Assembly: GCF_024198255.1 (NCBI RefSeq)
Contig: NZ_JAJVKW010000017.1
Location: forward strand, 1 to 64,000
Direction: 5' to 3'
From: Myxococcus guangdongensis
GTDB lineage: Bacteria; Myxococcota; Myxococcia; Myxococcales; Myxococcaceae
Length of the DNA: 64,000 nt
Shown: one piece after another, positions 1 to 64,000 of the stretch
Position numbering within the stretch: position 1 is the stretch's first letter
Layout of the letters: each line of letters starts with the position of its first letter
The notes under the pieces: generated by a model
The model's input: the letters and a program-made list of their open reading frames with translations, nothing else
Databases searched by the model: none
What the model was told of the DNA's origin: nothing
Program-made: the position numbers and the translations under genes

Positions 1-3000
1 CCGCTGCGGCGACCTGTTCCACCGTCAGCGACAGCTCCACGTCCTCGTGGATTCGCTGCACCGGCGTCCCATCCACCTCGCCGAACGTCGTCCTCAGTGA
101 CTCGTGCCTTCGCACCACGTCACGGAATGCTTCCTCCAGCGCCCTCACATCCAGTCGGCCCGTGAGCCGTCGAGCAAACGGGACGTTGTAGGAGATGCCT
201 CCCGTGTCGAGCTGTGAAGTGAGCCACAGGCGCTGCTGCGCGAAGGACTGCGGCACCACGCCACCGTGCGGCTGATGCGTCAGCGGGCTGCGCTGGGCTT
301 CGTGGTCCTCCTCCAATCGCGCCGCGAGCCGCGCCACCGTCGAAGACTCGAACAAGACGCGCACAGGCAGCTCGCGTCCCACCACTTCGCGCAGCCTCGA
401 CATGGCCCGCGTGGCCAGCAACGAGTGCCCGCCCAGCTCGAAGAAATCGTCCTCCACGCCCATCCGCGTCAGGCCCAGCAGCGGGGTCAGGACATCGGCC
501 ACCACCTGCTCCATGGCCGTCCGCGGCGCCACGTACTCACGCCGTGAGGAATCTCCCGCGGGCGAAGGCAGCGCCCTCCGGTCGAGCTTCCCGTTCGGCG
601 TGAGCGGAAGCCCCGGCAGCATCACGATGGCCGAGGGCACCATGTACTCGGGCAGCCGCGCACGCACCCACGCGCGCAGCTCCTGGGACTTCGGGAGCGC
701 GCCCTCCGAGGGGACGCAGTACGCGACGAGCCACCGGCCTCCTGGTCCATCCTCGCGCGCCACCACCGCCACCTCGCGCACGTCCGGATGGCTCGCGAGC
801 ACGGACTCCACCTCGCCCGACTCGATGCGGAAGCCGCGCAGCTTCACCTGGCCGTCCAGCCGCCCCGCGAACTCGAGTGTCCCGTCCCGCCGCCACCGCG
901 CCCGGTCTCCCGTGCGATACAGCCGCACTCCTGGCTCCGCACTGAAGGGATTCGGGACGAACCGCTCGGCGGTCAGCTCCGGTCGACGGAGGTATCCCCA
1001 CGCCAGTCCATCGCCGCCCGTGTACAGCTCGCCCCAGACGCCCACGGGCACGAGCGACATCGCCGCATCCAACACATGGACCTGCGTGTTGGAGATGGGT
1101 CGACCAATCGGCACGGAGCCGTCCACCCTCGCGCCCGCGGTCAACGAATGGCACGTGGTGAACGTGGTGTTCTCCGTGGGCCCATACCCGTTGATGACCG
1201 TTCCACCCCGCGCCAGACGCGCGCGAACGGCGGCCGGTGACACCACGTCGCCACCCGTGAGGAGCTGACGCACTCCGGACAGGGCCTCGGGACGCGTGGC
1301 CATCACCTGCTCGAACAGCGCGGAGGTGAGCCACAGCGTGGTGACGCCATGCCGCGTCAGCCCCTCCTCCAGTTCCTCCACCGAGGGTGTCCTCGGGGAG
1401 AAGACCACGAGCCTCCCGCCATTGAGCAGCGGCCCCCACAGCTCCAGCGTCGCGGCGTCGAAGGAGATGGGCGCGAGCTGGAGGAAGACCTCGTTTGGCC
1501 CCAGCTCCGCGAAGCGGGCGCCCTTCACCAACCTCACCACCGCCCGGTGCGGAATACAGACGCCCTTCGGCCGCCCCGTCGAACCGGAGGTGTACATGAC
1601 GTAGGCGAGCGACTCCGGCGGCACGGGCAACGCCAGGTCGACCTCAGGCTCGTGAGCGAACGCCGCCCCCGAGGGCTCCAACGCAACCCGCTTCACCGAA
1701 CCGGAGGCAAGCCACGGATAGGCCGCGTCCGGCGCCAGCAGGGCCGCGAGCTCCGAGTCCTCGCACATGAAGGCCAGTCGCTCGTCCGGATACGACGGGT
1801 CCAACGGGACGTACGCGGCGCCGGCCTTGAGGATGCCGAGCGTCGCCACCACCATCTCCAGCGAGCGTCGCGCGAAGAGCCCCACCCGGCTCCCGGGCTC
1901 GACGCCCAGTCGACGCAGGTGGTGCGCGAGCTGATTGGCGCGCCGGTTCAGCGCCGCGTACGTCAGGCGCTCACCCTCGAACTCCACCGCGAGGACCTCC
2001 GGCGTCCGCGCCACCTGTGACTCGAACAGCGCGCAGATGCTCGCGTCACGCGGATACTCCGTCCGCGTCGCGTTCCAGTCCGCCAGGAGCAACCCACGCT
2101 CAGCGGCGCTCACGAGCGGAAGCTCGGAGACACTCGACGAGGGACTCGCCACCACCGCCTCGAGCAACGCGACGTAACGCTCGGCCAGTCGCGTCACCGC
2201 CTCCTCGTCGAAGAGGTCCGTGTTGTATTCCCAGTACGTCACCAGGCCGCGACTCGTCTCCCGCGCGAACAGCGTGAGGTCGAACTTCGACACGCCCGGC
2301 TCCAGCGGGACGTCCGTCGCGACGAGCCCGGGAAGACGGAGCGCCGCGGACGGCTCCCCCTGGAGCACGAAGGCCACCTGGAAGAGCGGCGAGCGACTCG
2401 GGTCTCGCTCCAGATGCAGCGCCTCCACCAGCTGCTCGAGTGGGACGTCCTGACGGGCGAAGGCCTCCAGGCACGTCTTGCGGACCTGCCGCAGCAGCGC
2501 CTGGAATGGGACGTCCTCGACCTGGGCCCGCAGGGCCAGCATGTTGGCGAAGAACCCGACCACGCCCTCCAGCTCGCGCAGCCCGCGCCCCGCGAAGGGA
2601 GAGCCCACCACGATGTCGCGCTGCCCGCTGTGACGCGCCAGCAGGACCTGGAAGGCCGCCAGCAGCGTCATGTACAGCGTCACCCCTTCCTTCCGGCTCA
2701 GCTCACGCAGCTTCTCTTCCAGGGCCGGCAGGGGCGGCATCCACTTCAAGGCCCCCGGATAGGTCTGCACGGCGGGACGAGGTCTGTCGGTGGGCAGCTC
2801 CAACACCGGCGACGCTCCCGCCAGCTGCTCCTTCCACCACTCCAGTTGGTTCTCCAGCACCTCCCCCTTCAGCCACTCCCGCTGCCACCTCGCGAAGTCG
2901 GCGTACCGCACCTCCAACGGCGCGTGCTCCACCGCCACCCCTCGCACCCTCGCCCCATACCCCTCCCCCAGCTCCTTCTCCAGCAACCTCACCGACCAGC

Positions 3001-3481
3001 CGTCGAACACGATGTGATGCACCACCCACACCAGCACGTGCTCTTCTTCCCCCAGCTTCAACACCTTCGCCCTCAGCAGCGGTCCTCGCTCCAGGTCGAA
3101 CGGACGCTGGGCCTCCTCCTCGACCTTCGGCAACACGTCCGCGGCCGCCACCTCCTCCACCTCCAGCCACAGCTCCACGTCCTCGTGGATCCGCTGCACC
3201 GGCTTCCCATCCACCTCCCCGAAGGTCGTCCGCAGGGACTCGTGCCTGCGCACCACATCCTGCAACGCGCCCTCCAGCGCGCCCACGTCCAGTCGGCCCG
3301 TGAGACGTACCGCGAAGGGCGCGTTGTAGGACGTTCCTCCCGCGTCGAGCTGCGAGAGGAACCACAACCGCTGCTGCGCGAAGGACTGCTCCGCCACGCC
3401 GTCATGCGGCTGGTGCGTCAGCGGAGGCCGACGGATCGTCCGCTCCGGCTTCGTGGCGATGGACGGCTCGCTCCGCATCAT
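1..3481 (-). CDS. Nonribosomal peptide synthetase, C-A-PCP-C..., 3' end cut by window edge
   Basis: Modular enzyme that activates an amino acid as its adenylate, loads it on a carrier protein and condenses it with the upstream acyl chain. The first 1,160 residues are visible. The first condensation domain (about 20-450) has HHIVFDG at 155-161. The adenylation domain (about 470-940) has the A3 loop YTSGSTGRPKG near 630 and GYGPTEN near 760. The carrier domain has LGGHS with the phosphopantetheine Ser at 1020, and a second condensation domain begins near 1060. My hand alignment to PheA gives the pocket code D-A-L-W-L-G-G-T-F. The substrate is not assigned, but the leading Asp fits an alpha-amino acid. 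The ATG at 3481 shares its A with the TGA of the upstream cyclodeaminase gene, so the two are translationally coupled. Starting with a C domain suggests a middle module or lipo-initiation. The rest lies outside the window. Confidence 0.95.
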   Translation of the reverse strand, partial: MMRSEPSIATKPERTIRRPPLTHQPHDGVAEQSFAQQRLWFLSQLDAGGTSYNAPFAVRLTGRLDVGALEGALQDVVRRHESLRTTFGEVDGKPVQRIHEDVELWLEVEEVAAADVLPKVEEEAQRPFDLERGPLLRAKVLKLGEEEHVLVWVVHHIVFDGWSVRLLEKELGEGYGARVRGVAVEHAPLEVRYADFARWQREWLKGEVLENQLEWWKEQLAGASPVLELPTDRPRPAVQTYPGALKWMPPLPALEEKLRELSRKEGVTLYMTLLAAFQVLLARHSGQRDIVVGSPFAGRGLRELEGVVGFFANMLALRAQVEDVPFQALLRQVRKTCLEAFARQDVPLEQLVEALHLERDPSRSPLFQVAFVLQGEPSAALRLPGLVATDVPLEPGVSKFDLTLFARETSRGLVTYWEYNTDLFDEEAVTRLAERYVALLEAVVASPSSSVSELPLVSAAERGLLLADWNATRTEYPRDASICALFESQVARTPEVLAVEFEGERLTYAALNRRANQLAHHLRRLGVEPGSRVGLFARRSLEMVVATLGILKAGAAYVPLDPSYPDERLAFMCEDSELAALLAPDAAYPWLASGSVKRVALEPSGAAFAHEPEVDLALPVPPESLAYVMYTSGSTGRPKGVCIPHRAVVRLVKGARFAELGPNEVFLQLAPISFDAATLELWGPLLNGGRLVVFSPRTPSVEELEEGLTRHGVTTLWLTSALFEQVMATRPEALSGVRQLLTGGDVVSPAAVRARLARGGTVINGYGPTENTTFTTCHSLTAGARVDGSVPIGRPISNTQVHVLDAAMSLVPVGVWGELYTGGDGLAWGYLRRPELTAERFVPNPFSAEPGVRLYRTGDRARWRRDGTLEFAGRLDGQVKLRGFRIESGEVESVLASHPDVREVAVVAREDGPGGRWLVAYCVPSEGALPKSQELRAWVRARLPEYMVPSAIVMLPGLPLTPNGKLDRRALPSPAGDSSRREYVAPRTAMEQVVADVLTPLLGLTRMGVEDDFFELGGHSLLATRAMSRLREVVGRELPVRVLFESSTVARLAARLEEDHEAQRSPLTHQPHGGVVPQSFAQQRLWLTSQLDTGGISYNVPFARRLTGRLDVRALEEAFRDVVRRHESLRTTFGEVDGTPVQRIHEDVELSLTVEQVAAA

Positions 3482-4581
3482 CACGCCACTCGAATCGTGG
3501 GCCGAGGTCCCTCCGGCGCGCCCTGCCCCGACTGTCCCGGATGCTCCGGCAGGAGCAGGTCGTACGGATTCATCGCGTCACCCGCCAGGCACTCCAGCTC
3601 CACGTCCAATCCCAACCCATGACGTCGCGCCAGCGCGATGAGCACGCCCGTCACCGCCTCGTCCTCCAACGAGAACCCCGTGGAGTCGAACACCGTGGAC
3701 CGCTCCCGCCACTCCCCGAACCGCTCGGGATGCTGGACCACCTCGATGATGCCCGGACCAATCTGCTCGGGCCGCAGCTGCTGGCACTCCCCTTCCACCA
3801 GCGCCTGCGGCAGGAAGTCCGGACACACCAGGCTGCGCTCCAGCAGCGAGCGAGGCAGCTCCAACTTCCCCGGCAGGTCCGAGCCCACCGCGTTGACGTG
3901 CACCCACGGCTTGAACCGCCCGTCCTCCAACACCGGCCCCTCCCCCACGCCCACCGACGTCACCGTGCACACGATGTCCGCCTCCGCCTCCACCATCTCC
4001 AACGGCACGGCCCGGACATCCAATCCCAGGAACCCCGCCCGCCCCGCGAACGAGCGCTGCGCCACCGGGTCCACGTCAAAGACAAGCACCCTCTCAATGG
4101 AAAACAACCGCGACAGCGCATGCAACTGCGTCACCGCCTGGGCGCCGGCGCCCACCAGCCCCACCACCCGACTCTCCGGATGCGCCAGGTGCCGGCTGGC
4201 GATGGCGGACGCGGCCCCCGTGCGCAGCGCCGTCGCCAGCACTCCGTCCACCAGCGCCGTCAGGTGGCCCGTCGCGCAGTCATAGACACTGTTCGTCGCG
4301 ATGATGGTGGGAACCCCGTACCGTCTGGGATTCATCGGGTTGTAGCCGACAACTTTGATGGTGATGGATTCGCCCTGCCGCATGACCGGCATCCACTCGA
4401 GCACGCCCGTCCGGGTGTTGCGCAGCGTGAAACCCTCGCGCTGCCGAAGCTCCGTGCGAGCGAGGTCGAACGTTCGGAAAGCCGTCTCCACCGACTCGAT
4501 GACCCGGTCCATCAGGACATCGATTCCCACTTCGTGCACGAGCCTGCGCAAGTCCGCCTGGGTGACGAGGAGTGTCTTCAC
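3481..4581 (-). CDS. Ornithine cyclodeaminase / SbnB-family NAD-dependent enzyme
   Basis: Mu-crystallin/ornithine cyclodeaminase fold. Family members make proline from ornithine, pipecolate from lysine, or (SbnB-like) precursors of 2,3-diaminopropionate, all common NRPS building blocks. Visible features are SITIKVVGYNP with the substrate Lys near residue 76, the VDG...ATALRTGAAS core near 112-125, and the Rossmann motif GAGAQA at 144-149. I chose GTG at 4581 because GAGGGAG lies five bases upstream, giving 366 residues, the usual family length. A TTG at 4644 would add 21 residues with no family match. It is the first gene of the NRPS operon and overlaps the next start. The likely role is supplying a non-standard amino acid for the peptide. 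Which reaction it catalyses cannot be read from the sequence. Confidence 0.9.
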   Translation of the reverse strand: MKTLLVTQADLRRLVHEVGIDVLMDRVIESVETAFRTFDLARTELRQREGFTLRNTRTGVLEWMPVMRQGESITIKVVGYNPMNPRRYGVPTIIATNSVYDCATGHLTALVDGVLATALRTGAASAIASRHLAHPESRVVGLVGAGAQAVTQLHALSRLFSIERVLVFDVDPVAQRSFAGRAGFLGLDVRAVPLEMVEAEADIVCTVTSVGVGEGPVLEDGRFKPWVHVNAVGSDLPGKLELPRSLLERSLVCPDFLPQALVEGECQQLRPEQIGPGIIEVVQHPERFGEWRERSTVFDSTGFSLEDEAVTGVLIALARRHGLGLDVELECLAGDAMNPYDLLLPEHPGQSGQGAPEGPRPTIRVA

Positions 4582-4766
4582 GGGCGCTCCCTCAGCCTGG
4601 AGATGCGCGCACTCTGCATCAACCCGTGTCACCTGTGAAGACAATCAAAACATTCTGACATCTCTTTACGCACCCAGAAGAATAATCACCCCTGATTGCC
4701 CATGACCACACTTGCCGACATTGCACGTTTTACACGAACTAAGGACAAGCCCTATCATCTCGAGCC
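4582..4766. promoter_or_regulatory. Divergent intergenic region, AT-richer, likely NRPS operon promoter
   Basis: These 185 bases separate the leftward NRPS operon from a rightward membrane-protein gene. The part from about 4635 to 4760 is visibly richer in A/T than anything around it. It should hold both promoters. I see no convincing -35/-10 or -24/-12 pair, so no start point is proposed. Confidence 0.4.
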
Positions 4767-5798
4767 GTGAGCACACGAACGGACACCGCGACGCTGTCCT
4801 GGGGTTGGGTTCGCAATCCCAGGTTCGACCTCTTCTTCATCCTTGGTACGGCGGGCCTGGGGCTCGCCTTCTCACTGGCGGCGCTGGCCCGGCCGTCCCT
4901 GTTCCCCGTGCTGTTGATGGTGGACGTGTGGCTGCTCGGCTACCACCACGTGGTGTCGACCTTCACGCGGCTGGGCTTCGACGCGGAGAGCCGGCGCCAG
5001 CACCGCTTCCACCTGTGGGTGCTGCCGGGGCTCGTCTTCGCGGCGACGTTCGCCGTGTACCAGGCGGGGGGCGTCTGGCCGCTGATGTCGGTCTACTTCT
5101 ACTGGCAGGGCTGGCACTACCTGCGGCAGAGCTACGGCGTCAGCCGAATCCTGGACCGCGCCTCGAAGCGGCCCGCGGCGGACAACCCCGCCACCGCGTG
5201 GATGCTCTACCTGCTGCCGCTCGCGGGCCTGCTGTACCGCTCCGCGCAGGGCTCCACCACCTTCCTCAAGCTGGAGGTGCGGATGCTGCCGGTGCCCTGG
5301 GAGGCAGCGTGGGCCGCGGCGGCGTGCGCGCTGGTGGCCTTCGTGGCGTGGGTGGTGCTGCAGGCGCGGGTGCTGCGCTCGGGCGCGGGCAGCCCCGCCC
5401 AGACGCTCTACCTGGCCACGCACGCGGGCATGTTCGCCCTGGGCTACTTCGTCATCCCGAGCCTGGAGACGGGCTGGCTGGGCCTCAATGTCTGGCACAA
5501 CGCCCAGTACATCCTCATCGTCTGGCTGTTCCACAACCGGCGCTTCAAGGAGCAGGTCAGCCCCGAGCACCGCTTCCTGTCCACGCTGAGCCAGAGCCGG
5601 CGGATGCTCCAGTACCTGGTGGTGTGCGTGGCGCTGTCCGCGCTGCTCTACACGTTCATCCTGCGCGGACTCTCGTGGATTCCAGCGGCCAGCCTGCTCA
5701 TCGTGCAGACGCTCAACTTCCACCACTACATCGTCGACAGCCTCATCTGGAAGGTGAGGCAGCCGGCGGTGCGGCGAAACCTGGGGCTCGCCGCGTGA
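4767..5798 (+). CDS. Multi-pass membrane protein with conserved-looking His motifs, function unknown
   Basis: A 343-residue integral membrane protein, probably in the inner membrane, with about eight hydrophobic segments. His residues sit at or next to membrane segments: GYHHVVSTF near 58-66, YWQGWHYLRQ near 112-121, VWHNAQYI near 246-253 and LNFHHYIVD near 315-323. That arrangement recalls membrane di-metal or haem-binding enzymes (desaturase or hydroxylase-like), but no classical HxxHH set is complete and I do not assign a reaction. Start is GTG at 4767. The gene is divergent from the NRPS operon and convergent with eno, so it is probably transcribed alone. A tailoring role for the NRPS product is possible from position only. 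Confidence 0.85.
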   Translation: MSTRTDTATLSWGWVRNPRFDLFFILGTAGLGLAFSLAALARPSLFPVLLMVDVWLLGYHHVVSTFTRLGFDAESRRQHRFHLWVLPGLVFAATFAVYQAGGVWPLMSVYFYWQGWHYLRQSYGVSRILDRASKRPAADNPATAWMLYLLPLAGLLYRSAQGSTTFLKLEVRMLPVPWEAAWAAAACALVAFVAWVVLQARVLRSGAGSPAQTLYLATHAGMFALGYFVIPSLETGWLGLNVWHNAQYILIVWLFHNRRFKEQVSPEHRFLSTLSQSRRMLQYLVVCVALSALLYTFILRGLSWIPAASLLIVQTLNFHHYIVDSLIWKVRQPAVRRNLGLAA

Positions 5799-5811
5799 TG
5801 CGCAGACCAGG

Positions 5812-5843
5812 AGGGCCGCGAGGGTTCAAGCCCCGCGGCCCCT
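5812..5843. terminator. Hairpin between convergent genes
   Basis: AGGGCCGCG pairs with CGCGGCCCCT around a TTCAAG loop, with a one-base bulge in the G/C stem. It lies in the 55-base gap between the stop of the membrane-protein gene and the stop of eno, so it could end transcription from both sides. There is no T tract, which keeps this tentative. Confidence 0.45.
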
Positions 5844-5853
5844 GGCGTCGTGC

Positions 5854-7197
<1,344 letters not shown>

Positions 7198-10100
7198 TCA
7201 GGCGCTCCGGGCCTCGCGCTCCGCGTGGTACTGCTCGATGGAGAGGTTGCGCACGCGGGAGCGACGCCCCTCCTCGTTGTGCACGTAGCCCACGCTGGCC
7301 ACGTACGGTTCGATGACGCGAATCTTCTGCAGCGGCGTCACGATGAGCAGCTGCAGGTCCAACCGGCGGAACAGCTCCAGGCCGTACGCCGCGGACTCGT
7401 CCGAGCCCCGGCCGAAGGCCTCGTCGATGACCACGAAGCGGAACGAGCGCGAGCGCGTCTCGCCCCACTGCAGGCCGAACTGGTAGGCGAGGCTCGCGGC
7501 CAGCACCGTGTACGCGAGCTTCTCCTTCTGTCCGCCCGACTTGCCGCCCGAGTCCGCGTAGTGCTCGTGCTCCTGGTCGTCCGCGCGCCAGCGCTCGGAG
7601 GCGGAGAAGCTGAACCAGTTGCGCACGTCCGTCACGCGCTGGGTCCACTTCGCGTCCGCGTCCGCGAAGCCCTCGCGGCCCCGGAAGCGCTCGATGATGC
7701 GTTTGACGTCCAGGAACTTCTGCTCGGAGTAGGCGTCCTCCTCCGCGCCGACGAGCGTGCCCTCGATGCAGGCGCGCAGGTCCTGCTGGAACTCGCGGAT
7801 GTCCGCGTCCTGGGTGGGGGACAACTCCAGGACGATGTAGCGGTCCGGGTTGTAGTCGATGGCCCGCAGCGAGCGGTTGATGGTGTCCACCCGCTCGCGG
7901 ATGCCGTGCCGCTCCCGGTGGAGCTGCGCCTGGAAGTTGGCCACCTCGCGGATGGTGTTCTCGTTGAGCAGGCGCTTGAAGCGCTCCTCGAAGCGGGGCA
8001 GGTCGTCCGCGCGCAGCGACTCGAGCAGCGTCACGTACTCCCTGGCCGCCTCCAGGCTCGCGCCCAGCTCCTGGGTCTCCACCGGGAACTCCGCGCGGTA
8101 GGCCTGCATCGCGGACAGCAGCGCGTCGCGCACCCGCTCCAGCTTGCGCGCGTCGCCGTCGATGCGCGACTGGAGCCGCTCCCGCACCTGACGCTCGCGC
8201 TCGTCGCACGCCTCCGCCTCGAGCAGCAGCTCGCCCTGCCCTTCCGCACAGAGCTCCGCCACGCGCGGGAAGCAGGCCCGGACCGACTCGGGCGTCTCGC
8301 TCGCCGTGCGCTGACACGTCGCCAGCGTCCGCCGCGCCGCCTCCTCCTTCTCCTCCTGCCGGCCCTGGCGCTTCTCGACCGCCTTCAGCGCGGTGTCCGT
8401 CGCCGCCAGCTCCGTCTCGATGGCGGCGAGCTGACGCTCGAAGCCCCGGAGCACGTCGGACTCGCCCTCCAGCTCGCCCAGCCGGGCCTCCCGGCGCTGG
8501 ATGTCGCTGGCCACCGAGCGCCAGTCCAGCTCCCGGAAGTTGTCGAACACCGCGAGCTGTCCCAGCTGCTCGGCCTGCTGACACAGCCGCGCGTGACGCT
8601 GCTCCTGCGCCTCCCACTTCGCCGAGGCCGCCTGGAGCCGCGTCTCCAGGCCCTTGCCCTCCGACTCCAGAGACTGCCGCTTGGAGTCGTTCGTCCAGCC
8701 GAGCACCCACTGGGAGCGGTCATCGATGCGCCGCCGGTCGTCCTTCAGGTGACGCTCCCCGCCCGTCTTCACCTGCCCCGAGCGGGACAGGGCCTGACGC
8801 GCGCGATGGAACTGCTCCGGCGTGTCGCAGCACGTGTAGTCGAACTGCCGCGCGAGCTGGGCCGAGAGCCACCCGCCCATGTGCGAGCCGGGCTTGATGA
8901 GCAGCTTGCCCGGGAGGGAATCGGGGCGAGGCTCCAGGGGCCTCGCGAGCCCATCCTCGCGGACGCGGTAGTAGACCAGCCGCTCGTTCAAGTGGGTGCG
9001 CTCCACCCACTGGCTCACCCGGGGGTAGTCCGCGTCCGCCACCAGCAACGAGGTGCCCAGCGAGTACAGCACGCGCTCGATGGCGCCTGTCCAATCCCGC
9101 GCCTCGTCGCGCACGCGCAGCAGCTCACCGGCGAACGGCAGCGCCTCCTCGGGCAGCCCCAGGTCCGCGCACAGCCGGGCGCGCAGATGCAGGAAGCGCG
9201 CGGGGATGTTCGAGCGCTGACGGCGCAGCGACTCGAGTTCGACGGCCACGGCCTCGTGCGACTTCTTCAAGTCGCGCAGCTCGATGCCCAGCTCGGTGCG
9301 TACCTCCTGCACCTCGGCCAGCTCGCTCGCCGCCACCTCGCGTTGGAGCTGGATGGCGCGCGTGTTGGACAGGAAGAGGTCCAGGTCCGTGGCGGCGGGC
9401 AAGCCCACCGACTGGGCCATCCGCGCGTAGCGGTCCGACTTCAGCGCGCGCTCGTCCCGCTCGCGCCGCCGCTGCGTCAGCTCCGCCTTCTCCGTCTCCA
9501 GCCGGTCTCCACCGTTGGCGGAGATGGCCTGACGAAGGCCATCGCGCTCCGTACCCTGCCGCTCACGCTGCTCGCGAAGCTGCTCCGCCTCCACGCGCAG
9601 CTTCTCGCGCTCGTCGCGCACGCGGGTGAGCCGCTCCTCGAACAGCCGCGCCTTCTGCTCGGAGAACCAGGGCCGGAGCGCCTCCCGGCACAGCCGGAGC
9701 GCTTCGAGCTCCCGCGAAAGGACCGCATGACGCTCGTGGTCCGCCACCAGCGGCTCCAGGCGGCTCACCCGCCGCTTCGCCTGGAGCACGGCCTCGTGCG
9801 CGCGGTGCAAGTCGTCGAAGTGGCCGATGAGCGCCGACAGCCGCGTCTCCACGTCGAAGGGCGGCAGCATGTGGTGGCGCACGAAGTCCGTGAGGTTGCC
9901 CACCGACTTCATCGACACCGTCTGGAGGAACAGGTCCAGCGCCTGCTCGTTCTCCAGCCCGAAGCGCCGCCGGAACGCGGCCTGATACGGCGGGAAGGTC
10001 TCGTGCACCTCGCGGGCGAGCGACTTGAGGCGCTTCTTCAGCGCGTTCAGGTCCGAGCCGCAGCGCGAGAAGTGCTCGGCGATGGAGAGCTTCCCATCCG

Positions 10101-10581
10101 CCACGACGTAGAGCCGCACCGGCTGTCCCTCCGGCTCCCGCATCCACATCACCTGCACGAGCGTGACGTCCTGCCCGTAGCCCTCGTTGTGGAAGTGCGC
10201 CAGCAGCACCGAGTACGTCGGCGCGTCACGCAGGTAGACGGGCCGCGCGACCTGCCCCGCGTCGCCGCGCTCGGACTTGTATTGGCCGCGCACGTACGAG
10301 CGCAGGTTGCGCTCCTTCGCCTCCGCGCCCGCCGCCTTGTTGTAGGCCAGCTTCTGCGGCGGGACGAAGAGCGTCACCAGCCCGTCCACCAGCGTCGACT
10401 TGCCCGAGCCGATGTCGCCCGTCAGCAGTCCACTCTCCCCATGCAGGTCCAGATGCCAGACATGCTGGTGGAAGGTGCCCCAGTTGTAGACCTCGAACCG
10501 GTGGAGCCGGAACCCCGCGCGCTCGTTGGGCGCGCCGATGTCCAGCAGGTCCGCCTGGGTGAGGGGTCGCACCGTGCTCAT
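7198..10581 (-). CDS. jetC: JetC / MksB-like SMC ATPase of a Wadjet-type condensin
   Basis: SMC-like ATPase of a MukBEF-related condensin. In Wadjet systems JetC with JetA and JetB extrudes DNA loops and senses small circular DNA. The protein has 1,127 residues. Walker A GDIGSGKST is at 55-63 in an N-terminal head, long Glu/Arg-rich coiled-coil stretches run from about 250 to 960, and a C-terminal head has the ABC signature SGGQKEKLAY near 1014 and Walker B FVVIDEAFG near 1047. The head sequence is of the SbcC/MukB Walker-B type, not canonical Smc. ATG at 10581 overlaps the jetB stop by four bases (ATGA). An in-frame extension to 11088 lies inside jetB and is rejected. No JetD gene follows; eno comes next. 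Confidence 0.92.
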   Translation of the reverse strand: MSTVRPLTQADLLDIGAPNERAGFRLHRFEVYNWGTFHQHVWHLDLHGESGLLTGDIGSGKSTLVDGLVTLFVPPQKLAYNKAAGAEAKERNLRSYVRGQYKSERGDAGQVARPVYLRDAPTYSVLLAHFHNEGYGQDVTLVQVMWMREPEGQPVRLYVVADGKLSIAEHFSRCGSDLNALKKRLKSLAREVHETFPPYQAAFRRRFGLENEQALDLFLQTVSMKSVGNLTDFVRHHMLPPFDVETRLSALIGHFDDLHRAHEAVLQAKRRVSRLEPLVADHERHAVLSRELEALRLCREALRPWFSEQKARLFEERLTRVRDEREKLRVEAEQLREQRERQGTERDGLRQAISANGGDRLETEKAELTQRRRERDERALKSDRYARMAQSVGLPAATDLDLFLSNTRAIQLQREVAASELAEVQEVRTELGIELRDLKKSHEAVAVELESLRRQRSNIPARFLHLRARLCADLGLPEEALPFAGELLRVRDEARDWTGAIERVLYSLGTSLLVADADYPRVSQWVERTHLNERLVYYRVREDGLARPLEPRPDSLPGKLLIKPGSHMGGWLSAQLARQFDYTCCDTPEQFHRARQALSRSGQVKTGGERHLKDDRRRIDDRSQWVLGWTNDSKRQSLESEGKGLETRLQAASAKWEAQEQRHARLCQQAEQLGQLAVFDNFRELDWRSVASDIQRREARLGELEGESDVLRGFERQLAAIETELAATDTALKAVEKRQGRQEEKEEAARRTLATCQRTASETPESVRACFPRVAELCAEGQGELLLEAEACDERERQVRERLQSRIDGDARKLERVRDALLSAMQAYRAEFPVETQELGASLEAAREYVTLLESLRADDLPRFEERFKRLLNENTIREVANFQAQLHRERHGIRERVDTINRSLRAIDYNPDRYIVLELSPTQDADIREFQQDLRACIEGTLVGAEEDAYSEQKFLDVKRIIERFRGREGFADADAKWTQRVTDVRNWFSFSASERWRADDQEHEHYADSGGKSGGQKEKLAYTVLAASLAYQFGLQWGETRSRSFRFVVIDEAFGRGSDESAAYGLELFRRLDLQLLIVTPLQKIRVIEPYVASVGYVHNEEGRRSRVRNLSIEQYHAEREARSA

Positions 10582-11192
10582 TCCGTGCCTCCTTGTTCCT
10601 CGACGAGCCGGACGCGGTACGCCTCGAGCCGCCGTTCGAAGTCCTCCAACCACTGCGCGTCGATGAACGCCTTGAGGATGCGGCGCACCTCGAAGGTGTC
10701 CTCCTCCTCGCCCAGCCGGCGCACGAAGCCCATGCCCACCGCGCGCTCCAGGTCCTGATTCACCCGCTCCGCCCAGCGCACCTCGTTGGTGCCCTCCGGC
10801 AGGAACAGCCGCACCAGCTCGTGCACCTCGTGCCGCCGCAGCACCAGCCGCGTGCCCCCCGCCGCCGCGTCCACGTCCGCCAGCTTCTTGCGCAACAGCG
10901 CGAGCAGCAGGCTCAGGCCGTAGCCCAGCTGCCTTCGCGCCACGAGCCGGGGCAGCTCCACGCCACCCTCCGACTCCGAGCGCTGGCGCAGGAACGCGTA
11001 GCCCTCCGGCTCGTCGAGCACGAGCTTCAGGCCCAGCACGGCCAGCTGCTCGCGCACCTTCGGTTGGAGCTGGAGCAGGGCCTGCCACACCCCCGCGTGC
11101 TCCTCGCGATACACCGCGCCCTTCAGGAGCGAGACGAGCACGAGGGACAGGGTGTCAGCGGCATCCGCGGTACGAATCGCGTGGGTCATCAT
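10578..11192 (-). CDS. jetB: JetB / MksE-like condensin subunit (DUF4194 type)
   Basis: A 204-residue protein that matches the KITE (tandem winged-helix) subunit of Wadjet/MksBEF complexes by size, position and sequence style. DUF4194 is the expected family. Recognisable parts are the N-terminal SLVLVSLLKGAVYREEH, the middle LARRQLGYGLSLLLALLRKKL helix and a C-terminal GFVRRLGEEEDTFEVRRILKAFIDA winged-helix segment. It bridges the kleisin JetA to the SMC JetC. The start ATG overlaps the jetA stop and the stop overlaps the jetC start, so the three subunits are translated as one coupled unit. No catalytic role is expected. Confidence 0.88.
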   Translation of the reverse strand: MMTHAIRTADAADTLSLVLVSLLKGAVYREEHAGVWQALLQLQPKVREQLAVLGLKLVLDEPEGYAFLRQRSESEGGVELPRLVARRQLGYGLSLLLALLRKKLADVDAAAGGTRLVLRRHEVHELVRLFLPEGTNEVRWAERVNQDLERAVGMGFVRRLGEEEDTFEVRRILKAFIDAQWLEDFERRLEAYRVRLVEEQGGTE

Positions 11193-12625
11193 CGGAGGAA
11201 GAGCACCAGGGGAAGGGTGGCGCGGCGGGCGGCGCCGCTCGCATCGGTCCAGAAGAGTTCCTGCGTGCGCGCGTCGTCGACCGAGGCCTTCCGGTCCTCC
11301 GACGCGAGGCTCAGGTACGTGACGAGCTCGGCCAGCCCGTGCTGGAGTGGATGCTCGCGCACCAGCTCCGCGAGGGAGACCTGCTCGCGCGCCTGCAGCG
11401 CCTCACGCACGTTGAGCCGCAGCCGCGCCTTGTCGATGAACGCGAGGTTGAACAGCGCCTCGGACGGCACGTCGTCGGTCGCCTCCTTCACCTCCTCGTC
11501 CGCCATCCGCGCCCGGGCGGGAGGCCCATACAAGGGCCGCTCCAGGGGGAGCTCCAGCGTGGGCGCCAGCTCCTCCACCGACATGAAGCCCTCGCCCGGA
11601 GGACGCGAGCGCACCGCCAGCGCGCTGCGTTCGATTCCGCGCAGCACCTGGAGGATGCGGCGGTTCTCCAACCACACGCGGTCATCCAGGAAGCGGCGCA
11701 GCTGTCCGGACAGTCGCGCCACGGTGCGCTGGGTGTGCTCACCGGCCTCCAGCCAGTCGAAGTGGATGCGCGGCAGACGCGCGTCCGGCTGGAGGGATTG
11801 AATCGCCGGATGCGACAGCACGCGCTCCAGGTTCCGGGTGAGCGCCTCCTTGCGCTCGGGCGACATGAGGAAGTCCCAGAACGCGCGGAAGCTGCGCCCC
11901 TGGTCCGAGCCGTTGATGGCGTCGCGCTCCCCCAGCACCGTCTCCAACAGCTCGCCGCGGGTCCCCTCCCACGTGGCGATGCGCTCGCGCACCCGCCGGT
12001 CCAACGCGTGGAAGCCGTCCTCCAGCGCGCGGAAGTCGGACATCAGACCGCGCGCGGTATCGGACATCTGCTGGAAGCGGTCCTTGAGCGCGGACTCATC
12101 CATCAGCTCCAGGTGGCCTTCGCGCACGCGGGCCATCTCCTCCTCGAGGTCCGCCTTGCGCCGCTCCAGCTCCGCGAGCCGCGCCTTCGGGTCCAGCTCG
12201 GTGCCCTCGGTCATCTCCTGGAGCAGGTGGAAGACGGTGAGCAGTCGCGACTCGGTCCCCACGAAGGGCTGCTCGGTGAGCTGGACCAGCCACCGGATGG
12301 CGCGCTCCGCCGCGGGCGTCAAATCGAAGTGTGGCTCGTCCATCTCCGGTGGATAGAACTTGCGCAGCCAGCCGGTGCCGTCGGCCGCCCACTCATCGAG
12401 ATAGGCGCTGGCGCCACGCGGGAACGCGGCCGCGCCCCGCTGCTCGCGCAGGGCGTGCAGGTGGTCCTCCAGCCGCAGCACCAGCTCCCGCTGGGCGATG
12501 GCGCGTGCGTTGGATGCGACGAACACCCGATGCAGGAAGCCGACGATGAGCGGCGCGTGGTCCGCGACGAGCAACCGCCAGCCGGGGTGTTTCAGACGCA
12601 AGGTCTCGAGCGTCGTGAAGTCCAT
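11189..12625 (-). CDS. jetA: JetA / MksF-like kleisin subunit (DUF3375 type)
   Basis: First gene of the condensin operon, 478 residues, of the DUF3375 type found in JetA of Wadjet. It links the heads of JetC and carries JetB. Visible features are an N-terminal winged-helix-like region (LRLKHPGWRLLVADHAPLIVGFLHRVF), a helical core with a coiled coil near 150-200 (LAELERRKADLEEEMARVREG), the DUF3375-like ERVLSHPAIQSL and FDWLEAGEHTQRTVARLSGQLRRFLDD segments, and a C-terminal helical domain (LAELVREHPLQHGLAELVTYLSLA). The ATG at 12625 stands 171 bases from a divergent lipoprotein gene, so the operon promoter lies in 12626-12796. Confidence in the family is good. Whether it defends against plasmids or manages the chromosome is open. 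Confidence 0.9.
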   Translation of the reverse strand: MDFTTLETLRLKHPGWRLLVADHAPLIVGFLHRVFVASNARAIAQRELVLRLEDHLHALREQRGAAAFPRGASAYLDEWAADGTGWLRKFYPPEMDEPHFDLTPAAERAIRWLVQLTEQPFVGTESRLLTVFHLLQEMTEGTELDPKARLAELERRKADLEEEMARVREGHLELMDESALKDRFQQMSDTARGLMSDFRALEDGFHALDRRVRERIATWEGTRGELLETVLGERDAINGSDQGRSFRAFWDFLMSPERKEALTRNLERVLSHPAIQSLQPDARLPRIHFDWLEAGEHTQRTVARLSGQLRRFLDDRVWLENRRILQVLRGIERSALAVRSRPPGEGFMSVEELAPTLELPLERPLYGPPARARMADEEVKEATDDVPSEALFNLAFIDKARLRLNVREALQAREQVSLAELVREHPLQHGLAELVTYLSLASEDRKASVDDARTQELFWTDASGAARRATLPLVLFLR

Positions 12626-12796
12626 GACGCATCATCCATACACCCCACCTCTGACATGCCCGGGTGACGTCACGGGATGGCTGGATTGAGGCGCGCGCGT
12701 GTCCTGCCTGGTTGGTTGCCCGCGTGCCGTCGGGGCGATGACAGACGCCACGGATTCACCCCACGCCACGCGCGCCAGGCTGTCAGGATGGCGACC

Positions 12797-13093
12797 ATGA
12801 ACAGGCTCGCGACGTCAGGATGGCTGCTGGGCGCGCTGCTGTGGGGCGCATGTGGTTCGGACGCCGTGAAGCGGGAACCCTGCGTCGAGCGCACCGTCTT
12901 CGCGCGCTCCTCGACGGGCGACTGCACGTCCTACGCGTCCAGCTGCGACATCCCCACGGGCTACGTCGAGTGCTGCGGCGGCTTCCTGGGAGGCTGCGTG
13001 GCCTCCGGCGAGGATGCGCGCTGCGTCGACGACCCCACCGACTCCTGCACTCCCGGCGCGGGCGGCGCGGACTGTCCGGGTGTCTGCGAATAG
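12797..13093 (+). CDS. Small Cys-rich lipoprotein
   Basis: A 98-residue secreted lipoprotein of unknown function. The signal peptide MNRLATSGWLLGALLWGAC ends in the lipobox LWGAC. The mature part has about nine Cys (CTSYASSC, ECCGGF, a final CPGVC), suggesting disulfides in the periplasm or at the cell surface. I chose ATG 12797 because AGGA is eight bases upstream. ATG at 12788 is in frame but has no spaced ribosome-binding site. It is divergent from jetA and 86 bases ahead of the sulfotransferase gene, so co-transcription is possible. Such short lipoproteins are numerous in myxobacteria. Confidence 0.75.
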   Translation: MNRLATSGWLLGALLWGACGSDAVKREPCVERTVFARSSTGDCTSYASSCDIPTGYVECCGGFLGGCVASGEDARCVDDPTDSCTPGAGGADCPGVCE

Positions 13094-13179
13094 CCCTTCG
13101 TCTGAAACGCGCCGACTCCAGATTTCCACGCGTTTCCTGCATTGGTTGTGTCGCCGCGATTGGGCATAGTGGCCGCCCC

Positions 13180-14073
13180 ATGTCGGCCCTCGCCCCATCC
13201 GCGCGCCCCCGCCGTCCGTGGCTTCGCTTCCTGCTGCGTCAGAGCATCATCGGGCTGAGCCGACTGTCCGGGGTGCTCGCCGGGGCCGCCGAGCGGCTGC
13301 GCTGGGTGCGCCTTCGCCACACGTGGCTCAAGCCCAGGCCGGGCGACATCTACATCGTCACCAGCCCGAAGGCGGGAACGACGTGGATGCAGATGATCGT
13401 CCACCAGCTCGTCACGCAGGGGCGCGGTGAGTTCGAGCACATCAACCAGGTCTCGCCCTTCCTAGAGCAGCTCGTCCGCGACGCGAAGGCGGAGGCGCTG
13501 CTGGACGGGCTGCCGTCGCCGCGCATCATCAAGACGCACCTGCCCCACCACCAGCTCAAGCCGCCCCGGGACAGCCGCATCCTGTACGTCACGCGCAACG
13601 CGGCCGACTCGCTCAAGTCGCTCTTCCACCACCACTACCTGGTGGAGGACACGCCGCTCGACTTCAACCGCTTCTTCCGCGTGGTGATGGACCTGGATGA
13701 CCCGTGGCTCACGCATCTGGAGTCCTGGTGGCCGCGCCGCGAGGACACCAACGTGCTCCACGTGCGCTACGAGGACCTGGTCCAGGACCTGGAGGGAGGC
13801 GTGCGGCGCGTGGCCGCCTTCTGCGGGCTGCCCATCGACGAGTCCCGGATGGGCGACATCCTGGAGCACTGCGGCATCGCCTACATGAAGCAGCACACCC
13901 AGCGCTTCGACAACCTGGGCCCCCGGGCCGCGGCGCTCGCGCGGGGCACCTTCATCCACCAGGGCGGCGTGGGTCAGGGCCGCGCGATGCTCGACGAGGC
14001 GCAGCGCGCCGAGCTGGACGCGCGGGTGGATTCGGTCCGTCAGCGCCTGGGCATGCGGGGCAGCGGGCCCTGA
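13180..14073 (+). CDS. Sulfotransferase, PAPS-dependent
   Basis: A 297-residue member of the cytosolic sulfotransferase family, which moves sulfate from 3'-phosphoadenylyl sulfate to a hydroxyl or amine acceptor. The 5'-phosphosulfate loop TSPKAGTTWM is at 61-70 and IIKTHLP is at 116-122 with the catalytic-type His at 120. The 3'-phosphate motif YVTRNAADSLKS is near 136-147 with Arg139 and Ser144. A C-terminal HQGGVGQGR resembles the usual GxxGxxK/R loop. The acceptor cannot be told. No transport or polysaccharide genes adjoin it, so a small-molecule or secondary-metabolite acceptor is possible. Start is the ATG before SALAPSARP. Confidence 0.93.
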   Translation: MSALAPSARPRRPWLRFLLRQSIIGLSRLSGVLAGAAERLRWVRLRHTWLKPRPGDIYIVTSPKAGTTWMQMIVHQLVTQGRGEFEHINQVSPFLEQLVRDAKAEALLDGLPSPRIIKTHLPHHQLKPPRDSRILYVTRNAADSLKSLFHHHYLVEDTPLDFNRFFRVVMDLDDPWLTHLESWWPRREDTNVLHVRYEDLVQDLEGGVRRVAAFCGLPIDESRMGDILEHCGIAYMKQHTQRFDNLGPRAAALARGTFIHQGGVGQGRAMLDEAQRAELDARVDSVRQRLGMRGSGP

Positions 14074-14086
14074 CGCGGGCGGTCGC

Positions 14087-14227
14087 CTACACGTCCGGCT
14101 TGGAGGGCTCCTTGCCCTTCTGCTTGTTGTCCTTCCAGCCCCAGGTGGAGCTCCACATCCCCGGCCCCGTGAAGAGCACCGTGACGAGCGTCATCACCGC
14201 CGCGCCGATGAGGATTTCCCAGACCAT
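14087..14227 (-). CDS. 46-residue single-span membrane protein
   Basis: A very short gene supported by a strong ribosome-binding site (GGAAGGAGGCGCGGAC directly ahead of ATG 14227). The product has one hydrophobic span, VWEILIGAAVMTLVTVLFTG, followed by a Trp-rich turn (GMWSSTWGW) and a charged tail rich in Lys. It is probably an inner-membrane peptide with a cytoplasmic basic tail. It is convergent with the sulfotransferase gene and divergent from the phosphatase-like lipoprotein gene. Function unknown. Confidence 0.7.
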   Translation of the reverse strand: MVWEILIGAAVMTLVTVLFTGPGMWSSTWGWKDNKQKGKEPSKPDV

Positions 14228-14495
14228 GTCCGCGCCTCCTTCCACTTCCACAACCTGACGTCTCGCGCTCCACTCCGCACGACAGAGGTCCGGTTCCACC
14301 CCGTGCCGCTTCGTGGCGCGTGCTGCCCTGTGAGCCCGCCCACCCGGGGACCGGGCAGGCACGCGGGTTCCTGGAACGCCTCGCGAAAGCCGTCCCACAC
14401 CTCGCGTGACGCGGCAAACTAGCAGCTCGCGTCACGAGTGCAATCGTGCACGGACAGCGTCCGCGCGGGCATGCGGTGATAGTGTGCACGGCCGC

Positions 14496-15509
14496 ATGCC
14501 TCACCTGTCCACTCGTGGTGCACGGCCCCTGGCGTTCGTCGGGGCGTTGGGTCCTTCCCTCCTCCGCTCGCGGCTGGTGTGGGGGTTGTTCGTCGGACTG
14601 CTCGGCTGCGATGGACGCCCGCCTCCGGACCTCCCGGGCGCCGAGTGTCCCTCGGGACCGTGCGGCAACGGCGACGGGGAGGCCATCCGCCCCGAGGGCA
14701 GCGTGCGCATCGCGGCGTACAACGTCCATCGTCTGTTCGACACCGTCTGCGACTCGGGGCGGTGCGGGGGCTCGGAGTACGAGGAGCTGCCCACGCGCGA
14801 CGAGTTCGACGCGCAGGTGGCCCGGCTCTCCAGCGCCATCACCCTGCTGGACGCGGACGTGGTGCTGCTGGCGGAGGTGGAGACGCAGGTGGGGCTGGAC
14901 GCGCTCCAGGCGCGGCTGCCGGAGTTCCCGCACGCGGTGCTGGGCGAGATTCACGAGCCGGCCAGCGTGGACGTGGGCGTGCTGTCCGCGTTCCCCATCA
15001 CCTCGGTCGTGACGCACCGGCACCGCGCGCTGACGCGGCCGGATGGCTCGTCCACGCGCTTCGCGCGCGAGTTCCTGGAGGTGCACCTGGACGTGAACGG
15101 CAAGGAGGTCATCGTCTTCGCGGCGCACTTCAAGGCGAAGTCGAATGACGACCCGGGCCGCCGCTACGCGGAGGCCAACGCCGCCCGGGACATCGTCACG
15201 CAGGCGGCGGCGCGCGCGCCCCGGGCGCTGGTGGTGATGGGCGGGGACCTCAACGACACGCCGGGCTCGGCGCCCATCGACGCGCTGGAGCAGGACGGGA
15301 TGCTCAAGCGCGTGGCGAAGGACCGGCCGGACGACCAGACGTGGACGTACAACTACTCCGGTCGCAAGCAGGCCATCGACCACCTGTTCGTGGCCAACAA
15401 CGCGGCCGGCACGTACGTGCCGGGCTCGTTCCGCGCGGTCCGGGAGGGCAGCGGTTACGGCGGCTCGGACCACGCGGCCGTGAAGGCCGACTTCATGCCC
15501 GGGCCCTGA
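14496..15509 (+). CDS. Endonuclease/exonuclease/phosphatase-family lipoprotein
   Basis: A 337-residue predicted lipoprotein. An N-terminal hydrophobic stretch ends in LLGC with Cys38, followed by a Cys-rich linker and an EEP (DNase I-like) domain. Family motifs are visible: AAYNVHRLFD near 74-83, the metal-binding Glu in LLAEVETQ, FAAHFKAKSND, GGDLNDTPGS with Asp and Asn, and the C-terminal SDHAAV. EEP enzymes cut phosphodiester or phosphate esters with Mg. The substrate here could be extracellular nucleic acid or a lipid or inositol phosphate. Upstream in-frame codons exist back to 14406, but ATG 14496 gives a reasonable signal sequence. It ends three bases before a convergent YceI gene. Confidence 0.88.
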   Translation: MPHLSTRGARPLAFVGALGPSLLRSRLVWGLFVGLLGCDGRPPPDLPGAECPSGPCGNGDGEAIRPEGSVRIAAYNVHRLFDTVCDSGRCGGSEYEELPTRDEFDAQVARLSSAITLLDADVVLLAEVETQVGLDALQARLPEFPHAVLGEIHEPASVDVGVLSAFPITSVVTHRHRALTRPDGSSTRFAREFLEVHLDVNGKEVIVFAAHFKAKSNDDPGRRYAEANAARDIVTQAAARAPRALVVMGGDLNDTPGSAPIDALEQDGMLKRVAKDRPDDQTWTYNYSGRKQAIDHLFVANNAAGTYVPGSFRAVREGSGYGGSDHAAVKADFMPGP

Positions 15510-15512
15510 CGC

Positions 15513-16049
15513 TCAGCTCGCGGCGGGGATGGCCTGGATGTCGAGCTCGATGTCGACCTTCTCGCCGACGAGCCACCCGCCGTTGTCGAGCGTCTTGTTC
15601 CAGCGGATGCCGTAATCGGAGCGGTTGAGGGTGGCGCGCGCCGTGTAGATGAGGCGCGTGCTGCCCCACGGGTCCTTCGACGTCGCGGTGTGGCGCGCCT
15701 CGAAGACGACGGGCTGGGTGACGTTGCGGATGGACAGCTCGCCGGACAGGCGGAAGCCCGCGCCGCCGGTGGGCTCCACGTGGGTGCTGCGGAAGGTGAG
15801 CTTGGGCGCGGCCTCCGCGTCGAGGAAGTCCGGCGAGCGCAGGTGCGCGTCGCGCTCCGGCGTGCCGGTGTAGATGCTGGCCGTGTCCGCGGAGACCTCG
15901 ACCTCGCCCCGCGTGGGCTGCTCGGGGTCCACGCGCAGCGAGCCGGAGACGCGCTCGAAGCGGCCGTGCACGCGCGCCACCACCATGTGGCGGGCGATGA
16001 AGAGCACGGAGGAATGCGCGGGGTCGATGTTCCAGGAGGTCACGGGCAT
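15513..16049 (-). CDS. YceI-family lipid-binding protein
   Basis: A 178-residue YceI-like domain, a lipocalin-type beta-barrel that binds polyisoprenoids or other amphiphiles. It begins SWNIDPAHSSVLFIARHM, contains RVHGRFERVSGSLRVDP, ADTASIYTGTPERDAHLRSPDFLDAEAAPKL split by the usual loop, and ends with RSDYGIRWNKTLDNGGWLVGEKVDIELDIQA, all typical of the family. No signal peptide is seen, so this copy is probably cytoplasmic. Start ATG 16049 opens a 930-base stretch with no confident gene. It is convergent with the EEP gene. Confidence 0.93.
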   Translation of the reverse strand: MPVTSWNIDPAHSSVLFIARHMVVARVHGRFERVSGSLRVDPEQPTRGEVEVSADTASIYTGTPERDAHLRSPDFLDAEAAPKLTFRSTHVEPTGGAGFRLSGELSIRNVTQPVVFEARHTATSKDPWGSTRLIYTARATLNRSDYGIRWNKTLDNGGWLVGEKVDIELDIQAIPAAS

Positions 16050-16209
16050 GGGGGAGCTCGTTGATGCGAATCGAGGGGGATGTCGGGTGAGCGGGTCACG
16101 ACCGACACAGCCATCCTACGCAAATCAAGGGAGCTGTCAGGCTCGTCGCCGAGGCAGCGTCCACCGCGCGTCACCACGAGCACAGGCGGTGAGAATCTTC
16201 GTCGCCGGG

Positions 16210-16400
16210 GTGTCTGGCCGTACGGGTCCGACACGCAACCAAGCCCTACTAACGGTCCTAAGGTAGCAATCTCCGGGCAACCGGAACCGCGAAGCAGCTC
16301 GTGTCTCTCCGAGAGACGTGCCGCGTGCCCACTGCCGCGAGTCCCGCGGTAAGAGCGACCGTAAAGCCAAGCAAGGCCCGTCCACTCGGACACCCCGGCG
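16210..16400 (+). ncRNA. Structured segment resembling 23S rRNA domain IV/V, possible ncRNA or rRNA relic
   Basis: Bases 16250-16267 read TAACGGTCCTAAGGTAGC, identical to the universally conserved 23S rRNA block near E. coli positions 1925-1945. Downstream, in the same order as in 23S rRNA, come a short hairpin with a GNRA loop (TCCGG-GCAA-CCGGA, 16272-16285, where helix 71 would be), a GTCTC/GAGAC hairpin (16303-16317) and CCCGCGGTAAGA (16343-16354), close to the rRNA CCCGCGGCAAGACGG. CCGCG/CGCGG at 16335-16349 is another hairpin. Spacing is much shorter than in real rRNA and flanking rRNA sequence is absent, so it is not a functional 23S gene. The boundaries are estimates. Strand follows the rRNA-like sense. 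Confidence 0.4.
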
Positions 16401-16571
16401 ACTTGCTCTCGTGACGCTCAAGAACGCCCCTCACGCCATCCCAGCGGATCACAGTGGCGCACACAGCACGTCTTGCGCTGCACGCGGAAGAGGGGCTCGT
16501 CATCAGTGCGCGTCCGGGCATCCTCCGATTCCATGCGCTGTGCCGAGCAGCCCCCTGGATGGGTTGGAATC

Positions 16572-16703
16572 ATGCGGTTGCGCGCTGGCGTCGCACGCCT
16601 CCTCTTCCTTTCGGCCTGCGCATCGTCGACGCCGCACCCCGATGCGCGGGGAGCTGGGAGCCCGATGGCGCCGCGGCCGTGGGCATTTGAGGGGGACCCA
16701 TGA
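16572..16703 (+). CDS. Possible truncated lipoprotein ORF
   Basis: A 43-residue frame beginning with a convincing lipoprotein signal (MRLRAGVARLLFLSAC, lipobox LSAC) followed by a short Pro/Ala-rich tail. Many myxobacterial lipoproteins start this way but are much longer, so this may be the surviving 5' end of a broken gene. The ribosome-binding site is weak. An ATGA overlap leads into another short frame ending at 16846 that I cannot relate to any family. Treat as tentative. Confidence 0.3.
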   Translation: MRLRAGVARLLFLSACASSTPHPDARGAGSPMAPRPWAFEGDP

Positions 16704-16981
16704 GCGCTTTCCGGCAATCGGCGGACGTGGTGCGCCCCCATTTCGACCAAGCTCCCGAGACGCGGATCCACCTCCGTGAACTTGCCTATTCCAAGGCCTG
16801 CCGGCACGTGCTGATGGTTGTCACGACGGACACCCGTGGCGAGTGACGATACTTCCGCTGGCATTTTGCCAAGCCGCCTTCCCAGAGGGATTCTGGAAAC
16901 ACGGTCTCGTGAGGGGGAGACCCGACCGCCGGCTGGCGGCTCCTCACGCGCGTCCGCTTCTTCCAGGAGCCTCAGCCCCGC

Positions 16982-18397
16982 ATGCGGATCGCCGTCATCT
17001 CCACGTACACGCATCCCACCCGTCTGCGCATCAAGGAACCCTCCATCATGCAGTCGGCCGTGCCGGAGCTCATCGCCGGCCTGTGCCCCGAGCATGCCCA
17101 GGTGGAGATCTTCAACGAGAAGGAGATGGACCTCCCCCTGGACCGTCACTGGGACCTGGTCTTCTTCTCGTACCTGCACTCCTACTACGAGCACACCAAG
17201 GTGCTCTCCACGCTCTTCCGCCAACGCGGGATGACCACCGTCGCGGGAGGCCGGCACGCCAACCACTTCCCCGACGACGCGCAGGCGCACTTCGACGCCG
17301 TCATCACCGGCGAGCCCGAGTCCAACGTCCCCGCGCTCATCGCGGACTTCGAGCAGGGCCGGCTCCAGAAGCGCTACGCCCTGCCCTCCTCCGGCCCCAC
17401 CGCCATCCGCCCGTACCGCTACGAGCTCATCGACTTCGAGCACAACAAGGTCCGCCTGCCCGGCATCGAGGCGTCGCGAGGCTGCCCGTTCCGCTGCAAC
17501 TTCTGCGTCCTCACCGGCCACGAGCGCTACCGCTACCGCCCCGTCGCCCAGGTCGTCGACGAAATCCAGACGCGCATGCGCTGGAACCCCAACTACCTGG
17601 GGCTGATGAAGGACGCCTTCATCTTCCTGGACAACAACCTGGGCGGCTCCCCCAAGTACCTGCGCGAGCTGTGCGAGGCGCTCATCCCCCTGAAGAAGAC
17701 CTGGGGCTGCGCGCTCACCTTCAACGTCCTCAAGGACGAATCGCTGGTGAAGCTGATGGCGAAGGCGGGCTGCCGCTACGTCTACACCGGCCTGGAGTCG
17801 CTCAACCCCGAGTCCATCAAGGCGATGAACAAGGGGCAGAACACGCTCTCCGAAGTGGACGCCGTCATCCGCCGCGTCTTCTCCTCCGGAATCCTCCTGT
17901 CCTTCGGCCTCATCGTCGGCTCGGACGGAGACACCAACGAGTACCTGGAGAAGCTGCCCATGTACCTCTCGGACCTGGGCTACTTCTCCGTCACCTTCCT
18001 CGGCATCGTCTGCCCCTATCCGGAGACGCCCTTCTTCCGCGAGCTCCAGGCGGAGAACCGCCTGCTGCCGGGCACCCTCAGCCGCGACTACGACGGCTAC
18101 ACCCTGTGCCACCGGCCGAAGAACCTGCACCCCTCCGAGGTCATCGAGCACTTCCACCGGCTCTGCGGCCAGCTGGGCAGCCTGCCCAACCTCGCGCGGC
18201 ACTACTGGTCCAAGCTGACCTTGAGCAACCTGCCCCGCTACAAGCAGGTCATCACCTTCTCCGGGCCGGAAATCCTCAGCATCCGCAACCCGCTGAAGAA
18301 CCCCGCCCGCCGCTACATCGCGGGGCTCGACGCGCTGGAGGACTGGGACACACGACAGATGGCGGCGCTGGGCCTGAAGCCTCAGCAGCTCACCTGA
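16982..18397 (+). CDS. B12-binding-like radical SAM protein
   Basis: A 471-residue radical SAM enzyme. The N-terminal 120 residues form a Rossmann-like region of the cobalamin-binding type (RIAVISTYTHPTRL, VAGGRHANHFPDDA), but DxHxxG is missing, so cobalamin may bind base-on or not at all. The radical SAM core starts at GIEASRGCPFRCNFC with Cys168, Cys172 and Cys175 for the 4Fe-4S cluster, followed by IFLDNNLG, the FNVLKDESLVKLMAKAGC strand and GLESLNPESIKAMNKGQ. The C-terminal 100 residues have no assigned domain. Related proteins are methyltransferases, cyclases or lipid-modifying enzymes. The substrate is unknown. Its last 16 bases overlap the convergent cyclase gene. Confidence 0.93.
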   Translation: MRIAVISTYTHPTRLRIKEPSIMQSAVPELIAGLCPEHAQVEIFNEKEMDLPLDRHWDLVFFSYLHSYYEHTKVLSTLFRQRGMTTVAGGRHANHFPDDAQAHFDAVITGEPESNVPALIADFEQGRLQKRYALPSSGPTAIRPYRYELIDFEHNKVRLPGIEASRGCPFRCNFCVLTGHERYRYRPVAQVVDEIQTRMRWNPNYLGLMKDAFIFLDNNLGGSPKYLRELCEALIPLKKTWGCALTFNVLKDESLVKLMAKAGCRYVYTGLESLNPESIKAMNKGQNTLSEVDAVIRRVFSSGILLSFGLIVGSDGDTNEYLEKLPMYLSDLGYFSVTFLGIVCPYPETPFFRELQAENRLLPGTLSRDYDGYTLCHRPKNLHPSEVIEHFHRLCGQLGSLPNLARHYWSKLTLSNLPRYKQVITFSGPEILSIRNPLKNPARRYIAGLDALEDWDTRQMAALGLKPQQLT

Positions 18398-21300
18398 CGC
18401 TCACCCGCCGGAGGTAACGCCTCCACCACGGGCACCAACCCCAGCTCCACCTCCAGCCGGTCCAACCGGCGCAGCTCCGCCTTCGCGTCGATGGACTCGA
18501 AGATGGCGCGCGCCCGGGCCAGGAACTCGGCGCGACGGTGCGGCAGCGCCACCGCCGCGTCGTGGTACGCCACGCCCGTCTCCCACCGGTTCGGCGTGTC
18601 CTCGAGAATCTTGATGGCGCGCAGGAACATCGACTCGGCCGCGGCGCCGCCCTTCTTCAGCGCCAGCGCGCGCGCCGACACGCGCAAGGCCGGGCCCTTC
18701 ATGTACGGATAGCGCCACCCGAGCAGCCGCGCCTTGAACAGGCAGCGGCGGACGATGGCCCACAGCGTCTCGCGCGGCACCGCCTGCGCGCCCTGCTCCA
18801 GCGCGAACAGCGCGCCCTCCGCCGCGTCCACGAGGCCAATCTGGAGGAACGGCACCAGCACGTGGTAGCGCCACAGCGCCTCGTCCGCGCGCACCGCCAT
18901 CAGCCCCGCCTCCTCCACCTGGTGCTCGCGCACCGTCACGTTGACCAGGTGGTTGAGGCTGGCGCACTGGTTGGCCAGGTCCTGCACCTCGATGCTGATG
19001 CGCAGCCCCTGCTCCAGCTCCGCGCACAGCTCGCCCACGTCGCCCTCGCCGCGCAGGTAGCGGCACATGGGCACCCACGAGTGCGCCCACCCCTGGTGCA
19101 TGAGCGCGTGCAGCTCCTCGCCCATCTTCCCCATCTCGACGTACGCGGCCTCGGCGCCCTCGAAGCGCGAGGCGAGGAACTGGCTGGAGCCCAGCATCAT
19201 CAGCCCCGTCTGCACCTCCCACATGTCGCGCACCTGGCGCAAGAGCGCCATGGACTGCTCGGCGTACTGCGTGGCCTCCGCCTGCTTGTTGCTGAAGATG
19301 GACAACGTCGCCAGGCGCGACAGGGCGATGCCCTCCGCCGAAGGGTCCCTTGCCTGCCGCGCGTAGCTCAGCGCCCGCTGACACCAGCGCCTCGACAGGC
19401 CGAGGAAGCCCGAGCCGAACAACAGCGAGCCGTAGTAGCTGCTCGCGAGGCTCAAGCCCCGCTCCCCCTTCGAGCGCTCCGCCATGATGGTGGCCACCAT
19501 GGTCGCCCACGTGAGCTTCGCGAGGTCCTTGAAGTAGTAGATCTTGATGAGCGAGACGAGCGTGGACAGCTGCTTGAGGTACACGGGCAGCCGAGGCCCC
19601 AACGGCCGCGCGAGGAAGGGGAACAGGCCGTAGAGCAGGTGCAGCCCGAAGGCCAGCAGCGTGCGCAGCGCCAGCGAGAACAGGGTGCGCGGCATGGGGC
19701 GCCCCATCAGGTCCATGGCGCGCTCGAGCTCCTGGATGGCGCGCTTGGACTCGCCCTTCTCCTGGTGGGCGCGGCCCAGGCCCAGGTGCAGCTCCGCGCG
19801 GCGAGGGTCCTGGTCCTCGTCCGCCAGACACTGCTCGAACATGTGGATGGCGCCCGCGTAGTTGCCCGCCTGCAGCAGCGTCTCCGCCAGCTCCTGCATC
19901 ACCCGGCGCGTCTTGAGCAGCACCTCGTCCGGGTCCAGCGCCTGGGTGAGGGCGAGGATTTCGATGGCCTTGTTGTAGTGGTGGACGGCGTCGTCGTTGG
20001 CGTACTGCGAGCGCGCGCCCCGCGCCGCCATCAGCGTGTACTCCAGGCCCTTCACCTCGTCGTTCCCGGCGAGGAAGTGGAAGGCCAGGATGCCCGCGGA
20101 AGGCGCGGTGTTCTCCCCCGCGCGCGCCTCCAGGAACAGCGCCAGGCGCCGGTGCAAATCCTCGCGCGAGGACACCATCAGCGTGTTGTACGCGGCGTCG
20201 CGGATGACGATGTGCTTGAAGATGCACGTGAAGGGCTCCTCCACCTCCAGGAGGATGAGCCCCAGGTGCGTCAGCGTGTCGATGGCCTCGCGGATGCGCT
20301 GACGCGGCACCGAGCCCGGGGCCAGCGCCGCCACGGCGTCGAGCGTGAAGATGCGGCCGATGACGGACGCCACCTTCACCACCAGCTTCTCCGTCTCGCT
20401 GAGCAGGTCGATGCGGCCGAGCACCACGTCCTGGATGGAGTCCGGCAGCACCAGCGTCTGCAGGCTCCGCTTGAGCTCGCGCCGCGCCGCGCCCGGCGAC
20501 ACCGGGCCCAGATAGCCCCCCTCCACCAGGCCCTGGACGATGGACTCCGCGAAGAACGGGTTGCCCTGCACCTTGGAGAGCAGCAGGTCCTCCAGCGCGG
20601 TGTCCGGCGGCTCCATGCGCAGGTGCACGCGCAAGAGCGCCCGCGTGTCCTCGTCGTCCAGGCTGGAGACGTCGAGCTTGCGCAGGTACGGCAGATGCTC
20701 CACGGCGCGCAGCTGCTCTCCGGGCCGCATCGTCACGAGCAGCGTCAGGCGCAGGGGCCCGAGCCGCGCGGCCACGTACTCGATGAGGTCGACGGAGATG
20801 TTGTCGGCCCAGTGCAGGTCCTCGAAGAAGAGCAGGAGCGGCGTCTTGCGCGCGTGCTTCTCCAGGAGCTGGAAGATGATGTGGAAGACCTTCTGGTTCT
20901 TGTGGCGCGCGTCCAGTCCCGAGGTGGTCGCGTCCTCCTCCACGCTCAGGCCGAGGATTCGCGCCATCACCGGCGTCCACTCCGGCCCCACGTCCTCCAG
21001 GCTGTCGAGCCCCTGACGCACCCGGAGCAGCTGCGCGTCCACGTCATCGCCCTCGTGCAGGGCGAACAGCTGCACCAGCACCTCCTTCCACGGGAAGAAG
21101 GGCGTGAACATCTCGTACGAGTAGCAGATGCCGTACAGGCTGCGCGCGCCGCGCGACTCAGCCTCCTCCACCACCCGTGCGCCCAGGCGCGACTTGCCGA
21201 TGCCCGCCTCGCCGGACACCACGCACAGCCGCCCCTCGCCGTGGAGGGACTCCTCCACCGCGGTCTGCAGCTGCCCCAGCTCACGCCGCCGGCCGACGAT

Positions 21301-22665
21301 GCCGCCCCGGCCCTTCACGAAGAGGCTGCGGCGCACCTCGCCCTTGAGCCGGAAGACGGGCACCGCGCGGGTGACGCCCTTGAGCGTGGCGTCCTCGACG
21401 AACTCCGTGGCGAAGCCGCCCTGCTGCAGCTTGCGCTCCGTCTGCGCGTCGATGTGGATGCCCACCCCGTCCGCGTACGTCATCAGCCGCGCGGCCAGGT
21501 TCACCACCTCGCCCAGCGCCGAGTAACCCTTGCGCCAGGGCGAGCCCATGTCGCCGAAGTACGCGTGCCCCGTGGCGATGCCAATCTGCAGCTCGCGCAC
21601 GTAGGGATAGGACTCGCGCTCGCGCACCAGCTTGCACGCGAGGCGGCTGGCCAGCACCTCCTTGTTCTGCTGGGCGGTGGGCGCGCCGAACAGGACGTAG
21701 AGCACATTGCCCTTGTCCGTGAAGTCCGTCATCAGGAGCACGCCGCCGTGGTGCGCGCTCTCGCGCTGGACGTACTCGTAGAAGGCGTTCAGCTCGCGGG
21801 TGAAGGCCTCCACCTCGGACGGGCCGTGGTCCGTCTTGAAGCGCAGGAAGAAGCAGGTGAGCTCGCGGAAGTCGCCGCCCATCTCCTGGTGCGCGGTGGT
21901 GATGCGCGTGAAGAGCACCGGGTGCAGGAGCAGCGCGCAGCGGCCCACCAGCTCCTCGCCCCCCGGCGCGGCGAACACCGGCGGGGGCCGGGCCTCCAGC
22001 GGCACCGAGGGCTCCAGGCGATAGGCGCCGTCGCACTCCTCCCCCACGCGCGCCAGGTCCGGCAGGAGCGCCCAGGCCTCGGGGCTCAGCAGCACCTCGC
22101 CCACCCGGGCCCGCTTCTCCGCGGCCACCGCCTGCTCCAGCGGGCGGCCGACGAGCGCCGGGTGCATCCACATGCCCGTCGTCCCCAGGACGATGCGGTG
22201 CGACTCGCCCACGCCGATGCCGATGCGCGACGACACGCCGAAGCGCTGCCCCAACAGCTCCAGCCGCGAGAAGGGCGCGAGCCTTCGCTGCACGTCCAGC
22301 GCGCACCGGGCCGCGCGCGCCACCGCCTCCGCGTCGCCCTCGTCGGCCGCGGGCTCGAAGCACGCGAGGATGGAGTCGCCGGCGAACTGGTAGATGTCGC
22401 CGCCGTGCGCCTTCACGACGTCGATCATCTCCGTGTAGTAGCCGCGCAAGAGGCGCTGGAGCGCGTCGATGCCGCGCGGCCCTTCACCACTGAGGCGCAC
22501 GACGATGGGCGTGAAGCCCGCGATGTCCAGCACCAGGATGGCGCCGCGCACGGACTCCACCGGCGGCAGCGCGTGCGCCTCCGTGTCCTCCAGCCTGCGA
22601 ATCAGCGCGCCGGGGATGTAGGGCCGGAGCGAGGAGAGGACCAGGTCGATGTCGGCCGACGACAT
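18382..22665 (-). CDS. Soluble adenylyl cyclase (ADCY10-like): two cyclase domains, AAA NTPase, TPR
   Basis: A 1,427-residue cytosolic class III cyclase laid out like mammalian soluble adenylyl cyclase. The first cyclase domain (C1, about 38-215) has both metal Asp residues, LVLDIAGFTP with Asp47 and FAGDSIL with Asp97. The second (C2, about 262-445) lacks the metal Asp but has DKGNVLYVLFG with Lys318 and ALGEVVNLAARLM with Asn389 and Arg393. These are the complementary adenine-binding and transition-state residues, so C1 and C2 should make one catalytic site. A STAND/AAA NTPase follows (Walker A GEAGIGKS, about 485-492), then a long TPR-like region. Expected activity is ATP to cAMP, gated by ligand, protein or bicarbonate. 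A small membrane-protein gene ends 10 bases upstream, probably the same operon. Confidence 0.93.
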   Translation of the reverse strand: MSSADIDLVLSSLRPYIPGALIRRLEDTEAHALPPVESVRGAILVLDIAGFTPIVVRLSGEGPRGIDALQRLLRGYYTEMIDVVKAHGGDIYQFAGDSILACFEPAADEGDAEAVARAARCALDVQRRLAPFSRLELLGQRFGVSSRIGIGVGESHRIVLGTTGMWMHPALVGRPLEQAVAAEKRARVGEVLLSPEAWALLPDLARVGEECDGAYRLEPSVPLEARPPPVFAAPGGEELVGRCALLLHPVLFTRITTAHQEMGGDFRELTCFFLRFKTDHGPSEVEAFTRELNAFYEYVQRESAHHGGVLLMTDFTDKGNVLYVLFGAPTAQQNKEVLASRLACKLVRERESYPYVRELQIGIATGHAYFGDMGSPWRKGYSALGEVVNLAARLMTYADGVGIHIDAQTERKLQQGGFATEFVEDATLKGVTRAVPVFRLKGEVRRSLFVKGRGGIVGRRRELGQLQTAVEESLHGEGRLCVVSGEAGIGKSRLGARVVEEAESRGARSLYGICYSYEMFTPFFPWKEVLVQLFALHEGDDVDAQLLRVRQGLDSLEDVGPEWTPVMARILGLSVEEDATTSGLDARHKNQKVFHIIFQLLEKHARKTPLLLFFEDLHWADNISVDLIEYVAARLGPLRLTLLVTMRPGEQLRAVEHLPYLRKLDVSSLDDEDTRALLRVHLRMEPPDTALEDLLLSKVQGNPFFAESIVQGLVEGGYLGPVSPGAARRELKRSLQTLVLPDSIQDVVLGRIDLLSETEKLVVKVASVIGRIFTLDAVAALAPGSVPRQRIREAIDTLTHLGLILLEVEEPFTCIFKHIVIRDAAYNTLMVSSREDLHRRLALFLEARAGENTAPSAGILAFHFLAGNDEVKGLEYTLMAARGARSQYANDDAVHHYNKAIEILALTQALDPDEVLLKTRRVMQELAETLLQAGNYAGAIHMFEQCLADEDQDPRRAELHLGLGRAHQEKGESKRAIQELERAMDLMGRPMPRTLFSLALRTLLAFGLHLLYGLFPFLARPLGPRLPVYLKQLSTLVSLIKIYYFKDLAKLTWATMVATIMAERSKGERGLSLASSYYGSLLFGSGFLGLSRRWCQRALSYARQARDPSAEGIALSRLATLSIFSNKQAEATQYAEQSMALLRQVRDMWEVQTGLMMLGSSQFLASRFEGAEAAYVEMGKMGEELHALMHQGWAHSWVPMCRYLRGEGDVGELCAELEQGLRISIEVQDLANQCASLNHLVNVTVREHQVEEAGLMAVRADEALWRYHVLVPFLQIGLVDAAEGALFALEQGAQAVPRETLWAIVRRCLFKARLLGWRYPYMKGPALRVSARALALKKGGAAAESMFLRAIKILEDTPNRWETGVAYHDAAVALPHRRAEFLARARAIFESIDAKAELRRLDRLEVELGLVPVVEALPPAGERQVSC

Positions 22666-22675
22666 GCTGGCGCCC

Positions 22676-23077
22676 TCAGCCCAACGTCCTGAAGCGAATC
22701 CACATCGCCGCCACGCCCACGCCGGCGTAGAGGAACGTCTCGAGCGTCTCCGACAACGGCTGCGCCTTCCTCAACGCGCCCCACGCGTGCACCACCACCA
22801 TGGCCGCGCACACCCAACCGATGAGCTCGAAGAGCGCCGGCTGGCTGCGCGGGTCCGGGATGTAGCGCACCACCGTGAGGATGATGGCCAGCGCCACGCC
22901 CCCCAGGCACCGGCCGAAGTACACCGTCAGGTCCGTGTTCCCCTGCATCGGCGCCCAGCCGAACCAACGCGACCAACGCAGCGGCATCAGGAGGAGCGGC
23001 AGGGCGAACACCAACAGGAAGAACGTCGTCGAGACGGCCAGGAACCAGCTTGCGAGTGGGTATTCGGCACTGATCAT
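22676..23077 (-). CDS. Four-span membrane protein upstream of the cyclase
   Basis: A 133-residue protein with about four hydrophobic helices (WFLAVSTTFFLLVFALPLLLM, LGGVALAIILTVV, ALFELIGWVCAAMVVVHAW, FLYAGVGVAAMWI). I recognise no family with certainty. The start is set at the ATG before ISAEYPLASW, giving an N-terminal membrane span. An upstream in-frame ATG at 23146 would add 23 charged residues. The stop is 10 bases ahead of the cyclase start, so the two are likely co-transcribed, and it could be a membrane anchor or sensor for the soluble cyclase. That role is inference from position. Confidence 0.75.
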   Translation of the reverse strand: MISAEYPLASWFLAVSTTFFLLVFALPLLLMPLRWSRWFGWAPMQGNTDLTVYFGRCLGGVALAIILTVVRYIPDPRSQPALFELIGWVCAAMVVVHAWGALRKAQPLSETLETFLYAGVGVAAMWIRFRTLG

Positions 23078-23211
23078 GTCGACGCACGAGGAACGACGCG
23101 CAAACCGAGTCTTCTGCGTGGAGCGACAGTGCCCCCGGCTCCCCATCCTAGTCGGTTTTCACCCGGCTTCGAGCACCCTCGAAGCGCACGAGGATTCCTG
23201 GGTTTCCAAGC

Positions 23212-23763
23212 TCAGGGGGCAGGAGAGCGAGCGGGCTCGAGGACTGCGGCGCGGAGGAATTCGGCCACGCGCTCCAGGGAGTCGGTGCGCTCCAGGCCGG
23301 AGGGGAAGCGGCGGAAGGCGTCGTGGGGGCCGAAGAGGATGATGGGCTTGCCGTAGCGGGCGCACAGCACGGCCTCGGCGGCGGTGCCGGCGCCTCCGGG
23401 CAGGGCCACGAGCGCGTGGGGGGTCAGGACGTTGATGTGGTTGCGGCTGAGTGGATCCGTACCCTGCTCTCCGCTCAGGGGCAGGTGGGTGTAGATGGCC
23501 AGCTCCACGCCCGGGTTGGGGTAGCCCTGGCGCGGGACGTATTCGCCGTCCTTCACCGTGCCGGGGACGATGCCGATGGAGATGCCCCGCCGTCCCACCA
23601 CCTGGACGAACGCGTCCGCCGCCGCGCGCATGACGCCGCTGCCCGCGCCGGTGAGCAGGTCGAACCCCGCCTCGGCGATCCACCGCGCCAACGGAATGAC
23701 ACGCTCCAGGTGTTCCTGCCGCCCCGAACCGAACACGCCGATGATCCGCCTGTCCTTTCTCAT
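23212..23763 (-). CDS. LOG-family protein (nucleoside 5'-monophosphate phosphoribohydrolase-like)
   Basis: A 183-residue Rossmann-fold protein of the LOG/TIGR00725 group. Relatives release the base from cytokinin or purine nucleotides, and many were once mislabelled lysine decarboxylases. Key features are VFGSG near the start, LLTGAGSGVMRAAADAF near 37-53 and the family signature LPGGAGTAAEA at 121-131, where the Glu is catalytic. The common PGGxGTxxE spacing is kept. I start at ATG 23763 with AAGGAG upstream. Longer in-frame starts have no family match. It is divergent from a Cys-rich protein gene and 134 bases upstream of the membrane-protein gene. Confidence 0.88.
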   Translation of the reverse strand: MRKDRRIIGVFGSGRQEHLERVIPLARWIAEAGFDLLTGAGSGVMRAAADAFVQVVGRRGISIGIVPGTVKDGEYVPRQGYPNPGVELAIYTHLPLSGEQGTDPLSRNHINVLTPHALVALPGGAGTAAEAVLCARYGKPIILFGPHDAFRRFPSGLERTDSLERVAEFLRAAVLEPARSPAP

Positions 23764-23966
23764 GACTGGTTTGCTCCTTCCCGCGGATGTGACCGGCCCG
23801 ACCTCCAGCTTCTTCCATGTGCGTCCCACGCATCCGGCGCAACCGTTCAGTGCGTCACAGAGTCCGCGTCCGCCGTTCACCGATGGAAGGATCCACCCTC
23901 CGACAGAGCCCGAAATGACACTTGCAGGACGCGGCGCGCCCAGGGCTGGGACCTGCCCCCGGAGCC

Positions 23967-24326
23967 ATGGCCTGTCAGACCCCCGCCCTACCCTGCTTCA
24001 CGTCAAGCCTGGAGGTGGCCTTGTTCGACACCTGTGGTGGATGTGAGCGACGTGGTGGCTCCGGTGAAATCTTCGACTGGTGCGCCAACTGTGAGTTGTC
24101 CCTGTGCCCGCGATGCATGACACGAGGGTGCTGCGACGAGTTCCCCGCGGAGTCGGGACGCGGCGCGCCCCGGTTGTTGCCGGACCCGCCCGAGGACGAC
24201 GACCTCCCCCTGCCCGAGCACTTCGGTGGGCGGTGCTGCTCCAGCGCCCGCGCGGTGGCGTGCTCATGCGCGTTCCACTGGGTCTGCGAGCGGCACGGCG
24301 ACCAGCACATCGGCACGCACGACTGA
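23967..24326 (+). CDS. Small Cys-rich, probably zinc-binding protein
   Basis: About 119 residues with 14 or more Cys. Two clusters are seen: a first CxxC array (CGGCERRGG, WCANCELSLCPRCM, GCCDEFP) that looks like a treble-clef or B-box-type zinc site, then an acidic linker (PPEDDDLPLPE) and a second cluster (GGRCCSS, CSCAFHWVCERHGDQH) with Cys and His ligands. No signal peptide is evident, so it is probably cytosolic. The start is uncertain: ATG 23967 follows GGAG closely, and GTG 24015 just before the first Cys cluster is the alternative. It is convergent with the hybrid kinase gene, six bases apart. No known family was recognised. Confidence 0.6.
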   Translation: MACQTPALPCFTSSLEVALFDTCGGCERRGGSGEIFDWCANCELSLCPRCMTRGCCDEFPAESGRGAPRLLPDPPEDDDLPLPEHFGGRCCSSARAVACSCAFHWVCERHGDQHIGTHD

Positions 24327-24331
24327 GGGCG

Positions 24332-27300
24332 TCAGGGATTGCTGGCGCGGAGGTCCGCGGGCCCCTCGCTCGGCAGCTCGACGGTGAAGCGGGCGCCCTC
24401 GCCCTGGATGCTCTGTGCGCGGACCTGTCCGCCGAGCGCCACGACGATTTCGCGGACGATGAACAGGCCCAGGCCCAGGCCCCCGTATTCGCGTGACGAC
24501 ACGGCGCGCTCGAAGCGGCCGAAGATGTGAGGCAATCGCTCGGCGGGGATGCCGATGCCCTGGTCGATGACGTCCAGCTGGACGTGTCCCTGAGCGTGCG
24601 CCAATCGCACCTCGATGGGGCTGCCGCTGCCGAACTTGAGGGCGTTGGACAAGAGATTCGTCACCACCTGCTCCAGGCGGACGCGGTCCCACCGGCCGAT
24701 GCAGCCGGACGCCAGGTCCAGGCAGATGCGTGATTGGGAGCGCTGGATGGCGTCGCGCATGCCCTCCGCCACGTCGCGCACCACGGAGGCCAGGTCCACC
24801 TCCTCCAGCGTCAGGTGGAGGCGGCCCGTCTGGATTCGGGAGACGTCGAGCAGCTCGTCGACCAGGTGCGCCAGTCGCCGCGTCTGGGCCTGGGTCGTCT
24901 TGGAGACGCGCTGGACGGCGTCGCGCGTGGGCACCTCGCTCCGGGCGAGTCCCTGCACGGAGAGCTGGAGCGCGGTGATGGGGGTGTAGAGCTCGTGCGC
25001 GGCGATGGAGAGGAACTCGTCGCGCAGGCGGATGGCGTCCTGGGACTCGTGGTACAGCCGCGCGTTGTCCAGGGCGATGGCCGCGCGGCGCGCCAGGTCC
25101 TGCGCGAGCTCCACGTCCGAGGGTCCGTAGCGTTTGCCCGGCACCGAGGACACCAGCGAGATGACGCCCAGCATCCGTCCCCGGGCGATGAGCGGCACCG
25201 CGAGGAAGGAGCGGGCCTTCAGCGCGCGGACGAGCGTGATGTGAGCCTCATCCCGGCACAGCCGCTCCAGGACCTCCTCGGTGACGACGGGGATGAGCAA
25301 GGGCTCGCGGCTCCTCAGCACGGCGATGGCCGGCTGGGACGAGTCCCAGTCGGGTGTGTAGAACGACTGCAGGTCTCGGGCGACGCGCTCGTGCCCCGGG
25401 TCGGCGTGCGCGGTGGAGAGCCGGCGGATGGCGCCCGAGGGCTCCACCACGTCGATGGCGCAGAGGGTGGCGAGTGAGGACACGCACAGGCGCGCGAGTC
25501 GAGACAGGGTCGCCTCGAAGTCCAGCGCCTCGGCCAGCACCACGCTGCTCTCGGCGAGGAAGCGCACGGCCTCCTCCGCGCGCCTTCGCTCCTCGAACAG
25601 GAGGCTGTTCTCCAGCGAGATGGCCATCTGCGACGACAACAGCTGGAGCACGCGCACCCGGTCCGGGGTGAAGGCGTGGGTGGCCAGGTTGTTCTCCAGA
25701 TACAGGACGCCCATGGTGCGCGCGTGGCGGCGGATGGGCACCACCAGGGCGGACTTCACGCGCTGCCGCGCCACGTACGCATCCGACACGAAGTGGCCCT
25801 GGTGCACGGCGTCTCCGAGCACCACCGCGTCCCCGGTGCGGAAGGCGTGCGCCAGGAGCGTCTCGGGCACCAGCATCGAGCCCACGAGGGGAAGCTGAGG
25901 CCGCGCGAGCGGCTCCCCCACTCCGCCCACGGCCGTGAGCACGAGCGCGCCCTGCTCCTCCAACACCAACGCGCCGCGCTGCGCGCCCGCCACCTCCAGG
26001 CACACCGCCATCAACTTCTCGAGCAGCCGCTCCAGGGCGACCTCGCCCGACAGCGATTGCGCCGCCTTGAGGATGCTGAGCAGGTCGAGCGACGCGCCCC
26101 GGAAGTCATCCCCCGTGGGGGTGACCGTCTGGTCCCACAGGCCGGACTCCTGCACCTGGAGGTCGGGGAACTCCTCCTGGAGCGCGGACACCACGGCCTT
26201 CGCGCCCCAGCGGGCGAAGCCCTCCCGCGCCGCGCGCAGGTAGAGCGAGGCCACGCGCTTGCGGCCCAGCGCGCTGTACAGCCGCCCCGCGAGCACGTTC
26301 GCCAGCGCCTCGTCGTGGGGATGCCCCTCCTCCCGCGCGCGGTCGATGGCCTCGTCGAAGAGCTCCGCGGCGTCGGTGAAGCGGCCATCCAATCGGGCAC
26401 GCTCGGCGCTGAGCAACAAGTAGCGGTGGCGGAAGTTCTCCGGCCCCTTCGCCGCCCAGTGATGGAACTGGTTCCACGCTCCCTCGACGAGGGCCCGACG
26501 CTCCTCGAGCGAGGCCTGGGCGCCGCTCCCCGCCGCGTGCACCAGCGCGCCGAAGAAGGCGTACTCGGTGACGGTGAAGAGCGACGGCATGAAGCGCAGG
26601 TGGGGCTCGGCGGCGCGGAGCATCTCCCGCGCGCCCGACAGGTCTCCGAGCAGATAGGACGTCTGGAGGCGGAGGATGAAGAACTGACCGAGGATGGTCG
26701 GATCCCCCTGCGCCTTCTCGAGGAACGCACGCGTGTCGAACGTCGCGTCGTCGTACCCCGCGCGCTCGCGGGTCCGCCCTTGGAGACAGCGCACGGCCTG
26801 ACGCAGCGCGAGCTGGATGTCCGCCATGGCGCGCTGTCCGCTCTTCTGGTCGAACGCGACCGCCGACTCGCTCTCCGCGTGGACGCGGTCCAGCTCCGCG
26901 CCCATCCGCAAGCGCGTGAAGCTGAGGCTGGCCAGCAGATAGGCGACGTACTGCGGCTCACCGCTCTCGAGCCCCGCGGAGATGCCCCGGCGCAGCAACG
27001 GGATGGAGGAGCGCAGGGGCTCACGCCAGTGGCGCATGTAGAAGAGGAACGCGGCGAGCACGCGGCACTCCTCACGTGGCTCGTCGAAGCGGCGGCTCAG
27101 CTCCATGCCCAGGTGGCTGAAGGGGTGGCCGGCGGCGTAGTCGCCCCGGGACTCGCCGAAGACGAGGCCGAAGCACACGTACGCGAAGGCGGAGTACACG
27201 CAGTTGCCGTGGCGCAGCGTGAGGCCCACCATGCGCGTGTAGATGAACGAGAACATCGGCGGGTCCGAGAACCAGGCCGCGATGCCGGCGTTCATCAAGA

Positions 27301-30016
27301 GGCGCATGCAGCCCAGCTCCGCCTCCGCGTCCATGCGCGGCGCGGACAGGAGCTCCTCCTCGGAGCGGCTCTTCCACAGGGCCTCCACCTGGGGCAGCTC
27401 CGCGCGGAAGGCCTCGGTCGCATCGCCCTCCGGCAGCTCCACGCCGAACAAGCGGAGCCCCTCGCGTGCGTGTCGGAGCGCGGACTCGTGGTCCCTCGCG
27501 AAGATGCTCGCGTTCATCCGCAGGACGTAGAGGTCCACCTTCTCCAGCGGCGTGCGCGCGTGCGCCATCGCCGTGTCGATGAGGCGCTCGGACAACAGAC
27601 GGTCTCCGGTGAGCTGCGCGCACTCGGCCGCGTCCCGGTGGAGCTGGAGCATCTGCTCGGTCCGAGTCACCCAGGCGTCCTCGGGCAGCAGGGCGCGAGC
27701 GCGCATCAAGTACGCCAGCGCGGCCTCGAAGGCGGAGGAATCCCGCACCTTGCGTCCCGCGCGCAGGTTGAGCTCGGCGAGCCACGTGCGTTCGTTCGAG
27801 TCGCGCACCACGTCGCCGCCCAGGTGGTAGTGGTCCACCACCTCGCATACGCGAGGCTCGCTCTCCGCGCCCCGTGCGTCGGCCCAGAGCTGACGGGCGA
27901 TGGCGCGATGCACGGCGGCCCGCTCGGCCTCCGACAGGAGCGAGTACGCCGCGTGCCTCACACGGTCATGCGCGAAGCGATACGTGGCCTGATGCACTGT
28001 CATGAGGCCGGCCGGCTGTTGGGACGAGAAGCGCGGGCCACGCCCCTCCGGCACGAGGAGCCCCGCGCGAAGGGCGCTCCAGAGCGCTCCCGCCGTGTCC
28101 TCCAGGGGTGCCTCCACCACGCGCGCCAGCAACCACAGGTCCACCTGCCCTCGCATGCACGCGGCCACCGTCAGCAGTCGCTGCGTCGACGCCGGCAGTC
28201 GACGGATGGCGTCGAGCATCAGCTCCACGACGTTGTCGGTGACCTCGGCCTGCGCGATTCGCTCCAGCTCCCAGTGCCACGTCCCCGACTCCAGGTCGTA
28301 CGTGAGCAGCCCGGTGCGGTGCAGGTGCCGCAGGAAGTGGCCCACGGAGAAGGGATTGCCGGCGGTCTTCTCCAGGACGAGCCTGGCGAGCGGCTCGACG
28401 TCCTTGGCGTCACCCTTCAGCGCGTCCGCGCACAGCGTCGTCAACGCGGGCAGGTCCAAGGGCCCCAGCTCCAGCAGGAGCGGCGAGCCCCCCACGGCGG
28501 AGAGCGCGGTCCGCCAGCGCTCCAGGGGATGCGTCGCGCCCCATTCGCCTGGGCGCCAGGCGCCGAGCACCAGCAGATGGTGCAGCTCCGAGTCCGTCGA
28601 CAATCGCGAGAGCAGCTCCAGCGTGGCGGCGTCCGCCCACTGGAGGTCGTCGAGGAAGAGCACCAGCGGGTGCTCGGCCGTGGCCAGGTCTCGCAGGAAG
28701 GACTGGAGCATCAACAGGAAGCGACTGCCGGCTTCGCGCGGGCCCAGCGCGACGACGGGGGGCTGTTCACCGATGAGTCGCTCCAGCTCGGGGACGAGCT
28801 CGGTGAGCATGCGCCCCTGTGTCCCGAGAGACTTCCGCAGCCGCAGTCGCCACGCCTCCACGCCTTCGGGCGGCAGCTCGAGGACACTCACCACGAGCCC
28901 GCGCACGGCCTCCATCAGCGACGCATAGGGGGTCTGTCCTCGCAGCTCGGGAGACCTGCCCGTGAGGAATTGTCCCGCGCCCACGCGCTCCCGCAGGACG
29001 TTGGCCAGGGACGACTTTCCACTCCCCGAGGCGCCAGCGAGCAGCACCCACTCGCGAGAGCCCGCTCGTGCGCGCTCGAGGGCCGCCTCCAAGAGGGCTT
29101 GTTCACGCGCCCGGCCGTAGAGCTTGTCGGGCAGGCCCAGCTCGCGCGCGAGGTCGTGGCGGCCCAGCTCGAAGGAGATGGGCGTTCCGGGACCGCGCCA
29201 GCGCCGCTGGATTTCCCGCAGGTCGGCGACGAGGGCCTCGGCGCTCTGGTAGCGCTCCTCGGGGGACTTCGCGAGCAGGCGGAGCACCACATCGGAGAGG
29301 AGGCCCGGGAGCGCCGGGTTCCTGTCGACGGGAGGAGTGGGAGGCTGCGCCAGGAGCGCATGCACGAGCTGCGCGGCGTCGGCCGAGAGAAAGGGCGCCT
29401 CGCCCGTGAGCATCTCGTAGAAGGTCGCGCCCAATGCATACAGGTCCGCGCGGTGGTCCACGCGCCGGCCCATCCTGCCGGTCTGCTCGGGAGCGATGTA
29501 GCGCAGCGTGCCCTCGAAGCCGCCCGGGACACCGGCGCTGCGCACGAGGCCTTGCACGCTGGTGGCCAGGTCGAAGTCAATCATCACCAGGCGGCGACCG
29601 CTGGACGCCACGACGAGGTTGGCGGGGTTGAGGTCGCGGTGGATGACATGCCGCCGATGCAGGGCGCCGAGGGTGGTGGCCACATCGAGGGCCAGTTCCA
29701 GGAAGACGTCCACCTCGAGCGGCCCCCGTCGCAGCAGGTCTCGCAAGTCCTGGGGACCGGCGTCCTCGAGGACGAGGGCCAGGTGGCCCGACACCTCTTC
29801 GAGGGCGATGACGTTGACCACCCCGTCGACGGCGGACAGCTCGCGCAGCATCACGTGCTCGTGGCGCAGCATGCCAGCGCTGCTCTCCGCGAGCGGACCT
29901 TCGCGGACGACCTTGAGCACCCGAGCACCGCCGTCGGGGGTCCAGGCACGGAGCACGTCATACCGGTGGCCCCGGTAGATTCTCCGAGCGTCTTGCAAGC
30001 CGGGCAGCTCGAGCAT
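24332..30016 (-). CDS. Hybrid Ser/Thr kinase - AAA ATPase - GAF - histidine kinase
   Basis: A 1,894-residue signalling protein. Ser/Thr kinase domain (1-270): Lys35 in VLKVV, HRDLNPANL with catalytic Asp128, but DFD at 147-149 where DFG is usual and no clear glycine-rich loop. STAND/AAA module: Walker A GASGSGKSS at 328-336, then a long TPR-like helical region. Two GAF domains (about 1370-1500 and 1540-1670). HisKA with SIAAHELYTP and His1684. HATPase with NLLSNALKF, DQGIGIP and GGLGLGLFI. This matches the trifunctional kinase family common in cyanobacteria and myxobacteria. No receiver domain is attached and no response regulator gene adjoins it. Start ATG 30016 has AGGGGGGG just upstream. 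A further 35 in-frame residues to 30121 are rejected. Confidence 0.93.
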   Translation of the reverse strand: MLELPGLQDARRIYRGHRYDVLRAWTPDGGARVLKVVREGPLAESSAGMLRHEHVMLRELSAVDGVVNVIALEEVSGHLALVLEDAGPQDLRDLLRRGPLEVDVFLELALDVATTLGALHRRHVIHRDLNPANLVVASSGRRLVMIDFDLATSVQGLVRSAGVPGGFEGTLRYIAPEQTGRMGRRVDHRADLYALGATFYEMLTGEAPFLSADAAQLVHALLAQPPTPPVDRNPALPGLLSDVVLRLLAKSPEERYQSAEALVADLREIQRRWRGPGTPISFELGRHDLARELGLPDKLYGRAREQALLEAALERARAGSREWVLLAGASGSGKSSLANVLRERVGAGQFLTGRSPELRGQTPYASLMEAVRGLVVSVLELPPEGVEAWRLRLRKSLGTQGRMLTELVPELERLIGEQPPVVALGPREAGSRFLLMLQSFLRDLATAEHPLVLFLDDLQWADAATLELLSRLSTDSELHHLLVLGAWRPGEWGATHPLERWRTALSAVGGSPLLLELGPLDLPALTTLCADALKGDAKDVEPLARLVLEKTAGNPFSVGHFLRHLHRTGLLTYDLESGTWHWELERIAQAEVTDNVVELMLDAIRRLPASTQRLLTVAACMRGQVDLWLLARVVEAPLEDTAGALWSALRAGLLVPEGRGPRFSSQQPAGLMTVHQATYRFAHDRVRHAAYSLLSEAERAAVHRAIARQLWADARGAESEPRVCEVVDHYHLGGDVVRDSNERTWLAELNLRAGRKVRDSSAFEAALAYLMRARALLPEDAWVTRTEQMLQLHRDAAECAQLTGDRLLSERLIDTAMAHARTPLEKVDLYVLRMNASIFARDHESALRHAREGLRLFGVELPEGDATEAFRAELPQVEALWKSRSEEELLSAPRMDAEAELGCMRLLMNAGIAAWFSDPPMFSFIYTRMVGLTLRHGNCVYSAFAYVCFGLVFGESRGDYAAGHPFSHLGMELSRRFDEPREECRVLAAFLFYMRHWREPLRSSIPLLRRGISAGLESGEPQYVAYLLASLSFTRLRMGAELDRVHAESESAVAFDQKSGQRAMADIQLALRQAVRCLQGRTRERAGYDDATFDTRAFLEKAQGDPTILGQFFILRLQTSYLLGDLSGAREMLRAAEPHLRFMPSLFTVTEYAFFGALVHAAGSGAQASLEERRALVEGAWNQFHHWAAKGPENFRHRYLLLSAERARLDGRFTDAAELFDEAIDRAREEGHPHDEALANVLAGRLYSALGRKRVASLYLRAAREGFARWGAKAVVSALQEEFPDLQVQESGLWDQTVTPTGDDFRGASLDLLSILKAAQSLSGEVALERLLEKLMAVCLEVAGAQRGALVLEEQGALVLTAVGGVGEPLARPQLPLVGSMLVPETLLAHAFRTGDAVVLGDAVHQGHFVSDAYVARQRVKSALVVPIRRHARTMGVLYLENNLATHAFTPDRVRVLQLLSSQMAISLENSLLFEERRRAEEAVRFLAESSVVLAEALDFEATLSRLARLCVSSLATLCAIDVVEPSGAIRRLSTAHADPGHERVARDLQSFYTPDWDSSQPAIAVLRSREPLLIPVVTEEVLERLCRDEAHITLVRALKARSFLAVPLIARGRMLGVISLVSSVPGKRYGPSDVELAQDLARRAAIALDNARLYHESQDAIRLRDEFLSIAAHELYTPITALQLSVQGLARSEVPTRDAVQRVSKTTQAQTRRLAHLVDELLDVSRIQTGRLHLTLEEVDLASVVRDVAEGMRDAIQRSQSRICLDLASGCIGRWDRVRLEQVVTNLLSNALKFGSGSPIEVRLAHAQGHVQLDVIDQGIGIPAERLPHIFGRFERAVSSREYGGLGLGLFIVREIVVALGGQVRAQSIQGEGARFTVELPSEGPADLRASNP

Positions 30017-30250
30017 CGTGCCCCCCCTCGGCGACGACCCTACTCGTAAGCTGTAACGGACGATGCGGGCGCGGACCTGTCCAGAGAGGCGGGCCGCCTC
30101 CCGCTCGGACGTCAACAGCACACACGCGCGCCCTCACCGGATTCGCACGGACCTGAGGGAGGACACGTCGAGTAGTGAGCGACGCGGGCGTCAGCGACCG
30201 CGGGTCAGGTGATGGGCGGTGCGGCGCCGCGTCGCGCGGCAGGGGGCTCG

Positions 30251-30574
30251 ATGCGGAACATCTTCGCGTGCCTGGTCCACGAGCGGCCCGACTGCGTCCT
30301 GGACCTGGTGCGCAACCTCCACCACCTGGACCCGGACTCGCTCATCCTGCTCTACAACGGTGGGAACCCGCCGGGGCTGCTCGACGCGGCGCGGGACCTG
30401 GTCGCGCTGCGGGAGCGGGACGAACAGCTGCGGGACATCCTGCGGCGCTCGCGCATCTGGGCATCAGAGGAGGTGCTGTTCCCCACGCTCACCGCGCTCC
30501 TGGGCCACCGCGTCCTCACGAGCCCGTGGGTGAGGCGTTCGAGTCCTTTCGCTAATCCCTGGCGTCGGACCTGA
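30251..30574 (+). pseudogene. Internally deleted remnant of a glycosyltransferase-like gene
   Basis: The frame opens well: an AGGGGGCTCG ribosome-binding site, ATG, then RNIFACLVHERPDCVLDLVRNLHHLDPDSLILLYNGG, which I recognise as the start of a myxobacterial protein of about 300 residues resembling core-2/I-branching glycosyltransferases. After GLLD it jumps straight to AARDLVALRERDEQLRDILRRSRIWASEEVLFPTLTALLG, which belongs near the C-terminal third. The following residues and the early stop look like junk. An in-frame internal deletion plus a lost 3' end is the simplest reading. Family length is from memory, so a comparison is needed. It is divergent from the hybrid kinase gene. Confidence 0.5.
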
Positions 30575-30784
30575 CGCGTCGTTCAAGTCCAGGCGCCCGG
30601 GATGTGCCATTGCGCCGATGAGGCCAACCGTGTCGAGGTGGCCATGGCGCTCGGGACCTGGACGGCCTACACGCCAGAAACACATCTCGAGCGGGTCAAA
30701 CAGGCCCGGGCTGCACTTCGCGCGTCGCCACCACCTCTGGGTTGGTCTCTCCGGGGTCCCGACGAGGAAGCGTGACCGCCCGAT
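30575..30784 (+). other. Degenerate region with a possible gene-tail fragment
   Basis: Between the broken gene and the stop of the leftward secreted-protein gene, one frame (about 30602-30775) encodes a protein-like piece, ALGTWTAYTPETHLERV then KQARAALRASPPP, ending in a stop. It has codon use like a real gene but no start context and no recognised family. It looks like the C-terminal tail of a lost gene. No transposase motif or terminal repeats are visible. Confidence 0.3.
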
Positions 30785-31990
30785 TCAGTGGAACAAGGCG
30801 GGCCACCACCTGGCGCGGCAGATGGAATACGGCCTGCTGCTTTCACTGACGTAGATGGAAGGCAGGTTCTCGACGACGGTCCCGTCACGGCCCATGCTGA
30901 CCGTGCCGCAGGAATCCCCCGTCCCCATGCTCGGCAGGCGCACCGTGCCACAGGACTCGCCAGAGGGCGCCGTGAGCCGCGCCTCGAGCTGGCAACCCGA
31001 GGGGGCTTCGTTCGCCACACCCCACCGGATGTAACCCCTGTTCCCCGGGAGCAGTTCGAACCGGCTCACCTCCCAATCGGCAAGCCAGCCCGGCACGGGC
31101 CCCAGTGAAGTCTGCAGGGAACCGATGGAGGCGATCCACGACGTGTCGGAGTAGCCCCCCATGCCCAGCAGCAAGCCCCCCTGCACCAGGGGAACCAGTG
31201 AATAAAACGCATAGATGGGCGGGTTCTGAGGCATGACGGTCGTGAACGGAGTCCCCGGCTGACCCGAGCTGTCCACCCAGACGCCCTCCATGGTGGTCGC
31301 CCCCGAGGCCGCCTGCGTCAGAGACACCACCAGGGTGCGCCCCTCGGTGTTCACCCCCACTGCGGTCGGGTAACCGCTCAGCACCTGAGCCAGGGGTGTG
31401 CTCCAGCGAAGCTGCCCCACGTCGCTGTAGGCCCGGAGGATCTTGTCAGCACGCAGCTCATGCAGCCCCCCCACTGGATTCTCAGCGCGCCACATCATCG
31501 TTTCAGTCACCTGCTCTGAATGAACGGCGACCTGCTGATTGACGTTGTCGAGGAACGTCAGCCACGAGATGTCCTCCAAGGGGTGGTAGCTGCGCCCCAG
31601 GAAGCCTCGAGACTGACTGGTCAACTGCATTGTATTCACACCGTAGACGGCTCCGTCCCACAAGCGACTTCCGTCGGGACGGAACACCGTGAACCCCATC
31701 GACCTGAGATTCTCCGGCATCTGGGTCATGATGAGGTTGCCCGCACCATCCGCCGCCACAGAATTACACGAGCCGTAAGTCGACGTCGCCTCCGACGCGT
31801 ACTTCCAGTCCGCGAGCGCTTCCGGTGGGATGACCGGGACCACCTCGCACCCCGCCAGGCTCGAAGCCGGGACGTTCCCCCCCTCCGCCGCCAGGGCTGG
31901 AAAGGAGAGCCCCGCCCAGCCAATGAGAAGCCCGACACCCCAGAACCACTGCCCTCTGTTTCCTGCCTTCACGTTTGCCCTACCCTTCAT
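30785..31990 (-). CDS. Secreted protein of unknown function
   Basis: A 401-residue protein with a signal peptide (MKGRANVKAG, then GVGLLIGWAGLSFPALAAEGG with an AxA cleavage site). The mature part reads as repeated short beta-type segments (DGAGNLIMTQMPEN, FTVFRPDGSRLWDG, GFLGRSYHPLEDISW, TEGRTLVVSLTQAASG), like a beta-propeller or WD/SMP-30-type surface protein, with three to four Cys (GCEVVP, GSCNSV, ESCGTV, DSCGTV). The third-position G/C bias is weaker than in neighbouring genes, suggesting later acquisition. An in-frame extension to 32233 has no support. It is bounded by a broken gene downstream and benE upstream. No catalytic motif is seen. Confidence 0.75.
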   Translation of the reverse strand: MKGRANVKAGNRGQWFWGVGLLIGWAGLSFPALAAEGGNVPASSLAGCEVVPVIPPEALADWKYASEATSTYGSCNSVAADGAGNLIMTQMPENLRSMGFTVFRPDGSRLWDGAVYGVNTMQLTSQSRGFLGRSYHPLEDISWLTFLDNVNQQVAVHSEQVTETMMWRAENPVGGLHELRADKILRAYSDVGQLRWSTPLAQVLSGYPTAVGVNTEGRTLVVSLTQAASGATTMEGVWVDSSGQPGTPFTTVMPQNPPIYAFYSLVPLVQGGLLLGMGGYSDTSWIASIGSLQTSLGPVPGWLADWEVSRFELLPGNRGYIRWGVANEAPSGCQLEARLTAPSGESCGTVRLPSMGTGDSCGTVSMGRDGTVVENLPSIYVSESSRPYSICRARWWPALFH

Positions 31991-32298
31991 CCAGCTTGAC
32001 TGTGAGTGCAGGTAATGACGGAGCTCGGGAATAACCAGTGGGGGCGGTGTGGCGTCACCGTGATGTGGATTGGGTCGGGGGTGCTCCACTGGACGAGCGG
32101 CCAGCAAGGGGGCGGCCAGGGAAAGCCTTTCCCCATCTCCCCTGGCGACGGTTGGCTTCAGGACAGTCCCCAGGTCCTTCGACCCATCCATATCAAACTC
32201 CATCGGGGCCCATTCCCATACACAGCCAAGCAACGAGCTGTACTGGCTTCCGCGCCCCCTGTTCTGTACCGCCTGCCCGGACCTAGCGTGGCGCGTGG
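31991..32298. other. Divergent intergenic region
   Basis: Some 308 bases between the secreted-protein gene and benE. It must hold both promoters. I see no convincing promoter pair, no operator-like inverted repeat and no credible small gene. The ribosome-binding site of benE is weak. Confidence 0.5.
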
Positions 32299-33513
32299 AT
32301 GAAACACCCCGCCATCACGGACTCCGCTGAAGCCAGTCACCTGCTGACCGGCGAAACCACGCCCGCCTTCACGGGCTCCACGCTCTCCGCGGGCTTCGTC
32401 ACGGTGCTCGTGGCCTTCTCCAGCACGGGCGCCCTCATCTTCCAGGCCGCGGAGGCCGCGGGCGCGACGCCCGCCCAGATGAGCTCCTGGATGGGCGCCC
32501 TCGGTCTGGGCGTCGCCGTGACGACCATCGGCCTGTCCCTGCGCTACCGCGCCCCCGTCCTCACCGGGTGGTCCACCCCCGGCGCGGCGCTGCTCGCCAC
32601 CAGCCTCGTCGGCCTGCCGATGTCCGACGCCATCGGCGTGTTCCTCTTCTGCGGCGCGCTCATCACCCTCTTCGGCGTCACCGGCTGGTTCGAGCGCGCC
32701 CTCGGCCACATCTCGCTCCCGCTCACCGCCGCGATGCTCGCCGGAATCCTCGCCCGCTTCGGCTTGGACGTCTTCGTGTCCATGAAGACACGGCTCGTGC
32801 TCGTCGCCGTCATGCTGGGCGCCTATGTGCTCGGCAAGCGTCTGTGGCCCCGCTACGCCATCCTCGTCGTCCTGGCGCTCGGCTCCTGCGTGGCCTGGGC
32901 CTCGGGACTGATGCGCTTCTCCGAGCTCCACTTCGCCTGGGCCACGCCCGTCTTCACCGCGCCGACCTTCTCGTGGCACGCGCTGCTCGGCGTCGGCGTG
33001 CCGCTCTTCGTCGTGACGATGGCGTCCCAGAACGTCCCCGGCGTCGCCGTGCTGCGCGCGTCCGGCTACACCACGCCCATCTCCCCCATCATCACCACCA
33101 CGGGGCTCGCGACGATGGTGCTCGCCCCCTTCGGCTGCTTCGCGCTCAACCTCGCCGCCATCACCGCCGCCATCTGCACCGGCAAGGAAGCCCACGAGGA
33201 CCCCTCCAAGCGCTATGCCGGCGGCGTCGTCTCCGGCGTCCTCTACCTGCTGGCGGGGCTGGCCGGAGCGACCTTCGTCACCCTCTTCACCGCCTTCCCT
33301 CGCGAGCTCATCCTCGCCATCGCCGGCATGGCCCTGTTCGGCACCATCGCCAACAGCCTGTCCACGGCCATGAGCGACGCGCGCCACCGCGAAGGCGCTG
33401 TCGTCACCTTCCTGGTCGCCCTGTCCAATGTCTCCCTGTTCGGCGTCGGCGCCGCCTTCTGGGCCCTGGTCCTGGGGCTCGCCACCTCCACCGTCGTCAA
33501 CTGGCGACGGTAG
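32299..33513 (+). CDS. benE: BenE-family benzoate/H+ symporter
   Basis: A 404-residue inner-membrane transporter with about 12 spans, a family known for proton-coupled benzoate uptake. Typical features are GFVTVLVAFSSTGALIFQAAEAAGA near the N-terminus, APVLTGWSTPGAALLATS, PLFVVTMASQNVPGVAVLRASGY around 235-257, GCFALNLAAITAAICTGKEAHEDPSKRY, and a C-terminal AMSDARHREGAVVTFLV. Length and order are normal. No benzoate-degradation genes adjoin it, so the true substrate may be another aromatic acid. Start is ATG 32299. A hairpin lies 67 bases after the stop. Confidence 0.92.
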   Translation: MKHPAITDSAEASHLLTGETTPAFTGSTLSAGFVTVLVAFSSTGALIFQAAEAAGATPAQMSSWMGALGLGVAVTTIGLSLRYRAPVLTGWSTPGAALLATSLVGLPMSDAIGVFLFCGALITLFGVTGWFERALGHISLPLTAAMLAGILARFGLDVFVSMKTRLVLVAVMLGAYVLGKRLWPRYAILVVLALGSCVAWASGLMRFSELHFAWATPVFTAPTFSWHALLGVGVPLFVVTMASQNVPGVAVLRASGYTTPISPIITTTGLATMVLAPFGCFALNLAAITAAICTGKEAHEDPSKRYAGGVVSGVLYLLAGLAGATFVTLFTAFPRELILAIAGMALFGTIANSLSTAMSDARHREGAVVTFLVALSNVSLFGVGAAFWALVLGLATSTVVNWRR

Positions 33514-33579
33514 ACACCGCCCCAAGCCTGTCTCACCCCGAGACATGGCGCGCCGCGCGATACATCCGTTTCCCCGAGC

Positions 33580-33603
33580 GAGAGGCTCCCGGCGGGGCCT
33601 CTC
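33580..33603 (+). terminator. Hairpin after benE
   Basis: GAGAGGCTCC and GGGGCCTCTC form a 10-pair stem (one G-U) around CGGC. It follows benE and abuts the first possible start of the next gene, so it may either end benE transcription or, if the next gene starts at 33607, cover its ribosome-binding region. There is no T tract. Confidence 0.45.
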
Positions 33604-33606
33604 CCG

Positions 33607-35535
33607 GTGAATAACGGGGACCCCGGATTGCTCGGGTGCTTAGAGAATGTGAAAGTACACCTCGAGTCGTCCGCATTCGTCCCCTCTCGAGGCCCCTTCA
33701 GCGTGAGCGCCCGACCCGGTCTTGCCTTCGCAGTGTCCGTGGAACAGGGAGTCCCCTCCGCCCTCCCCTCCCGCGCCATCGAAGTCGACGTCGGCGTGGC
33801 GCTCCCCACCGCCTTCGGTGGACTGCGCAAGGTCCTCAAGGCCTGTGAGGACGCGGCTCCCGACGTCCACCGCGCCATCGCCGCCGCACACCCCTCCGAG
33901 TGGAACCGGCTGTTCCCGGGCACGACGCAGGGAGTCCCCGCGCTCGAGGACCTGGCGCTGTCCCCCTCCGAGCGCCGCCTCCACCGTGAATCCGAGCAGG
34001 CGTTCTGGATTCTCACCGTGGCCGCGCGGACCATCGTGGAGACGCTGCGCGCCAGCGGCCGCCCCCTCGTGCTGCATGGCGCGGGCGAGTGTGACCTGGT
34101 CAGCCTGCGCGCCGTCATGCGCGCCGCCGAGTGGGCCCGGCTGGACGGCCTGGATGGCACCCTGCTGCTCACCGGCTGGCGGATGCGACGCCCCCATGGC
34201 GCCGCCGCCTTCGAGTCCCGACGACAGGCCTATCTCGACGCGCTGTGCGACCGCATGCGCGTCCCCCACGCCTCCGGTCCTGGCCCCGTGTCCTCGCGAG
34301 CGATGGAGCCGACAGTGGACCTGGAGGGCCGCTACCTGCGGCTCGTCGTGGATGAGTCGGAGTCCCGCGAGGCTCGCGTGGCCGCGGCCATCCTCGCCGT
34401 CCGCAGCTGCTTCTTCACCACGAACTACGAGGGCGCGCTGCTGGCCGCCGAGCACGGCCTGGCGCTGCTCGAGTCCGCGCCCGAGCCCCACTTCCCCGGG
34501 CGCGTGGTCCAGGCCTGGGAGGCGCTCGACTCGGGCCTCACCACGCCGGCCATCGAAATCGACCGCGCGAGCCTGGGCGACGAGGACGAGCTGAAGGCGT
34601 TGCTCCACCGGTGCATGGGCGTGGTGCACGTCTTCACCGGCTCGCACGACGACGCCATGGCCGCGTTCGGCCGCGGGCTCGAGTGCCGGCTGCCTCCCGA
34701 GCTGCGCGCGCGGCTGCACATGTTCCGCGCGCTGACGCTGACCAAGCGCTTCGGTCAGCTCCCCAATGCCCGCGCGGAGGTCGAAGCGGGGCTCGCGGAG
34801 CTGGCGCGAAGCACCGCGCCGGACCGCGCGCTGCAGGAGGGCTGGCTGCGCAACGTGTGCGCGCTGACCTGGTTTCAGGAGCGCAAGCTGGACAAGGCGC
34901 TGGTCGAGGAGAAGCTCGCCATGCGCTGCGTGGGCGACCTGCACGACGCCAGCGCCACCCATCTGAAAATCAACCTCATCTCCAACGCCAGCTACCTCCA
35001 GGAGTCCGCGCGGCAGTTCGCGGACGCCATCAGCACGTGGCGGCGCTTCGAGGGCATCAGCGAGCGCTGGGGCGTCAACTTCTCCAAGCACCACCGCTAC
35101 CGACTGGCCGGCCTGGAGTTCGCCGCGGGCCAGCGCGACGAGGCCGTGGAGCACTTCCAGCTGGCCTATGCCAGCGCGGAGGCCCTGCGCGACTCGTTCC
35201 ACCGTCAGGTCATCGCGGCGGAGCTGGGCCGCCTGTTCCTCGACGATGGACGGATGGACCTGGCGGTGGAGTGGTTCGCTCGCGCCGAGCAGCACGCCCG
35301 CGAGATTGGCGAGCCCTTGAAGGCGGCGGAGAGCCTCGCGGGCCTGTCCCTCGCGGCGGGACGCGAGGACTGGTCCGAGGCCCTGCGCTGCGCTCGGGCC
35401 AGCACCACCTGGCCCAAGGAGACCCAGGCCCTGGTGGACGCCCTCACGAAGTCGGATGCGAAGGCGGTGCACGCGCTGCTGCCCCGCCCTCGCACGAAGC
35501 TGAACCGGCCGTTCGACTCGGTCAGCCTCTACTGA
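33607..35535 (+). CDS. TPR-repeat protein with a degenerate P-loop-like N-terminal region
   Basis: A 642-residue cytosolic protein. The first 240 residues contain ASGRPLVLHGAGECDLVSLRAVMRAAEW, placed and shaped like a STAND/AAA P-loop but without GKT/S, so NTP binding is doubtful. The remainder is a chain of helical TPR-like repeats (HVFTGSHDDAMAAFGRGLEC, NARAEVEAGLAELA, LAGLEFAAGQRDEAVEHFQLAY, LDDGRMDLAVEWFARAEQHA), probably a protein-interaction scaffold. The C-terminus, TKLNRPFDSVSLY, is a distinct tail. The GTG at 33607 directly follows the benE hairpin and lacks a ribosome-binding site. GTG 33649 is a plausible alternative. I recognise no characterised homologue. Confidence 0.8.
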   Translation: MNNGDPGLLGCLENVKVHLESSAFVPSRGPFSVSARPGLAFAVSVEQGVPSALPSRAIEVDVGVALPTAFGGLRKVLKACEDAAPDVHRAIAAAHPSEWNRLFPGTTQGVPALEDLALSPSERRLHRESEQAFWILTVAARTIVETLRASGRPLVLHGAGECDLVSLRAVMRAAEWARLDGLDGTLLLTGWRMRRPHGAAAFESRRQAYLDALCDRMRVPHASGPGPVSSRAMEPTVDLEGRYLRLVVDESESREARVAAAILAVRSCFFTTNYEGALLAAEHGLALLESAPEPHFPGRVVQAWEALDSGLTTPAIEIDRASLGDEDELKALLHRCMGVVHVFTGSHDDAMAAFGRGLECRLPPELRARLHMFRALTLTKRFGQLPNARAEVEAGLAELARSTAPDRALQEGWLRNVCALTWFQERKLDKALVEEKLAMRCVGDLHDASATHLKINLISNASYLQESARQFADAISTWRRFEGISERWGVNFSKHHRYRLAGLEFAAGQRDEAVEHFQLAYASAEALRDSFHRQVIAAELGRLFLDDGRMDLAVEWFARAEQHAREIGEPLKAAESLAGLSLAAGREDWSEALRCARASTTWPKETQALVDALTKSDAKAVHALLPRPRTKLNRPFDSVSLY

Positions 35536-35547
35536 GACACCGACGCG

Positions 35548-36111
35548 TCACTGGCGCGTCGCCGTGAAGCGACGCAGCACGCGGCACTCGGGGTCGCCTT
35601 CCACGGTCTCCACGTGGTTGGCATGGAACAGCCCCGAGAAGGCGGCCGGCGCGTCGAGGCTCGCGGGAGGCTCCGCGAACTCACCCTCGATGAGGTAGAG
35701 CAACTCCGTGGGAGGGCCCTCGCGTCGACGGAGTTCCACCACCGCCCGCAGCGCCAGTTGCCGGGTGTCGCCCACCGCGTAGTGCGAGCCGGTGAGCGCG
35801 ACCTCGCCCAGCGTCCCCTTGATGTCCACCTCGCGGCCGTTCTGCACCACGACGACCCGCTCGCCCTCCGGCAACACCACGCCCACCTGGCCGCAGTCGG
35901 CGCTCAACGGCGTGGTGTCCTGGAAGCGGAACACATAGGCGCCGCTGATGGCGCAGCCGGATTCACACGCCTCGGGCGCGATGACGTCGACGTCGTCATC
36001 CCCGCTGCTGCACCCCGGATTGCCCATGCCGCTGCCCATGGACAACACGGCCGTCACCAACAACAACGGGACGCGCAGGTACGCCTTTCCTCGAGACACT
36101 TCGTCACTCAT
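35548..36111 (-). CDS. Secreted protein, probable lipoprotein
   Basis: A 187-residue exported protein. The signal peptide (YLRVPLLLVTAVLSMGSGMGNPGC) is followed by SSGDDDVDV, typical of a myxobacterial lipoprotein whose acidic start keeps it out of the inner membrane. The mature region looks beta-rich (SGAYVFRFQDTTPLSADCGQVGVVLPEGERVVVVQNGREVDIKG broken into strands) with two to four Cys. Function unknown. Start ATG 36111; a longer in-frame reading into the neighbouring oxidoreductase gene is rejected. It is convergent with the TPR gene, 12 bases apart. Confidence 0.75.
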   Translation of the reverse strand: MSDEVSRGKAYLRVPLLLVTAVLSMGSGMGNPGCSSGDDDVDVIAPEACESGCAISGAYVFRFQDTTPLSADCGQVGVVLPEGERVVVVQNGREVDIKGTLGEVALTGSHYAVGDTRQLALRAVVELRRREGPPTELLYLIEGEFAEPPASLDAPAAFSGLFHANHVETVEGDPECRVLRRFTATRQ

Positions 36112-36172
36112 GTCGGATCCCCTCGACTGCCACTGCTTTCCGGCCCAGAGACGGTGTTTCCCAGCAAAGATG

Positions 36173-37279
36173 TCAGCCGCGTCCCTCGCTCGACCCGAAG
36201 GCCCGAGCCGGAGAGAACGGCGCCGCGAGTCCCTCGCGCCCCGACGCCACTTGTTCCACCACCAGCGCCGCCGCATGGGCGCCGGTGAGAATCCCCTGCC
36301 CACCCAACCCCGTGGCCACGAACGTGCGCCGCGTGCCCGGGTAGCGCCCCAGGTACGGACGGCCATCCGGCGTCACCGCGCGCAGCCCGGCCCACGCGCG
36401 CACGAAGCGAGCCTCGCGCAGACGCGGCGCCAGCTTCGCCACCGTGGCGCTCAGGTGCAGAAGGCCCGTGGGCGTCACGTTCTCCACGAAGCCCACGTCC
36501 TCCTCCGTGGCCCCCACCACCAGCTCCCCCGCACGCCACGGCGCCAGGTACGTCGGCCCGGACACGACGCGCGACAAGGAGAGCCCCGGCTGGTGCACCA
36601 CCATCATCTGCCCTCGAACCGGCTTGAGTGACAGCGGAGGCAACCCCGGGAACGTCGAGGACCAGGGCCCCGCGCTCACGAAGAGCTGGTCCGCGCGAAG
36701 CGTCTCGCGGTCCGTGCGCACCACCACGGCGTCGGAGGTCTCCTCCACCGCACGCGCGGCCTCACCGAGCCGCAGCCGCACACCCGCATGGGACGCCGCG
36801 CCCAGCAGCGCGTTGACGTAGCCCTCCGTGTCCACCATGTGGCCCCGCGCCGTCTCGAAGGCGCCCAGCAGCGGCGTCCCTTCCAGCGCGGGCTCCAGCT
36901 CCACCAGACGCGCGGCGTCCACCCACGTGCCCAGCTCCTCCGGATGCTTCGACGCCCGCTGCGCGAGCGCGTCACGGCCCTTCGCATCCGCGGCGATGCG
37001 GAGGATGCCCTGTCCGCGGCGGAGCAGCGCGCCTTCGGGGAGCGCGTCCAGCTCGGCCGCCAGCGCATCCCTGCCCGCGCGCGCGAAGGCCAGCATGTCT
37101 GCGTCGTCGTAGAGGCGCACGGAGGGAATCGCCACGCCCGCCGCCGCGCGAGAGCCTCGGCCTCCCGGGTCCACCGCGTCCAACACCGTCACGCGCGCGC
37201 CGAGCGCCGCCAGCCGCCTCGCGGCCGACAGCCCCACCACGCCCGCGCCGAGAATCAGGACCTCCGAGCTGAAACCCAT
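36173..37279 (-). CDS. FAD-dependent amine oxidoreductase, glycine oxidase (ThiO)-like
   Basis: A 368-residue D-amino-acid-oxidase-superfamily protein. The FAD-binding motif ILGAGVVGLSAARRLAALG is at 8-26, followed by the Glu/Asp-ended strand VTVLDA. The middle has the substrate domain with ELEPALEGTPLLGAF and GHMVDTEGYVNAL, and the C-terminus has RAWAGLRAVTPDGRPYLGRYPGTRRTFVATGLGGQGILTG, the usual second FAD-contact region. Relatives oxidise glycine, sarcosine or D-amino acids to the imine with hydrogen peroxide. ThiO supplies thiazole nitrogen in thiamine synthesis, but no thi genes are near, so the substrate stays open. Cytosolic. Confidence 0.92.
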   Translation of the reverse strand: MGFSSEVLILGAGVVGLSAARRLAALGARVTVLDAVDPGGRGSRAAAGVAIPSVRLYDDADMLAFARAGRDALAAELDALPEGALLRRGQGILRIAADAKGRDALAQRASKHPEELGTWVDAARLVELEPALEGTPLLGAFETARGHMVDTEGYVNALLGAASHAGVRLRLGEAARAVEETSDAVVVRTDRETLRADQLFVSAGPWSSTFPGLPPLSLKPVRGQMMVVHQPGLSLSRVVSGPTYLAPWRAGELVVGATEEDVGFVENVTPTGLLHLSATVAKLAPRLREARFVRAWAGLRAVTPDGRPYLGRYPGTRRTFVATGLGGQGILTGAHAAALVVEQVASGREGLAAPFSPARAFGSSEGRG

Positions 37280-37329
37280 CCGTCAGACCCACTGGTGTGC
37301 AGCGAGATGTCGCTCCCTGAATACACGAA

Positions 37330-37362
37330 GGGCGCCGCCCCTGCAGCGAGGGGACGGCGCCC
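37330..37362 (-). terminator. Strong hairpin downstream of the 133-residue protein gene
   Basis: GGGCGCCGCCCC and GGGG-A-CGGCGCCC form a 12-pair G/C stem with one bulged A around TGCAGCGA. On the minus strand it lies just past the stop of the 37390-37791 gene and is followed by TTCGTGTATT, a weak T-rich tract. It probably marks the 3' end of the transcript that comes down from the LanB-like operon side. Confidence 0.6.
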
Positions 37363-37389
37363 GGGGGAAGGCCCTGCGATGAAGCCGAA

Positions 37390-37791
37390 TCAGGCGACCG
37401 CGGTCTCGGCCATGCGCTTGGCGAACAGCTCCGCCGCGTTGCGCAGGCTCTGCTCCGACAGGCCCTGCTTCTCGTTCGCCTTCACCACGTCCGACAGCAG
37501 GTCGGTGACCTGGTTCTTGCCCTTGAGCTTGTCGAGCAGGCCGCTCACGAGGCTGTTGCCGCCCATGCCCTCGAGGAAGTTGCTGCCCGGGAACTTGTTG
37601 AGGAGGTTCTTCGCGACGCTCGCGCCGGGGAAGAGGTCCATGGCCGCGCCCAGGCCGGCCTGGAGCGGGTTCTCGCCCTTCATCAGCCCGCTGACGAAGC
37701 CCGCCGCGATGCCCAGGGCCGGGTTGATGGCCGTGAGCGCCGGCTTGAGGATGTCCAGCGCCTTGCCGAGAACGTTCTTGAAGAGCCCCAT
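37390..37791 (-). CDS. Small Gly/Ala/Leu-rich amphipathic protein
   Basis: A 133-residue protein rich in Gly, Ala, Leu and Asn with few acidic residues at the N-terminus: MGLFKNVLGKALDILKPAL, then INPALGIAAGFVSGLM, GLGAAMDLFPGASVAKNLLNKF and GGNSLVSGLLDKLKG. No signal peptide is cut, but the first half could be membrane-inserting. The second half is helical and charged (SLRNAAELFAKRMAETAVA). The look is that of a pore-forming bacteriocin-like or phasin-like protein, but nothing proves either. A strong terminator follows. Upstream on the same strand is the 144-residue protein and then the LanB-like genes. Confidence 0.75.
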   Translation of the reverse strand: MGLFKNVLGKALDILKPALTAINPALGIAAGFVSGLMKGENPLQAGLGAAMDLFPGASVAKNLLNKFPGSNFLEGMGGNSLVSGLLDKLKGKNQVTDLLSDVVKANEKQGLSEQSLRNAAELFAKRMAETAVA

Positions 37792-37939
37792 GATTGCCTC
37801 TCGCGTGCCGGCGTCGCGCAGCGTCCGCCGAAAGTAAGCCTGACAGTGGAGTTATCGGACGGGGGCCCACAAAGTTCCGTGGATCCGGAACAAATCCCGG
37901 AGAGCCCTGTCAGCCCCAATGATTCCGAGAGGTTGCGAC

Positions 37940-38374
37940 TCAGCCCTTCTTCGGGCCGCTCGGTGGGGTCGGCGCGCCCCGGGACTCGGGGGCACCGGTG
38001 AGGACCGCGTCCGAGGCCAGCGCGGCCTTGTAGCGCTCATCGCCCTTGTCGGCGCTGAAGCCGTCGCGCTGCTGGGCGCGGCTGATGATGACCTCGCCGC
38101 TGATGAGCTTGTCGAGGTGGCCCTGAATCTCCTCGACGGTGGCGGCCTTGGGGTCCTTGGCCTTGAGCTCGTGGTCGAGGGTGATTTCCAGCGGCATCTG
38201 CTTCTGGGGGTGCTGGGCGTAGTCGAGGATCTTCTCGACGTAGGCCTCCACCGGAATCTGGAGCATCCGCGCCTGCTCCTTCACGTCGGTGTCCGCGAGC
38301 AGCTCCGCGCGAATCTCCTCCACGGGGCGCTTGAGCTTCCGGGTCTCCGGAACGACGGTGTTCTCTCCAGCCAT
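37940..38374 (-). CDS. 144-residue hydrophilic protein, function unknown
   Basis: Begins after a good ribosome-binding site (GGAGAGGTC-ATG). The sequence is charged and helical for 120 residues (RKLKRPVEEIRAELLADTD, EQARMLQIPVEAYVEKILDYAQ, ATVEEIQGHLDKLISGEVIIS), then ends in a flexible tail with Ser, Thr, Pro and Gly (GAPTPPSGPKKG). It sits 62 bases after the second LanB-like gene on the same strand and could be in the same transcript. A helical leader and a short tail with hydroxyl residues is what a RiPP precursor can look like, but there is no cleavage motif or Cys, so that is only a possibility. Confidence 0.75.
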   Translation of the reverse strand: MAGENTVVPETRKLKRPVEEIRAELLADTDVKEQARMLQIPVEAYVEKILDYAQHPQKQMPLEITLDHELKAKDPKAATVEEIQGHLDKLISGEVIISRAQQRDGFSADKGDERYKAALASDAVLTGAPESRGAPTPPSGPKKG

Positions 38375-38436
38375 GACCTCTCCAGGGTGGTGCGCCGAAC
38401 CTCGGGCGCATTGTGTTCGCGGACGCGGCTCGGATG

Positions 38437-40737
38437 TCAAAGTGGCGAGGCGCCTTCGCTCCAGCGGGTGAACTGCATTCGCAGCTCACAGGTGTAGCGG
38501 CCCCGCTCGTCGCGGAGCCAGAGCTGCTCGGGTGCCGGGTACATCTCCTCCACGGAGAGACGCTCGGCCTCGCGGGCCAGGTGCGAGAGCAGGTCCAACG
38601 CGAAGGGGCTCGCGGTGTCGATGAGGTAGGGCTTGCGCTCCTTCGTGCTGCGCATGAAGACGAACCGAGGCCAGCCGCGCAGGTGTCGCTCACGCTGCGC
38701 GGCGAGGAACAGCTCGAAGCCCGAGGGGCGCGCGAGGTGCTCGGAGGACAATTCCCAGCGCTCGCGCTGGTACACCGCGCCGCCGATGCTCAGCCGGGGC
38801 AGGTGCTGTCCCCGCGTGCGCAGCGGCGCATGGAGCACCTGGGGATGCGCCAGCGCGGCGAAGGGCGGGTACGACGAGAAGTCGTCCAGCGGCAGGTACA
38901 GGTGCAGCCGCTCACCCTTCCCGTCCACGAGCACCGGGCCCTGGGACGTGGGCAGGACCTTCACGTCGCTCGGTGTGAGCGCGCCGTCCTCGACGTCCAG
39001 CACGTCCGACACCGAGTAGACGAGCCGCCGGCCCGGGAACACGTAGAAGCCCTTGTTGCGGCGGCGGATGGACAGGCCCACGAGTCCTCGCGCGGAGGGG
39101 TCCGAGTCCAACCAGCGCGAGGCCACGGCGGAGTAGCGCTCCTTCGACGGGAAGAACGCGCTCAGCCAGCTCCGCAGGAGGAGGTGGTGATGCACTCGCG
39201 CGAGCATCACCTCGAAGCCCGCGCCGTCAGGCTTCGCCGCGAGGCAGACATCCGGCAGCGCGTAGCGGCCTCCCGGCGTGGACGTGCCGAGGAAGTCCAC
39301 GGGCAACGTGCGGGCGCGCTCCGGTGACTCGTCCAGCAACACCGGGGGCACCGGCGAGAAGCGGCTGCCCGTCACCTGGTCCGGGCGCAATCGCACCGCG
39401 TAGTCGAGCAGGTCCACCGGGCGCTCGTCCGTGCCGAGCGCCTCGCGCACCTGCTCACGGAAGCCCTGCTGGACACGCTCGCCATAGGCGGCCGACAACT
39501 CGAGCGGACCGGTCAGCGAGGACTCGAGCTCCTCGGTGAAGCGGCGGCCGAAGCGCAGACGGAACGGAGAGCTGGCCTCCTCGTAGAGGATGAGCCGGTC
39601 CGCGTACACCTGACCGTCTCCTCGCCGCGCGGGCTTGCCGGTGGCCTCCGTGAAGCGCGCCTCCAGTTCGAGGAGCAGCACCTTGCGGCGGCTCAGGTCC
39701 GCGGTCTCGAACTCGGCCTTCAGTCCCGACAGCGTGTCCAGGCGGGACAACCAACGTGAGCGTGCCTCCAGCGCTGGCAGCGCGGCGACGGCATCCCGCA
39801 CGCTCTCGAAGGTCGTGAAGTCATTGGGTCGGAACGGCAGTCCCCAGAGCAGCAGCGCGCCCTTCACCAGGGGCAGCGCGGCGCGCTCGGCGTCCTCCAC
39901 CGCGAGGCCCAACACCTTCGCGGCGGCGGCGGGGGTCGGATGCTCCCGGAGCACGGACAGGAGGCGCTCGGCGCTCTCGGACAGAGGCACCTCCAGCTTC
40001 AGCACCTCGCAGGCGGCACGGCCGGGGGACACCGTGAAGAGCGGGTTGAGCCGCAGCGGGAGATGGGGTCGCAGCGTGCGCTCACGGCCCACCGCGCGCG
40101 CCAGCTCCGTCACCGCCCAGAAGGAGAAGAACGTGCGTCGGCGCGTGTCACCGCTCGCCACCGTGCGCACGTCGAAGCCGTCTTCCTCCGTGCGCTCGCC
40201 GTAGGAGATGGGGCCGAAGAAGCTCGTGGTCTCGTTCTTGGCGCAGAAGCGCTGGAGGTACGTGTAGACCTGCCTCTCCACCCGGCGCCCGTCAGACGTG
40301 TCCTTGCGCGCACCATCGCGCAGGTAGCGCGCCCAGACGTTGTCGAACATCGCGGGGCTGGAGAGGAACACCGCCTCCTGGATGGAGGGCTCCGCCGCAC
40401 GTTCGCGCAGCTTCGAGCGCAGCGCCGAGCGCTCCTGTGCATGACGCTCCTGGAGGGCCTTGTATCCGGAGCGAAGACGCTCCAGCACGGCGAAGCGCTC
40501 CGAGCCCGCGGGAGCCCAACGGGGGGCCGTGTCGTTCTCGAGCAACGCGCGGAGGACAGGCGCCTTGACCGGGCTGCGTTCCGCGCTCAGCGCCTCCAGG
40601 AGTGACTGCTCCTCCGCGAGCCATCGGTTCGCGTCATCCACCAGCGCGGCGGAGAACCCGAGCGACTCCAGCCAGTCGAAAGGGAAACCGGCGTGGCGGA
40701 GCACGAACACCTCGCCCAAGGTCCAGCGTCCGCTCAT
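38437..40737 (-). CDS. Short LanB-like protein (lantibiotic dehydratase N domain / PEARL-like), copy 2
   Basis: A 766-residue protein of the lantibiotic dehydratase N-terminal family, whose members use aminoacyl-tRNA to glutamylate Ser/Thr or (PEARLs) to add amino acids to a peptide. Family-like marks are LRHAGFPFDWLESLG near 13-27, YTYLQRFCAKNETTSFFGPISYG at 158-180, and the C-terminal FVFMRSTKERKPYLIDTASPFALDLL with EEMYPAPEQLWLRDERGRYTCELRMQF. The separate elimination domain of full LanB (about 300 residues) is missing, so dehydroamino acid formation is not expected from this chain alone. ATG 40737 overlaps the preceding stop (ATGA). It is paralogous to the gene at 42365-44689. Confidence 0.85.
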   Translation of the reverse strand: MSGRWTLGEVFVLRHAGFPFDWLESLGFSAALVDDANRWLAEEQSLLEALSAERSPVKAPVLRALLENDTAPRWAPAGSERFAVLERLRSGYKALQERHAQERSALRSKLRERAAEPSIQEAVFLSSPAMFDNVWARYLRDGARKDTSDGRRVERQVYTYLQRFCAKNETTSFFGPISYGERTEEDGFDVRTVASGDTRRRTFFSFWAVTELARAVGRERTLRPHLPLRLNPLFTVSPGRAACEVLKLEVPLSESAERLLSVLREHPTPAAAAKVLGLAVEDAERAALPLVKGALLLWGLPFRPNDFTTFESVRDAVAALPALEARSRWLSRLDTLSGLKAEFETADLSRRKVLLLELEARFTEATGKPARRGDGQVYADRLILYEEASSPFRLRFGRRFTEELESSLTGPLELSAAYGERVQQGFREQVREALGTDERPVDLLDYAVRLRPDQVTGSRFSPVPPVLLDESPERARTLPVDFLGTSTPGGRYALPDVCLAAKPDGAGFEVMLARVHHHLLLRSWLSAFFPSKERYSAVASRWLDSDPSARGLVGLSIRRRNKGFYVFPGRRLVYSVSDVLDVEDGALTPSDVKVLPTSQGPVLVDGKGERLHLYLPLDDFSSYPPFAALAHPQVLHAPLRTRGQHLPRLSIGGAVYQRERWELSSEHLARPSGFELFLAAQRERHLRGWPRFVFMRSTKERKPYLIDTASPFALDLLSHLAREAERLSVEEMYPAPEQLWLRDERGRYTCELRMQFTRWSEGASPL

Positions 40738-42368
40738 CCGCGCGTCCTCTCCAGGATGGACTTCGTCACCAACATCTCCACCAGCTTCGCCCGCTGCGCT
40801 TCCGGAACCTGGGGCAACGCGCTCGTCACGTCGGTGGGCTCGGTCAACCGGGCCAGCGCCGGCGCCAGGCGTGCGTCCATCGCGACCACCCCACCCGTGC
40901 GCAGGTTCGCCGCGTACCACGAGGGCTTCGGTGTCCCTTCGAGCGTCGCGGGCAGGCACACCACCGCGCAGTCCGCGTCCAGGCGGATGTGCGTGGCGCC
41001 ATCGAGCACTGGAGGCGCGAGCAGGAAGCCCGCGGCGACACGGCCCGGACTGAGCGGGGCCCGCGTCATCAGCCGGCTCGCCAGCGACGCGAGGACCGCG
41101 GGTCGGCGCGCCCCGTCAATCGTGCCCGGTCTCTCGATGGGGCGACTGCGGGACAAGTCGCGGTCCGCCGGAGCGTCACCGGGATTCCCCCACCAGCGCT
41201 CGAGGTCACGGACCCTCGCGATGCGCTCCACCGACGCGTGGAATGGACGCACACCGGCCAGATGGTCGAAGAAGCGCGGGCCCTCCAGCGCGGCCAGCGT
41301 GGCCTCCAGCGACGCCTCGTCCACGCCTGGAGCACCGACCCACCACTCCGCGACGACGCGCACGCCCGCGGCCTTCAGTCGTGCGTATCCCTGGACCAGG
41401 AGCTCCACGGGGATGAAGCAGTGGTCAGGGTCGACCACCCTGCCGTTCTCGATGCCACAGAACCCCACCACCGCCGTGTGGCAGCCGCTCTCCACGAGCA
41501 CGTCCGCCGCCAGGAGCGAGCCGAGCGAGACATGCCCCGCCCACCGCGCGCCCCCTGTGTACGCACGCACGTCGGACAGCGCGCACCGTCCGAGCCAGCC
41601 GTCACGAGGTCCGGACTCCGGCTTCGCGCCGTCGGCATCCATCACCGCCCAGTCCGGGTCATCGCCCCACGGGTACGGAGCCAGGACCTCCAGCCCGAGC
41701 CCATCGGAGATCCACACGAGGTCCTCGGCGCTCGGGGCACCGGACAGCGGGCGCACACGCCAGCGCAACGCGGGGACCTGCTCCGGGAACGTGGCGCGCC
41801 GGAACGCGGGCATCCGCGCCAGCACCTTGTGATGCGTCGAGGCAAAGGGCCCGGCGACCTCCAAGGCCACATGGGGCGGACACGCCTGCGCGAGCGACGC
41901 AGCGGCCGGGAGTTGGAGGTCTCGCTCCAGCCACAGGCGAACGCACTGCGCATCCTCGAGCCGCGCGAGCACGGCCGCCACGTCCTCCGAGTACGGCGAG
42001 GGCATCCCCGACACGCGCTGGACGTCCGCGCTCCGCTCCGTCGTCCCGGACTCCAGCTCCACGTCATCGAGCCGAAGGTGCACACCCTGGGGGGCACCGG
42101 AGATGGCCGTCAGCACCGCCCCCAACGCGCGAAGCTCCGACAGGGGACTTCGTTCACGCAGGCCCTGCGCGACTCGCAACAGGAGCAGCTCGCGCATCGT
42201 CTGGGATGATGGGAGGGATGACTCGCGCGACAGACACTCCGCCTCCACGGACTCGGAGGAGAAGACCCGGCGGGTGAAGTCCCTCGCCAGGTCCAGCAGG
42301 TGCCACCCCTCGGGGACGTCGGGCACGAGCGTCACGTCCCGATGTGGAGGCAACACCAACCACTTCAT
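40734..42368 (-). CDS. Unassigned protein between two LanB-like enzymes, degenerate TIM-barrel-like
   Basis: A 544-residue protein without a clear family. The middle reads like alternating strands and helices of a barrel (VHLRLDDVELESG, LEVLAPYPWGDD, SGCHTAVVGFCGIENGRVV, GVRVVAEWWVGAPGVDEASLEATLAAL), and the last of these resembles radical SAM peptide-maturase barrels. A CxxxCxxC cluster is absent, so it would be a non-catalytic relative if related at all. The C-terminal 150 residues (DGATHIRLDADCAVVCLPATLEG, NLRTGGVVAMDARLAPALARL) form a second domain, possibly peptide-binding. Both ends overlap neighbours by ATGA, so it is made stoichiometrically with the two LanB-like proteins and probably forms a complex with them. 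Confidence 0.8.
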   Translation of the reverse strand: MKWLVLPPHRDVTLVPDVPEGWHLLDLARDFTRRVFSSESVEAECLSRESSLPSSQTMRELLLLRVAQGLRERSPLSELRALGAVLTAISGAPQGVHLRLDDVELESGTTERSADVQRVSGMPSPYSEDVAAVLARLEDAQCVRLWLERDLQLPAAASLAQACPPHVALEVAGPFASTHHKVLARMPAFRRATFPEQVPALRWRVRPLSGAPSAEDLVWISDGLGLEVLAPYPWGDDPDWAVMDADGAKPESGPRDGWLGRCALSDVRAYTGGARWAGHVSLGSLLAADVLVESGCHTAVVGFCGIENGRVVDPDHCFIPVELLVQGYARLKAAGVRVVAEWWVGAPGVDEASLEATLAALEGPRFFDHLAGVRPFHASVERIARVRDLERWWGNPGDAPADRDLSRSRPIERPGTIDGARRPAVLASLASRLMTRAPLSPGRVAAGFLLAPPVLDGATHIRLDADCAVVCLPATLEGTPKPSWYAANLRTGGVVAMDARLAPALARLTEPTDVTSALPQVPEAQRAKLVEMLVTKSILERTRG

Positions 42369-44689
42369 CGCTCCTCCTCCCGCGAGACGGTGGGAGCGCC
42401 CGACATCAGCGTGCAGCGCAGCTCCACCGTGTGGCGACCCATCGGTCCACGCAGCCAGAGCTGCTCCGGCCCGGGCAACATCTCCGAGAGCAGGACCTCC
42501 TCCTTCTGCTCCAGCAGGTTGAGGAACACGCGCAGCAGCGGCGGACTGCGCACGTCCACCAGCACCGGTTTGCGCTCACCCTTGAACTTCGCGAAGACAC
42601 ATGGGGGAAGTCCTCGCGCATCCCACAGGCCCACCGCGACACGCAGCCTCGCGCGGTCGTCCTTGCACGCCAGCAGCGCCTCACACGCCGCCGCATCCAG
42701 CCTCCACTGCTCGCGCTGCACCACCACTCCGCCGAGCGTCACCCGGGGCGTGTGCTCCCCCAGGGGCACCTTCAACGGCCGGATGCGCGGCAGCGAGAAC
42801 GCCGTGTGCACCGCGCTCTCCAGCTCGCCGTTGTAGAGGCAGACCTCGGAGCCCAGCCGCTTCGACACCAGCCGCGCGCTCTTGCCATCGCTCTCGACGA
42901 ACAGGTCATCCAGCGGGATGCGCCACGCGGAGGCATGCGAGCTCACACCGCCCAGCTCCACCACCGGCCCCGGGAACTCGGAGGGCAGCAAGCCCGTGCG
43001 CCGCGACGGCAACACCGTCACCAGAGGCACGGAGCGGGACAGCGCCCCGAGCGCGCGCACCATCTCGCTCTCCACCTTCGCTCGCGACGGATGGAACTGG
43101 AGCGCCCAGCCCCACACGAGCGCCGTGTCGTGGATGTCTCCCATCACCAGCGTGTAGTCGCCCCGGCCCCACGCCTCCACGTCCGTGGCGCCCACCAATA
43201 GGTCCACCGAGGTGACGAGCGGCAGGGTCCGCGCCGCATCCCACGAGGGGCGCTCCACCGCGCCCAGCTCGACGGACCGCGAGGCCGCGTCGGGAACGGA
43301 CTTCGCCAGCAACTCCGCCACCGACGTGTCCAGCGGCACCGGCAGGTCCGCGGAGGCCGCTGCGACCTTCCAGAAGGGCACCGTGCGCGAGCCCACCTTG
43401 CGAGCCACCGCCTCACGGGCCGCGTCACGCGTGCGCCACGCCGCCTCCGCCATCCACGCCAGCGCCGGCTCCAGTCGCGCGCCCAGCTCCCGCGCGCGCT
43501 CACCGCCGACCTCCAGCCGCAGGTCTCCGCCGCACTCCTCCCGCAGCGGGAGACGGTCCTGGTAGAAGTTGTGGGACTCGGACGCGGGGCCTCGCTCCGT
43601 CGGCGGCGCCACGCCCCACAGCTCCTTCGCCTTCCGCGCGAAGGCGTCCTGGAGCGACATCTTCCCGCTCGCATCCGCCGCCCCGTAGCGCCCCATCAAC
43701 TCCAGCAGCGTGCTCAGCCCCTCGACGTGACGACGCGCGCCCGCGCCCGGCAACGCGGCGACCCGCTGGGCCAGGTCATCCACCGGGTGGTGCACCGCGG
43801 ACGGAACCTCGAGCTGATGCGTGAGCAAGGCCTTGTCACAGCCGAGCCGCAGCGCCTCGCGCGCCATGCCGGGCGCCACGCCGAGCGAGGACGCGAGCGC
43901 CGCCAACGTGCGCGTTCCATCCGCCAGCTCCACGATGCGCGGCAGCAGCTCCTCCGCGCTCTCCGGCGTCGGCCCCGCCTTGCGCGCGGGCATCTCCGCG
44001 AAGGCCTTGCGACGCGGCACCAGCCACGAGGCGATGTCCGGGTCGAAGGCAATCGCGCGCACCAGCCCCTGCACCAACCACGACGCCGCGAAGGCGTTGC
44101 GTCCCACCAGCGTCTCGGGTCCGGACCAGCGCAGCGTCACGCCCGTGGGCACCTGTGCATCGACGCGGCCGTAGTTGATGGGACCGAAGAAGCCCATCGT
44201 CTCGTTCTTCGCGCACAGTCGCTGGAGGTAGCTCGCCACCTGCCGGCGCAGCCGCGAGCCCTCGCGCTTCGCGAGCAGGTCCCTGGCCACGGGGGGACTG
44301 GAGCTGGCCACGGCCTCCAGGAAGCGCGGCTCCCGGCACAGCGCCTCCATCTGCGTCTCCACCGCTGGCAGCTCACGCTCCAGCGCCGACGCGAGGGCGG
44401 CCTCCGCGTCCTGGGCCGCACGGGCGCGGGTGTTCCACTCGGCGAAGCGCTCGGGGGCCTCCAGGCCCTCGGTGTCGATGGGACGGCCCGCCTTGAGCGC
44501 GGAGAGCAGCTCCCGGGGAGGGCGGTGCACACGCGGGCCCTGGGCACGCAGCGCATCCAACGCGCGTCGCTCCGCCTCGAGCACGCGCGCCCAGCGCGCC
44601 GACTCCGGACACCCCAGCCGCTCCAGCCAGTCGAACGGGAAGCCTGTCGCGCGAACGACGAGGTGGGGGAAGAGGGTCCAGCCCTTCAT
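42365..44689 (-). CDS. Short LanB-like protein (lantibiotic dehydratase N domain / PEARL-like), copy 1
   Basis: A 774-residue paralogue of the protein encoded at 38437-40737 and the first gene of the three-gene operon. Shared marks are VRATGFPFDWLERLG near 12-27, ASYLQRLCAKNETMGFFGPINYG at 152-174, and the C-terminal FAKFKGERKPVLVDVRSPPLLRVFLNLL with EMLPGPEQLWLRGPMGRHTVELR. Overall identity to copy 2 is low outside these blocks, so the two have diverged to different jobs. The LanB elimination domain is absent here too. The ATG lies 17 bases after GAAGGG and 72 bases from the upstream kinase stop, with a hairpin between. The substrate peptide is unknown and no tRNA or precursor gene is adjacent. 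Confidence 0.85.
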   Translation of the reverse strand: MKGWTLFPHLVVRATGFPFDWLERLGCPESARWARVLEAERRALDALRAQGPRVHRPPRELLSALKAGRPIDTEGLEAPERFAEWNTRARAAQDAEAALASALERELPAVETQMEALCREPRFLEAVASSSPPVARDLLAKREGSRLRRQVASYLQRLCAKNETMGFFGPINYGRVDAQVPTGVTLRWSGPETLVGRNAFAASWLVQGLVRAIAFDPDIASWLVPRRKAFAEMPARKAGPTPESAEELLPRIVELADGTRTLAALASSLGVAPGMAREALRLGCDKALLTHQLEVPSAVHHPVDDLAQRVAALPGAGARRHVEGLSTLLELMGRYGAADASGKMSLQDAFARKAKELWGVAPPTERGPASESHNFYQDRLPLREECGGDLRLEVGGERARELGARLEPALAWMAEAAWRTRDAAREAVARKVGSRTVPFWKVAAASADLPVPLDTSVAELLAKSVPDAASRSVELGAVERPSWDAARTLPLVTSVDLLVGATDVEAWGRGDYTLVMGDIHDTALVWGWALQFHPSRAKVESEMVRALGALSRSVPLVTVLPSRRTGLLPSEFPGPVVELGGVSSHASAWRIPLDDLFVESDGKSARLVSKRLGSEVCLYNGELESAVHTAFSLPRIRPLKVPLGEHTPRVTLGGVVVQREQWRLDAAACEALLACKDDRARLRVAVGLWDARGLPPCVFAKFKGERKPVLVDVRSPPLLRVFLNLLEQKEEVLLSEMLPGPEQLWLRGPMGRHTVELRCTLMSGAPTVSREEER

Positions 44690-44707
44690 GGATCACATGC
44701 CCTTCAA

Positions 44708-44746
44708 CCTCGAGGGACGCCCCACAAGAGGCGTCCCATCCCGAGG
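44708..44746 (-). terminator. Two-part hairpin between kinase gene and LanB-like operon
   Basis: An inner stem GGGACGCC/GGCGTCCC (loop of eight) is enclosed by an outer stem CCTCG/CGAGG. It lies in the 72-base gap between the kinase stop and the first LanB-like start. It may terminate the kinase transcript. Lacking a T tract and sitting in the leader of the next gene, it could instead be a leader structure or attenuator for the LanB-like operon. Confidence 0.45.
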
Positions 44747-44761
44747 CCAGCCACTGCGACT

Positions 44762-47954
<3,193 letters not shown>

Positions 47955-47977
<23 letters not shown>

Positions 47978-48824
47978 GCGAACAGAAAAGCAGTGACTTG
48001 GGCTGGGCCGCGCGGCGGCGCGCGTCTCCCAGGTCCACCACGCACACGACGCGAGACTCGCGGCCCACGCACACCCGCGCGGCCACCGTGTCGCAATGCT
48101 CGAGGATGCGGCGCAACCCGAGGCCCGCTCCGCCCCCGGACGCATCCACCTTCACCTTCTGGCCCCACCCGTCCAACGCCCGGGCGAACGACCCCGGCCG
48201 CAGCCCGCCGAAGCGGTCCGCCACCTCCATCCACATCCGGCCATCCTCCACCGCGAACCCCAGCTCGCAGGCGTCCTCCGGCGCCACCTCGCGCACCTCG
48301 GTGCGACGGTGCGCGTAGCGAGGCTCGCCCTTCGCGTCCACCGGCGCATCCAACAGCGCGTTGGCGGCGATTTCATGCACCACGTCCGCCACCAGCCCCG
48401 CGGCCACCCGGCTGCCCTCGGCCGCGCCCACCGCCGTCGCCGCCGCCGTGGCCGCCTCGTGGATGTCCGTCACGCGGCGCAGCGGACGGCGCGTCACCTC
48501 CGCGCGCTCGGGCAGCAGCGTTCCGGACGCCTTGAGGACCGCGCCCACCAGGAGCGCTTCCCACAGGGACGGGCCGCCGTCGCGCTCGCGCGTGGCGAGC
48601 AGCAGCGCCGGAGGCTCGCGCCGCAGCCACTGCGCGTGCTCGGGCTTGAGGACTCCGTCGAACAGCAGGAGGCCGCGCGAGACCGTCGCCGGGGACGTCA
48701 CCGCGGAGGCCCCCACCCCACCCTGCGTCAGCACAGGCACCACCTGCTCGAGCGCGGCCGCGGGCAGGGAAGCATCTGCAATCAGCAGGAGGCCACTGGC
48801 CTCCAGGTGGGGTGCGGTACTCAA
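47955..48824 (-). CDS. RsbW/anti-sigma-type HATPase protein
   Basis: A 289-residue protein. The N-terminal 110 residues have no clear family (possibly a degenerate receiver-like fold: LLLIADASLPAAALEQVV). The C-terminal half is a GHKL ATPase: N box VVHEIAANALLDAP with Asn155, EVADRFGG with Asp203, and the glycine lid SGGGAGLGLRRILEHCD near 229-245. There is no phospho-accepting His, so it fits the anti-sigma/RsbW serine kinase group that phosphorylates STAS proteins. Its stop overlaps the start of a kinase that carries a STAS domain with Ser60/Ser61, a likely substrate. The TonB-receptor gene ends nine bases upstream, so all three share a transcript. Confidence 0.88.
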
Positions 48825-48833
48825 ACGAGGTGC

Positions 48834-51476
48834 CTAGTAGCGTACCTTGACTTCACTGAAGAAGGATTGGGGCGCCACGGGGAAGCCGTGGGACTCCTCG
48901 TAGGCTGCGTTGAAGAGGTTGGAGCCCAGGAACGACACGGAGATGCCGTCGTAGACGTTGAAGCCCACCCGCGCGCTGGCGGTGAGGTAGCTGGGCAGCT
49001 CCACGCGGGAGCTGGGCAGGCCCGTGGCCTCGTCCACCTGGAAGCCCGGGTCGAAGCGCGAGCCCACGAAGAGGGCGTACAGCTCCACGAAGGCCACCTT
49101 GCCGATGTTGGTGCGGCCGCGCGCGTAGATGCGGTGGGTGGGCGCGTAGTCCAGCGGCGTGCGGGGCCCGTCGTCGAAGGGCACGCTCTTGGCGTCGAGG
49201 AACTGGTAGGCCACGTCGAAGGACGAGTTGATGGCCGGAATCTGCGCGGCCGCCTCCAGCTCCGCGCCGGCGATGCGCGCGTCACCCATGTTCCGGAACT
49301 GCGACACCGAGCCGAACACCAGCTGCTGATTGATGAAGTTCTTGGCCACGTTGTAGAAGCCCGTCCCCGTCAGGCGCACCCGCCGGTCGAAGGGCCAGAA
49401 GTCCACCGAGGCCTCGAAGGTGTCGAGCGTCTCCGCCCGCAGGCCCGCGTTGCCCACCAGCGTGGAGGCGTACATCTGCTGGTTGATGGCCAGCTCCGCC
49501 AGCGTGGGCGCGCGGAAGGCGCGGCCGTAGTTGGTGCGCAGCGTGAGCAGCTCCGGCACCGCGTGGAAGACGATGCTGGCGCGCGGCGAAATCTGGTCCG
49601 TGCGCTCGCGCCAGACGCGCTCCGGAATCTGGTAGCGGTCATAGCGGGCGCCCGCGCTCACCACCACGCGCTCCAGCGGGCGGTACTCCGCGTCCACGAA
49701 GCCACCGATGATGGTCTGCTTCGTGTCGTCCATCGTGAGCTCGGGCAGCACGTTGGGCACGTTGACCTGGTCGAACTTCACGTCGCCTCCGAACGTCACG
49801 GACACCGGGCCCGCCGAGTACAGCGCGCGCGCCTCGCCGCCCAGCCGCCGACGCTTGCCCAGCGCGCGCGTGGGGTCGCCACCGAAGGCGTTCTCCAGCA
49901 CCACGTCGCGGCGCTTGAAGAAGCCGTACACCTGACCGAACAGGCGCAGGCTGTCCGTCACCTGCTGGTCCACCTGGGCGGAGGCGTTGAGGTTCTGGAC
50001 GGACTCCTCGTCATTCGGCGTGTAGTGGCAGCGGCCGCAGTTGCCCACCGTCGAAATCTGGGTGTGCGAGCCACCCGGGCGGCCGATGGTCGCGTCCGTG
50101 AAGTCTGCGTCCAGCGCCAGCGGCCCCACGCGCACCTTGCCGTTGACCTGGTGCACCATCGAGTCCTGGTTGGTGTCCACCAGGCCCGTGGTGGGGTCAT
50201 TGAAGAGCTGGGCCCCGTCCGAGCCGAAGCCGTAGTAGCCGAGCAGCGCCTCCACCGGCCCGCCGCGGCCGGCCACGTTGCCGTGCAGCCGCCACGTCTG
50301 GTCCTGGCCCGCGAGCACGCGCGCCTCCGCGCCCACGTTGCGACCCGGGGCGATGAGGTCCGCGGGCTGCCGCTCGATGATGTTGATGACGCCGCTGAAG
50401 GCGTTGGAGCCGTACAGCGACGAGCCCGGGCCCCGGATGACCTCCACCTGCTTGAGGTTGACCAGGGGCGTCGTCTCGTCCGCGTAGAACTGGCCCGTCC
50501 ACGGGTCCGTCAGCGGCCGGCCGTCCTTCAGGAGCAGGAGGCGGTTGGACAGGTAGTTGGAGCCCAGGCCGCGCGCGCTCACCGCCGCCTTGCGCATGGA
50601 GCCCCGGCGGCACTCCATGCCGGGGAAGTACTGGATGGCCTCGCACAGCGTGAACTGGCCGGTGCCCTCGAGCTCCTCGGCCGGAATCCACGACACCGTC
50701 AGCGGCACGTCCGCGATGCGCTGGTTGCGCTTGCCGGCCGTGGTCACCACCGCCTCGCTGAGCACGCGGTTGACGGACTCCTCCAGCGGGTCCGCGCCGC
50801 CCAGCGGATCCAACCCGGCCAGGCCCGACGGGGGCGGCATGGCCCGGTCCAGGGTGGGCTCGGCGAAGGGCGCGCTGATGGGGACGTTGTCGGTGGCGAC
50901 GGGCGCGGCGGGCGGGCTCTTCGTCGCGGGCAGCACGGCGCCGTGGCCCGGGGTGGAGGCGGGCGACGAGATGAGCGGATCCGCGATGCTGGGGCCGGGC
51001 TGGGCGCCAGGGCTCGCCACGGGGGCGGCGGGCAGCGGCGCGGGGGGATGCGACTCCACCGTGGGCGCGGGGGTGACGGGCACGGGGGGCTCGGCCGTCA
51101 CGGACTCCGTCGCGGTGGAAGGGTCGTCCTCCAGGCCACCGCCCAGCACGGGGATGTCCGAGTCCGTGGCCTCCGTGCCGCGAGGAGGCTTGCGCGTCTT
51201 GGGCGGCTTCTTCACCGCCGCGCGCGGGGGCTTGGTGGCGGGCGTCTTCGTCGTCGTGGCCGCGGGCTTCGTCCCGTTCGCCACGCGCTTCTTGCGCTTC
51301 ACCTTGGGCTGCGACTCGGAGGCCGCGTTGGTCTCTTGCGCCTGGGCCACCGCCGGGTGGGCCACGGCCAGCGCGCAGAGGACGGCTGACACCGTGAAGA
51401 AGGCGCGAAGGCCCCGGCGCTTCACGTGAGCACGCACCGCGCCTGGCAGCGGATCACCACACACAATCGAGTGCAT
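48834..51476 (-). CDS. TonB-dependent outer-membrane receptor with a CxxCH motif
   Basis: An 880-residue outer-membrane receptor. A signal peptide (FFTVSAVLCALAVAHPAVAQAQ) is followed by a long, basic then Pro/Ala-rich linker (about 40-200), the plug domain (VVTTAGKRNQRIADVPLTVSWIPAEELEGTG, LCEAIQYFPGMECRRG, VEVIRGPGSSLYGSNAFSGVINII), and a 22-strand-type barrel ending in SEVKVRY with the C-terminal aromatic. Receptors of this class import siderophores, cobalamin, haem or other metal complexes using TonB. Unusually, CGRCH lies at 480-484 in what should be a loop. No ton genes adjoin it. Start ATG 51476; the 25 residues upstream in frame are rejected. A weak Fur-like site lies in the promoter region. 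Confidence 0.93.
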   Translation of the reverse strand: MHSIVCGDPLPGAVRAHVKRRGLRAFFTVSAVLCALAVAHPAVAQAQETNAASESQPKVKRKKRVANGTKPAATTTKTPATKPPRAAVKKPPKTRKPPRGTEATDSDIPVLGGGLEDDPSTATESVTAEPPVPVTPAPTVESHPPAPLPAAPVASPGAQPGPSIADPLISSPASTPGHGAVLPATKSPPAAPVATDNVPISAPFAEPTLDRAMPPPSGLAGLDPLGGADPLEESVNRVLSEAVVTTAGKRNQRIADVPLTVSWIPAEELEGTGQFTLCEAIQYFPGMECRRGSMRKAAVSARGLGSNYLSNRLLLLKDGRPLTDPWTGQFYADETTPLVNLKQVEVIRGPGSSLYGSNAFSGVINIIERQPADLIAPGRNVGAEARVLAGQDQTWRLHGNVAGRGGPVEALLGYYGFGSDGAQLFNDPTTGLVDTNQDSMVHQVNGKVRVGPLALDADFTDATIGRPGGSHTQISTVGNCGRCHYTPNDEESVQNLNASAQVDQQVTDSLRLFGQVYGFFKRRDVVLENAFGGDPTRALGKRRRLGGEARALYSAGPVSVTFGGDVKFDQVNVPNVLPELTMDDTKQTIIGGFVDAEYRPLERVVVSAGARYDRYQIPERVWRERTDQISPRASIVFHAVPELLTLRTNYGRAFRAPTLAELAINQQMYASTLVGNAGLRAETLDTFEASVDFWPFDRRVRLTGTGFYNVAKNFINQQLVFGSVSQFRNMGDARIAGAELEAAAQIPAINSSFDVAYQFLDAKSVPFDDGPRTPLDYAPTHRIYARGRTNIGKVAFVELYALFVGSRFDPGFQVDEATGLPSSRVELPSYLTASARVGFNVYDGISVSFLGSNLFNAAYEESHGFPVAPQSFFSEVKVRY

Positions 51477-51635
51477 CGTTCTCTCATCCGCGGATGGGAG
51501 GAGCCCCCGCGGTCCTGTACGCCCCGGTTGGCGGGCGCGGCGCCAGGGCAATCGGTCTGTTGGACGAATTCGCTCACCTGCACGCTCGCGCCGTCGAAAA
51601 ACAAGCTACCCCAGAGAACCTGCCGGGCCAAGCCG

Positions 51636-51650
51636 GTGATTCTCATTCCC
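51636..51650 (-). promoter_or_regulatory. Weak Fur-box-like sequence upstream of the TonB receptor
   Basis: On the minus strand GGGAATGAGAATCAC matches the left part of the Fur consensus (AATGATAATCA) at 10 of 11 positions, but the right half is poor. It is 160 bases from the receptor start, so relevance depends on where transcription begins. Confidence 0.25.
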
Positions 51651-51698
51651 TGGAAACTCAAGAGTGTTTCGGGCTGTAGCGTCCAAGGTTGCCTGAAA

Positions 51699-52616
51699 TC
51701 AGTCGTCGGGCTGCTCGGCGGAGACGGCGAGGTCGCTGGTGAAGGACGGCAGCGAGGGCCCCAGCGCCTCGGCGCGGACGAAGACTTCGGCGTCCACGCG
51801 TGTGTCCGCCACGTCGGCGAAGACGGGCTGGCGGCGCGGAGGGCCCTGGGTGACGAGACGTCGGAAGTCCTCGAAGTCCTTGCCCTGGATGCGCGCGAAG
51901 GGCTCGAACGGAGCCACCGCGCCCACGGTGGACAGGGCCTGCTCCAGGGCCTCCTTGTGGTTGCGCAGGTCCACCAGGACGGCGCCGGGGAGCCGGGCGC
52001 TGCGGAAGAGCACGCGCAAATCCTTGTCCTTGGGCACGTGGGACATGGGGACCAGCGCGGCCTCGGCGCCCTTGGCCTCGAGCATCTTCAGCGCGGACTC
52101 CACGTTGGGCACGGGCGACAGCTTGAAATGCCGCTGCGCGTCCAAGTCCCCGCCGAGCACCGCGTGGGTGACGAACTTGGGGTCCGCGGGGCCGGCGCCC
52201 TTCACCAGGGCCAGGCGCTTGCCGGCGAGGTCCTTCACCGCGCCCTTGTGGGTGGAGACGATGGCCCAGCGCTGCTGGGACTCTCCCGGGCGCGCGGCCC
52301 AGGCCAGGGGCGTGGCGCGCGTGCCCAACTGCACGGCGGCCCAGCCCTCCACCACGGCGAAGTCGACCAGGCCGTCGGCCATGGCGCGCGCGAAGTCCTC
52401 GTAGCGGCCGAAGCTCTTGGCGGCCACGGGGCGGTCCATCACCTCGGTGAGCTTGGCGGCCAGGGCCTCCGCGTACTGGAAGCGCTCCTGGCCGTCACTC
52501 AAGGTGGTGGCGAGGAAGACGCCCACGGTGGCCTTCTTGGGGGGCGCGGCGACGGCGGGAGCGGCGATGCACAGGGCCAGCGCGAGGATGGCCCACGGGA
52601 AACGAGGCGTCTTCAT
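51699..52616 (-). CDS. PhnD-like periplasmic binding protein without a transporter
   Basis: A 305-residue exported protein with a signal peptide (WAILALALCIAAPAVAA) and a phosphate/phosphonate-type (PhnD/PF12974-like) binding fold: VGVFLATTLSDGQERFQYAEALAAKL, GRYEDFARAMADGLVDFAVVEGWAAVQ, WAIVSTHKGAVKDLAGKRLALVKGAGPADPKF and a final lobe. Such proteins bind oxyanions or act as sensory ligands. No permease or ATPase gene is near, and the gene overlaps the TPR gene upstream by ATGA, so a sensory or scaffolding role next to the TonB receptor is likelier than ABC transport. Start ATG 52616. Confidence 0.85.
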   Translation of the reverse strand: MKTPRFPWAILALALCIAAPAVAAPPKKATVGVFLATTLSDGQERFQYAEALAAKLTEVMDRPVAAKSFGRYEDFARAMADGLVDFAVVEGWAAVQLGTRATPLAWAARPGESQQRWAIVSTHKGAVKDLAGKRLALVKGAGPADPKFVTHAVLGGDLDAQRHFKLSPVPNVESALKMLEAKGAEAALVPMSHVPKDKDLRVLFRSARLPGAVLVDLRNHKEALEQALSTVGAVAPFEPFARIQGKDFEDFRRLVTQGPPRRQPVFADVADTRVDAEVFVRAEALGPSLPSFTSDLAVSAEQPDD

Positions 52617-55132
52617 GGGGTCTCCTCCACCACGGCGGCGCCGCCAGCCGGGGCGCTGCCCGCGGGCTCGGCGAGGCCATGCAGGCTCTGCAGTCGGTCC
52701 TTCCACTCACGCACCTGGGCCATGCGAGGCCCGGTGCCGGAGGCGAGGTAGCGGCGCCAGGCGTCCACGGCCTCGGCGGGCTCGTGGCGGCGCTCCTGGG
52801 CGTCGATGCCCAGGTTGAGCGACGCCACGGACACGGACGACTCCAGGCGGCGCCAGGTGGTCAGCGCGTCGGACGTCTTGCCCTTGCGCCAGTCGACGCA
52901 GGCCAGGTTGTGCTGGACGAGCGCGTCCTCGGGCTCGGTGGCGAGCGCGGCCTTGAGGGCCTTCTCGGCGAGCTTCATGTTGCCGGAGGCATAGGCCAGC
53001 GAGGCCTCTCGCCGGTGGAGCGCGCCCGTCATGGAGGCAATCCACTGGGGCTGCCCCGGCATGGGCTTCTTGGCCGCGGCGGTGAGCTGCTTGCGAGCCG
53101 CCGCCACCTGCCCCTTCTTGTAGAGCGCGAAGGTGTCCGCCAGCGCGCGTGTGTTGGGCCAGGCCCAGGGCTGCGCGGGGGTGAGCGCCTTCTTCAGCGC
53201 GGCGGCGGCCTCGGCGTGACGGCCGGCCTCCGCGCGCGTGAGGCCCCGGGCGAGGAGGGCCAGCCTGGCCAGGTCTCCGCGCTTGCCGGTGCCCAGCTTC
53301 TCCACCGCGTCGAGGTCGCGGTCGGCGGCCTCCGCGTCCCCCGCCTCCAGCCGGGCCAGCGCGCGACGCACCAGCACGCGCGGCAGGTTGGCCTGGGCCA
53401 CGCTCGCGGCGTCGCGCGACGGGCCCACCTCGGTGAGCCGCTGCACGGCGGCGTCCACCTGACCCAACTCCACCTCCGCCAGCGCGGCGCCCACGGACGC
53501 CTCGGCCTGCTGGTCCGGCTCCTGCGTCTGCTTGCCGGCGAAGGTGAACGCCTCGAGCGCCGCCTGCGCGTCACCCGCGCCCAGCCGCGCGTAGCCCAAC
53601 AGGAGCTGATCTCGCCACGTCGCGCCGGGCAGCGTGGCCCCCTGCTCCATCACCTTGCGCGCGTCCGCGTACGTGCGCGTCTCCAGGAGCGCCGCCGTCA
53701 GCCGACGGGCCATGACCGCGCTGCGGTCCAGGTCGAACGCGCGGCGCAAATCCCGCACCGCGTCGTCGGCCCGGCCTCCACCGCTGCGATCTCGTGCGCG
53801 ATGGGCCAGCGCGCGCGCCAGCCACTGCTTCGCGCCCGCGTGCTGGGGCTCCACCTGCAGCGCGTTGCCGTAGTCCTCGATGGCCTGGTCCCACTGGCCG
53901 GTGGCGAAGTGGTCCGCGCCCAGGAGCATCCAGCCCAGGGCCTGACGGGGCGCCATCTCCACCACGCGGCGGTGCACCTCCACCGCGCGCTGGAAGCGGC
54001 CCGCGCGACGGTTGACCGAGCCGAGCGAGGCCCACAGGTCCAGGCTGCTCGCGCCCGAGCGCACCGCGGCCTCCAGGAACTGGATGGCCTCCTCGTGACG
54101 GCCCTGCGCCTGCAGCGCCTTGCCCACGGCCATCTGTCCCAGCACCAGGCCCGGCTGCAGCTCCAGCACCTTGCGGTAGGCCTCCTCGGCGGCCGGGGCC
54201 TGCTTGCGCGCGAGGCGCACGTCACCGAGCAGCAGGTAGGCCGCGGGCGTCGCGCCCAGCTTCACCACCGCCACCGCCTCCGACTCGGCGCGCGTCAGAT
54301 CGCCACCGGACAGGTACAGCCGCGCGAGCTTCTCCCTCGGCTCCGCGACCTGCGGGAAGCGCGTGGCCACGCCCTCCAGCAGCGTGCGCGCCTCGGCCAC
54401 CTTGCCCTCCAGCTCCAGCACGCTCGCGAGCCCCAGCTGCACGGTGGGCGACTCGGGCCGTCCGGCCTGGGCCTGGGTGAAGGACGCGCGCGCGGCCACG
54501 GCGTCCCGACGCAGCACATGCGCGCGGCCGAGCAGCTCGTGAATCTGGAAGTCGTTGCCGGACAGCTTCGCGGGGCGCAGCGTCAGGTAGCGCTGCAGCC
54601 GCGTCACCGCCGCGTCGCCCTGCTGGGCGTAGAGGTAGTAGCTGGCCAGGTAGTAGTGGACGATGAGGTGCTCGGCCTGGTCGGCCTGGGCCACCTGCTC
54701 CAACATCGGCACCGCCTCCGGGAAGCGGCGCAGCTTGAAGAGGGCCACGCCCAGCGGATACGCGAGCGTCAGCTCGGCCGGGTTCGCCTTCTGCACGGGC
54801 TGCACGCGCTCCACGGTGCGCGCCCAGTCCTGGAGCGCGTTGGCGGCGGAGCCCACGCCCGCGGCGGCGGTGATGGAGGTGGGCTCGGCGGCCAGGGCCT
54901 TCTCGAAGAGGCCCAGGGCCTTCCTGTACTTCTCCTCGGCCTCCTTCTTGTCACCGGAGGCGCTCGCGGCGCTGGCGGAGACCTGGGCCTGCTCGCCCTC
55001 CTTCACCAGCCGCTGTGACTCGGACATGGGTGGCGCGCGGTACTGCGCCAGGGCAGGAGGACTGGCCAGCGAGGCCAGGAGCGCGAGCGCGGGGACGAGA
55101 CGTCGCTTGGGGGTGTGGGGTGTGCGGCGCAT
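52613..55132 (-). CDS. Large exported TPR protein
   Basis: An 839-residue periplasmic or envelope protein. A signal peptide (LVPALALLASLASPPALAQ) is followed by almost continuous TPR repeats, for example AEEAYRKVLELQPGLVLGQMAVGKALQAQGRHEEAIQFLEAAV, WDQAIEDYGNALQVEPQHAGAKQWLARAL and LAYASGNMKLAEKALKAALATEPEDALVQHNLACVDWRKG read in pieces. It should act as a scaffold. The stop overlaps the PhnD-like start, and the SpoIIE-type phosphatase gene ends 18 bases upstream, so the operon order is phosphatase, TPR, binding protein. By analogy with myxobacterial gliding and TonB clusters it may link outer and inner membrane components, which is inference. Confidence 0.9.
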   Translation of the reverse strand: MRRTPHTPKRRLVPALALLASLASPPALAQYRAPPMSESQRLVKEGEQAQVSASAASASGDKKEAEEKYRKALGLFEKALAAEPTSITAAAGVGSAANALQDWARTVERVQPVQKANPAELTLAYPLGVALFKLRRFPEAVPMLEQVAQADQAEHLIVHYYLASYYLYAQQGDAAVTRLQRYLTLRPAKLSGNDFQIHELLGRAHVLRRDAVAARASFTQAQAGRPESPTVQLGLASVLELEGKVAEARTLLEGVATRFPQVAEPREKLARLYLSGGDLTRAESEAVAVVKLGATPAAYLLLGDVRLARKQAPAAEEAYRKVLELQPGLVLGQMAVGKALQAQGRHEEAIQFLEAAVRSGASSLDLWASLGSVNRRAGRFQRAVEVHRRVVEMAPRQALGWMLLGADHFATGQWDQAIEDYGNALQVEPQHAGAKQWLARALAHRARDRSGGGRADDAVRDLRRAFDLDRSAVMARRLTAALLETRTYADARKVMEQGATLPGATWRDQLLLGYARLGAGDAQAALEAFTFAGKQTQEPDQQAEASVGAALAEVELGQVDAAVQRLTEVGPSRDAASVAQANLPRVLVRRALARLEAGDAEAADRDLDAVEKLGTGKRGDLARLALLARGLTRAEAGRHAEAAAALKKALTPAQPWAWPNTRALADTFALYKKGQVAAARKQLTAAAKKPMPGQPQWIASMTGALHRREASLAYASGNMKLAEKALKAALATEPEDALVQHNLACVDWRKGKTSDALTTWRRLESSVSVASLNLGIDAQERRHEPAEAVDAWRRYLASGTGPRMAQVREWKDRLQSLHGLAEPAGSAPAGGAAVVEETP

Positions 55133-55150
55133 GCGGGAGTCGTCCAGGGG

Positions 55151-56962
55151 TCAGGCGGGGCTGAACTCGGCGACGACGACGGTGATGTCGTCGCGCTGCG
55201 GCTGGCCCGCGCTGTGGGCACGGGCGTCCGCGAGCAGCGCTTCACGCAGCGCCTCCGCGGACAGGTGGGCATTGGCTTGCACCGCGGCGGCCAGGCGCTG
55301 GGTGCCGTACATGCGCCCTCCGCCGTCGCGCGCCTCGGTGAGGCCATCGGTGTACCAGACGACGATGTCGCCGGGGCGAAGCTGGCCGTCGCGCGAGGTG
55401 AACTGCGACGTCACGGACGCGCCCAGCAGCGGACCGCGCGCGGGCAGCGAGGCCACCTGGCCGCTGTGGCGGTTGAAGACGAGGGGGCTGGGGTGGGCTC
55501 CGGCCGCGTAGTCGATGACGCCGGTGGACACGTCGATGACGGCCAGCGCGCTGGACATCTGGTGCTCGCCCCGGCCCACGTTGGCCAGCGTCACGTTGAG
55601 CGCGGTGATGAGCATCCGCGCGTTGACCTCCGAGGGCTCGCGCAGCGTCATCGCGGACGCGAAGCCGCTGGTGGCGCTGGTGGCGACCAGCGACGTGGAC
55701 AGGCCGTGGCCCGTCACGTCACCGATGCCGATGACCACGCGCTGTTCATCCAGCGCGGCGCGGAACCACCAGTCGCCGCCGCACGCGTCCGCCGTGACGA
55801 CGAGGCCGGCGATGCGCAGCCCGCCCACCTGCACCGCGTCGCGGCCGGGCAGCAGCGTCTCCTGGACGGTGCGCGCCAGCGACACCTCTCGCTCCAGCTG
55901 CGCCTTGGCGCGCACGTCGTCGAGCAGCACCTTGATGCGCTCGGCCATGTGGTTGAACACCACGCCCAGCGTGCGCACCTCGCGCCCCGCGCCCCGCGCC
56001 GCCTGCGTGCGCGCGCCCAGGTCACCGGCGGCCAGCTGCATCACCTTGTGGGTGAGCATGCCCAACGGACGGGTGATGCGGCGGCTCTGGAACGCGGCCA
56101 CCACGCCCGCGAGCACCACGAAGCCCAGACCCAGGCCCAGCATGCGCACCGTGTTCGCGCGCACCGTGGCGCGCTTGTCCCGCTCCAGCTCCTCCAACTG
56201 CTCTTGCAGCGCGCGCAGCGAGTAGCTGATGACCACCAGCCCCTTGCCGCTGCTGGAGCCGTAGTCGATGGGCTCTTGAATCTCGTACACCGGCTGGTCG
56301 CGGTAGAAGGCCTGCACCAGGCGCTGCTCGGCGACGCGGCCGGTGGGCGCATCGGACTCGGCGGCGCCCGCGGCCTTCGGCTCGCTGTCCGCCATCACCA
56401 CGCCCTCCGGGTCGAGAATCTGGACGCGGAGGATGTTGGGGTTGGTGGTGACGATGGAGCCGGCCACGCCCTCCAGGAAGGCGTAGTTGTTGTCGCGCAG
56501 GTTGGTGACGGAGGTGAGCGCCAGCGTCTGGCCCACCGTGCGCCCCAGCTCGCGGGCCTGCTCCTGGATGCGCTCGGTGGAGCGGCGCGCGGTCTCCTCG
56601 AACTGGGACTGGGTGGACGCCACCGACAGCGCCGCCAGCAGGCCGACGATGACCACGACGAGCGCGGTGGTGGTGAGCAGCAGAATCTGGTCCAGCCGGG
56701 GCCCGCGGATGGCGGCGACGTTGGGCAGCTCGCCCGCCTCCAGCGGCGCGATGAGCGTGCCCGTCTGCTCGGCGTGGGGCAGGCCCACGTTGGAGGTGAG
56801 GCGCGTGGCGGTGGATTCGCGAGAGCCCGTGAGCTCCCGGGTGCCTGTCCTCTCGGCCGGTGGTGAGGCTTCACCCGGAGACGTGCCGGGGGACGTACCG
56901 GACTCCGGCGCGGGGTTCAGACGCGTGTTCGTGCTGGACAAGGACACACCCGGAAGGGCCAC
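55151..56962 (-). CDS. Membrane SpoIIE/RsbU-type serine phosphatase with HAMP domain
   Basis: A 603-residue PPM-family phosphatase that removes phosphate from STAS anti-anti-sigma proteins. It has a disordered N-terminus (1-85), a first membrane span (about 90-115), a periplasmic sensor region (about 116-270), a second span (LGLGLGFVVLAGVVAAF), HAMP (RRITRPLGMLTHKVMQLAAGDLG), a linker helix, and the phosphatase domain (about 370-603) with GGDWWFRAAL, GIGDVTGHGLS, AAGAHPSPLVF, YTDGLTEARD and DDITVVVAEF holding the metal Asp residues. The GTG start is uncertain, as the first 80 residues are low complexity. It heads the TPR/PhnD-like operon and faces the STAS-kinase/RsbW-like pair 7 kb downstream, the natural partners. 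Confidence 0.93.
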   Translation of the reverse strand: MALPGVSLSSTNTRLNPAPESGTSPGTSPGEASPPAERTGTRELTGSRESTATRLTSNVGLPHAEQTGTLIAPLEAGELPNVAAIRGPRLDQILLLTTTALVVVIVGLLAALSVASTQSQFEETARRSTERIQEQARELGRTVGQTLALTSVTNLRDNNYAFLEGVAGSIVTTNPNILRVQILDPEGVVMADSEPKAAGAAESDAPTGRVAEQRLVQAFYRDQPVYEIQEPIDYGSSSGKGLVVISYSLRALQEQLEELERDKRATVRANTVRMLGLGLGFVVLAGVVAAFQSRRITRPLGMLTHKVMQLAAGDLGARTQAARGAGREVRTLGVVFNHMAERIKVLLDDVRAKAQLEREVSLARTVQETLLPGRDAVQVGGLRIAGLVVTADACGGDWWFRAALDEQRVVIGIGDVTGHGLSTSLVATSATSGFASAMTLREPSEVNARMLITALNVTLANVGRGEHQMSSALAVIDVSTGVIDYAAGAHPSPLVFNRHSGQVASLPARGPLLGASVTSQFTSRDGQLRPGDIVVWYTDGLTEARDGGGRMYGTQRLAAAVQANAHLSAEALREALLADARAHSAGQPQRDDITVVVAEFSPA

Positions 56963-57185
56963 GCCCGAGGCGCGGCGGGAGCGGGAAAGAGTCTCGACTC
57001 TAGCGCACTTCTCCTGCTTCGCGAGGTCCTGCCCCCCACGGCACGTCTGGGTCGCCGTGCGGCGCGACGTGCCTTGACGGGTGTGGCCCGCATCCTGTTC
57101 CGCGAGGACACTTCACGTCAGGTGAGTGTCGGAGCGCGGCCCTTCACCCGGCGTCCACGCACGGGCCCGGTTAGGCTCGCGGAGC

Positions 57186-58322
57186 ATGAAGCCGCTCTTC
57201 CACGTGGCGCGAACGCCCGTTCATCTCCAGCCGCTCTTCTTCCTCACCGCGCTGGCGACGGGCTGGGATTTCGCAGCGGAGCCCGGTCGTCTGGCGATGT
57301 GGCTGCCGGTGGTCTTCGTGTCCGTGCTCCTCCATGAATTGGCCCATGCCTGGGCCCTGCGCCGCTTCGGCTCCCCGGCGAGCATCACCCTCCATGAGCT
57401 GGGCGGCACCACCCGGGGCTCGGACCGGCTCACACACCGTCAGTCCGCGTGGGTGAGCCTCGCGGGCCCCGCGGCGAGTCTCCTGGTGGGCGGGCTGGCG
57501 TGGGCGGCATCGAGCCCCGTCTCGCCCGGAGAGCAACCAGGCCTGGGCGCGGCGCTGCTCCAACAACTCCTGTGGGCGAACGCGGGCTGGGGGCTCTTCA
57601 ACCTGTTGCCCGTGCGTCCCCTGGATGGCGGTGACTTCGTCGCCTCGCTCGTGCGCCACCGCGCGGGCTATCGATACGAGCGGAGCCCGCAGGTCCTTGG
57701 CGTCCTCACCGCCGTGGCGTTGGTGGTGGGCGCCGTCGTCACGCGAACTGTCTGGATGGGCGTGCTCGCCCTGATGCTGGGGTTCACCAACGGACGGAGG
57801 CTGCTCCAGCGTCAGCGCGAGGCACGCCTGAAGCCCATCACCCCACCGCGCCGTCCCCTCGCGCGCGAAGGCTCGACCGAGGGCGCCATCCCGCTCGACG
57901 CGCTGCTGGGCCACAAGCCCGCCATCGCCGAGACACCTTCCACCACCGAGCCGGGCCTCGAGCGCGCGCGGTCCTCCTCGCGATGGGCGACGAGCGACGA
58001 GGACGTCCCCCACGACGTGGGCAGCGTGGGCCAGCTCCTGCTCGACAGCGGCATGGCGGACCTCGCGGTGCGGCCCCTCCAGGAGTCCTTCACCCGAGAG
58101 CCCTCGTCGCGAGCGGCCCATGCGCTGGTCCTCGCCTTGTTGGAGACCGGACGCACCCCGGAGCTGGAGGCGCTGCTCACGGGCCCTCAGTCCCCCCTGC
58201 TCTCCGAGGACACGCTGGCCGCCGTCGACGCGCGGGCCCACGCCCTGGGCAACACCGCGCTAACGGACCGCGTCACGGCCCTGCGACGTGTCCGGGCTCC
58301 TAAGTCGGATGAGCGAGGCTGA
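57186..58322 (+). CDS. M50-family (site-2) membrane metalloprotease
   Basis: A 378-residue inner-membrane protease. The zinc site VLLHELAHAW is at 48-57 within a membrane helix, and NLLPVRPLDGGDF near 139-151 supplies the third ligand Asp. SLAGPAASLLVGG is the central span. After about residue 210 comes a soluble C-terminal region with a Ser/Thr/Pro linker and a helical TPR-like end (SVGQLLLDSGMADLAVRPLQESF, AAHALVLALLETGRTPELEALL). Such proteases cut membrane-bound substrates, including anti-sigma factors. Start ATG 57186, not an upstream codon at 57126. It is divergent from the SpoIIE-type phosphatase gene. Confidence 0.9.
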   Translation: MKPLFHVARTPVHLQPLFFLTALATGWDFAAEPGRLAMWLPVVFVSVLLHELAHAWALRRFGSPASITLHELGGTTRGSDRLTHRQSAWVSLAGPAASLLVGGLAWAASSPVSPGEQPGLGAALLQQLLWANAGWGLFNLLPVRPLDGGDFVASLVRHRAGYRYERSPQVLGVLTAVALVVGAVVTRTVWMGVLALMLGFTNGRRLLQRQREARLKPITPPRRPLAREGSTEGAIPLDALLGHKPAIAETPSTTEPGLERARSSSRWATSDEDVPHDVGSVGQLLLDSGMADLAVRPLQESFTREPSSRAAHALVLALLETGRTPELEALLTGPQSPLLSEDTLAAVDARAHALGNTALTDRVTALRRVRAPKSDERG

Positions 58323-58444
58323 TTGCCGCGCCGCGCCACCGGGCCCGGCCGGGTGGTGGGAAGCCGACGTGGCATCTCTCGCTTGAGAAATGGGGGCGCA
58401 TCCGGGTTATAGGGGCGTCCCCTCCAGATAGAGGAAGCCCGCGC

Positions 58445-59452
58445 GTGTCTCGACCCCGACTCATCAAAGAATCGTCCGCGCCGCTCCAGCTGGACAAGGA
58501 GCTGCTGGTCCGCATCCACGACCTCATGGTCAAAACGCGCGTCCTCGAGGAGCGCCTCATCCAGATGTACAAGCAGGGCCATGGGTACTTCTGGATTGGC
58601 GGTCCCGGCGAGGAGGCGTTCAACGTCCCGCTCGGCCTGCTGATGAAGAAGGGCCAGGGCCCCGAGTACGACTACCTCCACGCCCACTACCGTCAGTCCG
58701 GCACCCTGCTGGCGCTGGGCGAGGAGCCCATCGGCGCCCTGCGGCAGATGAAGAACACGGCGTCGGACCCGTACTCCGGCGGCCGCAACTTCGCGGGCCA
58801 CTTCTCGCTGCGCAAGTACAACGTGGCCCCCGTCAGCTCGCCCATCGAGGTGCAGTACTCCATCGCTCCGGGCACCGCCATGGTGCAGAAGCGCGTGGGC
58901 GGCGAGGGCATCACCATCGTCACCGGCGGCGACGCCGGCACGGCCGAGGGTGATTTCGCCTCCTGCCTGGTGTGGAGCAGCCGCCCCGCCAACCCGCTGC
59001 CCATCCTCATCATCGTCACCAACAACAAGTGGGGCATCTCCACGTCGGCCGAAGGTCAGCACGGCGAGCCCCGCGTGAGCGAGCGTGGCAAGGCGTTCAA
59101 CATCCGCTCGAAGACCATCAACGGCAATGACCCCGTGGAGGCCTACCAGGAGCTGAAGGAGGCCATGGAGTACGTGCGCAAGGAGCGCAAGCCCTTCCTC
59201 CTGGAGGCGAACGTGTCGCGCCTGTACGGGCACTCGTCCGCGTCCGGCGCGAACTACGTGTCCGAAGAGGAGGACTGCCTGAAGAACTTCGAGGCGCGCC
59301 TGGAGCAGGACGGCGTGCTGACGCGCCAGCAGATGGACGAGCTGCGCAACCGCTACACCGAGGACATGGCCGCCGCCGCCCGCATCGCCCGGGACGAGCC
59401 GCTGCCGGCCCCCGAGACCATCTGGAAGCACATCTTCGCGGAGGACAAGTAA
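58445..59452 (+). CDS. 2-oxoacid dehydrogenase E1 component, alpha subunit
   Basis: A 335-residue thiamine-diphosphate subunit of a pyruvate or branched-chain 2-oxoacid dehydrogenase complex, which decarboxylates the oxoacid and passes the acyl group to E2. The thiamine motif begins GGDAGTAEGDF at 161-171 and ends with NN at 193-194. HAHYRQSGTLLALG and GGRNFAGHFS are active-site loops near 79-120. The start is GTG at 58445. The beta subunit follows after three bases. The sequence and split arrangement suggest the branched-chain type, which in myxobacteria feeds iso-fatty acids and developmental signalling, but E2 and E3 genes are not in the window. Confidence 0.93.
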   Translation: MSRPRLIKESSAPLQLDKELLVRIHDLMVKTRVLEERLIQMYKQGHGYFWIGGPGEEAFNVPLGLLMKKGQGPEYDYLHAHYRQSGTLLALGEEPIGALRQMKNTASDPYSGGRNFAGHFSLRKYNVAPVSSPIEVQYSIAPGTAMVQKRVGGEGITIVTGGDAGTAEGDFASCLVWSSRPANPLPILIIVTNNKWGISTSAEGQHGEPRVSERGKAFNIRSKTINGNDPVEAYQELKEAMEYVRKERKPFLLEANVSRLYGHSSASGANYVSEEEDCLKNFEARLEQDGVLTRQQMDELRNRYTEDMAAAARIARDEPLPAPETIWKHIFAEDK

Positions 59453-59455
59453 CCC

Positions 59456-60514
59456 ATGGCCAACATGGCACAGGCCATTCGCATGGCCCTCCACTACGCC
59501 GAGGAGAACCTCGGTGTGACGGACATCTTCGGCGAGGACGTCGGCGCCCCGCTGGGCGGCGTCTTCACCTGCACGCAGGGCCTGAAGACGACGTGGAACT
59601 CCCCCCTGGACGAGCGCGGCATCATCGGCGCGGCCATGGGCATCGCGATGGGCGGCGGCCGCCCCGTCGCCGAAATCCAGTTCTGCGACTACGTCTACAA
59701 CACCATCGACCTGCTGAAGCTGGCGGGCAACACCTGCTGGTCCAGCAACGGTGACTGGAACCTGCCCATGGTGGTGCGCACGCCGGTGGGCAGCGGCATC
59801 CGCGGGTCCATCTACCACTCGCACTCCTTCGACGCGACGATGACCCACATCGCCGGGTGGAAGGTGGTGATGCCCTCCACGCCGCTGGACGCGTACGGCC
59901 TGCTCATCTCCGCGTGCAAGGAGCAGAACCCGGTCATGTTCCTGGAGCCCAAGGCGCTGCTCCGCGTCAAGGGCGAGGAGCGCATCCCCGGCGAGCCGGA
60001 CGATGACCGCGCGCTGTCCAAGGCCATCGACGCGCCCCTGGGCGACCGCAGCCAGTGGAAGCCCGCGTGGCCGGAGGGGCTGGAGGCGTTCGCCATCCCC
60101 ATCGGCAAGGGCAAACTGGTGCGCGAGGGCTCGCAGCTCACCGTGGTCAGCTACGGCCGCACCCTGCCCTTGTGTGCCCGCGCCGCCGCGCTGCTCGCCG
60201 ACGAGGGCATCAGCGTGGAGGTCATCGACCTGCGCTCGCTGTGGCCCTACGACTGGGAGATGATCAAGGCCTCCGTCCAGAAGACGGGCCGCGTGCTCTT
60301 CGTCAACGAGGACACCGAGGTCACCAACTTCGGCGAGCACCTGGTGCGACGCACGGTGGAAGAGCTCTTCTACTCGCTGCTCGCGCCGCCCCGCCTGCTG
60401 GCGGGCAAGTTCATCCCCGGCATCGGCCTGGCCGACACGCTGGAGATGGCCTCCGTGCCCCAGCAGAACGACATCACCGACGCGTTGCGCTCGCTCGCCG
60501 GCGAGCAGCCCTAG
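59456..60514 (+). CDS. 2-oxoacid dehydrogenase E1 component, beta subunit
   Basis: A 352-residue partner of the alpha subunit, making the alpha2-beta2 E1 heterotetramer in the cytosol. Typical blocks are MAQAIRMALHYAEENLGVTDIFGEDVG, GGVFTCTQGL, ERGIIGAAMGIAMGGGRPVAEIQFCDYVYNTIDLL, MVVRTPVGSGIRGSIYHSHS, VVMPSTPLDAYGLL, the transketolase C-terminal YGRTLPLCARAAALLADEGISVEVIDLRSLWPYDWEMI and VNEDTEVTNFGEHLVRRT. Length is slightly over the 325-residue norm. The ATG is three bases after the alpha stop, so translation is coupled. A strong terminator stands 50 bases downstream, closing a two-gene operon. Confidence 0.95.
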   Translation: MANMAQAIRMALHYAEENLGVTDIFGEDVGAPLGGVFTCTQGLKTTWNSPLDERGIIGAAMGIAMGGGRPVAEIQFCDYVYNTIDLLKLAGNTCWSSNGDWNLPMVVRTPVGSGIRGSIYHSHSFDATMTHIAGWKVVMPSTPLDAYGLLISACKEQNPVMFLEPKALLRVKGEERIPGEPDDDRALSKAIDAPLGDRSQWKPAWPEGLEAFAIPIGKGKLVREGSQLTVVSYGRTLPLCARAAALLADEGISVEVIDLRSLWPYDWEMIKASVQKTGRVLFVNEDTEVTNFGEHLVRRTVEELFYSLLAPPRLLAGKFIPGIGLADTLEMASVPQQNDITDALRSLAGEQP

Positions 60515-60564
60515 GCGTCGTACCCAGTGCCCCCGTGTGGGCCGTCCGCCCACGGAAAAGTCCC

Positions 60565-60603
60565 GGGCCGCCGTTCCTCTTTGGAGGAGCGGCGGCCCTT
60601 TCG
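60565..60603 (+). terminator. Rho-independent terminator of the E1 operon
   Basis: A 15-pair stem, GGGCCGCCGTTCCTC with GAGGAGCGGCGGCCC (one G-U pair), a TTTG loop, then TTTCGTT. It is the best terminator in the window and lies 50 bases after the E1 beta stop. Confidence 0.9.
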
Positions 60604-60620
60604 TTAGACTGCCAACTGCC

Positions 60621-61115
60621 TTGTCACAGCCAATCGTCCGGACCGTCAGCCCCGCGGGCGCAGAAGCCCCCGCCTTCCGCATCCGCCGAGCCCGTCGCGG
60701 CGACGCCGAGGCCATGGCCTTGTTGCTTCGCGAGCTGGGCTACCCCCAGGGAACCGACCAGCAGACGGTCCACTGGGTGGTGAGCCATCCGGAGATTGAA
60801 ATCTTCGTGGCCGGCGACCCGCAGGACAAACCCGTGGGCATGCTCTCCTTCTCCCACCGGCCCCAGCTGCGGCTGCGCGGGCGCGTGGGCACCATCGACG
60901 AGCTGGTGGTGACGGAGTCGTGGCGCCGCCGGGGCGTGGGCCGCGCGCTCATCAAGCAGATTCTGGAGCGTTGCAAGGTGCTCAGCGCGCGCCAGCTCCA
61001 GCTCGTCTCGCCCATCACCACCACGCCGGAGGTGCGCAGCTTCTATACGGCGTGCGGCTTCTCCGAGGTCGACGCGGGCGTGTTCCGCCACCTGGAGACG
61101 GAGAAGGGCCGCTGA
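60621..61115 (+). CDS. GNAT-family N-acetyltransferase
   Basis: About 164 residues with a GNAT fold, moving an acetyl group from acetyl-CoA to an amine. It has FRIRRARRGDAEAMALLLRELGY at the start, VGMLSFSHRPQLR, VGTIDELVVTESWRRRGVGRALIKQIL with the acyl-CoA loop RRRGVG, and SFYTACGFSEV near the end. The start is uncertain: TTG 60621 lies just past the terminator and lacks a ribosome-binding site, while starts further upstream fall in or before the terminator. The gene therefore needs its own promoter inside or after the hairpin. The acceptor is unknown. It is convergent with the PilZ gene. Confidence 0.88.
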   Translation: MSQPIVRTVSPAGAEAPAFRIRRARRGDAEAMALLLRELGYPQGTDQQTVHWVVSHPEIEIFVAGDPQDKPVGMLSFSHRPQLRLRGRVGTIDELVVTESWRRRGVGRALIKQILERCKVLSARQLQLVSPITTTPEVRSFYTACGFSEVDAGVFRHLETEKGR

Positions 61116-61129
61116 CGTCCGGCCCATCC

Positions 61130-61158
61130 CTCGCGCCCCGGTTCTCTCCGGGGCCGAG
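61130..61158. terminator. Hairpin between convergent genes
   Basis: GCCCCGG/CCGGGGC around TTCTCT, extended by CTCG/CGAG with one bulged C. It sits in the 56-base gap between the GNAT and PilZ stops and can serve both directions. Confidence 0.6.
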
Positions 61159-61171
61159 GGCCACGGTGACG

Positions 61172-61540
61172 TCAGCGCTTGATGCGCTCCACCACGTTGT
61201 GCAGCCGGACGCGGTCGTCGTCACTGACGTCCGTGAAGCGCACGCCGATGGCCTCCTGCTCGTCACGCACCCACGCGATGACGCCGGTGAGGTCGAACTG
61301 CTCGCCCGCGATGTCCATGGACAGCCGCACCTGGGCGCCCACGTCGTAGGCCTTGCGCGTGCGCAGGCACAGGCCGCCCGCGGACACGTTGATGGAGAAG
61401 ACGCGCAGCGCCCTGGCCGCGTCCTCCGCCTGGGTGAAACGAACCGCGAACTTGGCGGCGACGCGCTCGTCCGTGCGCCGGTTCGCGTACGCGGCTGGAT
61501 CTCCCGATGACATCTCTGCTTCCGCCGCCTTGCTAGTCAT
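61172..61540 (-). CDS. PilZ-domain protein, candidate cyclic-di-GMP receptor
   Basis: About 122 residues forming a single PilZ domain with a short N-terminal extension. The c-di-GMP-binding RxxxR-type region is NRRTDERVAAKFAVRF near 20-35, and the (D/N)xSxxG motif is INVSAGGLCLR near 50-60. The rest is the beta-barrel (GAQVRLSMDIAGEQFDLTGVIAWVRDE, IGVRFTDVSDDDR). The RxxxR is present as R-x-x-E-R, close to the consensus, so binding is plausible but unproven. Similar small PilZ paralogues are frequent in myxobacteria and linked to motility and polysaccharide control. Start ATG 61540, with GTG 61546 as alternative. Confidence 0.9.
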   Translation of the reverse strand: MTSKAAEAEMSSGDPAAYANRRTDERVAAKFAVRFTQAEDAARALRVFSINVSAGGLCLRTRKAYDVGAQVRLSMDIAGEQFDLTGVIAWVRDEQEAIGVRFTDVSDDDRVRLHNVVERIKR

Positions 61541-61740
61541 GTGCACCCGCTACCCCCAGCCGTCCGCCGCTGGCGACCTAATGCCTTCCCGAGGACCGAC
61601 GGGATACTGACGCGCCGAGCCACCCCTTGGGCATCGGTCATCCAGCAAGTGTCCGCTGCTTTCCAGGCTCGATTCAAGAGGGCCCCCACGAATGGGCGCC
61701 ATCAGGTAAGTCCTCACACAGTTCGATTCGGGAGTTCGGG

Positions 61741-62607
61741 ATGCGTGCGTGGCTCGCGGTGTTGACGGGGACCCTCTTCCTGGCGCTCGTCACGCCTGGG
61801 TGTGATGACGACGACAAACAGCCAGGCCCCGGCGCGGGCGACTCCGGGGTGCCCGGAGACCCGGACGGAGGAGGCGGCGCGGGCGATGGCGGCGTGAGTC
61901 CCGACTTCGCGTGCAACGTCGCAAGACAGGAAGGCTGCGGAACTGGCCAGAGCTGTCACTTCGCGGACCTGTCGGGAGGCAAGACGGGCAGCCGGTGTTT
62001 CGCGGCGGCGTGTGACGTGGTGCTGCAGAACTGCGCGCAGGGGCAGCGCTGCACGTACGTGAGCACGGGCACGGTGACGGAGCGGCGCTGCGTGGAGGCG
62101 GGCACCGTCACCGAGGGCGGGCGTTGCACGCTGTCCCCCACGGACGGCGGGCCGGAGTTCGACACGTGCGCGGCGGGCCTGTTCTGCAAGGACGAGCGAC
62201 AGGGCGACGGCGGCGTGGGCTTCTTCTGCCGGAGGCTGTGCCACACCAGCAGCCAGTGCGCGAACGCGGGCGAGTGCAACACGGTGCTGCGGCTGGCTGG
62301 CACGTCGGAGCTGCCGCTGTTGTGCGGACCGCGCTCGCAGCCGTGTGACCCGTTCGCGCAGGGCTGCACGGCGCCGTTGAGCTGCTACCCGTCGTCGACG
62401 GGCCCGGTGTGCGCGGGCAGTGGGACTCGCGCGACGGGTGAGGCGTGCGACTTCAGCAACCAGTGCGCGCCGGGGAGCGCCTGTGTGAACACGGGGCAAG
62501 GGCTCAACTGCCGGCCCCTGTGCAAGCCCTCCAGCTCGCCCGCATGCACCACCGGGACATGCCGTCCACTGAATGACAATCCTGGTGTGGGAGCCTGCAT
62601 CCCATGA
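61741..62607 (+). CDS. Cys-rich outer-surface lipoprotein
   Basis: A 288-residue lipoprotein. The signal MRAWLAVLTGTLFLALVTPGC ends in a lipobox, followed by DDDDKQPGPG, an acidic start that favours outer-membrane sorting, and a Gly/Asp linker. The mature part contains some 20 Cys in repeated CxxGxxC-like units (CGTGQSCHF, CAQGQRCTY, GLFCKDERQ, SQCANAGECN, GSACVNTGQGLNC), typical of the Cys-rich repeats of myxobacterial and myxozoan-style surface proteins. Ligand unknown. Start ATG 61741 after TTCGGGAGTTCGGG. A 10-pair inverted repeat follows the stop. Confidence 0.85.
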   Translation: MRAWLAVLTGTLFLALVTPGCDDDDKQPGPGAGDSGVPGDPDGGGGAGDGGVSPDFACNVARQEGCGTGQSCHFADLSGGKTGSRCFAAACDVVLQNCAQGQRCTYVSTGTVTERRCVEAGTVTEGGRCTLSPTDGGPEFDTCAAGLFCKDERQGDGGVGFFCRRLCHTSSQCANAGECNTVLRLAGTSELPLLCGPRSQPCDPFAQGCTAPLSCYPSSTGPVCAGSGTRATGEACDFSNQCAPGSACVNTGQGLNCRPLCKPSSSPACTTGTCRPLNDNPGVGACIP

Positions 62608-62615
62608 AGCCGGAG

Positions 62616-62649
62616 ACCCACGTGGGGCAACTTCTGTCGCCACGTGGGT
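62616..62649 (+). terminator. Perfect inverted repeat after the lipoprotein gene
   Basis: ACCCACGTGG and CCACGTGGGT, 10 perfect pairs around a 14-base loop, starting eight bases after the stop. There is no T tract, so it is either a terminator or an operator for the next gene 170 bases on. Confidence 0.4.
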
Positions 62650-62821
62650 GAGCCTCGGACTCGTGCAAGGCCGGCGGGTTCGCGTGACAGGGAAAGAGGT
62701 GTCTCCATCTCGCCCGGAGACCAAGGGGGCGTGCGCCGCGAGCCTCGGGACTTGCGCGCATGTTCGGTGGTCGTCGCGGGAATGAGCGGTGTACATCGTG
62801 CGTCGTCGGGAGGGAGCGACG

Positions 62822-64000
62822 ATGCGAATGTGGCGGACGTGGCTCGGTGTCCTCGCGTGCGTGGGTGGCGCGCAGTTGGCGTGCTCTCCCAGCACCGCCG
62901 AGGACCCGTTGCCGGAAGAGCCTTCTCAAGAGCAGGGTGAGTCCACGAACGCGCCTGACGCCTCCGTGGATGTGGCGCCGCCATTGGTGCTCAACGACGA
63001 CGGGCACGTGAGCTCGCCGCCGCCGCCCGCGCAGCAGCCGCCCTTACCGAGCATCGGCTTCCAGCCGGGGTTCCACCAGGCGCTGCGCTGGTCCCATTAC
63101 GTGGGCGGTGTCACCACGTTCCGCCTGCGCGTGCCGGTGGCGCGCGCCGGAGAGCGGCTCCAGGTGACGTTCCGCGCGGGCGACGGCAACCTCACGCTCC
63201 AGCGCGCCACGGTGGCGAAGGCGGGCGTGGATGGCTCGCTGGTGTCCGCGCCGGTGGCCTTGAGCTTCGAGGGCAAGCCGGGCTTCAACGTCGGCGCGCG
63301 CGCGCTGGTGACGTCGGACCCGGTGGTGTTCCCCGTGGGCTTCCGCGAGGACGTGGCCATCACCTTCGAGGTGCGCGGGGCGCTGGCCGCCAGCGCCATC
63401 AACGCCTTCCCCGGCAGCTTCGCGCGAGCGGGCACGCATGCGCTGGCGACGGGCGCCATCGGCGGAGAGCCCTTCGAGCGCTCCGTGGGCGTGGCCACCG
63501 TGGCCGTCGAGGGCCCCACGGGCCGCGCCTTCATCGCGCTGGGTGACAGCATCACCGAGGGCTACGTCGACTTGCGCAACGACACGCGCAACGCGTGGCC
63601 GGCGCTGGTGGAGGCGCAGCTGGGTGTGCCCGTGGTCAACGCGGGCGTCAGCGGCCAGGGCTTCTACGACGCGCTGAGGCTGTTGTCCGACGAGGTGCTC
63701 GCGGTGAAGGGCGTCACCGACTGCCTGGTGCTGCTGGGCACGAACGACCTGGGCGACGCGGGCGCGGAGGAGCAGATGGAGACGCGGATGCTCCTGTTGG
63801 TGCAGCGGCTGGAGCCCTTCTGTCGCGTGTGGGTGAGCACGCTGTTGCCGAAGGAGAAGACGAACTACGGCGCCTATGACTACGTGAAGTCGCAGCGGCT
63901 GGGCTTCAACGCGTGGCTGCGCGGCGGCGGCACGAGCACGGACGTCATCGACCTGGAGTCGGTGATGCGGCAGACGAGCAACGTGCACCTCTACCTCGCC
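62822..64000 (+). CDS. SGNH/GDSL-family hydrolase lipoprotein, cut by window edge
   Basis: The first 393 residues of a lipoprotein hydrolase. A good ribosome-binding site (GGGAGGGAGCGACG) precedes ATG 62822. The signal peptide MRMWRTWLGVLACVGGAQLAC ends in a lipobox. A Pro-rich linker (about 25-80) and a beta-sandwich domain (about 85-225) come before the SGNH core with block I ALGDSITEG near 239 (nucleophile Ser), a block II Gly in VNAGVSGQGFYD, and block III LLGTNDLGD with Asn. The block V Asp-x-x-His lies past the edge. Domain order matches carbohydrate-esterase-type SGNH enzymes that deacylate polysaccharide or lipid esters. The gene probably continues for roughly 60 residues. Confidence 0.92.
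   Translation, partial: MRMWRTWLGVLACVGGAQLACSPSTAEDPLPEEPSQEQGESTNAPDASVDVAPPLVLNDDGHVSSPPPPAQQPPLPSIGFQPGFHQALRWSHYVGGVTTFRLRVPVARAGERLQVTFRAGDGNLTLQRATVAKAGVDGSLVSAPVALSFEGKPGFNVGARALVTSDPVVFPVGFREDVAITFEVRGALAASAINAFPGSFARAGTHALATGAIGGEPFERSVGVATVAVEGPTGRAFIALGDSITEGYVDLRNDTRNAWPALVEAQLGVPVVNAGVSGQGFYDALRLLSDEVLAVKGVTDCLVLLGTNDLGDAGAEEQMETRMLLLVQRLEPFCRVWVSTLLPKEKTNYGAYDYVKSQRLGFNAWLRGGGTSTDVIDLESVMRQTSNVHLYLA

What the first reader, a model, noticed from the sequence alone, without database searches (positions are those of the whole stretch)
38437..44689. Three-gene unit: two diverged short LanB/PEARL-like enzymes around an unassigned protein, no visible precursor
Seen: three genes joined by two ATGA overlaps. 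The outer two share GFPFDWLE, CAKNET...FFGPI and PEQLWLR...GR.T.ELR blocks, as expected for paralogues of the lantibiotic dehydratase N domain, and both lack the elimination domain. Known: such stand-alone domains can act as peptide aminoacyl-tRNA ligases or as split dehydratases. Inference: the trio is a tRNA-dependent peptide-modifying complex with a new middle subunit. No leader peptide, protease or exporter is adjacent, so the substrate may be distant, a protein, or the downstream 144- or 133-residue products.
Basis: partly seen in the sequence, partly recalled or inferred. Interest (0 to 1): 0.8.

Follow-up and report, generated by a model that had tools for sequence, protein, structure and literature searches.

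The report
Myxobacterial ammosamide-type tRNA-ligase gene cassette
Three linked bacterial genes encode two enzymes that probably borrow amino acids from transfer RNA and, between them, a helper that looks like a broken radical enzyme with a peptide-binding end; with two nearby genes they look like the core of a pathway that builds quinone compounds on a peptide, but here the peptide itself has not been found.

Summary
In detail: A (42365-44689), B (40734-42368) and C (38437-40737), minus strand, with two 4-nt ATGA overlaps. A and C match Lant_dehydr_N; B matches no Pfam family. A and C carry the published residues of peptide aminoacyl-tRNA ligases (PEARLs), including the two that separate PEARLs from split dehydratases. 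B models as a radical-SAM-like fold without CxxxCxxC, plus a C-terminal RiPP recognition element. Amm10 of the ammosamide cluster was described likewise in December 2025, role unclear (PMC12715798).

Two further genes belong. F6 (33733-35535, +) is found in exactly the 34 of 96 family genomes with full-length A and has the Lys-Asn-Lys register of the Trp hydroxylases BhaC1/AmmC1. F2 (36173-37279, -) is a glycine-oxidase-type enzyme. A Kitasatospora cluster combines homologues of all five with a PLALA carrier peptide. The 144- and 133-residue proteins are not trio-specific.

Verdict: a new myxobacterial variant of ammosamide-type PEARL pathways, with no carrier found nearby. The missing substrate is the open question.

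The parts
42365..44689 (-). A: PEARL-type ligase (LanB N-domain family), 774 aa
   Evidence: Pfam PF04738 E 1.5e-16; 15 published PEARL positions kept, E575 as Asp in 32 of 32; TbtB 6ec7 profile match E 1.9e-14
40734..42368 (-). B: Amm10-like middle protein, 544 aa; single copy in the genome
   Evidence: radical-SAM-type fold, no CxxxCxxC in 34 of 34; single copy
41004..41735 (-). B residues about 212-455: radical-SAM-like barrel region
   Evidence: VIA-align rows NifB, HemN, AprD4, TsrM; profile comparison with a radical SAM alignment E 1.1e-4, probability 56%
40737..41003 (-). B residues 456-544: RRE/PqqD-like domain
   Evidence: model pLDDT 88.5; first Foldseek rows TbiB1, TigE, TruD
38437..40737 (-). 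C: second PEARL-type protein, 766 aa
   Evidence: Pfam PF04738 E 1.7e-15; PEARL positions kept except E575, Arg in 32 of 32
36173..37279 (-). F2: FAD-dependent oxidoreductase of the DAO/glycine oxidase family, 368 aa
   Evidence: Pfam DAO E 2.7e-58; on C's strand in 30 of 32 trio stretches, 0-5 genes apart, next to C (-4 to 45 nt) in six; 46% identical to the Kitasatospora cluster's oxidase
33733..35535 (+). F6: TPR protein, 600 aa, proposed BhaC1/AmmC1-type hydroxylase
   Evidence: in 34 of 34 family genomes with full-length A, absent from 62 of 62 without; K338/N418/K589 register
44762..47962 (-). F3: Ser/Thr protein kinase upstream of A (co-inherited, role unknown)
   Evidence: Pfam Pkinase E 1.1e-41; in 29 of 32 trio stretches, and matching fragments at the edge in two more, L036 and L054
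47955..48824 (-). F4: 289-aa protein overlapping F3, GHKL-ATPase-like by eye (no call)
   Evidence: in 25 of 27 genus genomes, absent from the two that lack the trio; no Pfam match

Best explanation
The locus is the myxobacterial branch of the ammosamide/bha-type PEARL pathways. A and C are ATP- and aminoacyl-tRNA-dependent ligases (inferred from residues). B is an Amm10-like, probably non-catalytic scaffold: a radical-SAM-like fold without its iron-sulfur motif, with an RRE that binds the carrier (fold from models, role inferred). F6 is a TPR flavo-hydroxylase of the BhaC1/AmmC1 kind that oxidises a C-terminal aromatic residue to a quinone (inferred from co-occurrence and residue register). 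F2 is a glycine oxidase that turns an added glycine into an amino group (inferred from family, position and the known BhaG/Amm14 step). Proposed order: a carrier C-terminus is held by B's RRE, oxidised by F6, amino-acylated by A and/or C, and the adduct is cut to an aminoquinone by F2. In Kitasatospora and in one myxobacterial genome (G091) the carrier is a peptide ending in PLALA. In the window's genome neither that peptide (contig searched) nor a further PEARL was found, so its acceptor is unknown.
For: PEARL residues: of 15 positions named for BhaB7, A keeps 14 plus Glu575-to-Asp, C keeps 14 with Glu575-to-Arg (32 sequences each; apart from Glu575 at most one deviating row per position). 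Published PEARL-only pair Asp542/Arg803 of TglB (PMC11117183, section 10 read) = A D496/R758, C D496/R753. The genome's full-length dehydratase differs at 10 of the 15, with Val and Val at that pair. B: Foldseek TsrM E 8.1e-6, MgmA 1.3e-4, AprD4 3.1e-4; tblastn of B to four radical SAM-like places, E 6e-4 to 9.5e-4, three of them looked at and bearing CxxxCxxC; NCBIfam PhpK radical SAM in 5 of 13 members at E up to 10, best 0.013; RRE domain; same description as Amm10. F6: same 34 of 96 genomes as A; its Kitasatospora homologue precedes the ligases. Kitasatospora cluster: carrier ORF, F6, K1, A, B, C, four more LanB-like proteins, FMN reductase, two TldD-family proteins, F2 homologue. G091: carrier overlapping F6 by 4 nt.
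Against: No BhaA-like peptide end in 224 of 226.7 kb of the window's contig or in the other Myxococcus, Archangium and Citreicoccus stretches held; a carrier with a different end would be missed. The Kitasatospora TldD/TldE-type proteins have no BLAST match among the genes called in the 37 stretches. C has Arg where PEARLs have Glu575 (the TglB equivalent Glu564 is reported non-essential). The B model has low confidence (pLDDT 65.4, pTM 0.45), TM-scores of only about 0.2, and non-radical-SAM barrels follow (PdxJ, rank 8, E 6.3e-4). For B's C-terminal domain VIA-align ranks GdmN and NovN above the RREs. The F6 residue register was noticed and tested after the fact, and N414 would fit nearly as well. 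Nonomuraea keeps A and B but its third gene groups with Kitasatospora K6, not with C. I could not obtain BhaB7, TglB, Amm10 or BhaC1 sequences, so residue mapping rests on motif and spacing.
Confidence: 0.7

Rival explanations
1. A carrierless, repurposed cassette: the enzymes act on the C-terminus of a full-size protein instead of a dedicated peptide, or on an unlinked carrier of another kind.
For: Carrier and K1-type PEARL are present in G091 and Kitasatospora but the carrier was not found near the trio or near F6 in the other myxobacterial stretches; in the own genome only the trio and one full LanB matched this family, while A, B and F6 are all present in the same 34 family genomes.
Against: Only part of the genome could be searched for a short peptide; no gene called in the 37 stretches ends in Trp.
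Confidence: 0.2
2. A free-standing ligase that extends a small-molecule or NRPS product, as SnaE does in the threopeptin cluster.
For: SnaE-type clusters have no carrier peptide either (PMC11212132, part 1 and passages read); related Streptomyces LanB proteins sit with adenylation and carrier proteins; an NRPS gene lies at the window's edge, 2-3484, which made me raise this rival slightly.
Against: That NRPS gene is 35 kb from C, and its family was found in none of the other trio stretches, most of which reach about 9 kb either way of B; B has an RRE-like, peptide-binding fold; F6 and F2 point to the ammosamide type.
Confidence: 0.1
3. A split class I dehydratase: A and C glutamylate Ser/Thr and another protein eliminates glutamate.
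For: Both match PF04738 and the split enzyme TbtB.
Against: PEARL-only Asp and Arg are present; the only PF14028 match in the genome is in its own full LanB on contig C7; B matches no Pfam model.
Confidence: 0.03
4. A variant of the main reading: C is a pseudo-enzyme that only binds tRNA or carrier, so that the trio is a one-ligase complex.
For: The Glu575 position is Arg in 32 of 32 C sequences; in Nonomuraea both LanB-like proteins lose several positions.
Against: C keeps the other 14 positions; TglB Glu564 is reported non-essential (PMC11117183, section 10).
Confidence: 0.3

Closest known systems
Ammosamide (amm) cluster, Streptomyces sp. CNR-698: Amm10, AmmB1-4, AmmC1/C2, Amm14, Amm12/13 (PMC12715798, PMC11117183)
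   Same: PEARLs, an Amm10-like radical-SAM-like protein with RRE, a TPR protein, a glycine oxidase
   Different: In the window no carrier peptide, TldD/E pair or further PEARL was found nearby; the set sits behind a kinase gene in a myxobacterium
bha cluster of Bacillus halodurans (BhaA, BhaB PEARLs, BhaC1, BhaG)
   Same: PEARL residues, glycine oxidase, TPR-hydroxylase register; carrier ends in two relatives match BhaA-Ala residues 21-40 (Kitasatospora 15, G091 16 of 20)
   Different: No local carrier found here; two PEARL-type genes around an Amm10-like gene
Kitasatospora sp. NBC_00039 cluster on NZ_CP108290.1 (found here)
   Same: Orthologues of A, B, C in the same order, and homologues of F6 and F2
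   Different: Has the carrier ORF, five more LanB-like proteins, an FMN reductase and two TldD-family proteins
SnaE / NRPS-associated PEARL-like ligases (PMC11212132)
   Same: Stand-alone LanB N-domain, no carrier peptide
   Different: Here an RRE protein, a TPR protein and a glycine oxidase go with the ligases; the one NRPS gene seen is 35 kb away
TbtB, split glutamylation enzyme (6ec7)
   Same: The only LanB-family chain found by profile in the PDB sequences
   Different: TbtB has Tyr and Leu where A and C have the PEARL Asp and Arg (statement of PMC11117183)

Membership tests
PEARL | LanB N-domain (PF04738) without elimination domain PF14028 | tested here: met
   A and C match PF04738 only
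PEARL | Asp and Arg of the ATP pocket (TglB D542, R803) that split LanBs lack | tested here: met
   A D496/R758, C D496/R753, 32 of 32 each; mapped by motif and spacing
PEARL | tRNA 3'-end residues (BhaB7 R197, Q201, Y205, R208, R429) | tested here: met
   A at least 31 of 32, C 32 of 32 at each position
PEARL | ATP- and aminoacyl-tRNA-dependent amide formation | not testable with these tools
   biochemistry
Class I/split lantibiotic dehydratase | an elimination domain (PF14028) in or beside the glutamylation protein | tested here: not met
   the single genomic match is on contig C7, inside a full LanB
Radical SAM superfamily (B) | CxxxCxxC cluster motif | tested here: not met
   absent in 34 of 34
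Radical SAM superfamily (B) | (beta/alpha) barrel fold | tested here: inconclusive
   seven best Foldseek rows and the top VIA-align rows are radical SAM, but pLDDT is 65.4 and TM-scores are low
RRE/PqqD domain (B C-terminus) | strands followed by a winged-helix-like helical part, as in PqqD | tested here: met
   pLDDT 88.5; TbiB1, TigE, TruD lead Foldseek at E 0.0085-0.027; GdmN and NovN score higher in VIA-align
Amm10 | RRE C-terminus, AprD4/TsrM-like N-part, no Cys motif, in a PEARL cluster | tested here: met
   against the text of PMC12715798; no direct alignment to Amm10
BhaC1/AmmC1 hydroxylase (F6) | TPR domain and active-site Lys, Asn, Lys | tested here: inconclusive
   TPR_12; K338/N418/K589 against AmmC1 K350/N432/K602, 0.0003 in a simple post hoc permutation; FMN binding untested
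amm/bha-type pearlin cluster | carrier peptide encoded in the cluster | tested here: not met
   no BhaA-like end near the window's trio; met in G091 and Kitasatospora
amm/bha-type pearlin cluster | glycine oxidase gene | tested here: met
   F2, DAO family, next to C in six Archangium-type stretches; activity untested

The most novel reading that the evidence does not exclude
In Myxococcus and Archangium the cassette has lost its peptide carrier and its first PEARL, yet keeps two PEARLs, the Amm10-like RRE protein, the hydroxylase and the glycine oxidase. It may install a protein-bound aminoquinone on the C-terminus of a full-size protein, a tRNA-built redox cofactor rather than a secreted natural product, perhaps governed by the co-inherited kinase and GHKL-like pair.
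Probability: 0.13. Interest if true: 0.88.

Novelty: new variant of a known kind. Interest (0 to 1): 0.62.

Why it matters
The role of Amm10 was stated as unclear in December 2025. Here the gene for an Amm10-like protein stands between two PEARL-type genes in five genus-level groups from two phyla, mostly with 4-nt overlaps, which argues that it works in a complex with those two ligases. The myxobacterial set is close to the smallest that could make an aminoquinone by the known amm/bha chemistry. A Myxococcus xanthus strain (AM003) has it, so function can probably be tested genetically; whether the common laboratory strains have it was not checked. If the carrier is truly absent, the pathway modifies something not yet seen in this enzyme class.

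Tried and rejected
The 144- and 133-residue downstream proteins as carriers: rejected by distribution. F6's invariant C-terminal tail (R[TS]KLNRPFD.V.L in 32 of 32) as a PEARL acceptor: I favoured this until its lysine K589 fell in the register of AmmC1 K602, which the authors' model places at the substrate's carboxylate; it is now more likely part of an active site. A search for other conserved small ORFs (18-90 aa) between called genes gave none in more than 9 of 36 stretches (all called ones except L031), and the top families looked antisense or unrelated. Proteins ending in Trp: none among the genes called in 37 stretches, and no acidic ORF ending in Trp in the stretches scanned. A single-sequence PDB search with A found only chance rows; the profile was needed. 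Pfam on 13 B members gave nothing consistent. Papers: the listing (ammosamide, myxobacteria, pyrroloiminoquinone, PEARL, Amm10; at least three) holds no paper with both Amm10 and myxobacteria; the other searches asked other questions. I did not read every listed paper, and subscription papers are mostly not held.

Limits: co-occurrence counts are of related genomes, not independent events; in the genus the two genomes without the trio also lack F6 and F4, which one deletion could explain. In six Archangium-type genomes F6 lies 6-62 kb from the trio, and in G091 on another contig. The Kitasatospora gene table from PLSDB is incomplete. Pfam itself recognises only three of the seven LanB-like Kitasatospora proteins; the rest rest on my profiles. 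The Nonomuraea third gene's start is uncertain. Several stretches come from the same genome (for example L062 and L065), and stretches cut every 20 kb could hide an ORF on a cut.
Full report
What is there. Three minus-strand genes, A (42365-44689), B (40734-42368) and C (38437-40737), overlap by two ATGA tetranucleotides. A and C match Pfam Lant_dehydr_N (E 1.5e-16 and 1.7e-15) and nothing else; B matches no Pfam model. A and C are 31% identical. B is single-copy in its genome, an unnamed 11.2-Mb assembly; the closest named B genes, 78-79% identical, are from three Myxococcus species, among them M. eversor and M. qinghaiensis.

Conservation. I called genes mechanically in the window and 36 fetched stretches and grouped them by BLAST. 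A B gene was called in 34 of the 37. In 32 of the 34 it lies between an A and a C gene; the B/C overlap is 4 nt in all 32 and the A/B overlap in 26. L062 and L063 have B alone. Three stretches (L037-L039) were fetched for weak matches (E 6e-4 to 9.5e-4) that proved to be radical SAM genes with CxxxCxxC. In 195 genomes of the phylum 36 match the B profile: the 34 with full-length A, G084 with B alone, and G165 weakly and in part. The trio is also in Kitasatospora sp. NBC_00039. Nonomuraea gerenzanensis has A, then B (E 4.8e-28), then a LanB-like gene and two ABC exporters. In a tree of 22 LanB-like proteins the Kitasatospora and Nonomuraea A fall with the myxobacterial A (100/99) and the Kitasatospora C with the C (100/100); the Nonomuraea third protein groups with Kitasatospora K6 (100/100), not with C. 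So A-B-C is kept in Myxococcota and Kitasatospora, A-B in Nonomuraea too.

A and C are PEARL-like. Residues predicted or shown to bind ATP and the tRNA 3' end are listed for BhaB7 in PMC12945691 (passages and section 9 read) and PMC11962472 (passages and section 11 read). I mapped 15 of them by motif and spacing. In 32 A sequences all are kept except Glu575, which is Asp in 32 of 32; Arg197 and Tyr205 deviate in one row each. In 32 C sequences all are kept except Glu575, which is Arg in 32 of 32, and Phe755, which is Tyr in one. PMC11117183 (section 10 read) says that Asp542 and Arg803 of TglB occur only in PEARLs and are Tyr and Leu in split LanBs: both are present in A and C. The genome's own full-length dehydratase (contig C7) differs at 10 of the 15 positions, among them Val for Asp558 and Val for Arg815; its N-terminal alignment is unreliable. 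The same section says that TglB Glu564 is not essential, so C's Arg does not prove it inactive. PF14028 matches once in the genome, in that full-length enzyme. A split dehydratase is therefore unlikely.

B is a radical-SAM-like protein without its motif, plus an RRE. An AlphaFold2 model from 15 sequences has modest confidence (pLDDT 65.4, pTM 0.45). Foldseek's seven best PDB rows are radical SAM: TsrM (E 8.1e-6), MgmA (1.3e-4), AprD4 (3.1e-4); the eighth is PdxJ (6.3e-4), and TM-scores are about 0.2. VIA-align gives NifB Z 9.3 (158 residues, 4.4 A), HemN Z 9.2 (182, 4.3 A), AprD4 Z 8.5 (236, 8.5 A), TsrM Z 8.1 (284, 10.1 A), with unrelated barrels at Z 6-7. Sequence hints agree: five of 13 members match the PhpK radical SAM family (best E 0.013) and one an MgmA-type model (0.072), all weak; a profile comparison with radical SAM enzymes gives E 1.1e-4, probability 56%; AprD4 is the best PDB profile hit, E 0.27. 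None of 34 B proteins has CxxxCxxC, and no cysteine is invariant in alignment A1 of 13. Residues 456-544 alone model well (pLDDT 88.5); the leading Foldseek rows are TbiB1, TigE and TruD, at E 0.0085-0.027, with PbtF sixth; a ribosomal oxygenase and GdmN are among the next rows. VIA-align puts GdmN and NovN first (Z 9.2, 8.1), then TigE and MibB (Z 8.0), PbtF 7.5, TbiB1 7.2, PqqD 6.6. The shorter Nonomuraea B lacks this domain.

This matches Amm10. PMC12715798 (passages, sections 5 and 13 read) reports that Amm10 of the ammosamide cluster is conserved among ammosamide-like clusters, has an RRE-like C-terminus, an N-part like AprD4 and TsrM, no cysteine motif, and an unclear role. I had reached the same anatomy before finding that text. 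I could not align the proteins directly.

F6 (33733-35535, +) is a 600-residue TPR protein. It is found in 34 of 96 family genomes, exactly the 34 with a full-length A (E = 0 rows; 63 of 96 have some LanB-like match); the other 62 lack it, among them the two genomes of the genus without the trio. It lies in 25 of 32 trio stretches; in six Archangium-type genomes it is 6-62 kb away and in G091 on another contig, so the tie is not only neighbourhood. In Kitasatospora it directly precedes the ligases (37% identity). PMC9850906 (passages and section 15 read) describes BhaC1/AmmC1 as TPR proteins, BhaC1 purified with FMN but without an obvious flavin domain, that hydroxylate a C-terminal Trp, and names Lys391/Asn472/Lys654 (BhaC1) and Lys350/Asn432/Lys602 (AmmC1). 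Among F6's residues invariant in 32 sequences are K338, N418 and K589: spacings 80/171, against 82/170 in AmmC1 and 81/182 in BhaC1 (N414 would give 76/175). In 200,000 random placements a match this close to AmmC1's register occurred in 0.03%, and any K-N-K of such spacing in 1.2%; the tolerances were set after seeing the match. K589 lies in the invariant C-terminal tail R[TS]KLNRPFD.V.L. PMC12715798 also names a second TPR protein, AmmC2, so F6 could be of that kind.

F2 (36173-37279, -) is a DAO-family oxidase. It is found in 30 of 32 trio stretches, and in six Archangium-type stretches it follows C at -4 to 45 nt. The Kitasatospora cluster's oxidase is 46% identical and the best of 83 plasmid records (E 1e-58; next row listed 1e-18). 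In the amm and bha pathways a glycine oxidase turns a glycine added by a PEARL into an amino group (PMC11117183, passages and section 3 read).

The carrier. Upstream of F6, Kitasatospora has an ORF not listed in the PLSDB table, at L031:4955-5077, of 40 residues, ending IENKIAPLALA. PLALA is the end of BhaA-Ala and is described as highly conserved among several PEARL substrates (PMC11962472, passages); the last 20 residues share 15 with residues 21-40 of BhaA-Ala as named in the papers. The rest of that cluster has seven LanB-like proteins including A and C (Pfam recognises three of them; my profiles all seven), an FMN reductase, two TldD-family proteins and the F2 homologue; PEARL clusters are reported to carry TldD/E-like or M50 proteases (PMC10885120, passages). 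G091, a Myxococcaceae genome whose trio contig has the length of JAIBBQ010000107.1 (36-base check not made), has an ORF of 55 residues from its last ATG, ending EDIDFLLEEIENKIAPLALA, that overlaps F6 by 4 nt and shares 16 of 20 end residues with BhaA-Ala, and a homologue of the first Kitasatospora ligase, K1 (40%, E 7e-156). Scored against BhaA-Ala these two ends reach about 80; no other of 22,275 ORF ends in the sequences held, nor of 10,154 ends in 598 kb (including 160 kb more of the window's contig), passed 21. In the window's genome only the trio and one full LanB matched this family. So the window's variant appears reduced, or its carrier lies elsewhere or ends differently.

Mechanism, shown and inferred. 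Shown by sequence: families, residues, order, co-occurrence, carriers in two relatives. Inferred: that A and C use tRNA and ATP; that B is a scaffold presenting the carrier through its RRE; that F6 makes a quinone and F2 an aminoquinone. The upstream kinase F3 and F4 are co-inherited (F3 in 29 of 32 trio stretches; F4 in 25 of 27 genus genomes) and may regulate the set; no homologue was called beside the Kitasatospora trio, and the two genes before the Nonomuraea A are of other families.

The 133-residue family is in 49 of 96 genomes: 24 of 34 with full-length A and 25 of 62 without, one of these weak. The 144-residue family matches in 78 of 96, often in several copies; its strongest matches are in the genus. 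An NRPS gene lies at the window's edge (2-3484), 35 kb from C; nothing that I saw ties it to the trio.

Verdict. A real and widely kept module, best read as a myxobacterial variant of ammosamide-type PEARL pathways. The middle protein is a known unknown rather than a new one. The novelty lies in the reduced form, with no carrier found, and in the fixed A-B-C arrangement, which makes the role of Amm10-like proteins testable.

Noticed in passing
L062:9117-10832 (G044), L063:9171-10829 (G084): A B-type gene stands alone, with no LanB-like gene beside it; G084 has no full-length A and no F6. Unexplained.
   Followed up: partly
window 2-3484 (-): An NRPS gene (condensation, adenylation, carrier domains) runs off the window's edge, beside an ornithine cyclodeaminase-family gene at 3481-4581.
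   Followed up: no
window 16982-18397 (+): A true radical SAM enzyme (PF04055 E 2.8e-17) with CxxxCxxC at residue 168.
   Followed up: no
window 24096-24326 (+): A small cysteine- and histidine-rich ORF, missed by my gene caller, conserved in 8 stretches beside F12 genes; looks like a real gene.
   Followed up: no
L074 (BNCN01000007.1): A contig titled Comamonas sp. KCTC 72670 carries a myxobacterial B gene and has the length of contig C7 of G107, a genome of the window's genus that has the trio; the record looks mislabelled.
   Followed up: no
L089, L090, L091 (Streptomyces plasmids): PEARL-like proteins, in pairs or single, near adenylation and acyl carrier proteins, one beside methylaspartate mutase genes, and no carrier peptide annotated; they keep most of the mapped PEARL residues.
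   Followed up: partly
L101 (Nonomuraea gerenzanensis NZ_LT559118.1): Both LanB-like proteins around B have lost several PEARL positions, and two ABC exporters follow. The third gene's start is uncertain, and it groups with Kitasatospora K6.
   Followed up: partly
window 44762-51476 (-): A TonB-dependent receptor (27 of 32 trio stretches), F4 (28 of 32) and a Ser/Thr kinase with a weak STAS-like stretch (29 of 32) precede the trio; role unknown.
   Followed up: partly
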